Both the position numbers and the translations under genes were made by a program. Shown piece after piece: positions 1-64,000 of a DNA stretch of 64,000 bases (its first letter is position 1; each line of letters begins with the position of its first letter). Under the pieces are notes generated by a model, which was not told the origin of the DNA, did no database searches, and saw nothing but the letters and a program-made list of their open reading frames with translations. Origin of the DNA: Phytoseiulus persimilis (lineage: Eukaryota; Arthropoda; Arachnida; Mesostigmata; Phytoseiidae); the NCBI GenBank assembly GCA_037576195.1, contig CM075102.1, positions 25,850,745-25,914,744 of the forward strand, in the 5' to 3' direction.

Positions 1-2127
1 AGCGAGTCGACAAGCGTAAAAACGTACTCGAGCGTACGGTTGAGCAGCGGCTGAACTGGTCATGCACAATATCTGCCGTGGTATCTTCCATCGACTCGTC
101 GTTCACGTCCTTGTTGCATGGAAGTTGAATAAATATTTGACATCCGATCGGGTCAGATTCGATACGCTCAAATTCGCCTCCCTCATCCCAACACCCCGCA
201 CGGTGTCGACTATCCTACTCGTCTCCTCCCGCTCGAGAACTCGATGTCTTGCGACGAGCCTTGTGATACTGATATTCTGCGAGCGAGCACTCGAACCGAT
301 GAGGCGCGACAACCGTTTTGTGGCGTCATTTTATTCGACTCATCGGCGAATCCTTCTCGAAGATCGATTAATCGAGTCGGGATTCGTTCCAGATGACTTT
401 GTTCGTCCAAACTTCTGGCAAATGCTCCGAACGATCGGGAGCTGAAAATGAAGCCAGTCAGCAGAAGGTCTTTGACGGGCCAGAGTTGATAGAGAATTTG
501 TGCTGGAGTTATCGATAGGAAGAGTTGGCGGGCGAGGCGGAATTCGAGGGGACTTTCGGTCGGTTGGTCGAGCGCCTTTCGATTCGCTTCGTCAGCTACC
601 ACTAACAACGGCGCCATCCTCCATCGAGACCCAAGCGGGAGAAGTTGGAAATCAGCTCGGGCCTTCAACCTCCAAGGTGCAGGAGCGCAGCCTGGATCGC
701 CAATGGTCTACCATCTGCAGGTGAAGGAGATACCAGGAAACAGTCGTTACAAACTCGCTCGTGACTTGCTCAGCTGGGAGTGGTCTTCGACAAACAGAAC
801 GAAAGCGCCCACACTGCCAGTGAACGGCTCGAAACGTCCAGGGGCTCTAATTACAAGTTCAAAGTTGCAACCCACAAATCGATCCCACGGGAGCGAGCGA
901 ACCCTGGATCATCCTCGATACTGAACTGCTCAGAAACCTCAATCGCTGACTCGAGCGCCCGTCCCGAAGTGCTTCCATCTCCGTCGTTCCAGGCTGAGCT
1001 GTTCGTCCTTTCTTCGGTTTCCTCTCGAGTATTGGCGCGACAGGTTCTTGTCGGACCTCCGTGAACAAGGGCCTACGGACTCGGTTTCAAACCACGGACT
1101 TGGCAAGAAAACCCTGCGACCTTCCTGAGTGCTCACAGAAACAACTGAGGGCACCAGCTTGGGGCAGAGATTTGAATCGAGCACACCGCTACGGGGGGAG
1201 AGGCTGCTCACGGGGAGGGAGAGAGAAAAAATCTCAACAGGATCCTGCTCTGCACCGCTTGTCAGGGACGATAAATGGGATTTTTAAGGTAATTCAAATA
1301 ACGAATAGCGCTGTGTTCCTGTCGAACGAATCGAAGCCGTGTTCGGTTCCTGGGTCGGATCGATTTCCATTCCAAAACTTCGGAGCCTGTGCTTGGGTTG
1401 TTTCATGAATTCCTACGACCTTCACGAACGCAGCAAAGTTTGATTACCCATGTATAGACGGCAAGGTCCTCCGGATGACCGCTCCTCGGGGCCATCGGAG
1501 TCCGGTCGGTCCCGCCTGGGCGAACGGATCGGCGGCGGACAGAGCGGTCGACTGGCGCGCGGAACGGGGAAATCAGAATTTAGTCCCCCCTTTAATATGC
1601 GAGATTCGGAGGTTTGGAACGTTTTTGCGGACTGTGTTTCTTTTTCTGGATTGGAGGAGAGTTCGAATCGCTCCGACGGGAACTCATTGTGGACGTGCTG
1701 GACGCCGGCTCCAAAACGATGTTTTCAAGCTTGGCTTCTTCATATCCCCGCTACTGTCTCATTTTTTCTCAACGAGTCCCTCTTCTCGTGTCTAGTACAA
1801 CCGGCGAATAACCGCAAAAGACTGATTAGAAAGTGTTGCATGGGGCGGCCGGATCGACACAGATGATGAGCGCGCGTTCGGACAGACACGCTGTTTGATT
1901 TCGAATGCGTCGTGTATCCTCCTGTCGAGAAGTTCATGCAAAAAATGTTCGTGACACCCTGACGGGTCCTGCAAGAGGAGCTGGTGTGTCGAACCAATGA
2001 CAGGGCCTGTATGCTCGAAGGAGTTTGCGAAATACCCGATGTGGAATAAATGACTCGATAGCGATCTCAGTATGTGTGGGAGAGAGGAAGAAGGCCTGAA
2101 TACTGAGTTTTCTTCGTGCTTTCAATC
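1..2127. other. No recognisable gene
   Basis: I see no exon with splice sites or domain resemblance in this stretch. Open frames here are short and lack protein-like composition. It lies downstream of the Roundabout-like gene on the minus strand and is probably intergenic. Confidence 0.5.
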
Positions 2128-2133
2128 TTTATT
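2128..2133 (-). terminator. Polyadenylation signal AATAAA of the Roundabout-like gene
   Basis: The minus strand reads AATAAA about 390 bases past the last in-frame stop of the Roundabout-like gene. No other minus-strand gene lies between, so this is its likely 3' end. Confidence 0.55.
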
Positions 2134-2525
2134 ATTTACAATACAAAGGGTAAACATGATTTTATATCCTACCGAACTAAATAGTGTATATTACACGATG
2201 ACGAATGCGTGTTGACTTACCCCGCTGATTAGTCACTCAGAAGCCCTACAATTTCTTCCATACGCTCATCTTAGTCTGCATAATTCATTCCAACTGCGTC
2301 TCGATCAACTGCAGCACCCATCTAACTCACATATCTACTTCGCGTTTTGGTATCACAGGTAACGTATTTTTTGTTCGTACGGGTAGTTTCGAACTCGATC
2401 GTCTCTGTCAAATTAACAAACTCGTCTCCAACGTTGACGATGGCGCTCTCCGAGATAAACGTCTCAACGTCTAAACGAAATGGTCTGAAGGAAACGCTTC
2501 CGAGACTCGTTTTTATCAACACAGC

Positions 2526-5500
2526 TCACAGCTGTATCTGTCTGGAGACCAGAAACTCCGCCCTCGGGACCTCTTTCCTCGACAATCTCATCTGAGGGGT
2601 CTGAGGCTGCGACCCCGGCTGGGGCGCCGCTATCCTCTGGTAGCTGTGGTGTTGACGCGATCGAGCATCGCTTTCGTCGTTCACGTCTTCGGGAACTAAA
2701 CTGTAGATGGGCTCGGTGCTGTCCTCGCAGCTCGCAGTTTCCTGCACTCGTAGTCTCGCCGGGCGTGAACTGCTCCGACTCGAGCGCTGCCGAGAGAGAG
2801 AGAGAGAGATATCTGTTGTTAATACCGTCCTGTCTCCCGTGTGGCAGAGTTTCGCCACCGCGCAATGGGACTCCGACCACCGAGAAGCCCTCACGACCGA
2901 CTAAATAACCAACATTCATCTTGGATCTGCGCTCTGTTATGCCTTGCACGCTCCATGAACAAACGTGGTTTCCAGTCTGAAAACGAGAGCTGCCGACGAG
3001 GAAGCAGAAGCAAACGAGAGTTTACCCACCCCGCTCCTTTGGCCGAAACTAGAAGTCTCGCTTGAGCTTGTTCCACTGTTCGAATAACCTCCTTGGAGGA
3101 GGTTTTCCAACTCGTGGGCTCCCTGAGCGCCGCCGGTCACCGGAAAAGCTCTCCGGTGGATTCCAGTCCCGATCTCGTTCCGCGGGAGGCCCACGACGAG
3201 GGTCGTCGACGCGTACGGGCCCGGCATGGGAACCTCCGGTCTGTTGAAACACGGCCGCTGGGGCTCGCTGAGGGGGGCGGACTCCCTATATGATATGCGG
3301 CATGACGTGTTAGATATGAGTCGAGAAAAAGTCGGTGTGCCAACTCGCCCGCCCTAGCAACTAGTTCGCTTGGCTGACAGCCATGATGACGACGACTCTC
3401 ATGACTCACATGGGGTAATTGCAATCCATGATATTGAGTTTGTTTTCGTAAAGGACCATTTTCTCACGTCCCGGCGGGAAGTACTCGGTGGTCGTGGGAT
3501 GGGCCAGAGCTGCGAAGAAACTGTGGACAACCTTGCCGAGTTAGAGGCAGAGCTGGGTTTACGTGACAGTTTTCGTAATGGATCTAGGTCTGCCCTAGTT
3601 TGTGGAGTTCTCGAACGCGTGCCACTCACTTTATATCTCCCCCTTTGGCGACGGGCACTTCCGTCACGGCCGAAGTTTTGTTCCGCATTTTCCGTAGGAC
3701 GAGCAGAATCGTGACGGCCACACAAATCAGAATCAGACACAGGATCGCTGAAACCAAAAGCAGCAGCCAAGGCGACTCGACAAGGTCGACCAGTAGACGT
3801 CGGTCGCTCTGATGCTCGGCCCCAGCCCTTCCTCCCCCAATTCCTCCCCCGGATACTTCGACGTGGGCGGTGGCAGTGATTGTGTCTGTGGAGAGCGGGG
3901 GGGGGAGGGAAACGGAAAATTTGAACGAGTTCACTCGCACCTTGCACATACCCAATGCCGGGAAAAAGGCTTAGCGGCCGTTCCCGAAATTCCATACCAG
4001 AAGTCGAGAAGGTGAGTGCACTCAGAGCGCGTCTAATGGTGGACAGGAACACAAAATCAACTTACCTATGGCTGAGCGAGCGGTGCAGATGTACACCCCC
4101 GCATCTTCAAGGCCGAGCCGGGGAATCAGCAACGTGCCAACGGCGTCGACCGAGAGACGCCCATACGTGTTGTTCGGGAAGAGAAGTTTTCCCGGTTGGG
4201 AGTCTCGGCTCCAGTAAATGTCCGGTTTCGGGTTGCCTGAAGCCGCGCATCGCAGGGCCACCGGAGCTCCAAGCGACACTCGTTGGCTCGAGGGAATCAC
4301 AGCGAATAGCGGCTGATCTGCGGTCACCGTAGGATTAGAGCTTTAGAAGCAACGATTCTCAACGAGAGCGGAGTCGGCGCCCTCAGCTGTCTTCATGCAG
4401 GAAAACACGGTCTCTATGTTGGGAAGGCGCCGACGACGACGCTCCTTGAGCGAGAAAGCGCCTCTTCTTCTCATTTTTCATATCACCGATCTGAGCTCGA
4501 ATAATGAGTGTTTGAACTGGTCGAAGGAAAACAGGATCTCCCACTGTGCTCTACTCACAATGTACAGTGAGACGCGATGTTGACGTTGCCCGACCAGCCG
4601 CGTTATCGGCCTCACACGTATAGTTCCCATGGTCGTCTGGGCCAACGTCAGTGATTTCCAGAGTTGACGTTGTGGATCCTCTGGACCTGGACTCTTCCAC
4701 CGCGAGAATTACGCGGTCGTCGCCGCCGCCGTTCAGTTCTCGAGTGCCGTGCCGCCAACGTACTCTTGGTGATGGATCTCCTGCGGCCGTGCAGACAAGT
4801 CGAACGCTGGCGTGCTCCTTAGCGAGTACGGTTTTGTCCTCGGGTGGAGTAATGATGTGGGGCTTACCTAGAAGAATAAAAATCCAATCACAATTAGCCG
4901 CAATTGAACAAACACTCAGACACACTAATCGGAATCGCAATATACTTTCGCCCCTGTTTCGACTCGTTAAGATCGAGTCAAGCCGCTGAATCAAATAGTC
5001 AGAACGCGGGCGGAGCGATCGTTCGACTCCGCAGCCGCCGGAGCCGAGCAAGCGAAAACCGCCGACGTGAGAGGGAAAACATGCAATATACTCGTTACTG
5101 CTAATCATAGCTGTTGCTGCTCTCGCAGGCCGCGAGCTACTATGGCCGCAGCCAGCGGAAACGCTGCCCGTTCGACAACTCCCTTCAGAATACACTGGCT
5201 CCGATGCCTTTGGAAAAAAATAGTACTTGAAAGCGAACCGGCTCGCTGCGGCGGCAACCGCGTTGCTCGCTCGGGACCACGGTCGGCTTGGCCTCAACGA
5301 ATGCGAGCTTAGCGAACGCTCGATTCGCTAGCTGGCTCGAGAACTATGCCTCCACGGCTGACTGACTGGATGATTGTTCATTTGAACGAAAAGCGCGCGA
5401 TGAACCTAAACCGATGTAGCGCCGAACGGAGCATCTGCTGGCGGATATCTCACAACGGAGTCTCTTGTTGCTTGCGCCGGATAATTCGCTCTGTGCATCA

Positions 5501-8500
5501 CAGAAGACAGAAAATTAATGTTGAACCAACGACGGATGGACGGACGGACAACGGTCGTTTGTTGTACACGAGTCGCGCGAGGTAAAAATAACAGTCACGT
5601 TCGCGAATGGAGCGAGCACCCACAAAACCAAAACATTCTTGATCCGCCGGAACGACGACAGCGGCGGCGACACCGAGACGACGTTGCGAGTTCGTTTGGA
5701 ATCACGAGCGAACGAGGAGGGCCGCCGTCCAGGGTCCCCGAAAACAACTTCCCCCGAAGCAGCTCACACAGGCTACGCATGATGCACGAATTCTCGTATA
5801 CGTACGATCCGATACCATCTCCCGCAACTCTTCTCTCGATAGTCCCGCAATCTCGCAACCGGTGAATATCACGTCCCTCATCAAAAGGATCAGCTCATGA
5901 CGGAGCGACGAGCGTAATGCGAGTACGATACCGAATACTCGGTACTTGCGGCACCTGACGATCGAACAGACATCACGTGTAATGATCGGTGCTTTTGTTC
6001 CTCACCCAACGGGGACTCCCAACTCCCGTCCTCAGCATGGGGAACCAACAAGCCCAACCAGCGGGCATATCGGATGGAACGTGTCGGAATCGGCATCGAT
6101 GTTCATTCGGTTCGTGCGCCGTAGTATAGTTGGCGCCGATTCCGCTGCTAGTCACAGCTGTCATCGCTTCCCTAATCGTATGACTGATTGATCGCGAGGC
6201 TCGGTGCTCCGGGATCGATGTAGCCATCCGTCACCGCAACGTGTCTCCGTGGCTTTGGCGTGATCTGCGTCCGCCACAACGCTGAGGCGACCACTCACTC
6301 CACCGCCAACTGCTTAGACAGCGAGCCAATCGAACAAATAGTACGCTCGCTCACTTCTTGGAATGGAAAACAAAGCCATTGCACATCCACTGCTCCTTCC
6401 CCTGAGTCCACTACCTCAACTCCAACAACTTTCAGCCTATCCATTAAGGATACCAAGTGTGCGGCCTTGAATGCAATGACTTCAACTCCGACTGAGAATT
6501 CCACACTTGAGCCCGCAGCGAGAACCCGGACGGCGGAACCGTCTCGACCGGATATCCACCTGCGCTGCGAGAGAATCCGGCTCTGAGCGCGAAACCAAAT
6601 TCGAGAAGCTTTCAGGTACGCTGGGCTGACGGCTTGACCAGCAGGCCACTCGGGCCACTTGATGAGAATAGTTCAGAAACTCTACTTGATTCCTCTCCTT
6701 CGACCGACTCCACCTGATTTTGAAATTCTCGCGGAAAAGCATATTCGGAACGTGGGGATCTCGTTTGCTTTCAGACGAAGGTCTTCAACAGCATCGAGAC
6801 GGAGATTCCGATCGCGGTCGGTTTTTCATGCAGTTGCCGCTCTCTCTGAGAAGATTCCAATCAGCGAGGCGCGTTTCATCACGCTGGCTCGAAAACAGGT
6901 GAACGTCCCTCTGGTTCGATTCCGATGGCGGTCCAGCTGATTTCTTGAGTTGAATTTCCTGCAGGGAATTTGAGCGGCCCGAAAACAAATCAGACTCGAC
7001 CAACAATGGGGATGGTTTCCGATTCATTCGAGCGCTCACTGGCGCAGCTCTTTCTGGATCGGGACTCAAGCCAGGCGCGATCGAAAATATTCAACAATAC
7101 TGAGCGTCCTCATCGGGGAATCCTGGTGAGATGGGAATTGTTTAACCACATCACGTTCAAAGCATTTTCTGATCGAGCACTTCAGGAAGCGTGGGATGAT
7201 TCCAGAAGCTCCGGAGATCAAGACAGTCGTGAATTTTGACCGACATGCCGCGACGTTCAGGAACGCGTTGCTGCACACGTCGACGCAGTAATAGACCAGA
7301 GTTAGGGTTGCCTTTGCATCCATGCGTTCCGGCTCTACGATGCAGATATTGGGGGACAAATCGTACGAATTGTTCCAATTTTTCGTTCCGGTCCCTCTTT
7401 GACAGTCGGAGCAAAAATCCACCAGACGGGGAAATGAAGAGCAGCAAGTAGCAATCCACACAAAAGCTTTGGGAATCCTTTGAGACTGCCGCCAAGTCGG
7501 ATCGCATCCAACGGGAAGCTGCTGTCAACGTGGTATTGTTCTGTTCGTTTAAATGCTACGACTTGCTCACTGCGATTGGTTGGCTGCGCGATGGAGGAAA
7601 AAAGTACAAATCGATTCGCTAGCTCATTTTTATGGTGACCCATTGACAGCCCGTGCCGCTCGGAACCGAGAAATTGATGCCAGTTGACACCATAGCACAC
7701 GGACGAGGAATCAGCCTCCTCCAAGGAATCTTCCTGACGAGATTCATGGAAGCCAAAGCGGCGGAACATCCAAGTGGCTGAGTGCGTCTGAGAATACGTG
7801 TGAACAACGATCCCCGCAAGTTTGAATACCCGCGCATCCCTCCGTGTTTTCGGAGCTGAACGAAGTTCCTTTTGTTCTAGAAGAAGAGCGCCACGCACTG
7901 AATCCCGATGAGCAGCTGCGAATCTCAAGTAGCGGTTCTGTATAAAATTCGGCGGAATTTATACACCAATAACCTTTGGCCCGCGTATTTCGGAGCTACA
8001 ATGCAGCTGACGGTCGGCGAGGCGGCCGCGGCCACTCGGCTCGAACATCGAATCCTCAGGCGACTCAGCCGCGGATTCCGCCCGATAGACAAGCAGCCGG
8101 TCGAACAACAACACGACCATTTATTACTTCGGCAAAATCTTAACAAAGTCGCAGTTCAGGCACGGCTCTTTTCCAAAGCGCCCGTCTTGAACCGGGACAA
8201 CGTCTGTGTGGCGCCATTTCCATTCTGACATCGTCATCCTCTGCTTAATGACTCGTCGGTTCCTCGAAAAATATTGGATATCAATTATTCCGCTCCAAAG
8301 AACATAACTTCTTCTCTAAGAGCCACCCTTGCGTGCGTGCTGAGGAATTCGAATTGATTCAAACTCCGCTCCATTCACGTGGGACCTGGCGATTAACGAG
8401 ATACATGTCTGGAGGGTGCTGATAACGTCTTGATTTCTGGTGGCAGAATCAGTCTTCGCATACCGTAAAACATCCCGAACCAAGGCTTCCCGAAAGGCAA

Positions 8501-11500
8501 TCAGAACAGCAGACTGAGGTGGAGAGTATACGCGATCACTCAGAGGGCTCTGGAGGTGTCAGGGGGGAACGGGGGCGGTGGAAGAGGGGGAAGGAAAGTT
8601 GAAATTCCTGTGCTCAAACCCTCGTTACCTGGACACAAAGTTGAGCGCTAGCGGCGCGTGTTGGAATCGACGAAAAATCAGGGATAAGGAAGGAGTTGGG
8701 AACGTTCGGAGAATGAATACATGACACAGTGTCACACACCATCTGCCACAAGATCGGCCCGAGACACAAAATACATGGATGTTATGTATGCGGGTGACAC
8801 CGTCTCTAGAGCGGCTCGACGACAACCAGGATGACGACGGCGTCGACTACGACCTCACTAGGCCACCGAGGCTGTATTTACCGTCCAGCTGGAGCGAATA
8901 TCCGCGTCCTCGCAAGAGCCGTCATCACATTATGGCATGGGCTGCCGCCTACGGAATTCGCGAGTCGAAAACTGCTCCGTTTGCTCTTGCACCGAAGACG
9001 CTGAAGCAAGCCCAGCCGTCGCTCGGTCGTCGGCATCGTCGTCTTAGTTACGTACGTAGCGGTACGTATTAGGATGCAGCGTCTCGTGCACACAATAAAC
9101 AGCTCCGTACAAGATTGTTCACTCAGCCAGTAATTGATCAACCTGGTTTGACTGCCAGGCTGTTGTTGCTTGTGCCTCCCGCGAGCCCCTGCTCCGCCGA
9201 ACTCGACTCGGCCAAGGTGAAGGAGGGTACGCCCGGTCGACAGGGAAACCGGGGGAAAGCAAAGTGAGCGGGACCTGAGGGGCAGGCAACAGGCACAGAA
9301 CCTGTGCCCTCATGACGCATTCATCCGGAAATCAACGAGTGGACCCAGGCCCCGTTACGGAAATTGCATCTCGTGCGACCGTCTGAAAAGGCTCCTCGTG
9401 CTCTCGTTCCCAACCTGTCATCGTCGGACGTCATCGTATATCTCCTCTCCACAGCTGCTCCTCGCTGTGAAACATTTTGCTCTTTTTCCACATGTTGAAT
9501 ACACTCTGGGCTCGAATTTTCTCCCCCATCTGATCCTTTTCTCGGGGCCGTCTCCCCTTCTCCTCCCAAAAATTCTTCTACAATCTAGACTCGCAGAGCT
9601 CGTCGGACAAACGCTCCCGACGCCAGCGTAGTCATTCCAGTCCCGAGCTTCCTCTTGGAGGGAAAAATCCTGCGTACTTAGCAACGGTTTGCTCCGATGA
9701 GGACGCGAGGCTCGTGAGTCGGTATCTATCTCCGTATATCGCGCCGTTCGGGTTCGATCATAACAACCAGTCCTGTGGAACGATAATCGACGAGGGCTTA
9801 GTTGCTCGGAAAACAGATATTGCTCATCGATAGGCCAAGCTGGCTCCCACTCATTTATGAAATCAACACTGAACTATGCCTGATGAGAATTTATCTCCCT
9901 CCTATATGAAATCCAATTCAGCCGCCAGCTACAGTGGGCCAATATATTGGATAGAGATCGCCGTCGACCGATCATCGAGCGGTGGCAGACGGTCAGCCGG
10001 GCCGGACGAACCAACGGAAGCGACCTCCCAGCCAACCAAGAAATCCAAAGCTCCGACTAACGACAAACGTCAGGAGATTTCTCATCAGATAGACCCCGCT
10101 TAGGACCGCATATTGAATGAACGTGGCGGTGCGATTTGACAAATTTGAAATTAAATCAGCCAGGCGAGTATCGAGCCCGTTCGGAACTGTGTTCCTCCGA
10201 AAACGGAATCGCAAACCGCGGGATCGCTGATTCTGCTCCAGATTGAATCCTGGTATCGAACAGGGCGCGCGACTTACTTGTGAGTTTGACTTTCAGCTTC
10301 GCCGGTGGGGTTTCCCGGGTGCCCACAATGTTTTCAGCCTTGCACACATAACCTCCTTGATCGGTAGCCCGCACTTCGGAGATGAGGAGATTGTCTCCCT
10401 GAAGTCGGAGCCGGCTGCGACCCGTGCCGACATTCACCTGAAAACAGAAAAGATTAGCGGAACACGGAATGAGAAGTAGAATGAACGGCGTGCGTTCGTT
10501 TTTCCGTCCTAATACACAGCACAGAGAAGCGAGATGCTGAGAGAAGAGGAGGAGAAGCAGCAGCAGCAAACAACGACCACGTCGAACGGATACCGAAGAC
10601 ATTTATCAAGCGGCAAGCAGACCAACTAAGCCTTATCTAATCTCGATGCTCTGTCAATTAAGATGTCTTCGAATGAGGGCAGATCTTTTCCGCCCCTTTC
10701 CATCTCCTCATTATCCTCCTTCTCATTTTACTCCTCAGTAATTTAATAAGGATTTCCTCCCGTGATAGAGCAAGCAGCAGTTAAAAGTTACGGTTAATTA
10801 TTCCCATTAAACAGGTGCAACAGCGGTTTCTCAACTTGTGCCCACCTAGCTCCTCAAGCAAGCGTGCCGCTCCGGGCCGAAGTTCGGAATTCCCGAGACC
10901 AGGGATAACGCGAACGGTCCGAAACCGCCGAGCGGGGTTTCGGAGCGAATCTTGCCCGCCCGAGTCCTCGCTTGAGATTCCCGATTTATGCTCCAAACCC
11001 TGTTTGCTCCAGCTCTCTAGAATCCTTGCATGGATGACATGCTCCTAAGGACAGCGCCCGTTGAGGCCGTTTCCTGTTTGCCCCGATAACCTCGCATTCA
11101 GAATGAACTACTCGAGTGTTGTCAAGTTTCAGCAACCACGGCAGCGGAGTGACGGTGAAAAATACCTGAGGTAAAAGTCGCGAGAGCGGCGCCGCCACCA
11201 AGATTGTCGCCATCGCAAATCTTTTTTTCTACGTTCGGTTTGCTAGCGGCACCCAAGCCGAGAAAGATTCTCTGTTCGTCGGATCAAGCCAAACTGAATC
11301 GCTTGTTGGGGATCAAGCTGTCAACGGGCCGGGCGTGTCGGCCTTTGGGCTGGTGTGTCTACTATGCGCCGGCCTGCCAGCCTCCTGACTTCTCTCGACG
11401 GAGGACGAAAATCTACGGATCTCCCATGGAAATGTCGTCAGATAGAATGCTGGCGCGGGACAACTAGCCTACCAAAATACAGCCCGTGGCAAGACGACCA

Positions 11501-14500
11501 AACGGTCGAACCTAAAGCCTCAAAGACCGAGATCAGCGGAATATGGGGAAACACACCGATGATGTTGATCGTGACGAAGAGCTGTCCACGTCGTCAGAAC
11601 AAGAGAATATGCCCGAAACGGCAGCGCCTTGTCTGTTATGACGAGCAATTAGCAAAAAACCGCTTCCGCTCCGTCATCATCGGTTATAGTGCGGGTGAGT
11701 GAGCGATGGAGGAAGTGAGTGAGAAGGCGTTCGAGCCTCTGAATGTGAGCATGTGGAACCCTGCGACGAGGACGACGCCAAACATGGAAAGTGAACAACG
11801 AGAGCGAAATCACGAGCTCGATGCCATAGAGCAGGCGAGCGTGCAAGCTCGGCTAGAGGAACCTGAAATGCATCGACCGCGATGGAGGCCGCAGAGACTC
11901 GATGGTACTCCCCGCGAGGGGGATGAACAGGATATAGAGAGGAAAATGAGTGGCTGAAGTGGATGAGCATCCAGAGTGGAAAAAGTGGTGCTGAAGCTCG
12001 GAGAGCCTTGTGATGCACTCAACGGAAGTGGCTCGCAATACAATGAACTGTTGATGCAAGATGCAGATCATACTTACGGGAACGCCTTCCTTCAACCATT
12101 CGACGTCCGGTCTGGGAACACCGGGCGGCGGGGTGCACTCGAGAACGACTGAGCCTCCTAGTGACGTTTCTGTTGACTTCGGCTCCGCGAGAAACACTTC
12201 TCGCAAATCTGGAAAGCAGTCATTTGACGGAGTTAAGAAGGTTTCCAGGCTCTCCGAACCGTTTTCCGAAAAAAAAAAAAAAATCAGAAAAAGTCCGAGA
12301 GTCTGGAGTTCTCAAGGAGCAACTGGGACGTCATGAATAGAAAGAGGCCGCATGGATAAGCACAATGAGTGGAACCCAAGAGGAATGTGTCGAGTCGTGG
12401 TCATCCTGCATGACCACGAAGCGTCTGCCGAAGCGAGTTCGATTTCAAAATCCGTGACGGAACAGAGCCCAGCCTTCCGATCATGAACACAGAATCGACG
12501 GAAGGGTCCGAGTTTCGTTTGCGAAAGCGGCGGAAAGTTCTGAGAAGCTTTGCACGGTCATTCATTCCAATGCTCCATCTGACAGAAGTGTAAAATTGTT
12601 TTGGAAGAGCTAAAACATTACTCGCTACAAATCGCATGACACAGTCGTGAACCCGTCTAGGTTCAACACGATCCCGAATTGACCGTAAGTCGATAAGCCC
12701 AACTCGGAAACATTCATCGTCGAAGACCACCCACGGAACGACATGGAAACGGCTACGTAGCGCGACGGTCTAGCCTAGCGGCTCTTCGCTTTGCCGGACG
12801 ATCGACTAGGAACGTGTTTTTTTTCTCTTCAGTTTCGAGATATCAGATTTCCCGGGTTTACGCGGATGAGAGGCAGAAGGAACCGCGGACCCGATAACCC
12901 GCCAAGTTGCCGACAGCCTGGCAGAGCATCGTATGTCGCCGTGCATGCATTCGACACGGCCGGTTTCCCCCTCCGACCTCGGAGGACGGGAAAGTGGTTC
13001 AACTCACATGCAATATTGAGCGTAGCGTTGTTGCTCCTCAAGGTTTTGCCGTCTTCGGCCACACCTTCACACCAATAAACTCCAGTGTCATGGTTGTTCA
13101 CGGACAGGATGAATAAGGTTCCCCAGGATACGATTGTCCCTCCTCTGGAAGTGACAGGTTGGCCTTTGTGAAACCAATTAATGTGCTTTGAACCTGCCAC
13201 GTTGCAGCTGAGTTGGGCAGGATCGTGCCTGAGCGCCACCACGTTCGAAGGATGCTCAATGACGACCAGCTCATCTGGAAAGAAGAAACGGTTCTTTAAA
13301 ACGGATTCCCGACATCAGCCGCATGCAACCATGGCTGGATTTCTCGAAAACTCCCGAGCCAAACCCAGTCGAATACATCGCATCCAGTTCCGGAAACCGA
13401 GAGGACGGAAGACCATCAACGATTCTTCATCAAATAAGGACAGATATCATCTGACGTAGATGGGTGTAGCTCATGTGCTCAAACATTCGGTTTCCGGCGT
13501 TAGATCCTCGGACAACACGAGCGATGGTGAGGCGGGAGAGGGTGCGGCTACCGGTGCTAGATGAAGAGCTTGTGGGGGAAGATAGAGCACCGCTTTGAAT
13601 TTGTTTAATAATCCCAGCAGCAGTCGTTAGCGCTAGTTAGCTTGCCGCAGGATTGGTCATTAGACCGTTATGGCATTCAGGCGAACAGTGCAGTTTTGAA
13701 ATTTCAACCACAGACTGGCGGTGCTGTCCGAGCCCCGGAGGGAGATGTTCTACTTCCGGTCTACGAGGCCCACTCGGTGGGTTCCCTCTCGCGTCGCCCA
13801 GCAGCGCATCGTATTGCGGGTCTCGTGTCGGCATTGGAGAGAGGATTCCGTGCGACTTCGTAAATATCCAAATTCATAGGTCTAGATTCCGTCTCGAAAC
13901 GTTGCGTTTTCCCGCTGAGATTAGCTCAGAGAACGTCTCGCAGTCGTCGATGAGCGTTTCCGATTTCGTATCAGCCGGATCTTTTTGCATCCCGTTCGGA
14001 ATTGAAATCATGGAATGTCAAGGATCGGAACGCCTGGAGTCGGATGGTCTGCGAGTCACAAGAAAAACTGAATTTGAAGAACACGTGGTCATCGGGCTGC
14101 GCTCGTAACCCGTGAGCAAAGCCGAATGTACGACCGTGCGGGATTCACTGCTCGGAATATATATTTTTTTCTACTCCAGATTAGTCAGGGATGCGATCGT
14201 CAAATATCCAAATATCGTAGAAATAAATTCTGATACTAACAGCAGCTGCGTCGTAATGGTGCTCTTCCGAGACCCTCACGGGACGACGTTCGATGGAACA
14301 AGCTCACCGAGTCCTCTCCATGTTTCTTCAATCAAGTCAGAGCAATTCTTCTCCCGAATATTCGCTCGATGTTGGCGAAAAGAGAGAGGAAAACACGGCA
14401 CTCTATCAAACCTCGAGCCTAACGAGCGAGCTGACGTACAGGGCCCACGTCGAGCAAGGAGCATGATCCATCACAGGCCGAATGAGTAAAACGAGGAAAG

Positions 14501-17500
14501 TCATTAATATTTTCCAGAATCGTATCTCTTTGGTCGGCGCGGCATTTCGGAATTCCACCTTCATTCGAAACTCTCCTTTAGTCCTGTTCGGTGACACCGG
14601 CATTATTCGTTCGATGCTTTTTCAGCTTCTAATGAAGGCACGCAAACACGAAGACGCCAAACGAAAGAACCCAAGACAAGCGGATCAGAAGCCCGCCCCG
14701 TGTTCATGGATTTTCGATCGGCGATAAACGTCGGTTTCGTGACATCGATCGCGGTACGCGCATATTTCCGTCTGTCTTCGAATCTCTCGCTCGAGTGGAC
14801 GAGCGGATGCATATGCGATCGACTGCGCTAATGCGTTAGAGACACGCGTTATTTTCCTGGCAGTTGGAAATCTGGCGATATCCGAGCTACTGCGAGCCTT
14901 GAGAATGTGGAAAAGCAGCGACAAGGCTTCATTCCACGCCAAGGCTCTTGAGAACGCAATCGATATGCTGACGTTTGCCCTCACACAGCTGACAGCTTCA
15001 ACTCCAGGAAGCTTCCACGTTGTCCCGAGTCGGTTTCGATTGTCGGTCTTGTCGCAGATTCGCGATTTGGCGGATTTCTGCCAGGGATTGAATTCACCTG
15101 GATGGAGCGGTCTTCGGACGTCCTCATCTTTCTGCCGTCTTCGCCATGTGAAGAATCCGATTGCCGCCACCTCCGCAAGGTGTTCATTAAAAAGCATACG
15201 ACGATATCTCTTATCGTCCGCGAGATGGATTTCCTCGCTTCTGTATCGGATGTCATCATTACGACGACGTTGCATTCCCTGAGAACGGAGGGAACATCTA
15301 AGAATTGCGAGCGGTCACATCTAAGAATTGCGAACGGTCACTTTCACCGTCGCTATGGCTGTATTTCTATTTCTAATTGATACGTTTTATTTATGATCAA
15401 GTGATGAGCCGGTTCCTCTCAAATTAGGCCAACGTGATTTCCGTTCCAATCATAGATATTCGCACTGACGCAATTGAGTATTTGACTGGAACTCAGAGCT
15501 ACGCTGCACGACCGTCGGCGGAAATGCGTTTTCTCAATGCGAGGTCGAGAATGAATTGGAGGAACCGATTCTTGCGTGGACATTGGAATAGGGTTGTTCG
15601 AAGGTGCTGCGGGCCTGCCGGCAGCCGTCCGGTTGGATGACTAGAAAGACGGGGAACGGTCTCGACAGGGCATCGAGTTAAGCCGCGAGCGATCTGGAGC
15701 GAGGTTGGCCTAAGTTTTTACTCGCAGCAGTTTCTCGCAGCTCCGTCGCTCAAATCAGCGCTCCTATCCGAGTCATCTCTTTTTGTCGATATACTCCCCA
15801 AAAGCTCTCAGCTTCCTCCAAGTTCTGTCCGGCATGAGGGAGAGAGAATCTAAACGGTTCAGTGCTTATATTCGAGTCGTAGAGGACAAAGGATCATGAT
15901 CGAAACACAGAAACAGATACTCGAGGAAGTATTTTAATTCATCCTTTCCTCCTTAAGTTCGTCTATACTACAATGAGCTCGTTCTCGTCTTCTCAGCACG
16001 TTATTTCCGTTGTCTATCGAGCTCGTATGAGTCGTTGGGCATTCGATTCTGAGGCCGAGTACTGGTCGTAGCTCATTGTTCCATGCGTTTTTCAGTCAGT
16101 CGGTCGCTCGGTCCCTGGGTCGGCATTCAGCGAACGTCGCTGTCAGAGACATTGAAACATCAAGTGCCGGCCGAAGAGCGAAGCAAGTCGAATCAAGCAG
16201 AAAGAAAGCAAAGGAGACGGCTCCTGTCAAAAGCCTTAAACCTCAAAAGTGCCATCAGCGACGACCGACGACGCTATTTAAGAATAGCGACATATGGCAG
16301 TAGAACAATTGTTTCTCAGAACAGAGCTGCTGTCAGATCGGCAGACCAACTTGTTCGGTCTCTCCTCCATTCCACCTCTTTCCTCTCTGTTTCCCTAGTT
16401 TTCTCTCCTCGAATGCCAAAACTCAAACAAAATCGTCGATCGACCGAACACTCCCGTCACTGTAGTGGATGACTTGTGAGCGGGCGGTCGGCTAGCCCGC
16501 CGGCCGACCGACCGACGACCGGCTGTCTCTTTGGTTGTCTCCGAGAGCACACATGAGACTCTTGACTTTCCGTTTCTCTCTTCCATCCGTTCTTCGACTT
16601 TCTCTCCGGGTTCCTAGTCGAGTAAGCATTTGAGGAATGTCGGAAATTCGTCATTCTATGGAATACCTCCGGCTGAGAAATCTCTGTTTATTTTCGTGCG
16701 TCGTCACCATTGGTGAAGAAACATAAAGTTCGAGGCAATTACAGCGGGAGCTCTTTGCAACCATCCTCAGAATACATGGAATGTATTTCATAGTGTACAT
16801 GAAGTGGACGGCTTCGGTCTGACGCACATGCCGATGTCACGAGCTCTCAATCAAATTTAATACAGTGAACGTGGTGGCACTTCTCCGAGATCAGAGCCGC
16901 TAGCGATATGATCGTCAGGAGGATGCTCGGCTTCACTTTCACATTCAACCAAATTGCACTCAGAGGAGGGGAAGGGCGCGGAATCGCTGAGGTTCTGGCA
17001 GTATCAGTCCAAACTGAGCGAAGGACGATCAAACGAACGAAAAGTCGATACGTCAAGTTCGGATGAAGATTGAAGACCCGCAGTCAAGCCATCGGTCGTG
17101 GTCGGTCGGTCGGTTGGTTGGTTGGTTGGTTGGTTCACCAATGGCCGAACCTGCACCTCGAAGTCTTCATCCGAAAGACTGACTGAGACGAACTCCCACT
17201 ATATGAGGCACCGGGTTTTGGAGGCTTTTAAGAAACAGCCCGACAAGCAACAATAACAACCGGTATTTTGATGCAGCTACCGCGACCGTTCCCGCTTTAC
17301 CCAGGCCGCCACTAGGTCTTCTGAGGCGTCTATTACGCCTGAAGGCTTCTCTATGATGGCGAAATGATGGATCTGACAAACCGAGTGTTGAACTCTGGCG
17401 GACAGCGGCGCTGGCTCACGTTTAGTCAGACCGAAGCCCGTTGAAGATCAACCACTTTTCCCGCTTTCTTGTAACTTATCCCGCGCGGAACGCCTATCAT

Positions 17501-20500
17501 GTGCTCGCGCACCATAGAGTGGTTGAGACATGAAGTCCGCTCTTGTTCTCGCCGGCTCTTGAATTGAATTCGATAGGATTTCTTCCGAAGTTTCGAGAGT
17601 TCCCCTTCCCGCCGAGAATGGATAAGAATGTTCGGTCAGTTCTCACGTCTCTTTCAGGACCGCAACGAAAGCTCCTGATACCTCTCGGAGTTAATGAGCG
17701 AAGCTGCACCCTCTATTAACACCATCGATCCGCGAGAAGATGTTAATCGCGCTTAGGCCCAAGAAGTCTAATGAGCTGCCAACGTGGAAAGCGGGAAGAG
17801 GCTCGAGAAGCACTCGTTCGTCCCTCGCGTGCTCTGTCGGAGACCTGGTTTTATTGGGGATTGCCTCGATTTCCAATGCAGCGTCGGCAGAAAGAGCCCG
17901 ACGAGCCCGGCGTTGGTGGGAATTCGACCGAACCGAAAAGTAATCCCGAAGGTGGCTTCAACGAGGAGCTCGCATACGACCACGCGGTGCCACGAAACCA
18001 TTTGAGAGGCTTTCCAATGTATTGCTTGCACGGTTACCTTGCCTGCATCATTGTTGTTACTGGCAATGTCGACGAATGCGTCGAGTCAGATTGTTTGCCT
18101 TCGCCGCTCCTTTCCAGGGAAGTTCTTCCCGGCCTCGGCTCATTTGTCGACCCTTCACGAGGCGGAGAGCCAGCCATCGGTGGTTATCGAGCTTCCATTG
18201 GTTGGATCTCGTTGATGACGTATCGGTAACTCCACGGGCCGAAAGCGCAGAGGATCGAAAGCGGAAGCCATCAAGGATTCATCGCTTCAGGCACAGAAGC
18301 CAATTGCCAGCAGAGCTTATCAAGCGCGTAGTCGGTTGGAATTTTGAATTCAATCAAAAGCTCTCGGTGAAATACACAGTTGGGAGACGGCACGAGCGCG
18401 TCGTGGAGCGTGAAGGCTCGCTCAAGCACGAGGTTCTTCGGAGGTTTTCCAAGGTCAGGATGTTCCTCGTACGCGGACCGTGGCACTCGAACGCCAGCTG
18501 CCGGTCACGGCGGCCACGACAGCCAGGCCACGCGTCGAGCGCATCGTTCAGCTTTCTGGCGGCTCGGCACCTGACAACAGACGGACCATAATAGATGGCA
18601 AAGACCGTGATTTTCAAGAGTCCACAGCTCAAAAACGAAACTTCATGTCGCTGTGGTTAGGAGAATATTGCACACGGACGCCTTGGATATCGAACAGATC
18701 ATCATTTGACGGTGGAAACCTGCTTCCACAAGAGTCCCCAAGAGTCGTTGGACGTTTCGATTGTTATGGAAACAATTATTCTTTCTCATATTGAAGGATC
18801 CTCGGCTGACTAACCGATGAAATATTTCGTACACGTGGCACAAGGGAACCAGAAGAGGTGACCGATCCAAGACCAGAACAGCGATGAGCGACGCATGATT
18901 CAGGAGTTTCGAGAAGTCTTGATTCCTCGAAGGGGGGAATTCACTCAAACGGTCACAGAACATCCAAGAATTCCTCATGATTCCATGACTACCGATGTCT
19001 TCCCAACGGTTCCGTCGACTCTTCTTCCACCGGTTTTCCCGAGCATTCACGTGCTGCGCCCGACGACGAGGTGTGCCGATGCGGCATTCGATTCGATTCG
19101 CTCATCTGAACTAATCTCAGGATTCGTTGGAATCCCGAATGAAATTTCCCAGTTCGGCGTAAAAAGAAACGGAACTCTCCGGATTTAGTCCTGTTTGCTC
19201 TCGTTCCCAGCGGCTCTTTGTCAGAAGAATCGTCGGACCGGAGAGGATTTATAATAAATTAATTCCCGTCCTAGCAGCAACAACGAGCGTGCAATGCAGC
19301 CACGGCTGCTTCTTTGAATCCGACTTGAATCGGATTCGAATCCGTTCAGAATATCCGCCTCGCTCCGTTTGTCCGCCGCGCAGCTCTTCACGTGGTTACG
19401 TTCTGCGGCAGGATCATCGGCTGGGTTGCCGTAAACCGACTAGTTCGATTCCTCAACGAGTCCTGAGTAACTGTGTGCAGCGAGGTAAAAAAACGTTCAA
19501 TAGACCATGCAGCAAATTCAAAGCGGCATCGATCGTGTTAAGAAGTGTGTGTGTGTGTGTAGACCCGGAGACCGAGAGGGGGAGAAGGCGCCAAATACAG
19601 AACCCCATAATAGAGGGGTGCGGCAGTCCCAATACGCCACTCAACTTACGTACAGCAGATAATCAAGCTATTAAAAGAACGAACAACGACGAGACCGACA
19701 TCGGCGCAGAAAAGACCCCCAGCAGGATATCTACGCGTTGGAATGATACGCCTACTTGCCGACCCGGTAGCCTACCCCTGCCCCCCCCACGTTGCCTCCC
19801 ACAGCAGAAATATGCGGCGCGAGAGAGTGAACGACGCAGCACCCCTCCACAATGGTCACTCTCTAGGTGCGGGCCGGTCGACCGGATAATCACAGGGACT
19901 CAACAACACCTAAGAATCGGAGTCGGTCCTTTGACATGCGTGGCATTTCGCCAGCTTTGAAGTTCGAAAGCTGAAAGTTCCAACTTGACCACCGGGTACG
20001 TCAAAGTCGACTTGCGACAACCGAGCCGAAATCCCATCCATAACTAGCGGAATCGAGATTGCTGGGAGCTGGTGAGCTACAGTGTCAGACAAGAGACTCT
20101 CATTGAGTTTGAGGACGTGGCGACGACATGCTTTCTCCACACAAGAGCGTTTCTGCGCTCTCCTTGCTTGAGAAAGTGTCCGATGGCGGGTGACTTCGCG
20201 TAGGCCAGAGTGTGGACATCCGTCAGACGACGAGATGTTGGTCACAGCTGGGGCCAACTCATTACTTCTCCCAGCACGGAACCGAAAGGAGAAGAACACG
20301 AGTAAGCCACGACGTGCCCTCAACGCAGCGTTCTCTCGGCGACAGACATCAGCGGCCGGCCAGCCGCTCGACTGGCAAGCCGGTTGGCAAACCAGTTGGG
20401 ATGAGATTGAATGAGGAAGAGACAGCCTCTAACGAGCGAAAACCCGAATCATCTAATCAATGCCGTTTAGGGTTTGCCCGAGTCCTCGCACTGGAAGGTA

Positions 20501-21935
20501 TTCCCTCGACAGAAACAGATGGAGTCGAGGAGAGGAGCAGGAAACATGGTCTTGGTCTCCACCCAACACAGCACCCCCGCTCAGAACAAGACGTCTGGCT
20601 TCTTTCTATCCGTTGACGACGAACTAACGATGTTATAATATTCGGCCGCGACGTTGGAGCTGGCTGCGAGAGGGAGAGCTAGTCTTAGTGATCAAGTTTT
20701 TGCTTGTATGTTTGATACGACTGGAAGCCGTGAGCCGTCTCGACGGGTGAAGGCCGTCGATACGCCGATTTTTGGGTCTTAGGATCTCGGACCTGGCACT
20801 TCTAGAAGGAGCACTGACGGTGAACGTTGAGAGTCAGCATGGTCGGTAGAAACATTCGTTGACATGTTTGCTATCATCGCAGACGCGGCATTGTTTTTAG
20901 ACGGATTCTTATGCGGGCTTTCCCGTCTCTGTCGAGTTTCGGCGCGAAGAGAAACAATCTTCCGCCCTCCAAGGGATACTTTCCAGTGCAGTGACCCAGT
21001 CCAGTTCTTATGGCATCACATGGCAAATGGATGGTCAAGATAGTTCTAGAACCGTTTCCAATCCTGTTCGCAGTCATCTTCAAATTCCCTCCAGAGAGCA
21101 AGGGTGACCTCTTGGTGGAATCTGTGGTAAAATACTCGGTGGAATCGTGCACTATTTCTGATATATTTTTCCCAAGATAACAACATATCAGGAGCCACTC
21201 GCGGCCGCTGGCTTCGGCTCACGGGTCTACCTAGACCGACAAACTCAAGACGAGGTAGCCGAGTGGCAAGCGCGATTTCATCCTCTTGTGCCGATAGGAG
21301 GAGGCATGTCGAATCGGTCTCGAGAAGAAGGTCAGAGCTCACGCGGCAGGTTCGATTCCTACCGCAGATGCCCTGCAAAACTGGAACGCATTCTTCATCG
21401 AAAAATGATGTGCGATCTCAGTTCTGAACTCTCTGAAATCTATGAAGTACTCTGCGGTTCGTGTCAAGTGTCATGATATGTGCGAATGGTTGCAAGTATG
21501 AAGTCGACTTCTGCGACTGCCCCCGCCCTTCTCACACGGCAGTGGGATCGTTCCACGAAATTATTCAAAGAGCCTCACTCCCCTGCACATGGCTTCCGGA
21601 AAAGATTCCGGCCATGCTTCCCGGTTTCCGTTCGAATGAACAGCTGAGGAGGTATCCACTCCGCTCTTGAAAATGGGATGAGCGACCCCGACCGGCGATG
21701 AATGCATTGGCGATCGATTTTGACCAAGATCACGTTACGAAATCGAGTTATACTCATCTAAATTCTATCTTCCTGCGTAATCCAATGGAAAATGTGAACA
21801 TTATTCCAGATGAACTCCGATCTCGCTTACTGTTGCAATAGTCAGTGTGTTGCATAGCAATTTACCTTTCGCGGCTCGCGCACTACTGATCAGGACGATG
21901 AAAATTAAACCTGAAGCTCTCCGAACCGGAATCAT
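2526..21935 (-). CDS. Roundabout-like axon guidance receptor, four Ig domains, no fibronectin domains
   Basis: Predicted single-pass receptor of the Robo family, which binds Slit and steers growing axons. Coding exons, 5' to 3': 21935-21866 (signal peptide with hydrophobic core SGLIFIVLISSA), 13274-13008 (Ig1), 12208-12078 and 10437-10278 (Ig2), 4867-4559 (Ig3), 4317-4066 (Ig4), 3933-3630 (linker and membrane segment), 3285-3030 and 2786-2526 (tail). All phases join, giving about 669 residues. Ig2 carries the Robo-like run NLLISEVRATDQGGYVCKAE, and Ig4 ends YICTARSAIVNSF. The membrane helix is near residues 453-477. The tail has PYASTTL near residue 525, resembling the conserved Robo CC1 tyrosine motif. 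Canonical Robo has five Ig and three FN3 domains; here Ig4 joins the membrane exon across a 132-base intron, leaving no room for them. The first exon is assigned by phase and signal-peptide character only. The last exon could use a donor 4 bases further on (exon end 3026), which would shift the tail frame to a stop at 2464. Confidence 0.83.
2787..2811. repeat. GA/CT dinucleotide tract in a Robo intron acceptor
   Basis: A run of GA dinucleotides on the plus strand reads as CT repeats on the minus strand, directly before the CAG acceptor of the last Robo-like exon. It doubles as the polypyrimidine tract. Confidence 0.7.
4868..10277 (-). other. Large intron of the Roundabout-like gene
   Basis: This 5.4-kb intron separates the second Ig2 exon from the Ig3 exon. 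I find no further Ig-like exon and no other gene on either strand. Open frames inside it look like chance. Confidence 0.6.
12266..12280. repeat. Poly(A) tract
   Basis: A run of about 13 A residues lies in the intron between the Ig1 exon and the first Ig2 exon. No retroposon body is recognisable next to it. Confidence 0.6.
15294..15339. repeat. 23-bp tandem duplication
   Basis: Two adjacent 23-bp copies beginning ACATCTAAGAATTGCGA differ at a single base (AGCGG against AACGG). It is a recent local duplication within the Robo-like first coding intron. Confidence 0.85.
17099..17137. repeat. GGTC/GGTT tetranucleotide microsatellite
   Basis: About nine tetranucleotide units run GGTC, GGTC, then GGTT repeated, ending before CACC. 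It is a simple repeat with no coding content. Confidence 0.85.
19543..19561. repeat. GT dinucleotide microsatellite
   Basis: A short GT run of about eight units lies in the Robo-like first coding intron. Confidence 0.8.
21249..21372 (+). other. tRNA-like pol III promoter remnant (possible SINE or tRNA pseudogene)
   Basis: An A-box match (TAGCCGAGTGG, 21256-21266) is followed at 21349-21359 by a perfect B-box (GGTTCGATTCC). The candidate acceptor stem, GACGAGG, has no complement after the T arm, and one T-stem pair is broken, so this is not an intact tRNA. A tRNA-derived SINE head or a decayed tRNA-Leu/Ser-type gene fits best. Confidence 0.35.
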
Positions 21936-21969
21936 TTTCACAGCAAAACACGTATCCAACTGGATGACA
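21866..21969 (-). other. Signal-peptide exon of the Roundabout-like gene with upstream acceptor
   Basis: The exon contains the start codon at 21935 and a donor (AAAG then GTAAATT) leaving phase 1, as the Ig1 exon requires. A good acceptor (ctttctcccag) lies 34 bases before the ATG, so at least one noncoding exon probably lies further upstream. The leader reads MIPVRRASGLIFIVLISS with a likely cleavage site after ARA. Confidence 0.6.
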
Positions 21970-23879
21970 CTGGGAGAAAGTTTGTTACCGTGAGTCAACT
22001 CATTTTCACCAAAGCGTCGTGACACGAAACGAATTCTCTCATCCCCTTCACAAAACGTCAACCCACTATCGAACTAATATGCACGAGACTTCAGTGTCAA
22101 CGAATGAAGTGACGAGCTCCTTCCTCAAGTTCGGGTCGCTCCTTCTGATTCGCGGTTTAGCTCTCCACTTGCTTCAGCACCGAAAGCCGAGTGAGAGAGG
22201 GTCGCCCATCTCGGAAAGGGCACGAAACCAAGTGGGCGGCTGTGGTCCTTGTCAATGCATGTCTGCTCACTCGCCAGGCAGCCTCGCAGTCTACCCGAAG
22301 GTGCGACTTACTGAAGAGTTTCCATCACCTACCTGCGCCTACTTGTGCACAATTCGATGAGAATGGGACGACGATTGCCTGCTCGATCCATTTTTTCGCT
22401 CGATGGCTTCCTCTATGACCTTCATTTCACTTGGGCTCGGCGGAGTATGCTCGCTGAAAACTTCTCACTCCCTGCGCACGGCGCTGAAATGCTGCTGCAA
22501 ACGATCCCGCCGAGAAATGATCTCAGAGGCTTTTCTAAGCATTTTGTTGCTTCGCAGAGGAGATATCAATATGCAACATGACAGCGTGAAACACTTGTTG
22601 CGCGCTCGGGGTAGAGAGGCAGAACGCCAGTCACGGAGCAGTTTTAGATTGGACGGGAAACCGCTCGACGGAGTCGCGTTCCAAGATATGAAATGGAATC
22701 CATTGGGAATTCATCATGGATTCATGTGAATCGTACCTACCTTGATGTTCAGCGGAAAGAGAGATCTGTTCCCATCCGAAAAGCTCGTAACGTTTCTCGG
22801 GGTCAAAATGAAGATATTGAGGCGCCAGCCTCAGGTATCGCTTGGATCGCACGCGAAATCTTGATCCCGATCGTTGCGACAATTTTTGACGGAGGAGCCT
22901 CAACGACCGCGTTCGATGGCACTGTTGCTATCTGGCACGTCCGGAAACACCTTCTCCCCAAGTTTGTCTCGTGCCCAAAACTCCCAGGACAGCCCAGGAT
23001 CATCGGTGTCGGTTCGGAGATTAAAAGTTTCGGATCGAGCATTGGTCGAGTTCATAGGAGGAACGGAGTGATTTTTCGCTTGGATAAATCATCGTGCAAG
23101 CTCAGACACGCCCACCCCTAGAGTGAGCCCCACTACTGCGGCTCGAGAGATTTCCACCACCGGGGCCAAAAAGGGTTGGACTACCTGACTGAGTTACAGC
23201 ATTACATCGGGTACATTACGATGACTAACAGAATTCATGCCACTTAACCTCTAATGTGTCCCTGCCTGCCTGTATCGATGTGCTTGGCCACCTGGGACAT
23301 GCGAGCGGGTGGGGGTTTGCAACTAGGATTTTCAAAAAGTGACTCATAGGTCACCCTCGTGACTCTGAACTGCGTTCAGCGAAGTCGCCTTCGGTGCGTT
23401 TCAGATAAATAGCTCGCGGAAGAGCGAGTCCAAAGTTCTGTCAGAGATTAGTTATGCCAGCGCGAACGCCCGTGATGGGATTTTGGGAAAAATACAGATT
23501 CAAGCTGCTCTCTTGGTCGCACAAGGGGATGCTTTGGACTTCATGTGAGGATATGAGAATCCAGTGAACGAGCTCCAAGTAATCGGGCTGGGCTCACTGA
23601 GCAATGAACAACAACTTGTTCCCACTGCAGGCTTTTGAGGTGCTCTCTGGTTCGAGAAGCTCACATCTTGCTTCGGCACTTCGTTTTAAAGCGACATTAT
23701 CATGAATCAGCCCAAGTTTGTTTTAACGGAGCTGCTCGCGAAAGTCAAGCTCCATGCTCTTGATCTCATGGTGTTGCCAAGTAAATCCAACCCGGTTGGC
23801 ATGACCCGGGATCGGGAGAGCGGAAGCGGCTAATGGAGGGGGACCGAAGTTCGGCAGAAGCAGATCAGTCAAAAGTTCT

Positions 23880-23962
23880 TCCATCCGGCTATTTGAATGT
23901 CGAACGGCGCAGTTGATAAGGCATGCTCTGCTCGGTGGCCATCTCGACTCCGCCCACGTTTT
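23880..23962 (+). other. Degenerate tRNA-like segment
   Basis: The stretch contains GGCGCAGTTGATAAGGCATG, resembling a tRNA D-arm/A-box region, followed about 35 bases later by ATCTCGACTCC, a weak B-box. Both are degenerate, so this is a decayed tRNA or tRNA-derived repeat at best. Confidence 0.25.
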
Positions 23963-26330
23963 GCTTTTTATAAATTTCGCCACCCGTGAGCTTCCTCACG
24001 CCCCTTCCCCTCCAGCATTCACTTTTTCTTTCGAGCCCGTTCCCTCCAAGGAGGTAACAAATCAGAAGCTCAGCGTCAGAATTTTCAACGGATCCACATG
24101 TTTCATCACCTTTTTCGAATATGAGTCAAGAATCTTGCGGCCGACGTTGGTGACGCGAATGCGATATCTGAAGCCCTCGATCAATCGACGAAAGCGATTC
24201 CGACGGTCCGTTTCGAATGAGGTGAGAGAATGTAGTCTTTGTCGGTATTTCCTCCCCTCGGTTCACCCACTCCATCTCGATAATCTGCTGCTGTACAAAA
24301 CCTCCTCTGCTAGCGGAGATAACTTGATTTTGCTCCGTTGATAGCTCGAGTTCACCGTTTTCGGAGCCGTCTTCAGCTCCTCTTTCAGTTTTATTTTCTG
24401 CGTCGGTTTTTAAGAAGCTCTTAAAGCGCAGCAAAGCTTGTGGCAGTGTTGAGATAACCACCTAGCTTTTTACTCTTCTCGTCTTTTAGCTCCCCGACGA
24501 CTTCGACTTCCCAACACCTGCCGCTACCTGCAGAAAAACTTCTCAGCGATGCTCGGTCAGTGGACACGGGAGGAAATAAATGAGCAAACTGCGGACTTGG
24601 CAACTCCAATGTCAACAGTTCGCCCGGGCTTCTCATTGTCCTCAGCGATTTTCCCGAGGGTTCAGCGCCCTCGACCGCTTTAGGAAGTTGGAGTTGCCTT
24701 CATGACTAGTGAAGCTCTCGCGACCCCGAGTTTGGACCTCAGCTGTATACGGACTCCAAACACAGGAAGTCTATTCCTCGACCTACAAGTGTTTGTTGAG
24801 TAGCATCGCTGACGTGTCCTACTCTTTCCAAGCGATGATAACGTTTGCCCTCACTTCATTCCGGTCTGAGCTATGATTTAGCGCTCGACCCCGGCCTCCT
24901 CCTACACCTGCACTGCTTGCCCTCTCAGTGAGATCTATGCTTGTAATCCTACCTCTCATTGTTCCTTTTGACCCGTTGAAGCGATTTGCAGCTGACCATC
25001 AGTGGCGGCGGGTCGTCGGCACTAAAAGCCAAATGGCATTAGCGTCTCGCTCCCTCTAGTCAGCGAGCTCTCCCGTTTTCGTTTCCCTATCTCTATCCAA
25101 GATATTATGTTCTTATGGGGTTATCATGGCTAATAAATGTGGTTTCGCCAACCCCCGCCGATTTCCTTGCCAAGACGGTGGTGGCCGCGGTCGCTCTCCC
25201 AGTTCAGATGGGAAACCAAGCTCAGGCTTACGGACGGACGGGCTGGTAGGCATCCTGCACATCAGGCGCGAACGAAATCCCAGAGGCCCCGTCACCCAGG
25301 CAGCAGATCAAAGAAGGCCATACTTTATTATTAGCTTGCCGTACACCCCACCCAAGCGTACAGCGAGGAACCATCCAGCCTTCCCTGAGGCGGCGATCTG
25401 CAAGCGCCCATTACCGTTTATGAGAAGCGAGTGAGATGTTATTCCGTTTTATGAAGACGTTCTCCTAGGCGGCGGTTCTATTGTTCGAGCGAGCGAACTT
25501 CTAATATCAGCTACCAGGCAAGCATCCAGACCACGAATGAATGCGTTCGCGTGTGAGCTCACAGAAAAGATTCGCAAGAGCTGTGCACAACGCCCCGCCG
25601 GATTCAAAGTCTGCCCCGACCTCGTGTAGGTTTCCTGATAGACGCAGTCGCGGCGCGTCGGGGTGGCTTGTCTTTCAATGTTCGCCTTCAAAAAGCTCCC
25701 GAGGAATGAGGCGAAATAGGACCAGCTGAATATGGATTTTCGCCTCTTTATTCATTGTTGCCACAGGACTTGGAACTTGCGGTCGCCGTCAACTCACACA
25801 AAAGCACGAGCGAGCATCAGTCTGTCGCTCAGCTCCTCTATCGAGGAACGCTTCTAAGTCAGTCTTTCCGAAGTCGGATCAGATGAAAAGGCGCGTTCTC
25901 GCGTCTGATGGAATGGATGAGAACGTGAGAATCGAACTCGTAGCTTCCTCTCCTGTGAAGTGGCTTAGCGCCACATCCATCCAAGTTCCAGGATAACCAG
26001 AACTCGATGCGTGGGTAATCCCGGCTTAGCTCGGGGCGTACAAATTGGGTTTGTCTTGCATGGAATGCGAGATCTAGCTCGGCTGACGGCCAGTGTAAGG
26101 TTAGAGTCCGACGTTGGCCCACTTCAATTTGCCTGTCTTGTGTTCTGAGCCTGGTCTCCGCGTGACTTATTTATCAAGAGTCCAGATCGCTTGATGGGAC
26201 CCGCTCCAGACCGTATTCGATGACTTTGAATTTGACCAGCACCCTCGTACTCCGCTCTGTTTACTTGCGAACAACTTGCCTTACTTGACGATTCCTCTCT
26301 GCTTAGACTGCAACTCGATGGGAACCTACA

Positions 26331-26621
26331 GTGAAAACGGGTAGTTTACACCTGGTACTCCTTCTTGCAGTACCACCCATCAATTCTAATGGGTGGATAG
26401 ATAGCCGTGAGCCCTCGTCCCGATTCGGCCTAATACGCCGCTATGTTCACCCGAGGATTCATGGTTTAGCGGATGAGCACATATATCTGACGCCTGATTC
26501 AGTATGCCCCCAGCTTGAGGGACGGAGCGTATTAAGAACTCCTGGAAGCGAAACCATTGCGAGAACGGAGGTACCCCGCGACACGAAGGAAATTAAAATC
26601 GACACTCATTGCATGCGGTGA
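26331..26621 (+). CDS. Possible small secreted protein, unrecognised
   Basis: A 96-residue intronless frame starts MKTGSLHLVLLLAVPPINSN, which resembles a signal peptide, and continues without cysteines until near its end. I recognise no family and see no promoter or polyadenylation signal close by. It may well be a chance open frame. Confidence 0.18.
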   Translation: MKTGSLHLVLLLAVPPINSNGWIDSREPSSRFGLIRRYVHPRIHGLADEHIYLTPDSVCPQLEGRSVLRTPGSETIARTEVPRDTKEIKIDTHCMR

Positions 26622-28936
26622 GAGACAGCACCATGCTGCTCGGTGGAATGGTGCAAGAGACAGTTCGAGGGCGCGAATGCGTGTGGGATCCGAGGCCCGA
26701 TTTTGGTAGGCCCACGGGAACGATTAACTCCGCACTCGGTGAGATATTGACGTCACTGCTCTTTCGGTGTAAAAGTTCTCCGATGCGTTTGGATCACAAT
26801 TATAGTGCATGGGGTGGAGCACATGTTCCCCGCTCTTATTTCGCGGACACAATGCTTCGAATTCTGCATTTAGTCGAAGATTCCGAGATGGCGATCGGAG
26901 GATTCATCAGTGAGCGAAGCGGTCCAAAACAAGCGGAACATCGTAAAACACGGGGTTCTCACGGTGGCCGTGATCATGTTTTTCTTGGATTTTTTTCTTT
27001 CAACTTTTTCGCTACTGACATTAGTAGCAATAAACACATGTGTTCGTTCGGAAAGCAGATGAAAAAGAGTTTTGTTTAAAGGAGAGGCCTCATTAGGAGA
27101 CTGGCTCGAGTTCTGCCACTTTTTTTCTGCGACACCACTCCATCCTCTCTCCGCGAACATGGGCTCTGTCCGAGGCGGGCTCTGACTTCGACAGCTCAGC
27201 GCTGTGTCATGCTGCCGTCCTCTCCGAAACTCATCATCGGGGCCTGCGCACCGATTCCACTTCGTTGGAAAAAGTGGACCAACGCGGACGATGCCCCTGG
27301 AACTCGACTCCGCCAAGCTCTATTCCAAGGTCCAGCTCCGTGGGAAAACCGTCACAGCCGGAGTTCTCTGTAAGAACTGATGGGCTTTACCCTGGTAGAG
27401 ATAACTGCACGCCGCTGGTCTCTGAATGCCCGTAGTTCAGAGACAACGTCCTGAACGAAATTTTACGGGGATCTGAAGCGACGCCCCAACTATTCCTCAA
27501 TCGAGAGCATTGGGAAACGCGGGATGGAGGGAAACTTCTCTGTGCCATTGGAAACAGAGACCGAAGTGCGCAGTGAACATACTTTCAATACGTTCGACAA
27601 CGACGGCGACGAAATTCGTCATCAGCGATGTCTCCCCTCCATCCTCGACATCCTGACATCGGATCGGATACACTGACTGCCAGAACGATATCGATACTTG
27701 CAGCCTTCTCCATCCAGAGAAGCAACGGTTTTCAGATGTGATCGTTTTTCGTGGAGGGTTCTTCCTACAAGACGCTGAACGTTTCTCAGTCGCACTTTTG
27801 AGTCGTCCGCAGATCTCATGCCCTCCGGGCTGTCGCGACCCGTCCTCGGCCTTTGGAAGGCTGCTTTCATTTTGAACGTCGTCACCCAGGTACCATTACA
27901 GCTACTGTTGATCCCAAGACGATCAACGTCGGCATTCCCGACGTTTGTTCATCATGTAAGGTACGGATTTATTCAAATCAAATGAGTCCGTTTCGTCGTT
28001 TCTGACTGTATCAGCATGCCCATCTATCCGTTTATCGAAGGATCAGATCTGGAGCGCGGAGGAGGCCCCCGACAAGCACGACGACAGAAGTGGCGGAAAG
28101 TTGCAGCGTCGACTACCGCTTCTTCTTTCGCTTCTAGCGTTTGTCTCCTCAGTATTATCATCGAGCCACTGTCGTCGGCGTCGTCGTTGTCGACGTCCCT
28201 TTCTGGTTTATCGTTTTCGTAAATCGAAATCGTAAATTTTTGTAATCTGACACATTCGTTTCAGTCGAACTGCTCGTCCCCACGGTGTCGTGACATGGAC
28301 TAAGCAGCCGGCTCTCTCGAACAAGAATACGAAAACTAACATGAAGGGACGTTGTGAAAGACTCGGACAGATTCAGAGGAAGCGGGATTTCGTGAATAGA
28401 CTGAATGCGTAATGTTCAGGAGATAGTTGGGAGATCAGGCGAAAATTCCTCCCCGTTCGTTCGTACCCGGCCCTCGGCTCTGACACGAAAATTTGAAGCG
28501 GGTTCTCAGCAAGCCGACTCGCTTTCGCGTGGATTTCTCGTGATGGTATCTCACGAGTACTCCGTATAACCTCAACAGAAGATCGACTACCGATGCGGGA
28601 CAGCGGTGTCAAATCGCAAGACCACTCTGGAAGTTTGATTTACAATTCCATTGTCGGTCATTAAAAACTCTGGGAAGAGAAGCGGCACTGACTGCAGCTG
28701 CTCAGTTATCTTCACGCCGCTTCTATAGGGGTGCCAGTACCGTCGGTATTTCACGCCACAGCCGAATATCAGGACAACATCAAGAGGCTTTTACTTTTCT
28801 CAATCTTTGACTCTCAGACCTCTGCCGACTCTGTCGACTTCGAATTGAATGAGAGTCCTCTCCATTCGTTAACTAGACTAGTCGGCCATCGGTCAACGAC
28901 GCTGGCCGGCCCGCGGCGAGCCGTCAGTCGGGCTCT

Positions 28937-28984
28937 GCGTCAGGTTTCCTGTAAGGTTTTGCGTCGGGTGTCCTGCAAAGCTTT
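28937..28984. repeat. Diverged 24-bp tandem duplication
   Basis: Two adjacent 24-bp units, both starting GCGTC and containing TCCTG, differ at several positions. No coding role is apparent. Confidence 0.55.
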
Positions 28985-31635
28985 GTTGAGATATCAGAAC
29001 GAACCACCGAATGCGCTTCGTTGGGTCGGCCGCGAGTATTTTCCTGTCAAGTCCTGTGTGAAGTTTTTGTGAATAACTCGTATGTATCCGCAAACCTTCC
29101 CGGACTTATGATCAGCCTGGCTCTCCCCTGAAATATCCCACACGCAGCTAACCCTTTGTGCTTCATACTGACTCATTCGGATACGTTCTCTCGGGTAGGA
29201 TCATTTCGGAACCTAATCACGTCAAGGATCGTGGACTCCTGCTCTTCTCTGATCTTATCATTGGGGCTCATCTGAATGATGCCCTCTTGCGTGCTGATCA
29301 CATTGCGAAATTCGTCGTTCGTTCGTTCGATTGCAAGCCCCTTTAGTGTCCACCTCAAAGCCTATGATCAGCATGTTCTGCCTGCTTTTCTGTCGGTATG
29401 CCAACACGATCCTTGGTGTGGATGATTGTTGAGAAAATACTAATTTTGTCGCTCATGCATCGCGCTCTCAGATGATATTGTTTTTGTTGTAGATCAGGAA
29501 AATTACAAATTTTGTAAGTGATTACGTGATGAGATTCTCTTCATTTAATCGCTCATTTACGTAATTCCTGGACCTCATGATGAACAACAGAAAAGGGAAC
29601 ATCTGCGAGCGCGGTGTGGTTTTTTCGTCTAACGCAGCTGCCGCTCCAATCGACAAACTTCTCAAAACTCGTCGATCTCCGTTTTGAATCAATCCCTACG
29701 AATAACCTCATTCGAAAAACACATCCTGTGAGAATCTCGCCCTGATCGGTACACACCGACTTTCCGTTGCTCATAGCCCCGACAGAATCCCCACTCGAGC
29801 AGCTCACATGAATAACAATCCTCGCTCCAAGCTCTCCCATCCATGGAATGGCTCACTGGCCTCGATGAGTCGATCCCGGTTTCTTCTCACAGCTTCGATA
29901 TTGTGTGGGAGTTCCGTCTGAAGACAAATTGGCTTTGATTTGTGACTTTTTGACAGAGGGGTATCCCCCGAGGCACCACGCCACATCGAATGAGAGTGGA
30001 CCGCTATGATCGAGCGAGTTCAGCATGCGATTAAATGAATTATGAACCGATCATTAGCGTCGCTCGAAAGATTCGAATTCCTATATAAACACGAGTGCAC
30101 TCCGAGTTCAACGGAGCGTTCCGTTGACCCTTGTTGGCGTCGCCTCTGGAGGGATCGCATCACCGGGAGCTAGGACTCCGACGCGATTCCCGGATGAAAT
30201 CCGATACGGTTTCAACAGCTCCTCCATGATAGGCGTCACGAGCAATCGATAAGGGCCCAGGTTGGCCACCGGAGGGTGACACTTGAGTGAATTGCGCCCT
30301 CGCCTAACCTCTTTTCGGAGCGGAGCCCGGAGGAACTCTCGAGGCTGTGAGAGTCTGAAACCTCCTCCTTTGCTTTTTCAGCCCGAGGATTCCTAGAACT
30401 AGTTCGTCCCCCGTGCGGATGATGAAACCCGGAGTCAGAGCGTCAGTCAGTCAGTCCGTCCGTCCGTCAATCAGGGATGATTCAGAAGTTTCCGCCCACT
30501 TCCAGGCTCGAGGACTCGTTCACCTCGTAGAGCTGTCAATTTGCAAACACCTCGCCCTTGCTTCGTTCGGTGGCGGCGGTGGGACTGGTGGGTTCGTCGG
30601 GCAAGCAGACTAGCCGTCAGGCCGGTTGCTCTGCTCCAGGAGGAGCTCGTCGATTTGTTGGTGAATTACCACCGCTGACACCTTGCAGCTGGTTGAGAGG
30701 GGAGGTGACGGCTGCGCGAGACCGATTCGACCACGCCGCCGACATTACAGCTGGTGAGATTCTCGATGGATCGAAGACGACGATGGGGAAGAAGGAGACG
30801 GGGATGGCTTGATTACGCACATGAAGCCAATATGAGCTGTCGATTGGCGCATTGTCGATACGCCGAGCACATCGGCTGCTGGTCGAGTGTTTCCCCAGAT
30901 GGAGATTCGTCGCCATCCGCTCGTCAGAGACTCCGTCACGGAGGTCCGTGCGCAAAACATCCAGAGAGGATGGATTTAGACAAGGGTCTTCTCGCTGCGA
31001 ATTCCCGTGAGGGAAGAGGTAATGAGGGAAAACAAGGAGAAACAGATGGGTGCCTGAGGATCATTTGTAGCTGAAATTGAATCGTGTCGTCGCCCCCTCC
31101 CACCGGCCTCGTCTCTGCAGTCGTTCTCCAGTGTCGAGAGTCGGGCCCTTGGCGGCGGGTTCGTGCGCGAGTTCACTAGCGCTTGTCATTCTTCACTAGT
31201 GCAAGTTGGAGTGCTCATATCTTGTTACTTGCCCGGGCGCTTTTCCGTGTGGATCCGTTGTTGATGTTCGGAGCTCTCCGAGCATCTGAGAGGACACGGA
31301 GAACGTTGTTGATTTTGTTCTTCTCGAGTAGAAACTTCTCCAGCGTTCTCTAAACTGCCGAGTGCTTCTTTCTCTCCTTTTCTGTTGTTTTCCCTCCTCT
31401 TCCTCTCTTTTCCGAAGCGGGCATCCATCCACTTTCCACTCGCGTAGAGACCCCACCGAAAAACGACCGGGATACGCGGGAGCCACTTCGAGAGTGAGGG
31501 CGAACGCAGGAAGAACAGACAGTCGCTCTTGCGTACGTTAGCGGGTCGGCGAAACCTGCTCTAATCCGACGACAGTTCCAAGCAATGACGTTGCACGCGC
31601 ATGCAACACTTATTTCATCCAGGAAAACAGGGGGC

Positions 31636-31660
31636 AGGGGGGGGGGGGGGGGCGGGGGGA
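31636..31660. repeat. Poly(G) tract
   Basis: A run of more than 15 G residues, interrupted near its end by C, lies in the gene-poor region. Such tracts are prone to slippage and sequencing error. Confidence 0.75.
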
Positions 31661-34600
31661 TTTTCGAACTCCCCCACTTGTAGAACGTTCTCAACGAAGT
31701 TTCTCCGAGCCCTTCTCCTCACGTCGGCTCTTGAGCACGGTGCGATCGCGTCAGTTGGAAGCAAGCTCGTTGTCTTCTTGGGGCAAGGTGTCTCCATTTG
31801 GATGTCGCGGTAGAATTCTCGGGTAGCCTCAGGCCAACTTCCCGGACGACTCTGCTCCCTCCACTTCTGCTGGTTGTAGTTCTGCAGTTGTCGCTGCAGC
31901 ACAAGCGACGACCGTCTGAAAAGCCGTAGTTTCCGCCGGGATGCTGGTGTGCGGAAGAGAAATGGGGCGAGAGAAACGAGTTCGAAAACGACCTCCAGGG
32001 AATTGTGTCACCTACAGCTGGCAACAGTGAGTGAGGTCGCTTCACCCGGCTCGCTTCCCATTTACGAGTTGCTTCCGGGGCGTCGCTATTGAAATCGAAA
32101 ACGGTTCGGAACGACCAAAATCATTCGGCAACTACCGATCGTCAAGAAAAGCGCTCCTGCGACCAGTGAGCGCAACTGCGCACCCGACGATTGACGAAAC
32201 AGGCGACATTTTCTCGATCTTCGCTCTCAGAAAATGATTCCATTGAGAGAAAAAAGAGGAGAATCAACAGGGGCAACAGATGAGAAAGCCTCCTGCGGAC
32301 TCCGGAGACTTTCATCGCCGACTTTTCGAGCCGAATCGTTCGAATCTCGATTCCTGAAACCGTTGATTTCCTCAGTTGAGCTGTGAGTTCGACTCGACTC
32401 CATTATTCTCGAGCTCGAGTCGGCTCTCCAACTTCCTTGCGCCCTCACAGAAGGAGCCATCGTCGAGAAACAATCGTCTATTCCAGTGTTCTCGTCGATA
32501 CCGTGATACGAATCTTTCCTCAATGCTTGTCCAGTCGCGCGCGGCAAACGGTCGCTCATCGCAAGGGAAGGAAGTCCGATACAAAGAAACGAAGTCCGCC
32601 CGACCAACGAGATAACAACACTCGACTGACCTCCCGAATCTGGATCCCTGTCGGATGGACGAAGCGACCCAGCGGTCGCAGCTGGGTCCGAATGTGAGAG
32701 CACGGGTTCGAAAGGGTTGCTTTCGATGCTTCGCAGCTGCGGTGGCGGAAGCTGAACTAACTCATATCTGGACGTAACTCTCCGGGCACACTCTGAAGAG
32801 AAACGGAAGTGAGCTCATCCTCGCGTTTTTTCCCTCAGCGAGAACATCGCCAGCGGGTGGACACTCTCGTCAAACAATTAGCTTCAAGCGGGAGCGAATA
32901 TCTAAAGAAGGGCTATCCGGTGGTTGAACTTTCAGCTTGACCGATAAGACAACGATATCGATTACTGTTTTCGATTCCGCCCGACAGAGCAGGACTCTTT
33001 CCCGAGGCGGTTTCCCGTGATTGACTCATTGCAATCTCCGAAACGGTGATTCCCCGAGTTTCCAGAGGAGAGAGTTGTCGGGAGACCGAACTACGTTGCA
33101 TCCAGGTCAGAAATCTCCTCCGAGTTGGACCCGCAGCCGCAGACATGGGAAATGGATCAGGTTCTGTCGCCAAATGAAACAAAACGTGGCCAGCACGACA
33201 ATCAATCTTCCTTAATGTGCGAGCTCAGTTAACCGGTCGAAGATTCAGATCAAAGGAGCCGAAAAAATCCCACAGCGAATCGTTTCTCCGATTCGGTGCA
33301 GAGCTGAAATTCGTTATTTACGGTTTGTTGAAGTTATGATCTCCCTCCGCTCCGGATCCCGATTTCGAACGCTCGCTTCTAGAACGAGAAACATTTTCCA
33401 GTCCGAAGCGCCGGAACAGATCTTCTCGATGTCAACGGGAACCGATAGCCGTGTGGCAAGCCTTCGTCCGTGATGGATCATCCGACTCCGCTGCTCGAAA
33501 ACGCGATTCAATAGCCAGTCAGGTCTGGCTGCGAGCGCGAAACCCGTCACGGAGCTCATATCACGTTCGTGTAATGGTCATTGCATGCACAGCGCTTCTC
33601 GGTCCATGGCCAGTGTCCCTGCGTGGCGTTAACAGCCTGAGGTCACAGGGCGGGAGAGATCGAGGGGAGTGTCCTGCTTCCCGGAGTGCGGTACAATTAA
33701 AAAACACCGATTCTGTCAACGTCAGTTCCATCACCCCTCGCGAACCCGGGATCATTTGTTCGGAGTGAAGCTGCCAGGCTTCGTGATTCCGGCGATCCAT
33801 CCATACCGCTCCGAGTCTCGGAACTTTCCAGGCTTGAGGTTCTGATGACTCGCTGTGAGGTTCCGAACGATCGATGTTCATATTCTTTAATTCGTTCAGA
33901 AATCGTGACCGGGAAGGTCATCCGAGCAGGCACCATGGCTGTTTGTATTGAGGAGTTTGGTAACAGTCCGGTGTCGCATCAGGGCCTCCAGTGACACATT
34001 CGGCCGTTTTCCTCTATTTTCATTTGATGCCTTTTTACGTTCGCAACGGTTATTCACCTTGCGCTCGGCAGAAGTGACGTGCCAACAACATCGTCGTCAC
34101 CACAATCGGGCAACGCAACAACAACAGCAGCTACGGCGAATCCGCACGACCGACGGACTGTGGATTTCGAGCGGATTTCTGTGCGGTGACGCCTCGGCCA
34201 CTGTCACGGTACACGATGACGGGCTCGCTAGTGTTTGGACAGGCGATTGACACAGCTTGCCCCCTGCCTTCGCGCTGCCTGGTTAGCTGTTTCCACATTA
34301 TTGCTCGAATATCGTTTCCCACCTTATGGGCGAGGAGAAAACACGAAGCTCGGGAAGAAGCGGCAACGGTGAAGCCAAGGACTCCTGCCCGGAGCGTCAT
34401 CGGCTCGCATGAAAAGTTCTTGTGTTCCCCGATGAGCATACACAGGAGTCAGTTGAGGCCTGGTGAGGTGTTGGGGTGGCAGGCTGTCACAGGCTGGGCG
34501 GGTGGTGACCAACGAACCAGATTTAATCCGAGGAAAGAAGTGAGGGTGACAATTTGATTTGAACTTGCCTGCCTGCTGGCCGACTCGCCCGCGTGCTTCC

Positions 34601-37600
34601 CCGGCTGCTTGCTCTCGATTTGTCTGTTTGGCTGGTTGCTGCCGGTGCAGCTGGCTGATTGGCCTCCTCACGATGCACACCCCTTGCGCTGTGTGATGCG
34701 TCGCCGCTCAGCCGCGCTTCCCTCTTTTCCAGAGTCGGTCGGTCCCCCGGCACGTGCTCGAAGCGTTGAAGATGTGGTTCGAGCGCACCTGGTACTTTCT
34801 CGACCAATGTTGTTGAGCTTGAATGTGCAAGGAGCGGATCGCCTCCCCGTTCGGGAATAGTTACGGTACGGAACACCGAAGCGTTTCCCGAGTAATCGAG
34901 CTCAGGCCGGAACCATACCGAAACGAGCTTCGCACATCACGACCGAGCGTTCTGAAGCGAGTCTGCTGATGCGGGAATTCGATTTACTTCCAGGACTCTA
35001 TCGGGTCAGAGTAAAGCCGGACTCGAAAGAGGGATCCCTCAGAGTTACTGCATCGAAACCATGTTTCCAGGAGACAAGCACGAAATGAAGAGATCAGCGA
35101 AACCACAAGACCGCGGGAAGGGCGGGATCGCCGAGCAGCCCCGCAAATTTGACACGCGCTTGAGCCGTTTCTGGAGCGATTCTGTATTCACGTATCCCGC
35201 TCACGGTAAAAGCAGACTGAGCCCAGCGGGAAATGACAAACGGTTCTTCCATTTTTGAATCAGTGAAGCTGCAACTTTCAAACAAAATGTTCTCGGGTGG
35301 TCCCTCATACCGAACGAAACGAGCTGGCGTTGACCGAGCGAGCGATCGAGGAATACTCGCAGAAGCAACGATGGAATATTGGTGAGACGAGCCATTCGAA
35401 AGGATGAATAGAACAGAATGTGAATCAGGAGTCCTGAGGAAAATGGGAAATCTGAGAGTGTGGTGACATGGACATCAGAGAGGAGTTGAGGGAGGCGAGG
35501 GAGTAGCTGCAAGAGGTAGACATGCACTCTGGATGCACGCCAGCGACGGGTAACACTCCGAAAACGGAGACGCGAAGAGACGAAGAGCGATCGAGCGCAA
35601 CAGAGGGACGGATACAACTGTGGCTAGATGAGCGGGGAGCCAACTCGCCATTATTCTCTCCGCGACAGTTCCGTTCCGGTGCTGTTTCTGTTGATGCTGC
35701 TGCCGGGGCGGCTTCCGTTGCGAAATATTGGCTCCGGACACACCGAAACGCAAACGACGGCGCACTCTCCCTCGTTCCCCCGCGCATCCTCTCTCGCTGC
35801 ATGGGGCAACTATCAGTTCTCTATCTATCTTTTCCCTGCGCGCTCTCGCTCCCATTCCAGCCTCTCTCGGTCGTCGGTTGCCCGACGAGCGTGTCGAAGC
35901 ATCCATTACCCTGCGTTCTCGTCGTGTGGATCGTTCGATTGTTCCTTCTATCTGTCTCTCAGTCTGTCACTGGGTCGGGCTCAGGGTTCGAACCACGGGT
36001 TGTTGCCAAACATTTCTGTCGATTGAATCGGCCTGGACGGGGCCGGGTGGGAAGTGAGGCAGAGAGTACGTCGAGTCAATATGGAAAGAGAGAGAGAGCT
36101 GTTGACATTTCGCTGAAAAACTCAACATCGACGCACCGTTGTCCGGAGTAAGAGATCATGAATGATGAGCGCGTTGATGATTGTCGCACAGAAGAATCAA
36201 AATGTCGACAACTGTACATCTGTTGTCCGCTGCAAGCGAGTGAGTGACGGTTCGAGCGTATGTTTCACTGCTTGACATTTGCTCGATTCTCACCCACGAG
36301 GCATTTCGTTCTTCTTGGTGGAAGGACTCCTCACCTAAATCTGCTCAGATATGATCGAGAAGCCAAGCCCACGAGGTGAGCGAGCACTTTTTAGTGACCA
36401 GATCCGTATCATGGGCAGCCCCTTCCTTGCTTGGCGCCATTGATTCCATGTCGAGTGACTTCACAGACAGGCGGCGTACTGACCCGACCGCAATAAGTAC
36501 CCTATTTTGCTCAGACTGCAGTGTAGTCAAACATGCCTCGTTCAGAATCCATTCTATCCGGGAAGAGAGAGTGGGAGGGTCCGGATCAAATGTGAGCATA
36601 GTGGGACCCAATGAAAGATCCCGACCGTGGTGGGCAGCGTATCGACTTAAGTGATTCGTGAACGCCAGAAATATAGGTTCGTGACGGAAGTCGCGGCGCC
36701 AGTGGCGAGGCCTGAAGAGATGGTGGTTTTGGAATCAGCCGGAACTCTTGGAGTGGAGCGTGCACGGCAGAAAGCCGCTCCGTGCATGCGAACCGATAAC
36801 CAATAAAGCTGCCGTTATCGGCGAAGTGATCGAACCAGAGGCAACTGGGAAGGCGATATTTCGGAGCCTACAGGTTTCTGAGAGAAATAAAAAATGCCCA
36901 CGTGACGGATCATCGTATACTCATGCACCGTGCACCTCCAGTGCGATCACTGAGCAGTCTCGGCGGTTTATTAGACTCCAGTTTCCCTTTCGTCAGTTTC
37001 GGCTCTGCTGCCGATTATTCGGTCTGATCGTCGCGTGATTCCTGGGAGAGTCCTTCGCTCGTTGAAGCCTCGATCGCAAACCCGGAGCACGCGGAAAAGT
37101 GTTTGAATTGAAAGCTTACCAAATATCACAGCGCGCCGCAGCGTTCTGAGGGCTGTAGGTTGCCCATCCGATAACGAGGCCTATTACCAACCGAAAGAGA
37201 GAAAAAAGGAAGAAAAAGTGGCTCATTTATGCTAATGGTCTCCGAGCCCCTTCCTTTAGATACAATGTTGACAAACAATGATGCGACGAACAACCTGGCG
37301 CCTCTCGGAGCCGAGCTGAGAGAATGAATTGCCGTTGAACCTGCCGAACGCTGCACCGACGCGCTACGAGCCCATCGAGGAATTAGTTGAATCTCTTCTA
37401 TCGGGCATTTTTTCTCCCTGTCTCGCTCGTCTTGTTCTTCTGCGTTCCTTTCGAGTGAGATAAGTGAGAATAACAGACAGAGAAGGCCTCCTTTTGTCAC
37501 GCTTAGCAGTTGATGCCCCTCGGTGATGTACACGTCGCCAAGGCACGGCCGGGGGAAAGACGCATAGCGAGAAAAGACGGAGAAGAGAAACGACAGCAGT

Positions 37601-40600
37601 GGAGGCGAAGAATTACGGAGCCCAAGCCCCTCCCGTAATTTAAGGACGCCCGCTAAGTTTAATAAATTGTCCCAGATTAGAACGGGTCAGATTTCACGAG
37701 ACTCTACTGTTTGTGCTTCTCATCCGTTCTGAGCGGTGTCAAGCGCGACTCATTGTCGGGCACCTGATTGATGCTCTTGGAAGTCTTTGGGAATATACAA
37801 TCAGTGTCTACCAGGTGTTCCCCTGACTCCCAGCCGTCCCCAAGACGGTCGGTTCCGGGGAAGATACGTGTCTGGAGTGTTTTCAGCTTGTTGCATCATC
37901 GGTCCCATTCGGGGGTTGTTTTGGTTCGGACCTCCCCTGTGAAACCAAAGAAGAGACGATATCGTTAGGCTCTTATACTGCGCAAAATCGGTGACAAAGC
38001 TCGGTTTCTCGAGCTGTATCTTGGAGCTCGAGCGCTGAGTCCCCTTTCGACAATCGTCGGGCGATCGATCCGGTCCCGACGAAAGTTGGCCTCACAGGTT
38101 CCAGATCTGGAATCAAAATGTCGGATCTGGCAGGGATGTATCGAGGAGAATTTCGGCGTACGCAGGAATCCTCAAAACCGTCAAACAACGAGAGCGCCAT
38201 CGGCGTGAACATTTTTGAAGCCTTCGAAGTTGCGGGGGCCCAACAAACAGTTAGGCCCTACGAGTCTCGAATCGAGAGTCGTCAGCCCCGAGAACCGCCT
38301 AAACTGTTGAGTCGGAGGAAGAGAGAGACTCACCTCAAGCATCCAGTGCGAAATATTTGGCCGCAAATATATTTTTTATGTTTGCTCTCCTTCCGTCATC
38401 GAGTGCTTCGCTCATCGATGGTCCGCGCATAGGTTGGTAACCTTCACGAGGTATTTGCCGTAAATCCAGCTGAAAGTGTTGATGTAGTTCTAGGGAGCAG
38501 CCAGAGGGTGTTTTCGCGCCTTTTAATGAGGTCGTTGTTTATAGGCAGCTCTACTACGGCTCCTATTTCTATGACTAGTTCCCGGCGCCTCAACCGGCCC
38601 GTCGAACTCAGAAACCTCTCTGGCAAGCATGACTTGTTTAAACTGTCGGCGTTTTTAAGTGAGTGGCTATTTTTTTGTTTATGCAGTCGTTAGTGTTCGC
38701 GTCAAGCGTGTGTCTATGAGTCCATGCGTTTCTGGTTGTTGGTCAGACGGAACATGTTACTCAGACCATGAGAAATCCGCCTGGCACAACCAAGAGCGAA
38801 GATAAGGAAGCAGTTCGTCACACATTCCGCCTGGAATTGATGATTCCCACGCGCGATCTGATCACGTCCAGGATAGGCAGCGTCCGACCGTGTCGACCGA
38901 TTCCACTGTCAATTACCCTGAGAAAAGAATTCGACTATCCCTCGAGTTTGATTTCGAGCACAATGGACGAGTTCATGAGACAACTACTCTTTCTCATCGG
39001 ACACGCATCCGCTCAAAACGAGGTGATCCGATTTGATATTTCCAGAGATGGTCCTCAGAAATCTGTGTATTGAAAGTCATGTATCATGCATCGGAATCGA
39101 CGCAACCCAATTCTGGTGGACTGGAAGTCCGTCGTACTTGGCTGATACGCAATCGGGATGGAGATTCCGAAAATACAAGCTCTCTCTGATTGAATATCTC
39201 TGTCGCTCCGAACCCGACGCTCAACTATCTGTCACAACTGAGCGCCTCAGACTTTGTTCCGTTAGATTTGGCACATCACCACTTTCATCTCGTCCCGTTT
39301 CCCTTCGTCGGAATGGTCGGCGGGAATATTTTTTATCCAATCGTCTCGAATGCGCCGGGTGATATTATTTCATTGCCAGTGAGCGTAGTGGAAATTGAAT
39401 AAGATGTTTTTAAAAGACTGCATAAAAGCTCAAGGAGATGTCTCGATGCGGAGGAGAACGCTCGGGCAGTCAATCCGTTCGCCTTACGATGCAATGTGAT
39501 GGTATATATGTGTTTGTTGGAAACCGGGAGGGAGCACAAATAAGCTAGAATTTCCGCGATGAAGTCTCCTTCTCGAGCATCCGGATGAATCACATTGCAG
39601 CTACCTCTGGTACGGTCCGGTTTTCAAGTCATGGCTCGAGATCTCACACATGATATCATTTTCACGACCGAGGGATCAGTATCAAACGCTTGCGCGTTTG
39701 TGCACCCGTCTCACCAACGAGCAACATCTCACCAAATTTCTAGTGCTCTCAGTCTCGCAGAAGAGGAAATTTCGGCGCTGTCGAAAGAATGAGAAGAACC
39801 ACCACCGACCACGAAGCCGCGGATCCAAATGGGCAGCGGAGCCTGGAGAGAGAAATGCGCTCAACATGGAGCTGTCGATGATAAAAACCCGATTTTGACG
39901 GAACAAATTCGAGCGATCGGTCGTGCTTTGACGGAGATCTGCACGCAGCCGTCACAGCGAAAAAAACATAGCGGCCACCCTGTGTTTCAAGATTCGCGAC
40001 GAGATAGGGTTTCGAGATATCGGCAGTGAGTCCTTCACTGGAATCGGAAATCCAGCCGTCGCGCTCCTAAACGGCGTTCAGTAAACGAGCCTCTTTCAGA
40101 TATAACTTTGGTCGAAGCCGGCTTTGCTTTATTTCAGACTCACTCACTGATCTTCTGTCGGATAAGGAGCAGGCATATTGTGGGCTCCCAAGCGCTCACA
40201 GCAGCTCACTTGTCCTCCAACCGTTTTTTTCCGCGTCCATCTCCCATCATGATTACTCTTTTGTCACCCCTTCTCCATCTCATCCTCTGGAATGCGCGAG
40301 AGATCTACACAGTCTATTGTGGATGATAGAGAGTTGATATTACATTTATACATTCTGCATGATTATAATTTCACAACATTGATCCGGTAAATCCTTCAAA
40401 CGATCTCCAGAACAGCTTGATTCATCTTTCCCAGGAGAGAGGGTCCCGCTATCGACTGGTGTTCCATGTCAACTCAGCCGCGGCTTCCGTTCGGTCTCCA
40501 CTTAGGCTCGACCACAGCAAATTTAGGCCGAGTGTAGGACTCATGTGGGGATCGAGTTGATGCAGAGGTCGAGATAACCTTGGACCGACTCCACGCGCTC

Positions 40601-41467
40601 CGATCGAATCGACGAATCTATTTTGTCCTCCCACGTTATTTCCCGGAGGTGTCAATGGACAGGATTCGATTGTAGCATTTCAATATCCATAACAGTAAGT
40701 TAAATCCGTTTCTCTTAGAAAGCGATCTAGTAGTCAAGTTCAGGAGAACCTCCGAGCTTTCCTCTTTCTGAATTTAGACGACACACAACGAGCTGGACGA
40801 TGTTCGATCTCAATTCTCTGTGAAACCCAGCAACCTTCAGCTCGACACTCCTCCAGTTCACATTGCATGTTATAACACCAAACTGTTCCAAGTCTAGCTC
40901 AATGTCTCAGCTCTGGAGTAAGAGAAGCCCGAACTGTAACGGAACGAATGAGTCTCTCGGATGCCGGATCGACTGGAATGTAGGATGGGTGAACATATTG
41001 TTGAAGAGAGATAAGCTTGGCACGCCTGAGAAGTGAACAGTACGTAGTCGAATTCTTTGCACGAGAGGAGGAATGAGCTCGAGTAGACGTCCGAATGCTC
41101 GGACCCTTAAGTAATCAAGTCCCAAATGTCCCTATTTGTTTTCAAAGAAGGCGTCGACGGACTGCGAAAACGTTCCTCCAGTTGGTCCGAGTCCGATCGA
41201 TAATCACAATGAGCTTGAGCCAAGATGCGTCCTGAGGGGCTGTCAGCGCGCAGCTGTCTGCTCCTCCGGCCGAGTCTTCCTTTCTCACTTTTGTTGTATC
41301 AGTATTTCATTGGATCCATTCTTCCTCGGGGTCCGACACAGATTTCATGAAGGTGCAGCATTGGTTCAGCATCCGGAAACGGGAAGCTCTTTCTAGACAA
41401 GCAAAGGACAGCGCATACGCTGCCAGTGCAGAACTCGGTTAGCGACTGCTGTGATCGTCCTCGGAAC

Positions 41468-43113
41468 CTAGACTGTCGCCTTAGAGGCGCCGTAACGAGT
41501 CTGCATGTCTTTTTTGAACTGAAGGAAGAGTCTTCTATTCTGAACGTTTTGTTTTTCACGCCAGAAGCCGCGGCCTTTTCTGGTTTGGATGCCACGGTGG
41601 ACGGCGAAGGCTTCGTCGAGGACCTGGAACGCAAACCCCGCCAGGTAGGTCTCGTACACCTGCGTGTTCCGGGTGAAGCCGTAACCCACAAAACGTTCAT
41701 CGTGTCGAGGAACGGTGAAGGGGGCCACGTAGAAAGGCTCGTAGAAAAATTCGTAATTATCGATCTGGTAGGCAACTTGCAGTTTGTCGGGACTTTTTCT
41801 CGGAAGACGCTCCCACAAACCGTGGTTTGTTGCGTACTGGTTGTGGATGAACACGATCTTATGAAAGGGTCTCGCGTATCCCACAGAGACCATTTTTAAA
41901 AGGTCTGCTTTACTCTGGGGCATATCGGCGTGATCATGCATCTCGTACGTGGGAACCACAAATATCTCTTTGCTGGCTTTTCGTTTCTGTAGGAACTCAT
42001 TCAGTTGGGACGCTAATGCTGGTTTCGGTATTATGTCGATGTCTGTCAGGAAGAAGAACCTCGATCCCATCCTCTCGCACCCGTTCCGGGCCACGTTCCG
42101 AAGATGGTTCTGAGGAAACAGGAGTTTCAGAAGGTCGACGTTCTTGAGCGACTTGATAGGTACAGGTGGTGGCGCCGGCAAAAGAGACTTCAGTTGGTCT
42201 GCGCACGAGGTAGACTCGCTCGACCGAGTTGAGATGTCTTTCGCATGAAGATCGATTTTGCTCCGATTGCTGATTGGAAGAACGAGGTGGAAGGCGAAGT
42301 TCAGTCGAACCGCGTCGGAACAGATGCCGAGAATCCGAACAAACTGTCGTAACGCCTGAAGCTCTTCGGTAGTTCGAATGAAAACTGCCACCGATACTGG
42401 ACCATCCCAGTGCTGCGCAATATCCATCAGGCCCAAGAGCCGATCCATCGACGACAAGGTCGCCAAGCACACTTGAGACCTCGACGTCGATTCCTGATCC
42501 TCCGCTATGACGACGTCTTCGAAAATGCGGTAGTGCCTCGAACTGTCTAATCTGAAAGGTTTAGGCTCAATCCTGTGTCTGGCTAACTCTTGAGAGCCCA
42601 TTCAGCTCCTGACCAACCAGGAGCTCAGAACTCCATTCTCCTGGATTTTCCGAAGATTCCAGCAGGAGCTGATGGCGGTGGATTCTTTATATCATCGCTG
42701 TCGCTCTGCGTAACTCACCTAACGTTCTGGAGATTGAATATTGGCATATCGAATCCAGTGGTCACGGCCGTGGAAGCTGTGGTTCTCGAAACATTCGAAT
42801 CTCGGAATATTAAGGCACGATTGGTCCACAAAAGCTTCCAGGCACTCTGTGGGGGAAGCATGGAATGAGGGAGAATGTCAATTTGTGGACATTACGGCCC
42901 AGGCGCGATTCAATGAGAAAAGTAATATCCACAAGCTCTGTTGGTGAAGCCTCGGTGACATACCTGTGCGTTGAAGTCCGACGCAATGAGCACAGCTGTG
43001 GTGTTAACGAGGATAACGAAGGTCAGAGCAGCCAACACAACCATAGCGCGGCGACGGAAGCCTCGCCCGAGACCCCCACGCCCGCCACGATAGGAAAATT
43101 TCGTGTGACCCAT
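41468..43113 (-). CDS. Beta-1,4-glucuronyltransferase 1-like, glycosyltransferase family 49
   Basis: Type II Golgi membrane enzyme of the B4GAT1/LARGE-related GT49 family. B4GAT1 adds glucuronic acid to xylose as the primer for matriglycan on alpha-dystroglycan. Coding exons: 43113-42964, 42846-42719 and 42551-41468; phases join, giving about 453 residues (human B4GAT1 is slightly shorter). Residues 23-44 form the membrane anchor (RRRAMVVLAALTFVILV). The family landmark RLDSSRHYRIFEDVV spans the last junction. It is followed by LATLSSMDRLLGL, the WDGPVSVAVF block and a metal-binding DxD-type motif, FFLTDIDIIP, near residue 265. The conserved C-terminal half (EMHDHADMPQSKADLLKMV, then FVGYGFTRNTQVYE) is intact. 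An acceptor-like AG lies one base before the ATG. The next gene upstream is another glycosyltransferase on the same strand. The in-vivo acceptor may differ from that of B4GAT1. Confidence 0.9.
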
Positions 43114-44085
43114 TCTGAAGAATCAATGAATTCAACAAATCGTCATCTGCAAGAGATCCGGTGCTTCGCTTTAAACTTCGAGGTTGTCACTTCCCCGGAT
43201 TCGTTTGGGGCTCCAGTCGAGCACCTTCGGAGCGTGCCAGTCTGGTGCTCCCTCTCCATCGGTTCTTTATCTGAATGTGTACACCCGATAATTGCGATTT
43301 GATAGTGGGATGACAACGCAGAAGGGGTCCCCGACAGCCTAGGAAGCTCATTGAGCAATCTGATGCCGGAGTCAATTACTCGAGAGAATTTCGGGACAGA
43401 AACGCAGATTAAGCATCCTCATGGGAGTAGTGCATCACAACGATTATGCGGTCATTAATAAGCACGCTTTGCATGGGCGTCGTGACTCGTCCTTGATTCG
43501 CCGTTCTGTCTTCAAAGGGATTGATAGATTCTGTCAACGTCTGCAGCCGGGTCCAAGACTCGTCTCTCTTCCGCAGGGTCCGTCCCATGGAGCGCAGTTC
43601 ATGCCGTTCCAATGACATTTCGTCATCCAAACGTGAGCAAGAGTGAGAACCTCTCTGAACAGGCTTTGCTCGAACCCACCGTTCCCAAAGCTATACTTAG
43701 GACTCACCCTCCACGCTGTTATCCATTGGAAGCCATAGAATTGTTCCGACAGAATCCAGTGTAGGACGAACTCCTTGCAATCAGCCGTTGCTGGGGCTGA
43801 CCATGCCCCTTTCAAAAGAAACTAGTAAGCTATAGAATGACCATACCAGCCATCTACCTTAGCTTCTGAGCTTTTCAAGGCGGTGTTTGGGATGTGGGGA
43901 GGCGAGGGTTTCGGGGGAACGAAAGGCCGCCGAGGAGGGGAGGGTCGACCGCGAGATGTGCTCGCAGCCCCGAAAGAGGGTAACGGCGGGCGTCATCCAA
44001 CATATGTTCGCTGATACGGCGACGAGCGCCATGGAAGGAGCAGGTTCATGAGTCTTAATTATCAGAATGGAGTCCAGGTATAGAG
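43114..44085. other. Intergenic region between two glycosyltransferase genes
   Basis: About 1 kb upstream of the GT49 start. No coding exon is recognisable. The sequence just before 43113 reads like a splice acceptor, so a 5' UTR intron probably extends into this region. Confidence 0.5.
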
Positions 44086-44091
44086 TTTATT
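44086..44091 (-). terminator. Polyadenylation signal AATAAA of the GT31 gene
   Basis: The minus strand carries AATAAA about 730 bases past the GT31 stop codon, with no intervening minus-strand gene. It implies a fairly long 3' UTR. Confidence 0.5.
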
Positions 44092-44817
44092 GATTTAGCG
44101 TGACTCTAATCAACTACGATGGGCGAGACGTCATCCCCAACAACATAATCCGGACGATGGCCGCTAAATGGCAGCTTGTTTTTCCGCCGTACATTAAAAT
44201 CTCACGTGAGGGGAAAGCCTCCAAGTCCACGAAAACAGGCCGCCCATGTTGAGTGAGCATCCCAATATTGGAGCACGACCACGCATTCGGAGGACAATCT
44301 AACCGGGATAAGCAACTGCGCTCTCGGGCAAGGCCGTAAACAGTATTCCCCCTGGGAGCGGGTTCAGTCGTTCTCTCTGTGGAGCTCCTCACGCATTGGT
44401 AGAGGAATCCAACTTTGATGGTACGGATTTAGACCTTTGGAAATGAGCGTGATCAACGTCAAACTGGATGCCCTCCGTTGTTTCGAGGCCCAATCGTCGG
44501 AAGGAACCGCACGCGTTGCGATCCTCCTCGGGATTTTGTAGATTGAGAAGCTCATCTGGCTCCACTCTTCGCTCCTGGGATTTTCAGGTAATTGAGGTGA
44601 GGTGTGCGTGGAATGGATTCCCTGTCTACACGGGTGCGCCCATGCTGTGACCTCCTCCCGTCACTGACTGCCGTGGATGATTTCTTAAGTTGCCAGCTCG
44701 AACTTTATGAAGTATCCGCCATTGTGTTTGCGAAATCTGAGTGGACAGTTGATTCATTCTCACAGAGTTCATCCTCCGATCCACGCATCGAGCTCCGCGT
44801 AGACCCAGAGGGAGAGA

Positions 44818-45798
44818 TCAACTCACAGAGCGGGCACCACTTGTGGTCAGTTTCAGAGTTTCGGTCACGGTCATTGTGGCTGGGCTCGTTGATTTTGTCA
44901 GAGCTCTGCTGCACAATTCGATCCGCTTCTGAAGACTTTTCCAGGACACTCGCAAGTATTCCGCCGTGTATCCGTGACTCATGAACCAGGGTGACGACGA
45001 CGTATCACAAGCTCTGAGGAAAACTCGGCTGTTGGCAAAACCGTCATGCGAGCGCCGGGCGATTCCCATTTTGTCGGCTACGAGGCCCGTCCAGAATACG
45101 TCCTCGAGGTAGAAATAGCGGGATTGCAGGTATCCTCGGTACAGTAGTGCTGGCGAATCGCCGCTCATGAGATAACTGACACCCGTGACGAAATCCGGGA
45201 AAGTCGTCCCGTTATAGAGGAACGGCGGTACGTACCATTTCGAACTGGGGTCTCGGATGGGTAGCCATCCATGCGCGAGTTTCCCCCAGATCGATCTGGG
45301 TTCTTTCAGTGAAGCGACGTCTTCGTAGAACTTCTTCGGATTGAGGAGGACGTCATCGTCCACTTTCAGCACGTGCTTCACCGATGGACAGTGGACCGCA
45401 GCGTACCGGATCATGGCTAGTGATTTCAACGCCAGGTTGTAGTAAGTGTCTTTGAAATCCTCTTGGACCATGTCGCCATGAACCCGAATTTCTTCCGAGA
45501 GGATAGGGCCGTGAGAGCGCCCTATCAGGAAGACGATTTCGGCACCGGACTTTCTCAAATCTCGGCCCCACGTATCACGGATCGCGAGGCGGTTTTCCAC
45601 GTTTATCGGCTTGCTGAATACACACACGAGGAGCTTCGTCGTCGGGTCACACTGTTTTGGGGGAACGAGGTATCGTGCATCTGGAAGTCCTGTGTCCGCC
45701 TTCGGTGGCAGCAACAAATAGGACTTGAAAACGAGTCCCAAAACACAGCCCAGGCTGAGAGCACCTAGGACGATCCGTGCTGTTCGGAGTCTGCCCAT
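44818..45798 (-). CDS. Beta-1,3-galactosyltransferase, glycosyltransferase family 31
   Basis: Single-exon type II Golgi glycosyltransferase of 326 residues, the size usual for B3GALT enzymes, which transfer galactose in beta-1,3 linkage to N-acetylhexosamine or related acceptors. A short cytoplasmic tail is followed by an anchor at about residues 8-24 (IVLGALSLGCVLGLVF). The GT31 signature blocks appear in order: AIRDTWGRD (residue 73), VFLIGRS, DFKDTYYNLALKSL (residue 115), the metal-binding LKVDDDVLLNP (DDD at 147-149), YVPPFLYNGTTFPDFVTGVS, and LEDVFWTGLVAD (residue 231). The frame is complete from ATG to TGA. A CAG acceptor-like site lies a few bases before the ATG, suggesting a 5' UTR intron. 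Substrate cannot be told from sequence; GT31 also contains N-acetylglucosaminyltransferases and C1GALT enzymes, but the spacing here matches B3GALT best. Confidence 0.93.
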   Translation of the reverse strand: MGRLRTARIVLGALSLGCVLGLVFKSYLLLPPKADTGLPDARYLVPPKQCDPTTKLLVCVFSKPINVENRLAIRDTWGRDLRKSGAEIVFLIGRSHGPILSEEIRVHGDMVQEDFKDTYYNLALKSLAMIRYAAVHCPSVKHVLKVDDDVLLNPKKFYEDVASLKEPRSIWGKLAHGWLPIRDPSSKWYVPPFLYNGTTFPDFVTGVSYLMSGDSPALLYRGYLQSRYFYLEDVFWTGLVADKMGIARRSHDGFANSRVFLRACDTSSSPWFMSHGYTAEYLRVSWKSLQKRIELCSRALTKSTSPATMTVTETLKLTTSGARSVS

Positions 45799-46583
45799 AG
45801 TCTGCTGAGGCCAAAACAGACACCGGGGCCGTCAGGCCCATTCGAGATACGCTCCGGTGCGAACGACGCTGGCTGACTTGCCAATGAAGCGCCCTGGCCG
45901 TCCCACACAAAACTGAAATCCAGAACAGCCTTCCATGCGATATCAAAAGCATTTCGCGTTTCGGTCTGCTTGAATCAGAAGTCTCAATGATATTCGGTGG
46001 CTTCATTTCTATTACCAGCGTTGGGGCGAATTCGCGTGCCGCATTCGACCGACGCTTCAATCAGCCAGCGGGAAGGGTAACAAAGTTGACTCGGCGCCTC
46101 TCCATTGACTTTGCGTTTGTTGCTTAACCAGTTCGAAAACGGGCAGCTGTAAAATATCAGCCCATTCACGAATGATGGACGAGCCCGGAGTTTGGACTGA
46201 CTGCGGCGGAAACGAGGAATCGACCCCGAACGGTCTCGTTCGAAGACTCCCCGTAACAGCTCTGCGCCCCGCGTGGAGATGGGGGGGGGGGGGGGGGAAA
46301 CAGTCGTGAACTCCGTCAGCTTCTCTACAAGCCTGTCGGGTCACACAGGAAACTCTCGAGGGGAAAGACATTGACGTTGAGGTAGATGGCACCCTTCCTC
46401 AGAACATACGCAGAAAACGTTTCTTCTCGGCGCAGCTGTCGACCCTGAAAATGTTTGCTGAGGGCTCGCGAGTTTGTTCGGTGGGGCAGCTCGTTTCCAC
46501 TCTCGGAGCCAATCTCAAGAAGATGTTGCGCCTCATTGGAGCTGATTGCATCACAAACTTCAGTGAATGACAACGCTTCAAAA
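45799..46583. other. Intergenic region with poly(G) tract
   Basis: No gene is visible between the GT31 start and the neuropeptide F 3' end. A run of about 20 G residues lies near 46279-46299. Confidence 0.5.
46279..46299. repeat. Poly(G) tract
   Basis: About 20 consecutive G residues follow GGAGAT. It is a simple repeat with no assigned role. Confidence 0.8.
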
Positions 46584-46589
46584 TTTATT
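46584..46589 (-). terminator. Polyadenylation signal AATAAA of the neuropeptide F gene
   Basis: AATAAA on the minus strand, 254 bases past the neuropeptide F stop codon. Confidence 0.6.
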
Positions 46590-46842
46590 CAGAGATCATA
46601 AGAGACTGAACCGGTTTGGCGCTCGGGAAGCCTTCGCCTACGGTTGTCTGTGAAATAAGCTTCGGAACACTAAACTACGAGCAGGTGACATAATCGGTGC
46701 CTCATCAGATCGGGTCAAATCCAAGAGTGGGATGCTAACTGCTGCTGGGAAATCCTCCCTGGATCTCTGGCTGGTTTTCCAAAATTCCATCGCTTGTCGA
46801 GTCTCCTCACTCTTGTCGGGGCCCTTCCGTCGCCTCAGGGAA

Positions 46843-47606
46843 CTACATTCGTTCCCCAGGCGCGCCGCATCCAGCACACAACTTGTAAGATCCAACACTA
46901 CGTCCGAATCTGCGGAATGAATATCTCACTGAGTTTCGCTGACTTCCCATGACGTCATCCGAAGTCAAGAGAACATGCGGACATTCCGATGGCCGTGCCA
47001 CGCGAGTCGAGCACAAAGCTCGTACGGTGTAATCCGCTTGGGAAGACCACCGAGTAGTCGGCCACCGATTCATTCAGACCGGAATCTATGGTCCTGTCAA
47101 GATTCAAGTTAGCGGCAGGATAATCAGTTGGTTAGCTTAATTGACTAAAACGTTACCGACACTCTCCGCAAAAACGGATTGCACCGTTTCAGACAGCGCC
47201 CCAGCAGGGAGATGTGCCACGTGAGGCCGAAACCAAGCATCCAATGGTACCGAGGGCTCAGGAGTCAGGAGACCACGGTAAGCGCGGCCGATAGCCCATT
47301 GACAGCAGTATTCGTCGGCGGCATCGAAGGATCGATACAACTTCGTGCACGATGACCACGCCAGCGACGGTGCGTCTGTGTCAGAACTTACGTCCGCAGC
47401 GCAGCGCACCTCCGCCTCAGTTGGGCCACTTATTTCGGTTCTGGAGCTCACCTGGGTCGAGCCTTTGCGGAATAGAAACGGTCCATGTTCTCGAGGAACT
47501 CCAAAGCGTCATCAAGGTCGGGTGGTCCAGCCTCTACGACCGAAACGGTGGCGAGTACCACAAAGAGGGCGACGAGAAGCATGAAGCACGTTTTTCCGGA
47601 GGCCAT
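46843..47606 (-). CDS. Neuropeptide F precursor
   Basis: Precursor of neuropeptide F, the invertebrate NPY relative that controls feeding and related behaviour through a G-protein coupled receptor. Two coding exons, 47606-47452 and 46909-46843, give 73 residues. Residues 1-26 are a signal peptide (core FMLLVALFVVLATVSVV, cleavage after VEA). The predicted mature peptide is residues 27-53: it starts GPPDLDDALEFL and ends FYSAKARPRF, with Gly54 as amide donor. The intron (donor GTGAGC, acceptor ttccgcag) splits the last Arg codon of RPRF, the intron position typical of NPY/NPF genes. After the amidation Gly comes a single Arg then Ser, rather than the usual Lys-Arg pair. The C-terminal remainder is short (SVGSYKLCAGCGAPGERM) and has two cysteines. 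The ATG sits directly after a good acceptor, so a noncoding first exon is likely. Confidence 0.92.
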
Positions 47607-47742
47607 CTGCGGACAGAAGTAGATCCTGATGTAAAAGTTCTCTTCGCAGCCGGGTCGAAGGAGCGAATGTCTTCCCTGTGCACGATCGCTTTGTTGCCAG
47701 GTGAGCGTGAGTCGTCTTTCTGGAACCTGGAGGTCGGCTCAC

Positions 47743-47799
47743 CTCGAAGCGACGATGCAGCAGCAACTGGCGAAGCGCAGACGAGTCAGAACTCTTATA
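47743..47799 (-). promoter_or_regulatory. Putative neuropeptide F promoter and noncoding first exon
   Basis: A TATA-like GTATAAG lies at 47794-47800 on the minus strand. About 50 bases downstream is a donor-like AGGTGAGC (exon end near 47743). The matching acceptor (cttctgtccgcag) is at 47607, directly before the start codon. Together they suggest a short noncoding first exon starting near 47768 and a 136-base 5' UTR intron. Confidence 0.4.
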
Positions 47800-49824
47800 C
47801 GAAGAGGGTCGTGACGATTTGTTCGTCAGGGGCTTCCTTGTGTTCTTTTATACGGTCACGTCTCGAGCGAAGACACCGACGCACCCTGCGCATGTCCTGC
47901 TAGCGCGTACCGCCCACTTCGAAAGGTCTGCCGTCGACTTCACCGGAAGTTCGTACCTTCTCCAGAGGAGTGATTCACACCTCTCTGGGCTCGTTTCGGC
48001 TCCGCAATCCTCCAACGACCGTATCGCGATGAGCTCAAGTTCCTCGGTTCCCTTCTCAGAGAATGTCGGAGGAGCGAGCATTCAGGAGGACATATGTCCT
48101 TTTGTCAAATGACTTGACGGAGTAATCATTTGTTCATGGCGTGAAGTCCGATAGAGTGTAGGGCCACCCGGAAGAAGCATCGGCAAATCCACGGGAGGCT
48201 AGATCCGGTTCAGGACTGGTTTTGAAAACTTCCGGCAGGAGAAACTTTCCACTGTAGAAGTGAGCCTGAATGCCTGAGGGAGCTTTTCAGAGACGTATGT
48301 CGAAGAGCTGTGCAAGCCGATCAAATTAAGCAGAGGCGGAGCCAGCTCACTCCGAAGACATAAATGTTTATGACATTTTTATTGGCATAAGTTCAAGTAC
48401 CGTGCCTACGAGCATTAGATTAAGCGCTACGGCCGCACGTACGCCCGCGGTTCGCCGTTAGACCCCGAGGCAATTGACTACGGTCGACAGAGTGCCTGTG
48501 AGGTGCGAGCGAGCCAAGTTTCCAAACGGGGACAGTCTACCAGCGATTCAGCCGCACGAAACCGTCTCGGGTGAGGTTTCTTCAGCTACGATGCAATCAG
48601 TTTAATGCAGCAATCTCAAAGTTCCTTGCCGGTTGCGCTTGTTATCGATACTGGGCGCTGTTGGGACGATCTAATGGAGCCGGCAGAACCAATCATCAAC
48701 TGTTGATGCTTTCCTCTAATTTGTGTAGGTTTTCAATTTCTGAACGTGTGACAAATGCTCATTCGGTAGCGGAAAACAGCGCGAGCCACTGTTAGCTCAA
48801 CATCAATGTTTTTGTCTCATACTCTTCTGAGTTCTGCCGAGGGCACACTCGCTTCCCGAAAGATGACAAAGTTTTCTTCACATTCAGATATAAAACGTGG
48901 TAATCGTGCGTTATGAATGCTGCGAAAGATGTTCTCATAGAGCCACCGGGAAATTAGCCTCAACGCGAGCCAATGAGCAGGGATCATCGATGCTCATCGT
49001 CACTTCCGAATCGACCTCATATCCGCATACAAACGTGCAGAAAGATGTTCCCGGAAATATCTTCCTTTCCATGAATATGCCTCAGAGTTGTCCGTTCGGG
49101 ATGCCAAGTTTCGTTCGACGAGCGCCGAATTGTTCCTGCCCGGAACGGCCTCGCCCTCCCCGTCGACACTGGGGGGCCGGCGCTTTCTAAACTATGACCT
49201 CGATCCGCCTCGAGCGTTCCGGGACATGATTTTGGCCAGAACCATTGAGCCAACATTGACGATTCTTGTTCAGGATATGACTCTAAACGTGGATCAGTAC
49301 TACTTTGCCTCTGTTGCAGCTTCTATATCGGTCCTTCCCCCAGGTCGGTCCCAGGACTGGGTCAGAATTCTCTCCGTCTCCATTTCGACCAGATCTGACA
49401 CAACTCAGTTCGAGACCCCGTCTCCTTCTTGACTGCTTCTCCTCGTCTGACAGCGTTCGATTGCCAGAGTGCCGGCTTGCCTCTCAATTATCATCCTCCA
49501 CAAATATCAGCAGCTTCTCTGTTGCAGAGATTGATCAGAAAATGTAGCGTCCTGGGGCGAAAACAGCCTCTGTTGACACCATCCTCTACGCTCGGGCTAT
49601 TCGTCCTTCGATCGTTCGTTGTGCCTGATACAGATTCTATCTGTTGGTGCGGAACTGGATCGCGCAGCTCACCCAAACTAGAGCATAGAGAGCGATTGAT
49701 CCAGTCTTTGCGGTAACGGGCCTACCCAGGATCTTCCTTGCGCCGTAGGTTCGAGGGAGAATTTTCGCAACGCGCGTCTTCGGTTGTGCGGCTTCCGATG
49801 ACGCGTAATTTTGGAGCTCCACTC
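47800..49824. other. Intergenic region, no supported gene
   Basis: About 2 kb upstream of the neuropeptide F promoter. Short frames on both strands lack recognisable domains or consistent splice sites. Confidence 0.45.
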
Positions 49825-50433
49825 CAGTGGCGTAGCGAGCCTTCATGATGCCCGGGGCGGATTTGATGCCCCCCCCCCCCCTCTTTTTTGGGGTCTGAGA
49901 AGTTGAATGCGTTTGATGCGTACTGAATGCATCTTTGTATGTCCTCAAACATGAAATACGATCATCTGAAATGGAGATCTTCCGAGAAATGGAGACAACT
50001 TGCGCGAGCTTACCCGAATGTGAGCAACTAGAATATTATATGAGCAACTGGATTACGTATTCTTGGAGAGCTGCGAATCTTCTATTGAATTCTCATCGAA
50101 GTTAAACTCATCCGTGATGGACATCTCGATAGATAGGACAGCGAGGTTTGTCAACTTCGTTGGCTCGATCTCTGGTCCGAGGCAGAAACAAAATGAACTC
50201 AACGTTGGCTCTCGATCAGGAAGAAGGACGGGAATTATATGGTGGTTCGTAAATAGGGTGAAAATCAGATGCAACGATCGGACTTCGCCCCTACTCTGAG
50301 GATTCCGGGAAAAAATTTACCTGGAAGGGCTCAGAAATCCTAATGTGATAGGCATGGAGAGGCATTCTGATGCCCCCAGCGACCTGATGCCCGGGGCGGA
50401 AAGCCCCCCGCCCCCCACTTCGCTACGCTACTG
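49825..50433. mobile_element. Non-autonomous hAT-type inverted-repeat element, 609 bp
   Basis: The left end reads CAGTGGCGTAGCGAGC and the right end, on the opposite strand, CAGTAGCGTAGCGAAG, so the termini are inverted repeats with 12 of the first 14 bases alike. Subterminal copies of GATGCCCGGGGCGGA lie in inverted orientation at both ends, next to C-rich and G-rich tracts. The flanking 8 bases are CTCCACTC (49817-49824) and CTCCACAC (50434-50441), matching at 7 of 8, as expected for a hAT 8-bp target duplication. There is no transposase frame inside. Confidence 0.82.
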
Positions 50434-50492
50434 CTCCACACTCAGGAACGTGCCAGCAGTTCCGAGCCCTTGACACGATGATGAATTCTCCG

Positions 50493-51134
50493 TCAAGGAA
50501 TTATCAGCGATGGCTTCTCTTCCCCCTCGAAAGCTTCTCCAGCGGTAGTCAGGAACAACATCTTCAGAATGACAGAAATACCCATTTTCTCGATCCCAAC
50601 CCGGACGGCCACCAATTCACAGCCATTGGCTATCGTTGCAAGGCGGCGATCTCTGCCCCACACAGAAGGCACATTTGATCGACCAGAAGTCCGATGCGGA
50701 GGAGTTTTGCTCAGACTTTCGTTTGAGTCCTCTGGGTCGACCGCAGCCTTGCCGTGGAAACTTTGGAACGAGAAGCGAGAATATCCATCCTTGGTCGGGG
50801 CAAGATCGATTTTCTCTAGAGTTTGTGTAGTCTGAAACGGAGTATCACCATCGGGTGACGGTTGTTTGAGTTCAGTTTGTATTCCACGATTGGACCTGAG
50901 ATGCCATAACGAAGAGCTCGGGAGAACGGTCAGGTCGATCTGCCTCAGCGAACCATCGTAATGAAACATCACGTTACGGATGACACGGGCCCGAGAAGCG
51001 TAACCGATCAGCAACGAGAGCGTTGAGCGCCATCGGCGGTGCGGAAGTTCTCGATCCCGTCTCTTCCGATAGATTTGGAGCTCTGATCGGCTGACTCCAT
51101 AGAGAGCCTCTTGAAGAATTAGTGCGAGCTGCAT
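50493..51134 (-). CDS. Long open frame, unrecognised
   Basis: A 213-residue ATG-to-stop frame starts MQLALILQEALYGVSRSE. The second half is rich in Ser, Pro and Arg. I recognise no domain, signal peptide or membrane segment. A frame of this length is expected by chance roughly once in a few windows of this size, so it is only a candidate. It begins just beyond the hAT-type element and reads towards it. Confidence 0.2.
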   Translation of the reverse strand: MQLALILQEALYGVSRSELQIYRKRRDRELPHRRWRSTLSLLIGYASRARVIRNVMFHYDGSLRQIDLTVLPSSSLWHLRSNRGIQTELKQPSPDGDTPFQTTQTLEKIDLAPTKDGYSRFSFQSFHGKAAVDPEDSNESLSKTPPHRTSGRSNVPSVWGRDRRLATIANGCELVAVRVGIEKMGISVILKMLFLTTAGEAFEGEEKPSLIIP

Positions 51135-52652
51135 CCATGAGGTGTTGAGTTCTGGACGGAACTAATCAGGACATGACGGAGGAACGCCAGGATATGGTCT
51201 AGTCATGGTTTGCGGATTAACTCGAATTGGGGTTGGTTTCGTCCGACAAAGCTTTCAGCTGCGTCCTGCGATTACTACCACTACTCCTTCGTCTCCAAAG
51301 CGAGCACACCCGGGGAGCTCTCGATCCAGCTTCAGTGAGAACGTTGGATCTTTCGTATCTCGAGGGCCGACGGTCGAGAGACAGCTCTGAGCGTATGTAT
51401 TAGTGCAAACGGGCAAGCCGTTCTTATCAAGCAGGGTGCGGATTCTAGAAAATCCGAATTGGACAGACAAAACCGTCTATTGGATCTTTTGTCGAAACCA
51501 GACGAGCCTCTCTGCGATATGCATTTACGTCGTAGCACACACGATTATATTTGGTCGACGCGGAAGTTCTGGGCGCCTCTTCCCGTTCAGACATAAATAT
51601 GGGGAAAATGGGAAGTGCTCGTTTCTGAAGGCCCGATATAGGGAATGTCCGATTAGGCTGTTGAATGAAAGCTTCAGCCTCGGAGGTGGTTCTCAGGAAT
51701 TCGGCGATAACTGCTCAGAGAGGGAAGAGTTGTGGCCGATTTTCAAAAATTTCGCAAATTCAGCTCTGGAAGCTCTCGGAGACCTCCCGGGAACATCGGA
51801 TTGAAAGAGAACGATCTTGCTCGTATGTGTTTCCCGGACGAAAGTGGGGAGTTCCCACCGGGATTCCGGCATGCTGTCCGCGCGAGGATTTGATCAGCGA
51901 AATTGAGCGTTTTGATTTTCGATAGCGATTTGGAAAAATAATTGAATATACAGAAGTTAGATCATGTTTCAGGTATAGAGCAACTGGGAGCCCAGATGCA
52001 GGCTTAGGCGCTTCCGAATCGAGTCGTACGATAAGAGAGGAAGAGCATCTTTCGAAATCGAGCCTCGCCGAATTTCTGCGTGAGCGCAGCCTAGTTCGAG
52101 AGCGAGCGGTTCTCATTGAACAGGAGAACCGAGGAAACCCACAATGGGCACCCGAATGGCCGGCATCTCCGACTCTCCGAGCCTGACCTGTCTAATAATT
52201 GACAGTTCCATGAACAGCGCATTCTTCGAAAAATTCACAGATCTGAAGGGGGTCAGAATCCTCACTTGGACACAGACTACGACGATACCGTGAAGAGGGC
52301 TGATAAGCTCACCTCGACTCTCCCATCATCGGACAGTCCGCGTACATTGACAGCTTGTGGGGACCCTCGTATTTCGTTCAGCCCAGTCGGGGGCTTGGGG
52401 TCATGAGCGATCGAGGTTGAACGCATTCAGTTTTTGCATTCACCAGATGTTTCATCGAGTGCAATCACCTCGTTCTCAATTTTAGACAAGCAAGTATCAT
52501 TCGAGTCTTCTCCAGATCATCCGATATGATATCAGGGTTGGAAGGAAGAGCTTCTGTGATAAACCATGGGCGGTCCATCATTCAAAACCAGCTTTTTATC
52601 CGACTCATACCAAGTTGCGAGAACCGTAGGAAGAATTATTGGGCAGCCTCAA
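51135..52652. other. Intergenic region, no supported gene
   Basis: Between the unrecognised frame and the CDC20 3' end I see only short frames with no domain resemblance. Confidence 0.45.
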
Positions 52653-52658
52653 TTTATT
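52653..52658 (-). terminator. Polyadenylation signal AATAAA of CDC20
   Basis: AATAAA on the minus strand, 131 bases past the CDC20 stop codon. Confidence 0.65.
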
Positions 52659-52788
52659 TGGTTCCATACGAAATACAAGTGGATAGCCGCCGATATTCCG
52701 TGAAATACCTACGGCAGACGGCTCGAAGTTAATCATTCGCTCGCGTCGCTGAAATGATGTGCACAATGAACTAGAACAAGTCGAGACC

Positions 52789-55551
52789 TCAGCGAAGGTT
52801 GTGAAGGGCTGTCAGTCTCCCGTTCGGATCCTTCGAACTCTTGTTGGCCTGAGCTTCCTTCGTCTTGTCGAACGGGAACACGGTCCAGGACCTGTAAAAT
52901 TCGAGAACATTTCCACTGAGAAGAGATTCTCCGAATAACTGACCTAGAATTCGTGTCCAGGAGCAAGTGATGTACTCGTTCTTGTCGAAGAGAAGGAGGA
53001 GCTCACCGTAAGGTTTCATCGGCTGAAGCCGACATGACCGTCGTCCCGTCCGGAGAGAGCGCCACGTTGAGAATCCTCGATGAATGGCCGCGGAGCTCTC
53101 CAACCTGAAGTCGAAAATAAATACTCGCTGAAGTCGAATCAAATAGGTAGCCAATCGACCCAATGTCGACATCCTCGTCAAAGTATCCGATCGATAAGGT
53201 GGAAGAAAACGAACCTTGCGCATTCCAGGGTATTTCCAGATATTCAGCTCGTAGTTTGAGTAACCGTGGGCAGATACCAACTCTTTATATTGCTCGCTCC
53301 ACAAAAGGCCACAAACTTGAGACTTGGTGTCTGTACATGACAGCATGGATCCTGAAGACACGTTCCACAGACGAACACACCTGTCCGCAGTTCCACCGCC
53401 TGTCGCGACCACACCTTCAAAAGTTCATCTTTCCTAGTACCTCACACAGGATTCAAAAAGAAAAAGATACATGACACAGAAAGGAGCGCATATCACCATG
53501 GAATCTGACTCAGTCTGAAAGTTGCAAACCTTTTTGGAACGGACACCATGAAATTGCCTTGATACCAGCCATGTGGTCGTTGAAAGTGTGAACCGGTCGG
53601 ACGCGGCCCGAGATTTGCTGAGGCCAGAAATGCAGTTGGTTGTCGTTCCCTCCTGACGCAAGATACCTGGAACCGAGATGCAGAGATGATGGGCGAGTCG
53701 TCGGAGACCGGATTCAGCAATGAGTGAATACCGATGATGGCTAGCGACGGGATAGAGGGGTCCAAAAAGTCGTACTTTCCGTCGGGACTCCATTCCAATC
53801 CGCATATTTCCTCCATGTGTGCATTGACTGTACCCTGCTGATGCTCGGCAACACGAACGTCACTGTGCATGATCACTCCGCTGCGAGCCCCAGACGAGCA
53901 TACGTGATTATTCCACGAAATTGAGCCCACCCTGTTCGTGTGTCCTAATGGAGGAATAAGTGAAGAAGGGATACATAGCCTTCAACTGCGAGTATCTCGT
54001 TATAGAGGTTCTATACGTAGACACATACCATTCAGGGTTCGCAACAATCGTTTGCCCTCGATGTCCCAAAGCTCAACTGCATTGGTTGAAAGTCCAACGG
54101 CGAGGTAGAAGCCGTCTTGACAGAAGCGTACAGCAGAGATATAATCCTACCGCGTGATGGTGGAGACATTATGCATCATTCGGATTCTAGCAGGACGGCC
54201 GAGCTCTTACAGTGGCACTGGTCTGAATACCATTTGTGATTCGTACCATGAAGGGAAACTCACCTGCTGATTCGGCAGCTCGATGAGATGCTCAATTGTG
54301 CCACTCTGAGCATTCCAGAGGAAGAGGTTCCCTCCCAAGGCGACGGCGACGACATTCCGGACGCCCCAATCCAGCAAATTCAAGTAGAAATCGTCCACGA
54401 TACCTTCGAACCGTTTGGTGATATGATTAGCTCCGAGTTTCGCCAGGAACCATCTCTCGGGAGAATCGAGAACCTGGCTCGCGTTCTCCAGAAACTGGAC
54501 GGGCATACATCGCTTCATACTTACCGGGTGCGTCAAGGATTTTGTCTGGCCGACTCGGAATGTAACGATTACTCTTGGAGACCGATTGGCCTTTACTGGA
54601 GGAATACAAAATTCGGTTCGGTCCGCTGGCGGTAGCGGCAGAAGGTGCCTTGTCCCTAGCATTGAAATAGGGTCAGTGAGGCTATCGTTCGAGCGCTGCT
54701 AATATACCAGGGAAATGCTTCCGAGACAGTCGCCGAATTCGTTTCTACCTGTAGGCAAGGATCCGGTAATTTGAGAGATCCAGGTTCAATTGTTGCTGCA
54801 CTGCTTTTGTGTACTCACTGCCCTCAACGGTGGAGTTTTCATTTTCTTTCGTTGAGATCGCATAGTTAGCTTTCTCGAAGTCCATCGCACGGCGGTTAGG
54901 GATCATTCTGGTAGGGTAGAAATTCGAAATGAGCGAACCCGTGGAGGCGCGGGTTGCAGTCCACAATGTTGTTCGAGAACTCAGACACAAATAGGGGAAG
55001 CCCCTTATGAATTTAGTTACATGTCATAGCTCTGATTACCTGTCACCCGATTCATTTTTCATGGGCGTTTTCTTCTTGTTTGTGAGGGAGCTCTGGCTAA
55101 GAGTGACCTGAGGCGCTTGCAGTATACTGGTGGAAATCATCGACATACTCGCGTTCGAAATGTTGCTGGTCTCCAAAGCTTTGCGTTTCCACCTGGAATA
55201 TCGTGCTTGCTATAGCCAGATTTTGGTGCTCTACCCAGAACCCAAGAGAAACTGCTCAGTTCAGGAACTATCGGGCTGCCAACAGCAAGTGCAGCTACCC
55301 TCCAAGAGCAAATCCAGCAGATGACTGCAGCCTACAGAATATTGAATATTGTGCCCAGCCGGCTTCCGCCCTGGTGTTCGATTCAATATCAACCACGAAT
55401 TAATCCATTCAGCAATATGAACGGAGATCGGAGCCCAACCAGCTCAAGAAAAGTTCTCGTTGGGGTTGACTAACCTCGGAACAGGGCCTTGTAGCTTATC
55501 GTCCATTTTCGTTGCTTGACAAATGTCTCTCTCGAGATTAAAATGTGCCAT
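52789..55551 (-). CDS. CDC20/Fizzy, anaphase-promoting complex activator
   Basis: WD40 co-activator that recruits mitotic substrates to the APC/C ubiquitin ligase and is held by the spindle checkpoint. Eleven coding exons: 55551-55475, 55192-55040, 54979-54749, 54655-54525, 54403-54264, 54146-54029, 53944-53776, 53666-53530, 53414-53215, 53104-53007, 52891-52789. All phases join, giving 518 residues. The N terminus has the family's RWKRK block, a C-box-like RMIPNRR (about residue 101), a KEN box (STKENENS, 121-123) and NYRILAYR. RYIPSRPDKILDAPG precedes a seven-bladed WD40 region from about residue 197, with DDFYLNLLDWG, GSISWNNHVCSSGARSG, DVRVAEHQQG, ATGGGTADRCVRLWNV and KYPGMRK. The last exon ends NLR; the usual C-terminal Ile-Arg that docks on CDC27 is Leu-Arg here. 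The match to CDC20 is stronger than to Cdh1/Fizzy-related. It is head-to-head with WBP2. Confidence 0.97.
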
Positions 55552-55915
55552 TTTCACGGATTCACGCGGCTAAAAACTTTCGGAAGGAGAGAACTCGAGG
55601 TCGTCTGATCGTAAGTTCGATAGTGAACAACCACTTCTCGCCGTTCGACGCTTGCGGATTTAAACCGCGCTTCGTCCTGCCCGCTAACCTGGCGGTGTAA
55701 GCGTAGTCACCTTCACAGCTGTGGTGCTTTTGTGGCTCGTCATGATCTGGTCGATTCTGTAACGTATCACTCGCCAGACACTGTTGCCGCCGTTGTATGA
55801 CTCAGACGTTGAGAGTTGCGTAGCTCGTAGATTATAAAGAGCGACGGTCGAATCAGTGAGCCAAACGCTGTCTTAGCGACATCGATCTATATTCGAGAGT
55901 TCGTGGGTTGCAGTT
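55552..55915. promoter_or_regulatory. Shared divergent promoter region of CDC20 and WBP2
   Basis: Only 364 bases separate the two start codons on opposite strands, so both 5' UTRs and promoters must lie here (or partly in 5' UTR introns). I see no clear TATA box; housekeeping-type bidirectional initiation is likely. An acceptor-like gggttgcag lies two bases before the WBP2 ATG. Confidence 0.5.
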
Positions 55916-58169
55916 ATGAGCCTCAACACCTGTCACGCCGGATCTGGCGTTGCTCTCTACTCCGGAGAATAGTAAGTGGGACTGAGAGCAGATTGACTGT
56001 CAGGAACCTTTCGCAGCACCCAGCTGATTGTCCGGTCAACAAGGACTTGCTAGAAAGCTCCTTCTGGGCTTTGCGAGCTCCTCTGCATGCGTTCCATGAG
56101 TGCTCGCTCGCTTTTTTTCTACGGTTGGGTTCGCTCCTGAAGAGATCGCGGAAATCTACCTTTGGTCCTCCACGGAGTCTAAGTGCTCGCTCAGTTGTCA
56201 GAAGCTCCGCGAGCGAGGAGGCAGCCGCTTGTGCTGTGCGGCCGGAGACTGCTTGGTCTCCACCCTGTCGAGGATGCAGCATACTCAGGAACTATGGTTG
56301 GGTTCCATCGCGTAGAGCATAGTCATCGGTCACTCAGGAAACGACCACATCAACCAGATGACAATGCTAGAATTTGATCCATAGAACCTGAGTGGCCGAG
56401 GCGTACTGCGGGTACAATCCAGGTTCTCGGGGGAGAATGTTCGAATTGGCGGACTGACCCGTATAGCCTCTCGCAAGTTCAGAAAATGTTGGAGGAAGAC
56501 ACTTTCGGATGTGATTCAGACGGTGATTAATTCTGAGTGACCTGAAAGATTGGAGATACTTGGAAACCTAAACTTCTCTACTGGACTGCGTGAATTGTCG
56601 TACGGAATTGCAGTTGGCTTGTCCAAACTGATGAGTTCCCATGTTTTCCAGCATTCTCCTCTACTGCGATGGAGTCACCCTGGCATTCGAATGCCTTGAA
56701 CCACGGATGAAAGGCGACAAAAAGGGGCGAATCTATCTGACCACCCATCGCATGATTTTCAGGTGGGCATTCTCCTACTGCGTACTGAGCTGAATCAGCG
56801 TAGTTCCATCAGCCTCATCCTGAAACCGCGTTATTAATTCACTATGAATAAACGCTTCGATTCGATTCCAGGTCAAACAACGACTCGAAGGGTCTGATGT
56901 CGTTCTCATTCCCGTTCTACACTCTCCACAACCTGGGGCTGGAACAGCCTGTGTTCGGGGCAAACTACATCAAGGTTGGAGTCTCGGAAACACTGTTCGA
57001 ATCGTCCGCTCCCGTTCTCAAGAGCGCTCCAACCTAGATGCGCATGAGTCTCTCTAACGTCTCTGTGTCAATCCCAGGGAATGGTGAAAGCCGAAGCCAA
57101 CGGAGGTTGGACTGGAAGCGCCAACTTCAGGCTGACTTTCAAGACCGGTGGTGCAATTGAATACGGTCAGGCTCTCATGGCTGCCGGACAAGCCGCGTCC
57201 AGGTACCCCGACCTTCCAAGTTCTATAGCAGTTCCGCGCCGTTATCCTTCGTGCCTCCATTGCCCCTCCACAATTACCTAGAACCGCAGCATTGACCTAT
57301 CATTATCTTGATTCACAAATAGGTATATGGGACAGCAGCCTCCTCCACCGTATAGCGCTCCGACCACTGCATATGTGAACGCTCAGAACTACATGGCACC
57401 AACTGGTCCGGCTCCGTACGGGTTCCACGTGCCCACAAACGTGTTTCCCGAGAGGCCCCCAGGTAAGGCTCAAACGAAGGCAACGCCTAGCTTTCAGTCG
57501 GAAGCTAGAAGTGCCGAGGCTCGTAGGCGGCTCTTGGTAGAGGTGCGAGAGGTAGTTCGAAGAAGTCACGACATTCAATGGAAGACATTTACGCTTCATC
57601 ACCAGCACTGCATAACGATATTTGGTTGCAAAGGAGCGGAAATTGAGAGTCGTTTTCTTCCTCCCTCCATCCCTCCAGCGAATCAGGTCTTCATGTACGA
57701 ACAACCTCCACCGTATCCCGGAGTTATGGGGGTGGGCTACATGGCTCCGAACGGTACAGCATACGCTACTCCTCCGTCATACCCTCAACAACCCATGCAA
57801 TATCCTCAACAGAACATGCAATATCCTCAACAGAACATGCAGTATCCCCAGCAGAATATGCAGTATCCGCAGCAAATGCCTCCTTCCAACCAATCGGCTC
57901 AGGTGGGTTCTCGGTTATTTGATCCTCGAATGTCGCAATCAAACCGGGGTCGGAATCATCCGTCTCATAAGCTTAATAGTTCCAGCCGGGCTACCCTGCC
58001 GCCGCTCACGGAGATCCCAACATGGTGGGTCACGCAAAATCGGTGTGAAATCACTCTACATGTGCTGCTCGAGCACATCTCCGGCTACAAATAATTTTTA
58101 CGACTTATTTCGTTCGTCTAGGGACCTCCGCCCGCATACGCGCCGGCTGAAGAGAAGAAGATGAACTAA
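55916..58169 (+). CDS. WBP2, WW domain-binding protein 2 homologue
   Basis: GRAM-domain adaptor whose PPxY motifs bind WW-domain proteins such as YAP/Yorkie, WWOX and NEDD4-type ligases, acting as a transcriptional co-activator. Eight coding exons: 55916-55971, 56652-56762, 56872-56974, 57078-57202, 57323-57462, 57679-57902, 57986-58024, 58122-58169. All phases join, giving 281 residues. The N terminus MSLNTCHAGSGVALYSGEY is followed by ILLYCDGVTLAFE, KKGRIYLTTHRMIF, and the hallmark QPVFGANYIKG then GGWTGSANFRLTFKTGGAIE, forming the GRAM domain (about 1-125). The C-terminal half is Pro/Gln/Tyr-rich with PPPPY (near 140), PPPY (near 189) and PPAY (near 270). A tandem QYPQQNM heptapeptide repeat lies between the second and third. 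The protein ends EEKKMN. It is the only confidently recognised plus-strand gene in the window. Confidence 0.96.
57797..57872 (+). repeat. 21-bp tandem repeat within WBP2 coding sequence
   Basis: Between three and four copies of a 21-bp unit (TATCCTCAACAGAACATGCA and variants) encode a QYPQQNM heptapeptide. The first copies are nearly identical; later ones differ at silent positions. Length polymorphism is likely. Confidence 0.85.
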
Positions 58170-58659
58170 TCCCGGCTGAGCCATCGTTTTTGTTCCTGCG
58201 CCCAAATCGGAGAGTTCTTGTTCACTATCCACGGTAGTTATATTTTACATCAGCTCCAACAGTATTCCCGCAAGATGACGCTCGGCAACCAACGGGAGAA
58301 GTGATGCAGTGGTGGAGTTCACTTTCCCCCAGCTGGGTATCGGGTTCGTAGTAGCTTGGCACCTCTGAAGCCTCCCAGAGCTTTAAACTGTGGATACCAT
58401 CATTATCTCGCATACTACCCATACCTCGGAGCAACGAAAATATATTTTGGCAGCAAGGAAATTCTGAGGCTTGATGTTATGGGTTGCAAATGTTCGATAG
58501 GGCGAGCTCCAGTCGCTGATCCGCCGATGGGACTGGGATGCTTTGCCTCCACTTCTCCATCATGAAGATATATGTCTGACCAGTCGTTGATGATGATTAA
58601 CGACGTAGACTTGAAAACGAAATCCTTGATTATTCGCGCATGATGAAGCAAGCGATCAA

Positions 58660-58665
58660 AATAAA
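58660..58665 (+). terminator. Polyadenylation signal AATAAA of WBP2
   Basis: AATAAA on the plus strand, about 490 bases past the WBP2 stop codon and before the convergent PSMG2 gene ends. Confidence 0.6.
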
Positions 58666-58669
58666 GCTA

Positions 58670-59091
58670 ATGAGAACCAAGACATCCCGTCTCCTCCACG
58701 TCCTCCAATCTGGTTGCTACATCCGGGCTGCCGTGAAGTGCCGGAATGAATGACTAACGAGACACAAGTCGCGGGGCTCAGCCCGAATAATGCTCGCTCA
58801 AGATCGCAAGCACATGATTGTAACTCTAGCTTCCATGTGAGAGAAAGATGACAACATTGGACGAATTCCTTCCATGTTCGGATTTAAGTGTATTTTGATC
58901 GGATAGGATTCTATCAGCGACTCCTAGGAAGTCCCAACGATCGAAGCGATCGAATCATCGGAAGTCAACAGTTTCAAGAGCGGTACCAATAACTGAGAAA
59001 GTCGAGAGATCCATCATTTGAGTCTTCTGTTTTCAACCAGCCAGTCGGCTGAAAATTCGTGACAACGCTATCTCAAATATCAATAAGTTAA
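58670..59091. other. Intergenic region between convergent WBP2 and PSMG2
   Basis: This is the interval between two 3' ends. It presumably holds the PSMG2 3' UTR; I did not find a canonical AATAAA for it. Confidence 0.5.
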
Positions 59092-60585
59092 TCAGTAGAG
59101 TTCCTTCGGAGCCGGTTGTCCGAAGAGATGGCTCCACGACATCGGTGTCTTCCAGCCCTTATCCGCCAAACGGAGCCATTTGTTGAGGGAGTTCACCAGA
59201 AGCAAAGCGTCGGGTGTGTTGTCACCTTTGGAGTAAAGCGAAGTGTTCAGTGAGCCGTCATCAGAACCCTCCGCCAGTGAGTAAGTCCCCGCTGAGAAAC
59301 GAAGAATTCGGGAGGAAATTCTCCAAGCGCCCAAGGGGTCAAGCTCACCTTCAGAACAGTAAAGCAGCATCATGACAACAGGCACGTCACTCTGGAACGA
59401 CTTCTCTAGAATAGGTCGAGCCATTCCAGAACCTGGCATCAGGTACACTCCTCCCTCCGGGTCGGGCAGTTTTGTCAACGGATCTTGCTTCTCAAAAAGT
59501 TTCCAGCCGAAAGTTTCTACCTCTTCCAAGGTTGATTTGTCGACCGCATTCCCGCAAAGATACTGTAAAGCGCTCCTGTGGTTCGAGAAGAGAAAGATTT
59601 TATCAGAGAGGACTTGGATTCATTCCCACTTCGGGAATGGAGCAATATATCGATGTCGTGATCGAAAAGTTCAATCCCCGGATGCTTCCGAGGAACAACA
59701 AGGGACCAAGTTACCCTTTCAGCTGTTCAGGGCTACGGAATTGCGAGAGGCAGGTGGCCAACATGACCACCAGACGGAAGTTCATCGACTTCATCCAGCT
59801 GGTTAGCTTAGAACTGTATTCACCTCGGCAACTCTGGAAGAGAACCTCGTGGGAGTTTGTAGATGCCCCCTATCGAAATGCCTCGATACCATCTCCGTTC
59901 GACTCACATCGGAAGTTGCGAATTCCTCTGATCCATTCAGTCTCTTCTCGTGCACTTACCGGCGAAACAGGTGTGCGTTGTTGTATAAGGAGTATTTTCT
60001 GCGACGGACATGCGTAGAGCTGACAGGCGGTAGCTAAACGGGGATCCCCATCCTTGTATGGGTTCCCTCCCACCAATGGTAAGAGTGATACTGAATGCAT
60101 GTATCCACATAATTCGGTGTCCAGAGATGAACATAGGAGATCAATGGCCAGCTGGGCAGCATTTCCAATTGACACAACGGGCTGAAATTATCTGCGGAAT
60201 GTATCATACCCCCCGGAGATCTCGAGAGCTCTGGCCTCTGGTTTTGGCTCGAATCTATCTGCTTCCTCCGCCTAATATTTGAGGAACCTTCTCGCGAGTG
60301 GCAGCTGAGCTCCTGCAACGGCCGGTTGATTCGACTCTCGTCACAGCAACTACAGAATGAACACGTATCGATGCCAGCTTCGAATGAAAACGAAGACTTC
60401 TCCCTTGCAAGCTCTCAGCTGCGCCGAGACTTCTCGCACTGCGCACACAGCCAAGTTCACAGGAGTCGCATACATAAAACCGTGTAAACAGTTTCCATTG
60501 AAAACCCTGCGTTTATCATACTTACAAAAATCAATGTCCACTCGCTCCAATCTTGACCGCGGTATTTGTCAAGCGCAACGAACAT
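59092..60585 (-). CDS. PSMG2, proteasome assembly chaperone 2
   Basis: Partner of PSMG1 (PAC1) in the dimer that scaffolds alpha-ring formation of the 20S proteasome. Five coding exons: 60585-60526, 60181-59960, 59833-59715, 59575-59349, 59225-59092. Phases join, giving 253 residues against 264 in human. The first exon ends WTLIF and joins PVVSIGNAAQLAIDLLCSSL, matching the family's N-terminal sheet and helix. GYMHSVSLLPLVGGNPY, YACPSQKILLIQQR, SSKLTSWMKSMNFRLVVMLA and VYLMPGSGMARPILEKS follow. The C-terminal block DNTPDALLLVNSLNKWLRLA and WKTPMSWSHLFG matches the characteristic PSMG2 ending (PDAL..V..LN.WL, WK.P.SW..LFG). The ATG chosen is the one in the short first exon, whose MFVALDK resembles the usual MFVPCG start. 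Confidence 0.94.
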
Positions 60586-61057
60586 GTCGAAATTTTCTCG
60601 CAGATGGTTCAATTCAAACAATGAAACCAAGGCGTAAAACACAGGATTTAGGCAATGGGGCTGACTTTCCTTTCTAAAAGATTCTTGGCATTTGGGAGCG
60701 CGGACTTGTCAGTCACGGCATGGGACGTCTGCGATTCTTCTTCCTCTTGCCGTCTGGCCGGGCTCTAGCGCGCGAAATTCGAAAAAAGAGCTGTCCTCTT
60801 CGGTATGCGCACGGTCCAACGAGGGGTCTGAGCCTTCATTGCTAGCGAAGTATGGCGTTCCAAGAACCACGGTCATATGCTGCAAATATTCTCGCTCAAG
60901 ATTGCGGGGCTGACTTGGAGAGAAGCTCGACGTCGGTTAGTCTAATATTGTGCAGTAATCAATGAGAATCTTCGGTACGCGAACTTCAACCCAGCCAGGA
61001 GACGTGCGGCCAAGACACCCGCGAAAGAATATGAGACGATCAGCTCTAGAAGAACAG
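60586..61057. other. Intergenic region upstream of PSMG2
   Basis: About 470 bases between the PSMG2 start and the 3' end of the next minus-strand gene. No coding exon is visible; the PSMG2 promoter must lie here. Confidence 0.5.
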
Positions 61058-61063
61058 TTTATT
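61058..61063 (-). terminator. Polyadenylation signal AATAAA of the cysteine-rich gene
   Basis: AATAAA on the minus strand only about 22 bases past the stop codon at 61086-61088. It supports the terminal exon of the small cysteine-containing gene. Confidence 0.6.
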
Positions 61064-61085
61064 GTGTGGCCATACACCACTGTCA

Positions 61086-61584
61086 CTATTTCCTCGTGAC
61101 ACAATCCTTAGGATCCTTGATCTCGAAATTCTTATAAATAAGATAATTACATGTTCCTTCAAGTCTGAAGTGCTTCCCGGTTTCAGAGGCGGGTGAGCTG
61201 TTCGCGGAAATCCACCCTTTCACCTCATCGAAAGCATCCTTCACTGCTTGAAATTCACCTGAGGAGGGAGCGACTGTTCAAGCGCGCGACAAACTTAGTC
61301 GGATGAATGTTGATGAAAACTGTGTCTGTGGTACGGGCACGGAGAATCCAGTTCATCTACAAACCTTTGGCGCAACAGCCGTCATAAGGAACCGCGTACC
61401 CACACACTTCACGCTTGTCGGCTTCGGATTTCAGCTTCGAAACGAAATTCTTTTCTTCACTACATACATCGAAAAACACGGTCTTAGGAGCGCTTTTATC
61501 TTCCCATTTGTAAACCGCTATCATGCCGATTACCCAGATTACGGATCTCGTCAGCGCAGCGATATCTCTATGTATTTGAAACAT
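61086..61584 (-). CDS. Small cysteine-containing protein, unrecognised, possibly secreted
   Basis: Two exons, 61584-61365 and 61258-61086, join in phase (donor AAAG then GTTTGT, acceptor cctcctcag) and give 130 residues. The N terminus has a hydrophobic stretch (SVIWVIGMIAVY) that could be a signal anchor or weak signal peptide. The rest has exactly six cysteines: VCSEE, EVCGY, GCCAK, GTCNY and DCVTR, the last near the C terminus, suggesting three disulfides. The second exon is charged and helix-like (EFQAVKDAFDEVKGWISA). I recognise no family. An in-frame stop just precedes the ATG; an upstream signal-peptide exon remains possible through an acceptor near 61460. Confidence 0.5.
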
Positions 61585-61677
61585 ATCAATGCGTCAGGAT
61601 CTAATTTGTTTGACGTCGCGAAGTTTTCCAGCACTGAAACTCATATCCTACGAGGAAGATCCTTGGCTCAGGAACAG

Positions 61678-62768
61678 CTACAGGGCGACGCCATTTTGGA
61701 TTGAATTTTCCGTCGGCCTTTGTCGTATGCCTACCCTCTTCCGTTGTCTATGAGATTGCATCAACAGGATGCATCGGTCTTTCAATCGCTCGAGATGTTG
61801 CGACCAGCGCTCTTCGGAGATGGGAGGGAATTTGGAGGGCTTATCTTCAAGGTTTTGAACAGCGGAGAATAACTGAGAATCATTTCGACAGACGAGGAGA
61901 GTGGTCGGAGGAAGCAGACAGCTACAGATCTCTAACGCTGATGATGATCTCTACCAGGAAGCAGCAAGACTTTCGAATTTTCAGATACTAAGTTGTTCTC
62001 CGACAAGACGGCCCAGTATTGTGTACCAGTCAGCATCGAATCCACGAAATTCCTGGGAATTGACATCTCAGCACCTCTTCGATTGGAGGTCGCCATCACA
62101 TTTTAGGCGGTCTCTGAGGGATGAATCTGTTCCACAGGGAAGGGAGCAATCTTCGGAACCGATATTCAGCGGGAGAGTTTACCTTACCGTGAGCCTTAGC
62201 GCTCACTTCAGGCGGGGTTTTTACGATGATCTTGTTTGACGTAACACCGAAAGATTCATCTCTCTTCAAATCGACTCGCAACTTTCTGTTTAGGCCAGTG
62301 GTTCTCAAACTCCACTGACCCATCGACCCCCTAGGCGACTTCGTTGAAGTTTATGGACTGCCGTCCCCCAAGGAGTCGACCGTCGAGCCTTGATTCACCT
62401 ACGTGGACGCCAAGAAGCATGGTCAAATCCATCCCGGCATCACCTCTGTAAACCGGATATCGGCCATCGACCCCCGAGGTCGATATCGACCACTTTGAGA
62501 ACCACTGGTTAAGGCCGACGCGAGCTCAGCAATGCTTCTGCTGGTCAAGCTCCGCTCTCATCCCAACCCAGCACCAACGGACGTTCATGATTCTCCATCT
62601 GTCCGCACAATGAAGAGTCAGATAGAATTCCGTCGATCACATCTTCTCACCTTCCAGTTCTTGTAGAGGTTTAACGAGAATCGAGCGGAAAGGCTGATCT
62701 AAGTGCTGAATATTCTCCCTTTGGAGCAGTTGAGATGTGAATCCCCCGAAAGCTTGAGAATCGGATGC
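61678..62768 (-). CDS. Unrecognised gene, last three exons (partial at 5' end)
   Basis: Three exons join in frame on the minus strand: 62768-62651 (acceptor catagcag, donor GTGAGA), 62274-62183 (donor GTAAAC) and 61872-61678 (acceptor attctcag, stop TAG). They encode 134 residues of helical, charged protein: QLLQRENIQHLDQPFRSILV, then KPLQELEVDLKRDESFG, KIIVKTPPEVSAKAH, PPISEERWSQHLERLKDRC and a basic QSHRQRKR segment. The three-way phase agreement and absence of stops argue for a real gene. I cannot name a family. The 5' exon(s) were not found. The first intron contains the 212-bp hAT-type element. Confidence 0.45.
62296..62507. mobile_element. Non-autonomous hAT-type inverted-repeat element, 212 bp
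   Basis: Perfect 14-bp terminal inverted repeats (CAGTGGTTCTCAAA at the left, its complement at the right end) bound a 212-bp element. The flanking 8 bases are GTTTAGGC (62288-62295) and GTTAAGGC (62508-62515), 7 of 8 alike, consistent with a hAT target duplication. There is no coding sequence. It sits in an intron of the unrecognised minus-strand gene, with its left end 22 bases from the next exon. Confidence 0.88.
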
Positions 62769-63495
62769 CTGCTATGAGTCCCAGAGCCACGAATCGCACC
62801 GAAACATAGCTCCGTGAATGAATTTAAGCTCTGATTCGAAGCCAAGCGAGACGGAACAACGCGTGAAAGAAAAACACCAGTATTCCGTTTTATTTATTCT
62901 ATTTTCTTGACCTTTTGTTCCTGGTCAATAATCGAACGGAGTGAGCGTAGTGGATGGAGAAAGGGGGTTTTCGATTCCTTATTCCTTATGGTTTCCGTCG
63001 CCGTCGGAAATTCTGATGATGGGATCCTGACCAAATCCAAATACGGTGCAAATATAAGTCAATCAGCTGTTTCACTCAGGAGCGACGACGGAAAACAAGG
63101 GTTTTTCGCGCAGAATTCTGCACCAGAAGGTCTTGAACAAGAACTCAAGCTTGAAATATCTCAAGAAATTCTCGATGTGCTAGTCTACATAGTCAGGCCT
63201 TTCTTATTCGAAAAGTTCGAGTGGAGTGGATTCCATCTCTCTCTCGCTTGGCTCTCTTAGTTCCTCTGATCCGCTTCTCGGATGCCGGAATGCTTGGGTG
63301 TTCACTGCCACCTCACTGTCCCATCACAGTCAAGCCGAAGTTCTGTCAATCAGACACGAAGCACAAGCCTTGGCATTGATCCCTCCCGAAGAGCATATTA
63401 CGGATCGAGATCCAACTTCTAGTTCCCGGCCGAACTTGAAAGAATGTATAGGGAGGCTGTTTTCGGTCGGAAATACTCAGACCGGATTTTTATTT

Positions 63496-63870
63496 GGCGG
63501 TGACGCTGGAGGAAACTCATCGGTTCAGAGAGGCTCTCGAACGCTTCCAGAACGACGTGACGGTTCCGAATTACGGCAGAATGACCCAACCAGTCGAATC
63601 ATACGATTCCATGAGGCTGGCATCATGGAATCTCAAAACCACGAGGCGTAAGCTTGTAAATCTTCGAGTCGATTACCTGGAGCCCTTTCATGGCCTTTGT
63701 ACAAGTTCTCCTTGCTCAACTTTTCACAACTGGTCAACAGAGTGCGTTTCAAACTCGCGAGTTTATTCGTACACGAACAGGGGGAGTATGCAGAGAGAAC
63801 TCAATCTATTTCGTTCTTCGAATGTCGAATTTCTCAAAATCTGATTTCTCAAGCACTCTCTCGTTGACGA
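63496..63870 (+). CDS. Possible plus-strand exons, unrecognised
   Basis: A frame entered from an acceptor near 63481 reads LAVTLEETHRFREALERF, then DSMRLASWNLKTTRRKL. A GTAAAT donor near 63659 and an acceptor near 63706 give a 48-base intron in phase. The next frame reads FSLLNFSQLVNRVRFKLASL and runs to TGA near 63868. The composition is protein-like and helical, but no family is recognised and the intron is very short. The start is not identified. Confidence 0.28.
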
Positions 63871-64000
63871 AGGTTGCTTTCTCGATTTCAGACTGCGGGC
63901 TCCCTCTCGTTTCCAACCATTTCTTCATCTGACCATAACTCTCTTCAGTGCCTTGGATCTCCCCTGGAATCGGAGCTCATGAGAATCTATATACGAACTA

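Follow-up and report, generated by a model that had tools for sequence, protein, structure and literature searches.

A Robo paralogue with four Ig domains and no FN3 repeats in Phytoseiulus persimilis, probably derived by internal deletion

The canonical Robo ectodomain consists of five Ig and three FN3 domains. We describe here a Robo paralogue of the mite Phytoseiulus persimilis, Robo C, which on the evidence of its sequence is not a canonical 5+3 receptor: it has four Ig domains, zero FN3 repeats and, in its tail, CC1 without CC0 and WIRS. Robo C has probably lost Ig5 and FN1-3 through one internal deletion, an origin read from exon homology.

Gene structure and identity of Robo C

Robo C lies on the minus strand, from 21935 to 2526, of the window (the whole stretch of DNA analysed, 64,000 nucleotides) and is encoded by ten exons. 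The 690-residue protein comprises a signal peptide, Ig1-Ig4, a membrane helix and a PYASTTL-bearing tail. Both ends given by an earlier note on this DNA, the stop at 2526 and the ATG at 21935, are correct, and so is its end of the Ig4 exon at 4066. The membrane exon had been said to start at 3933, a position that falls within the intron. The actual start is 3885, after CTCTCCACAG, and the intron between the Ig4 and membrane exons therefore measures 180 bases (4065-3886) instead of 132. The features are as follows.

21866..21935, minus strand: exon 1, start codon and signal peptide (MIPVRRASGLIFIVLISSARAAK); the only minus-strand exon in 13276-45000 to pass the signal-peptide criteria applied (ATG, hydrophobic core, phase-1 donor)
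13008..13274, minus strand: exon 2, Ig1; aligns with ROBO1/2 Ig1
12078..12208, minus strand: exon 3, first half of Ig2; splice positions common to Robo A and Robo B
10278..10437, minus strand: exon 4, second half of Ig2; splice positions matched in paralogues A and B
4559..4867, minus strand: exon 5, Ig3; I-set match, 65 bits
4066..4317, minus strand: exon 6, Ig4 minus its last strand; falls on ROBO1/2 Ig4 in the alignment
3886..4065, minus strand: 180-base intron inside the last Ig4 strand; matched in position and phase by a Robo A intron
3630..3885, minus strand: exon 7 (fusion exon), last Ig4 strand, Gly-rich linker, membrane helix and juxtamembrane VPVAKGGDI(K)
3410..3520, minus strand: exon 8, tail, FAALAHP...YENKL; homologous exon in Robo A and B
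3030..3285, minus strand: exon 9, tail with CC1 motif, lacking the CC0/WIRS block seen in both paralogues
3198..3218, minus strand: CC1-type motif PYASTTL; PYASTT in Robo C, A and B
2526..2786, minus strand: exon 10, tail end with EPIYSLVPED, then the stop codon
2128..2133, minus strand: AATAAA, putative polyadenylation signal about 390 bases past the stop, read from sequence

All donors are GT, all acceptors are AG, and the ten exons form one open frame of 690 residues. The boundaries of exons 2-9 agree in position and phase with those of the two paralogues wherever a paralogue has an intron. An exon 8 start at 3509 was rejected for yielding a stop codon, and an acceptor before 3520 restores the frame homologous to Robo A and B. 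Likewise rejected was an exon 9 end at 3026, which throws exon 10 into another frame; the donor at 3029 (GTGGGT) matches the Robo B donor after RRSG, a place where Robo A has no intron.

Pfam recognizes four Ig stretches and no fn3 in the Robo C protein. When compared with PDB sequences by phmmer, residues 28-408/409 align in order with ROBO2 (6iaa, E=1.9e-61) and collinearly with ROBO1 Ig1-4 (5o5g, 3.9e-58), where Ig4 is matched by the last Ig of Robo C; the ranking runs ROBO2, ROBO1, ROBO1 and then Contactin-2. Robo C shares 58-59% of its Ig1 residues with its two paralogues, and its Ig2 is 65% identical to that of Robo B, the same value as between A and B. In a tree of six Robos, with no other Ig family included and the A/B/C branching order not settled, the three mite proteins form a cluster with 100/100 support that excludes the single fly Robo and the two human ones; the Robo C branch is roughly double the length of the A and B branches (0.69-0.73 versus 0.30-0.35). 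Gene structure and tail are common to the full Robos and Ig1-Ig4 are closest to Robo in the same order, which bears out the earlier designation as a Robo paralogue; the absence of Ig5 and FN1-3 agrees with the description as four Ig and no FN3. Robo C shares the Ig1-Ig4 order and a single membrane helix with canonical Robos (human ROBO1/ROBO2, Drosophila Robo1, Robo A/B), and the tail blocks YENKL, PYASTT, HEL-xLLQ and EPIY as well as intron positions with Robo A and B, but differs from canonical Robos in lacking Ig5, FN1, FN2, FN3, CC0 and the WIRS motif.

The fusion exon and the missing domains

Exon 7 of Robo C begins like an Ig5 exon and ends like an FN3-3/membrane exon, the 5' portion of the former being joined to the 3' portion of the latter. 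Both its outer boundaries are conserved intron positions, and the Robo A intron equivalent to 3886..4065 sits before the Ig5 exon. Compared with the FN3-3/TM exons of its paralogues, exon 7 is 37% (Robo A) and 48% (Robo B) identical over 52 aa; the homology sets in only at residue 106 in A and 108 in B, shortly ahead of the membrane helix. Since the two exon parts meet between conserved intron positions, a single internal deletion is indicated: a duplicated Robo with five Ig and three FN3 domains would have lost, in frame, everything between the beginning of its Ig5 exon and the last part of its FN3-3/membrane exon, the two remnants becoming one exon. When the DNA of the fusion stretch was folded, nothing notable emerged (z 0.64), and a tRNA scan of the window, run with the bacterial code, found none.

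The earlier note had suggested searching the genome for a second, full-length Robo. Two were found, Robo A on contig C3 (2.31 Mb) and Robo B on contig C2 (21.76 Mb), both carrying the whole Ig1-Ig5 and FN1-FN3 series; the genome also contains a Slit-like LRR cluster. Tblastn of paralogue Ig5 and FN pieces against the window plus 10 kb downstream gave no match below E=0.1 outside Robo C's own Ig and membrane exons, the single match at 0.12 being Robo C's own Ig1. In a genome scan with Robo B Ig5-FN3, which scored 102 of 203 candidates and gave 57 matches, the exons of B and A came first and were followed by a match of 31% identity at E=1e-13; a third Ig5-FN3 set was not found among the candidates scored. 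In an fn3 search, 150 of 306 candidates were scored and none of the matches listed lies in the window. A region with Ig and fn3 matches at C2:25.23-25.26 Mb, 600 kb away, was rejected as a full-length Robo because the matches are weak and out of Robo order. Sequence dropped from the assembly near 3933-4066 had been named as a possible pitfall; positions 2526-21935 contain zero N.

Changes in Ig1 and in the cytoplasmic tail

Change specific to Robo C is, by residue comparison among the three paralogues, concentrated in Ig1, the Slit-binding domain. Changes found in C only number 19 in Ig1, 13 in Ig2, 13 in Ig3 and 21 in Ig4, the corresponding counts being 5, 13, 12 and 12 for A and 4, 8, 15 and 9 for B. 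The C-only excess in Ig1 is significant in a Fisher test, post hoc, on a single gene and with the A/B/C order unsettled (p=0.004 against Ig2+Ig3, p=0.011 against Ig2-Ig4), and that in Ig4 alone is not (p=0.17). By codon position 1, 2 and 3, C-only changes number 64, 51 and 82, a distribution resembling that in A and B.

For the Slit contacts we used the human positions E72, N88, K90, L130, R136 and K137, which we take to be the relevant ones. Robo C keeps E72 and L130 and differs at two of the four alignable contacts (N88 to S, K90 to N); K90 is missing in Robo A and B too, and R136 and K137 are absent from all three. The EHPS, W and YWC core of Ig1 is retained. The Slit-binding domains were earlier said to be kept, which is right as to the presence of Ig1; the two altered contacts and the faster change of Ig1 relative to Ig2-Ig3 qualify it. 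The AlphaFold model of Ig1, for which three sequences were used, was of low quality (pLDDT 66.5).

The tail of Robo C, about 230 residues long, has CC1 intact. The motif PYASTTL, described before as CC1-like, is taken by us as CC1 by its likeness to what is presumably the usual form, PYATTQL; PYASTT indeed occurs in Robo C, A and B. In Robo A and B, CC1 is preceded by CC0, to which we assign their YAEV, and by a WIRS (WAVE-recruiting) motif, defined by the rule given in PMC8096436. Neither is present in Robo C, intron 8 included. Tail motifs united in A and B are therefore split in Robo C, with CC1 kept and both CC0 and WIRS lost. Shuffled Robo C tails contain a WIRS-like match in 26% of cases, so a motif of this type is easily gained or lost. 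Endogenous Drosophila robo1 with mutated WIRS is reported to lose midline repulsion (PMC8096436).

Possible functions and relation to other reduced Robos

We tentatively prefer, at a little short of an even chance, the view that Robo C is a deletion-derived ectodomain modulator, damping or reshaping the repulsion of Robo A and B via Ig1-Ig4. By its sequence it is a membrane protein exposing only Ig1-Ig4, with a CC1-bearing tail devoid of CC0 and WIRS. Its ectodomain would do the main work by binding Slit, full-length Robos A and B, or both, whereby their repulsive signal may be damped or reshaped; lacking FN repeats, Robo C should itself escape FN-dependent negative control. The proposed model is Drosophila Robo2 acting in trans, reported to inhibit Robo1 through Ig1-Ig2 with no need of its cytoplasmic domain (PMC4505356); Ig1 and Ig2 are present in Robo C. 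Unlike Robo C, Drosophila Robo2 has a full 5+3 ectodomain and its own repulsive signalling. The absence of CC0 and WIRS strengthens the earlier suggestion of a decoy or modulator; domain loss by itself is not enough for a decoy, because Fn repeats are reported as dispensable in Drosophila Robo1 repulsion (PMC7580999). Also counted in favour of the modulator are the two full-length Robos and the Slit-like LRR cluster, the concentration of C-only change in Ig1 and the codon-position pattern. Against the modulator stand the intact CC1 and a tail of a length that a mere decoy would not need; moreover, altered contacts and a fast Ig1 could equally mean lost Slit binding.

Such loss is the core of another explanation, on the whole unlikely, in which Ig1 no longer binds Slit and Robo C serves another ligand or cell adhesion, as in mammalian Robo3 or Robo4. 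The long branch, the concentration of C-only change in Ig1 and the substitutions at N88 and K90 fit it, as does the reported loss of Slit binding in mammalian Robo3 via Ig1 substitutions (PMC7580999); on the other hand, the Ig1 core and its identity to A and B are preserved, and there is no sign of another ligand. Robo C might instead be a compact, fully signalling Slit receptor, with Ig1 binding Slit, CC1 signalling and loss of FN1-3 only lifting FN-dependent negative regulation. This agrees with the retention of CC1, E72 and L130. Serine at the presumed N88 site is among the natural variants in PMC4011710. Deletion of Fn1-3, or of Ig2-5, is described as leaving Drosophila Robo1 able to bind Slit and to rescue repulsion fully, and variants without Fn repeats are described as escaping Comm and Robo2 control (PMC7580999). 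Yet CC0 and the WIRS motif, the latter reportedly required for fly Robo1 repulsion (PMC8096436), are gone and change is concentrated in Ig1, and we give the compact receptor a minor but real chance. That Robo C is a decaying gene, a mis-annotation or an assembly loss is very improbable. It evolves fast, and its first exon and exon 9 donor are predictions; against this, ten exons are open, splice positions match the paralogues, the fusion exon is in frame, and C-only changes fall less often on the first and second codon positions than on the third. Also against this explanation are the lack of N, a 52-Mb contig and the failure to find an orphan Ig5-FN set among the candidates scored.

The only known departures from five Ig and three Fn domains are, according to Brown and Evans (PMC7580999), Bombyx Robo1a/b and Robo4. 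Bombyx mori Robo1a/Robo1b likewise have a reduced ectodomain, without Ig5 and Fn1 (PMC7580999, PMC4991095), but are described as keeping two FN repeats and reported to be repulsive. Vertebrate Robo4, also a reduced paralogue, differs in lacking Ig3-Ig5 and Fn1 and keeping two FN repeats, according to the same sources. Among chelicerates, four putative Robo paralogues are reported from Ixodes scapularis, one of which, 'Robo2' (B7QEN0), has a predicted mass of 42 kDa (PMC6591238); its gene model may be partial. Literature on mite Slit/Robo yielded nothing relevant among the matches listed.

It is conceivable, though we consider it doubtful, that one exon-fusing deletion sufficed to create a dedicated endogenous Slit-Robo modulator, whose Ig1-Ig4, set on a short stalk, bind Slit or Robo and which has neither the Ig4-masking FN hairpin nor WAVE recruitment and stands outside FN-dependent control. 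A Robo that naturally has no Fn repeats mirrors the Robo1 deletions reported by Brown and Evans (PMC7580999), and would let one ask why the 5+3 arrangement is so conserved if it is mostly dispensable for repulsion.

Gene model and full-length relatives

Robo C, the window's reduced Robo gene, runs from 21935 to 2526 on the minus strand, its ten joined exons coding for 690 residues without a stop. Exon 1 was the sole candidate in a 32-kb scan to combine an ATG, fewer than 45 residues, a hydrophobic core and a phase-1 donor. Pfam detected four Ig stretches and zero fn3 in the product, bearing out the earlier note's reading of a receptor with four Ig domains and no FN3 repeats; the membrane exon, placed by that note at 3933, has 3885 as its true first base. 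Among solved structures, ROBO2 and two ROBO1 entries are the top three matches, with Contactin-2 fourth, and the ROBO alignments cover Robo C collinearly from Ig1 to Ig4. On ROBO2 6iaa, the fourth Ig falls on Ig4 inside a long alignment (183 bits), the match to Ig5 being secondary (27 bits).

The Robo C protein served as a genome query, with 64 of its 218 candidates scored and 72 matches obtained. Among the scored candidates, Ig1 was covered at 50% identity or more in three places: the window (98%), C2:21768802 (58%) and C3:2313487 (51%). The latter two lie in loci with Ig1-Ig5, FN repeats, a membrane helix and a tail. The full-length Robo that the earlier note proposed to seek elsewhere is thus represented twice, as Robo B (C2) and Robo A (C3). 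In joined exon pieces, Pfam finds five Ig and three fn3 stretches in Robo A, and in Robo B five Ig and two fn3 stretches that pass on their own; the FN3-3/TM exons of the two are 59% identical. A genome scan with the Robo B Ig5-FN3 query, scoring the best 102 of 203 candidates (57 matches), returned exons of Robo B and Robo A (A at 47-60%) and then dropped to a 31% match (E=1e-13). Among these best candidates there is therefore no sign that the missing Ig5-FN3 part of Robo C is misplaced in the assembly.

Long series of Ig-domain exons with approximately 1-kb spacing (whole genome, G000:C2:48615364-48674298, C2:44274338-44299376 and C3:13768484-13812313) are reminiscent of the alternative-exon arrays of Dscam-type genes.

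Other coding features of the window
41468-42601, minus: 377-aa open frame holding a complete Glyco_transf_49 domain (the type of the dystroglycan glycosyltransferases), E=3.7e-86
44818-45831, minus: 337-aa open frame, Galactosyl_T domain, E=2.8e-39
52789-53424, minus: partial CDC20/Fizzy WD40 domain that scores 93 bits against a curated cut-off of 200

Origin of the fusion exon

Introns at Ig1/Ig2, within Ig2, at Ig2/Ig3 and at Ig3/Ig4 are common to all three genes in position and phase. Another, within the last Ig4 strand, is shared by Robo A and Robo C; Robo B (locus L020) is without it, and a single exon there holds Ig4 and the start of Ig5. In Robo A this intron lies directly ahead of the Ig5 exon. 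The Robo C exon that follows it (exon 7, 3630-3885, the fusion exon) opens on the same Ig4 strand and continues through a Gly-rich linker into the membrane helix. It ends with a phase-2 donor after VPVxKGxD, as do the FN3-3/membrane exons of Robo A and Robo B, and homology to these sets in only from residue 106 of the A exon (37% identity) and residue 108 of the B exon (48%). Since the Ig4 strand occupies the 5' side and FN3-3/membrane homology solely the 3' side, we infer that the fewest-step origin would be one deletion with both ends within exons. At 3780-3885, a G-rich near-repeat codes for the linker: GGGGGAGGAATT, then GGGGGAGGAAGG. Repair where the deletion ends were joined may have left it behind.

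Divergence and Slit contacts

Across Ig1-Ig4, identity is 58.6% between A and B, 50.1% between A and C, and 52.3% between B and C. The three join in the tree with 100/100 support, the order among them being unsettled, and the Robo C branch is about twice as long as those of A and B.

Changes unique to one Robo
C only: Ig1 19, Ig2 13, Ig3 13, Ig4 21
A only: Ig1 5, Ig2 13, Ig3 12, Ig4 12
B only: Ig1 4, Ig2 8, Ig3 15, Ig4 9

In Fisher tests, changes unique to C were set against those unique to A or to B taken together; the comparisons, picked after the counts were seen, gave p=0.004 for Ig1 vs Ig2+Ig3, p=0.011 for Ig1 vs Ig2-Ig4, p=0.012 for Ig1+Ig4 vs Ig2+Ig3 and p=0.17 for Ig4 vs Ig2+Ig3. Unique changes at codon positions 1, 2 and 3 (376 codons) number 64, 51 and 82 in C, 54, 38 and 76 in A, and 43, 40 and 67 in B. 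These counts argue against neutral decay of Robo C, though crudely, given that any two of the genes differ at 64-68% of their third positions.

Ig1 of the three Robos
Window 13008-13274 (Robo C, minus)
L015:9487-9744 (locus of one full-length Robo)
L039:4802-5056 (locus of the other full-length Robo)

As Slit-contact positions of Robo Ig1 we take human E72, N88, K90, L130, R136 and K137. Ig1 of each of the three Robos is shorter than its fly and human counterparts and misses the positions of R136 and K137, so Slit and Robo may meet at a different interface in this lineage. Robo C retains E72 and L130; it has S at the N88 site (N in A and B) and N at the K90 site (G in A and B). In PMC4011710, contact residue pairs are compatible with the positions assumed here, and natural N-to-S and K-to-G changes are given at the sites as we matched them, N at the K90 site being unlisted there. 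With a Slit LRR query, six matches fell within C1:13067116-13072713; four cover the C-terminal part of that query, and one is 52% identical. As the top match of the search lies elsewhere (C2:50863687), calling the C1 cluster a putative Slit is a judgement.

Tail motifs and candidate role

The tails of Robo A and Robo B carry YAEV, LNTF and PYASTT in this order, and solely PYASTT is present in Robo C. YAEV is taken as CC0, and PYASTT is assigned to CC1 in all three. LNTF fits the rule given for the WAVE-recruiting WIRS motif in PMC8096436 (bulky hydrophobic, any residue, S/T, F); the Robo B tail has a second WIRS-like match, that of Robo C zero. The lost CC0/WIRS block is not visible in intron 8 of Robo C, read in three frames. 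With the CC0/WIRS/CC1 stretch of Robo A, the best tblastn match in the window was 48804-48890, minus (43% over 30 aa), about 27 kb upstream of the Robo C gene, a weak match (E=0.006) that we do not read as an exon. Runs of three or more prolines, which we presume to represent CC2/CC3, are absent from the assembled tails of A, B and C, that of B being incomplete.

As exceptions to the arrangement of five Ig plus three FN3, the accessible parts of PMC7580999 and PMC4991095 name Bombyx Robo1a/b and Robo4 alone. In one open library of papers, judged largely by listings, we found no description of an FN3-less Robo. Four putative Robo paralogues are described for a tick in PMC6591238, and since one 'Robo2' has a predicted mass of 42 kDa, a short Robo is possible in ticks, the protein being known by that mass rather than by its domains.

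In published work, deletion of Fn1-3 leaves Robo1 able to bind Slit and to rescue repulsion, yet unresponsive to Comm and Robo2 (PMC7580999), the Ig4 dimer face of human Robo2 is occluded by Fn2 (reviewed in PMC7580999), WIRS is required (PMC8096436), and Robo2 inhibits Robo1 via Ig1-Ig2, the tail not being required (PMC4505356). Robo C might serve as a main repulsive receptor. Combining the results of PMC7580999, PMC8096436 and PMC4505356, we favour a modulator instead, inferring all functional steps: the Ig1-Ig4 ectodomain of Robo C would tune the Slit signal of the full-length Robos.
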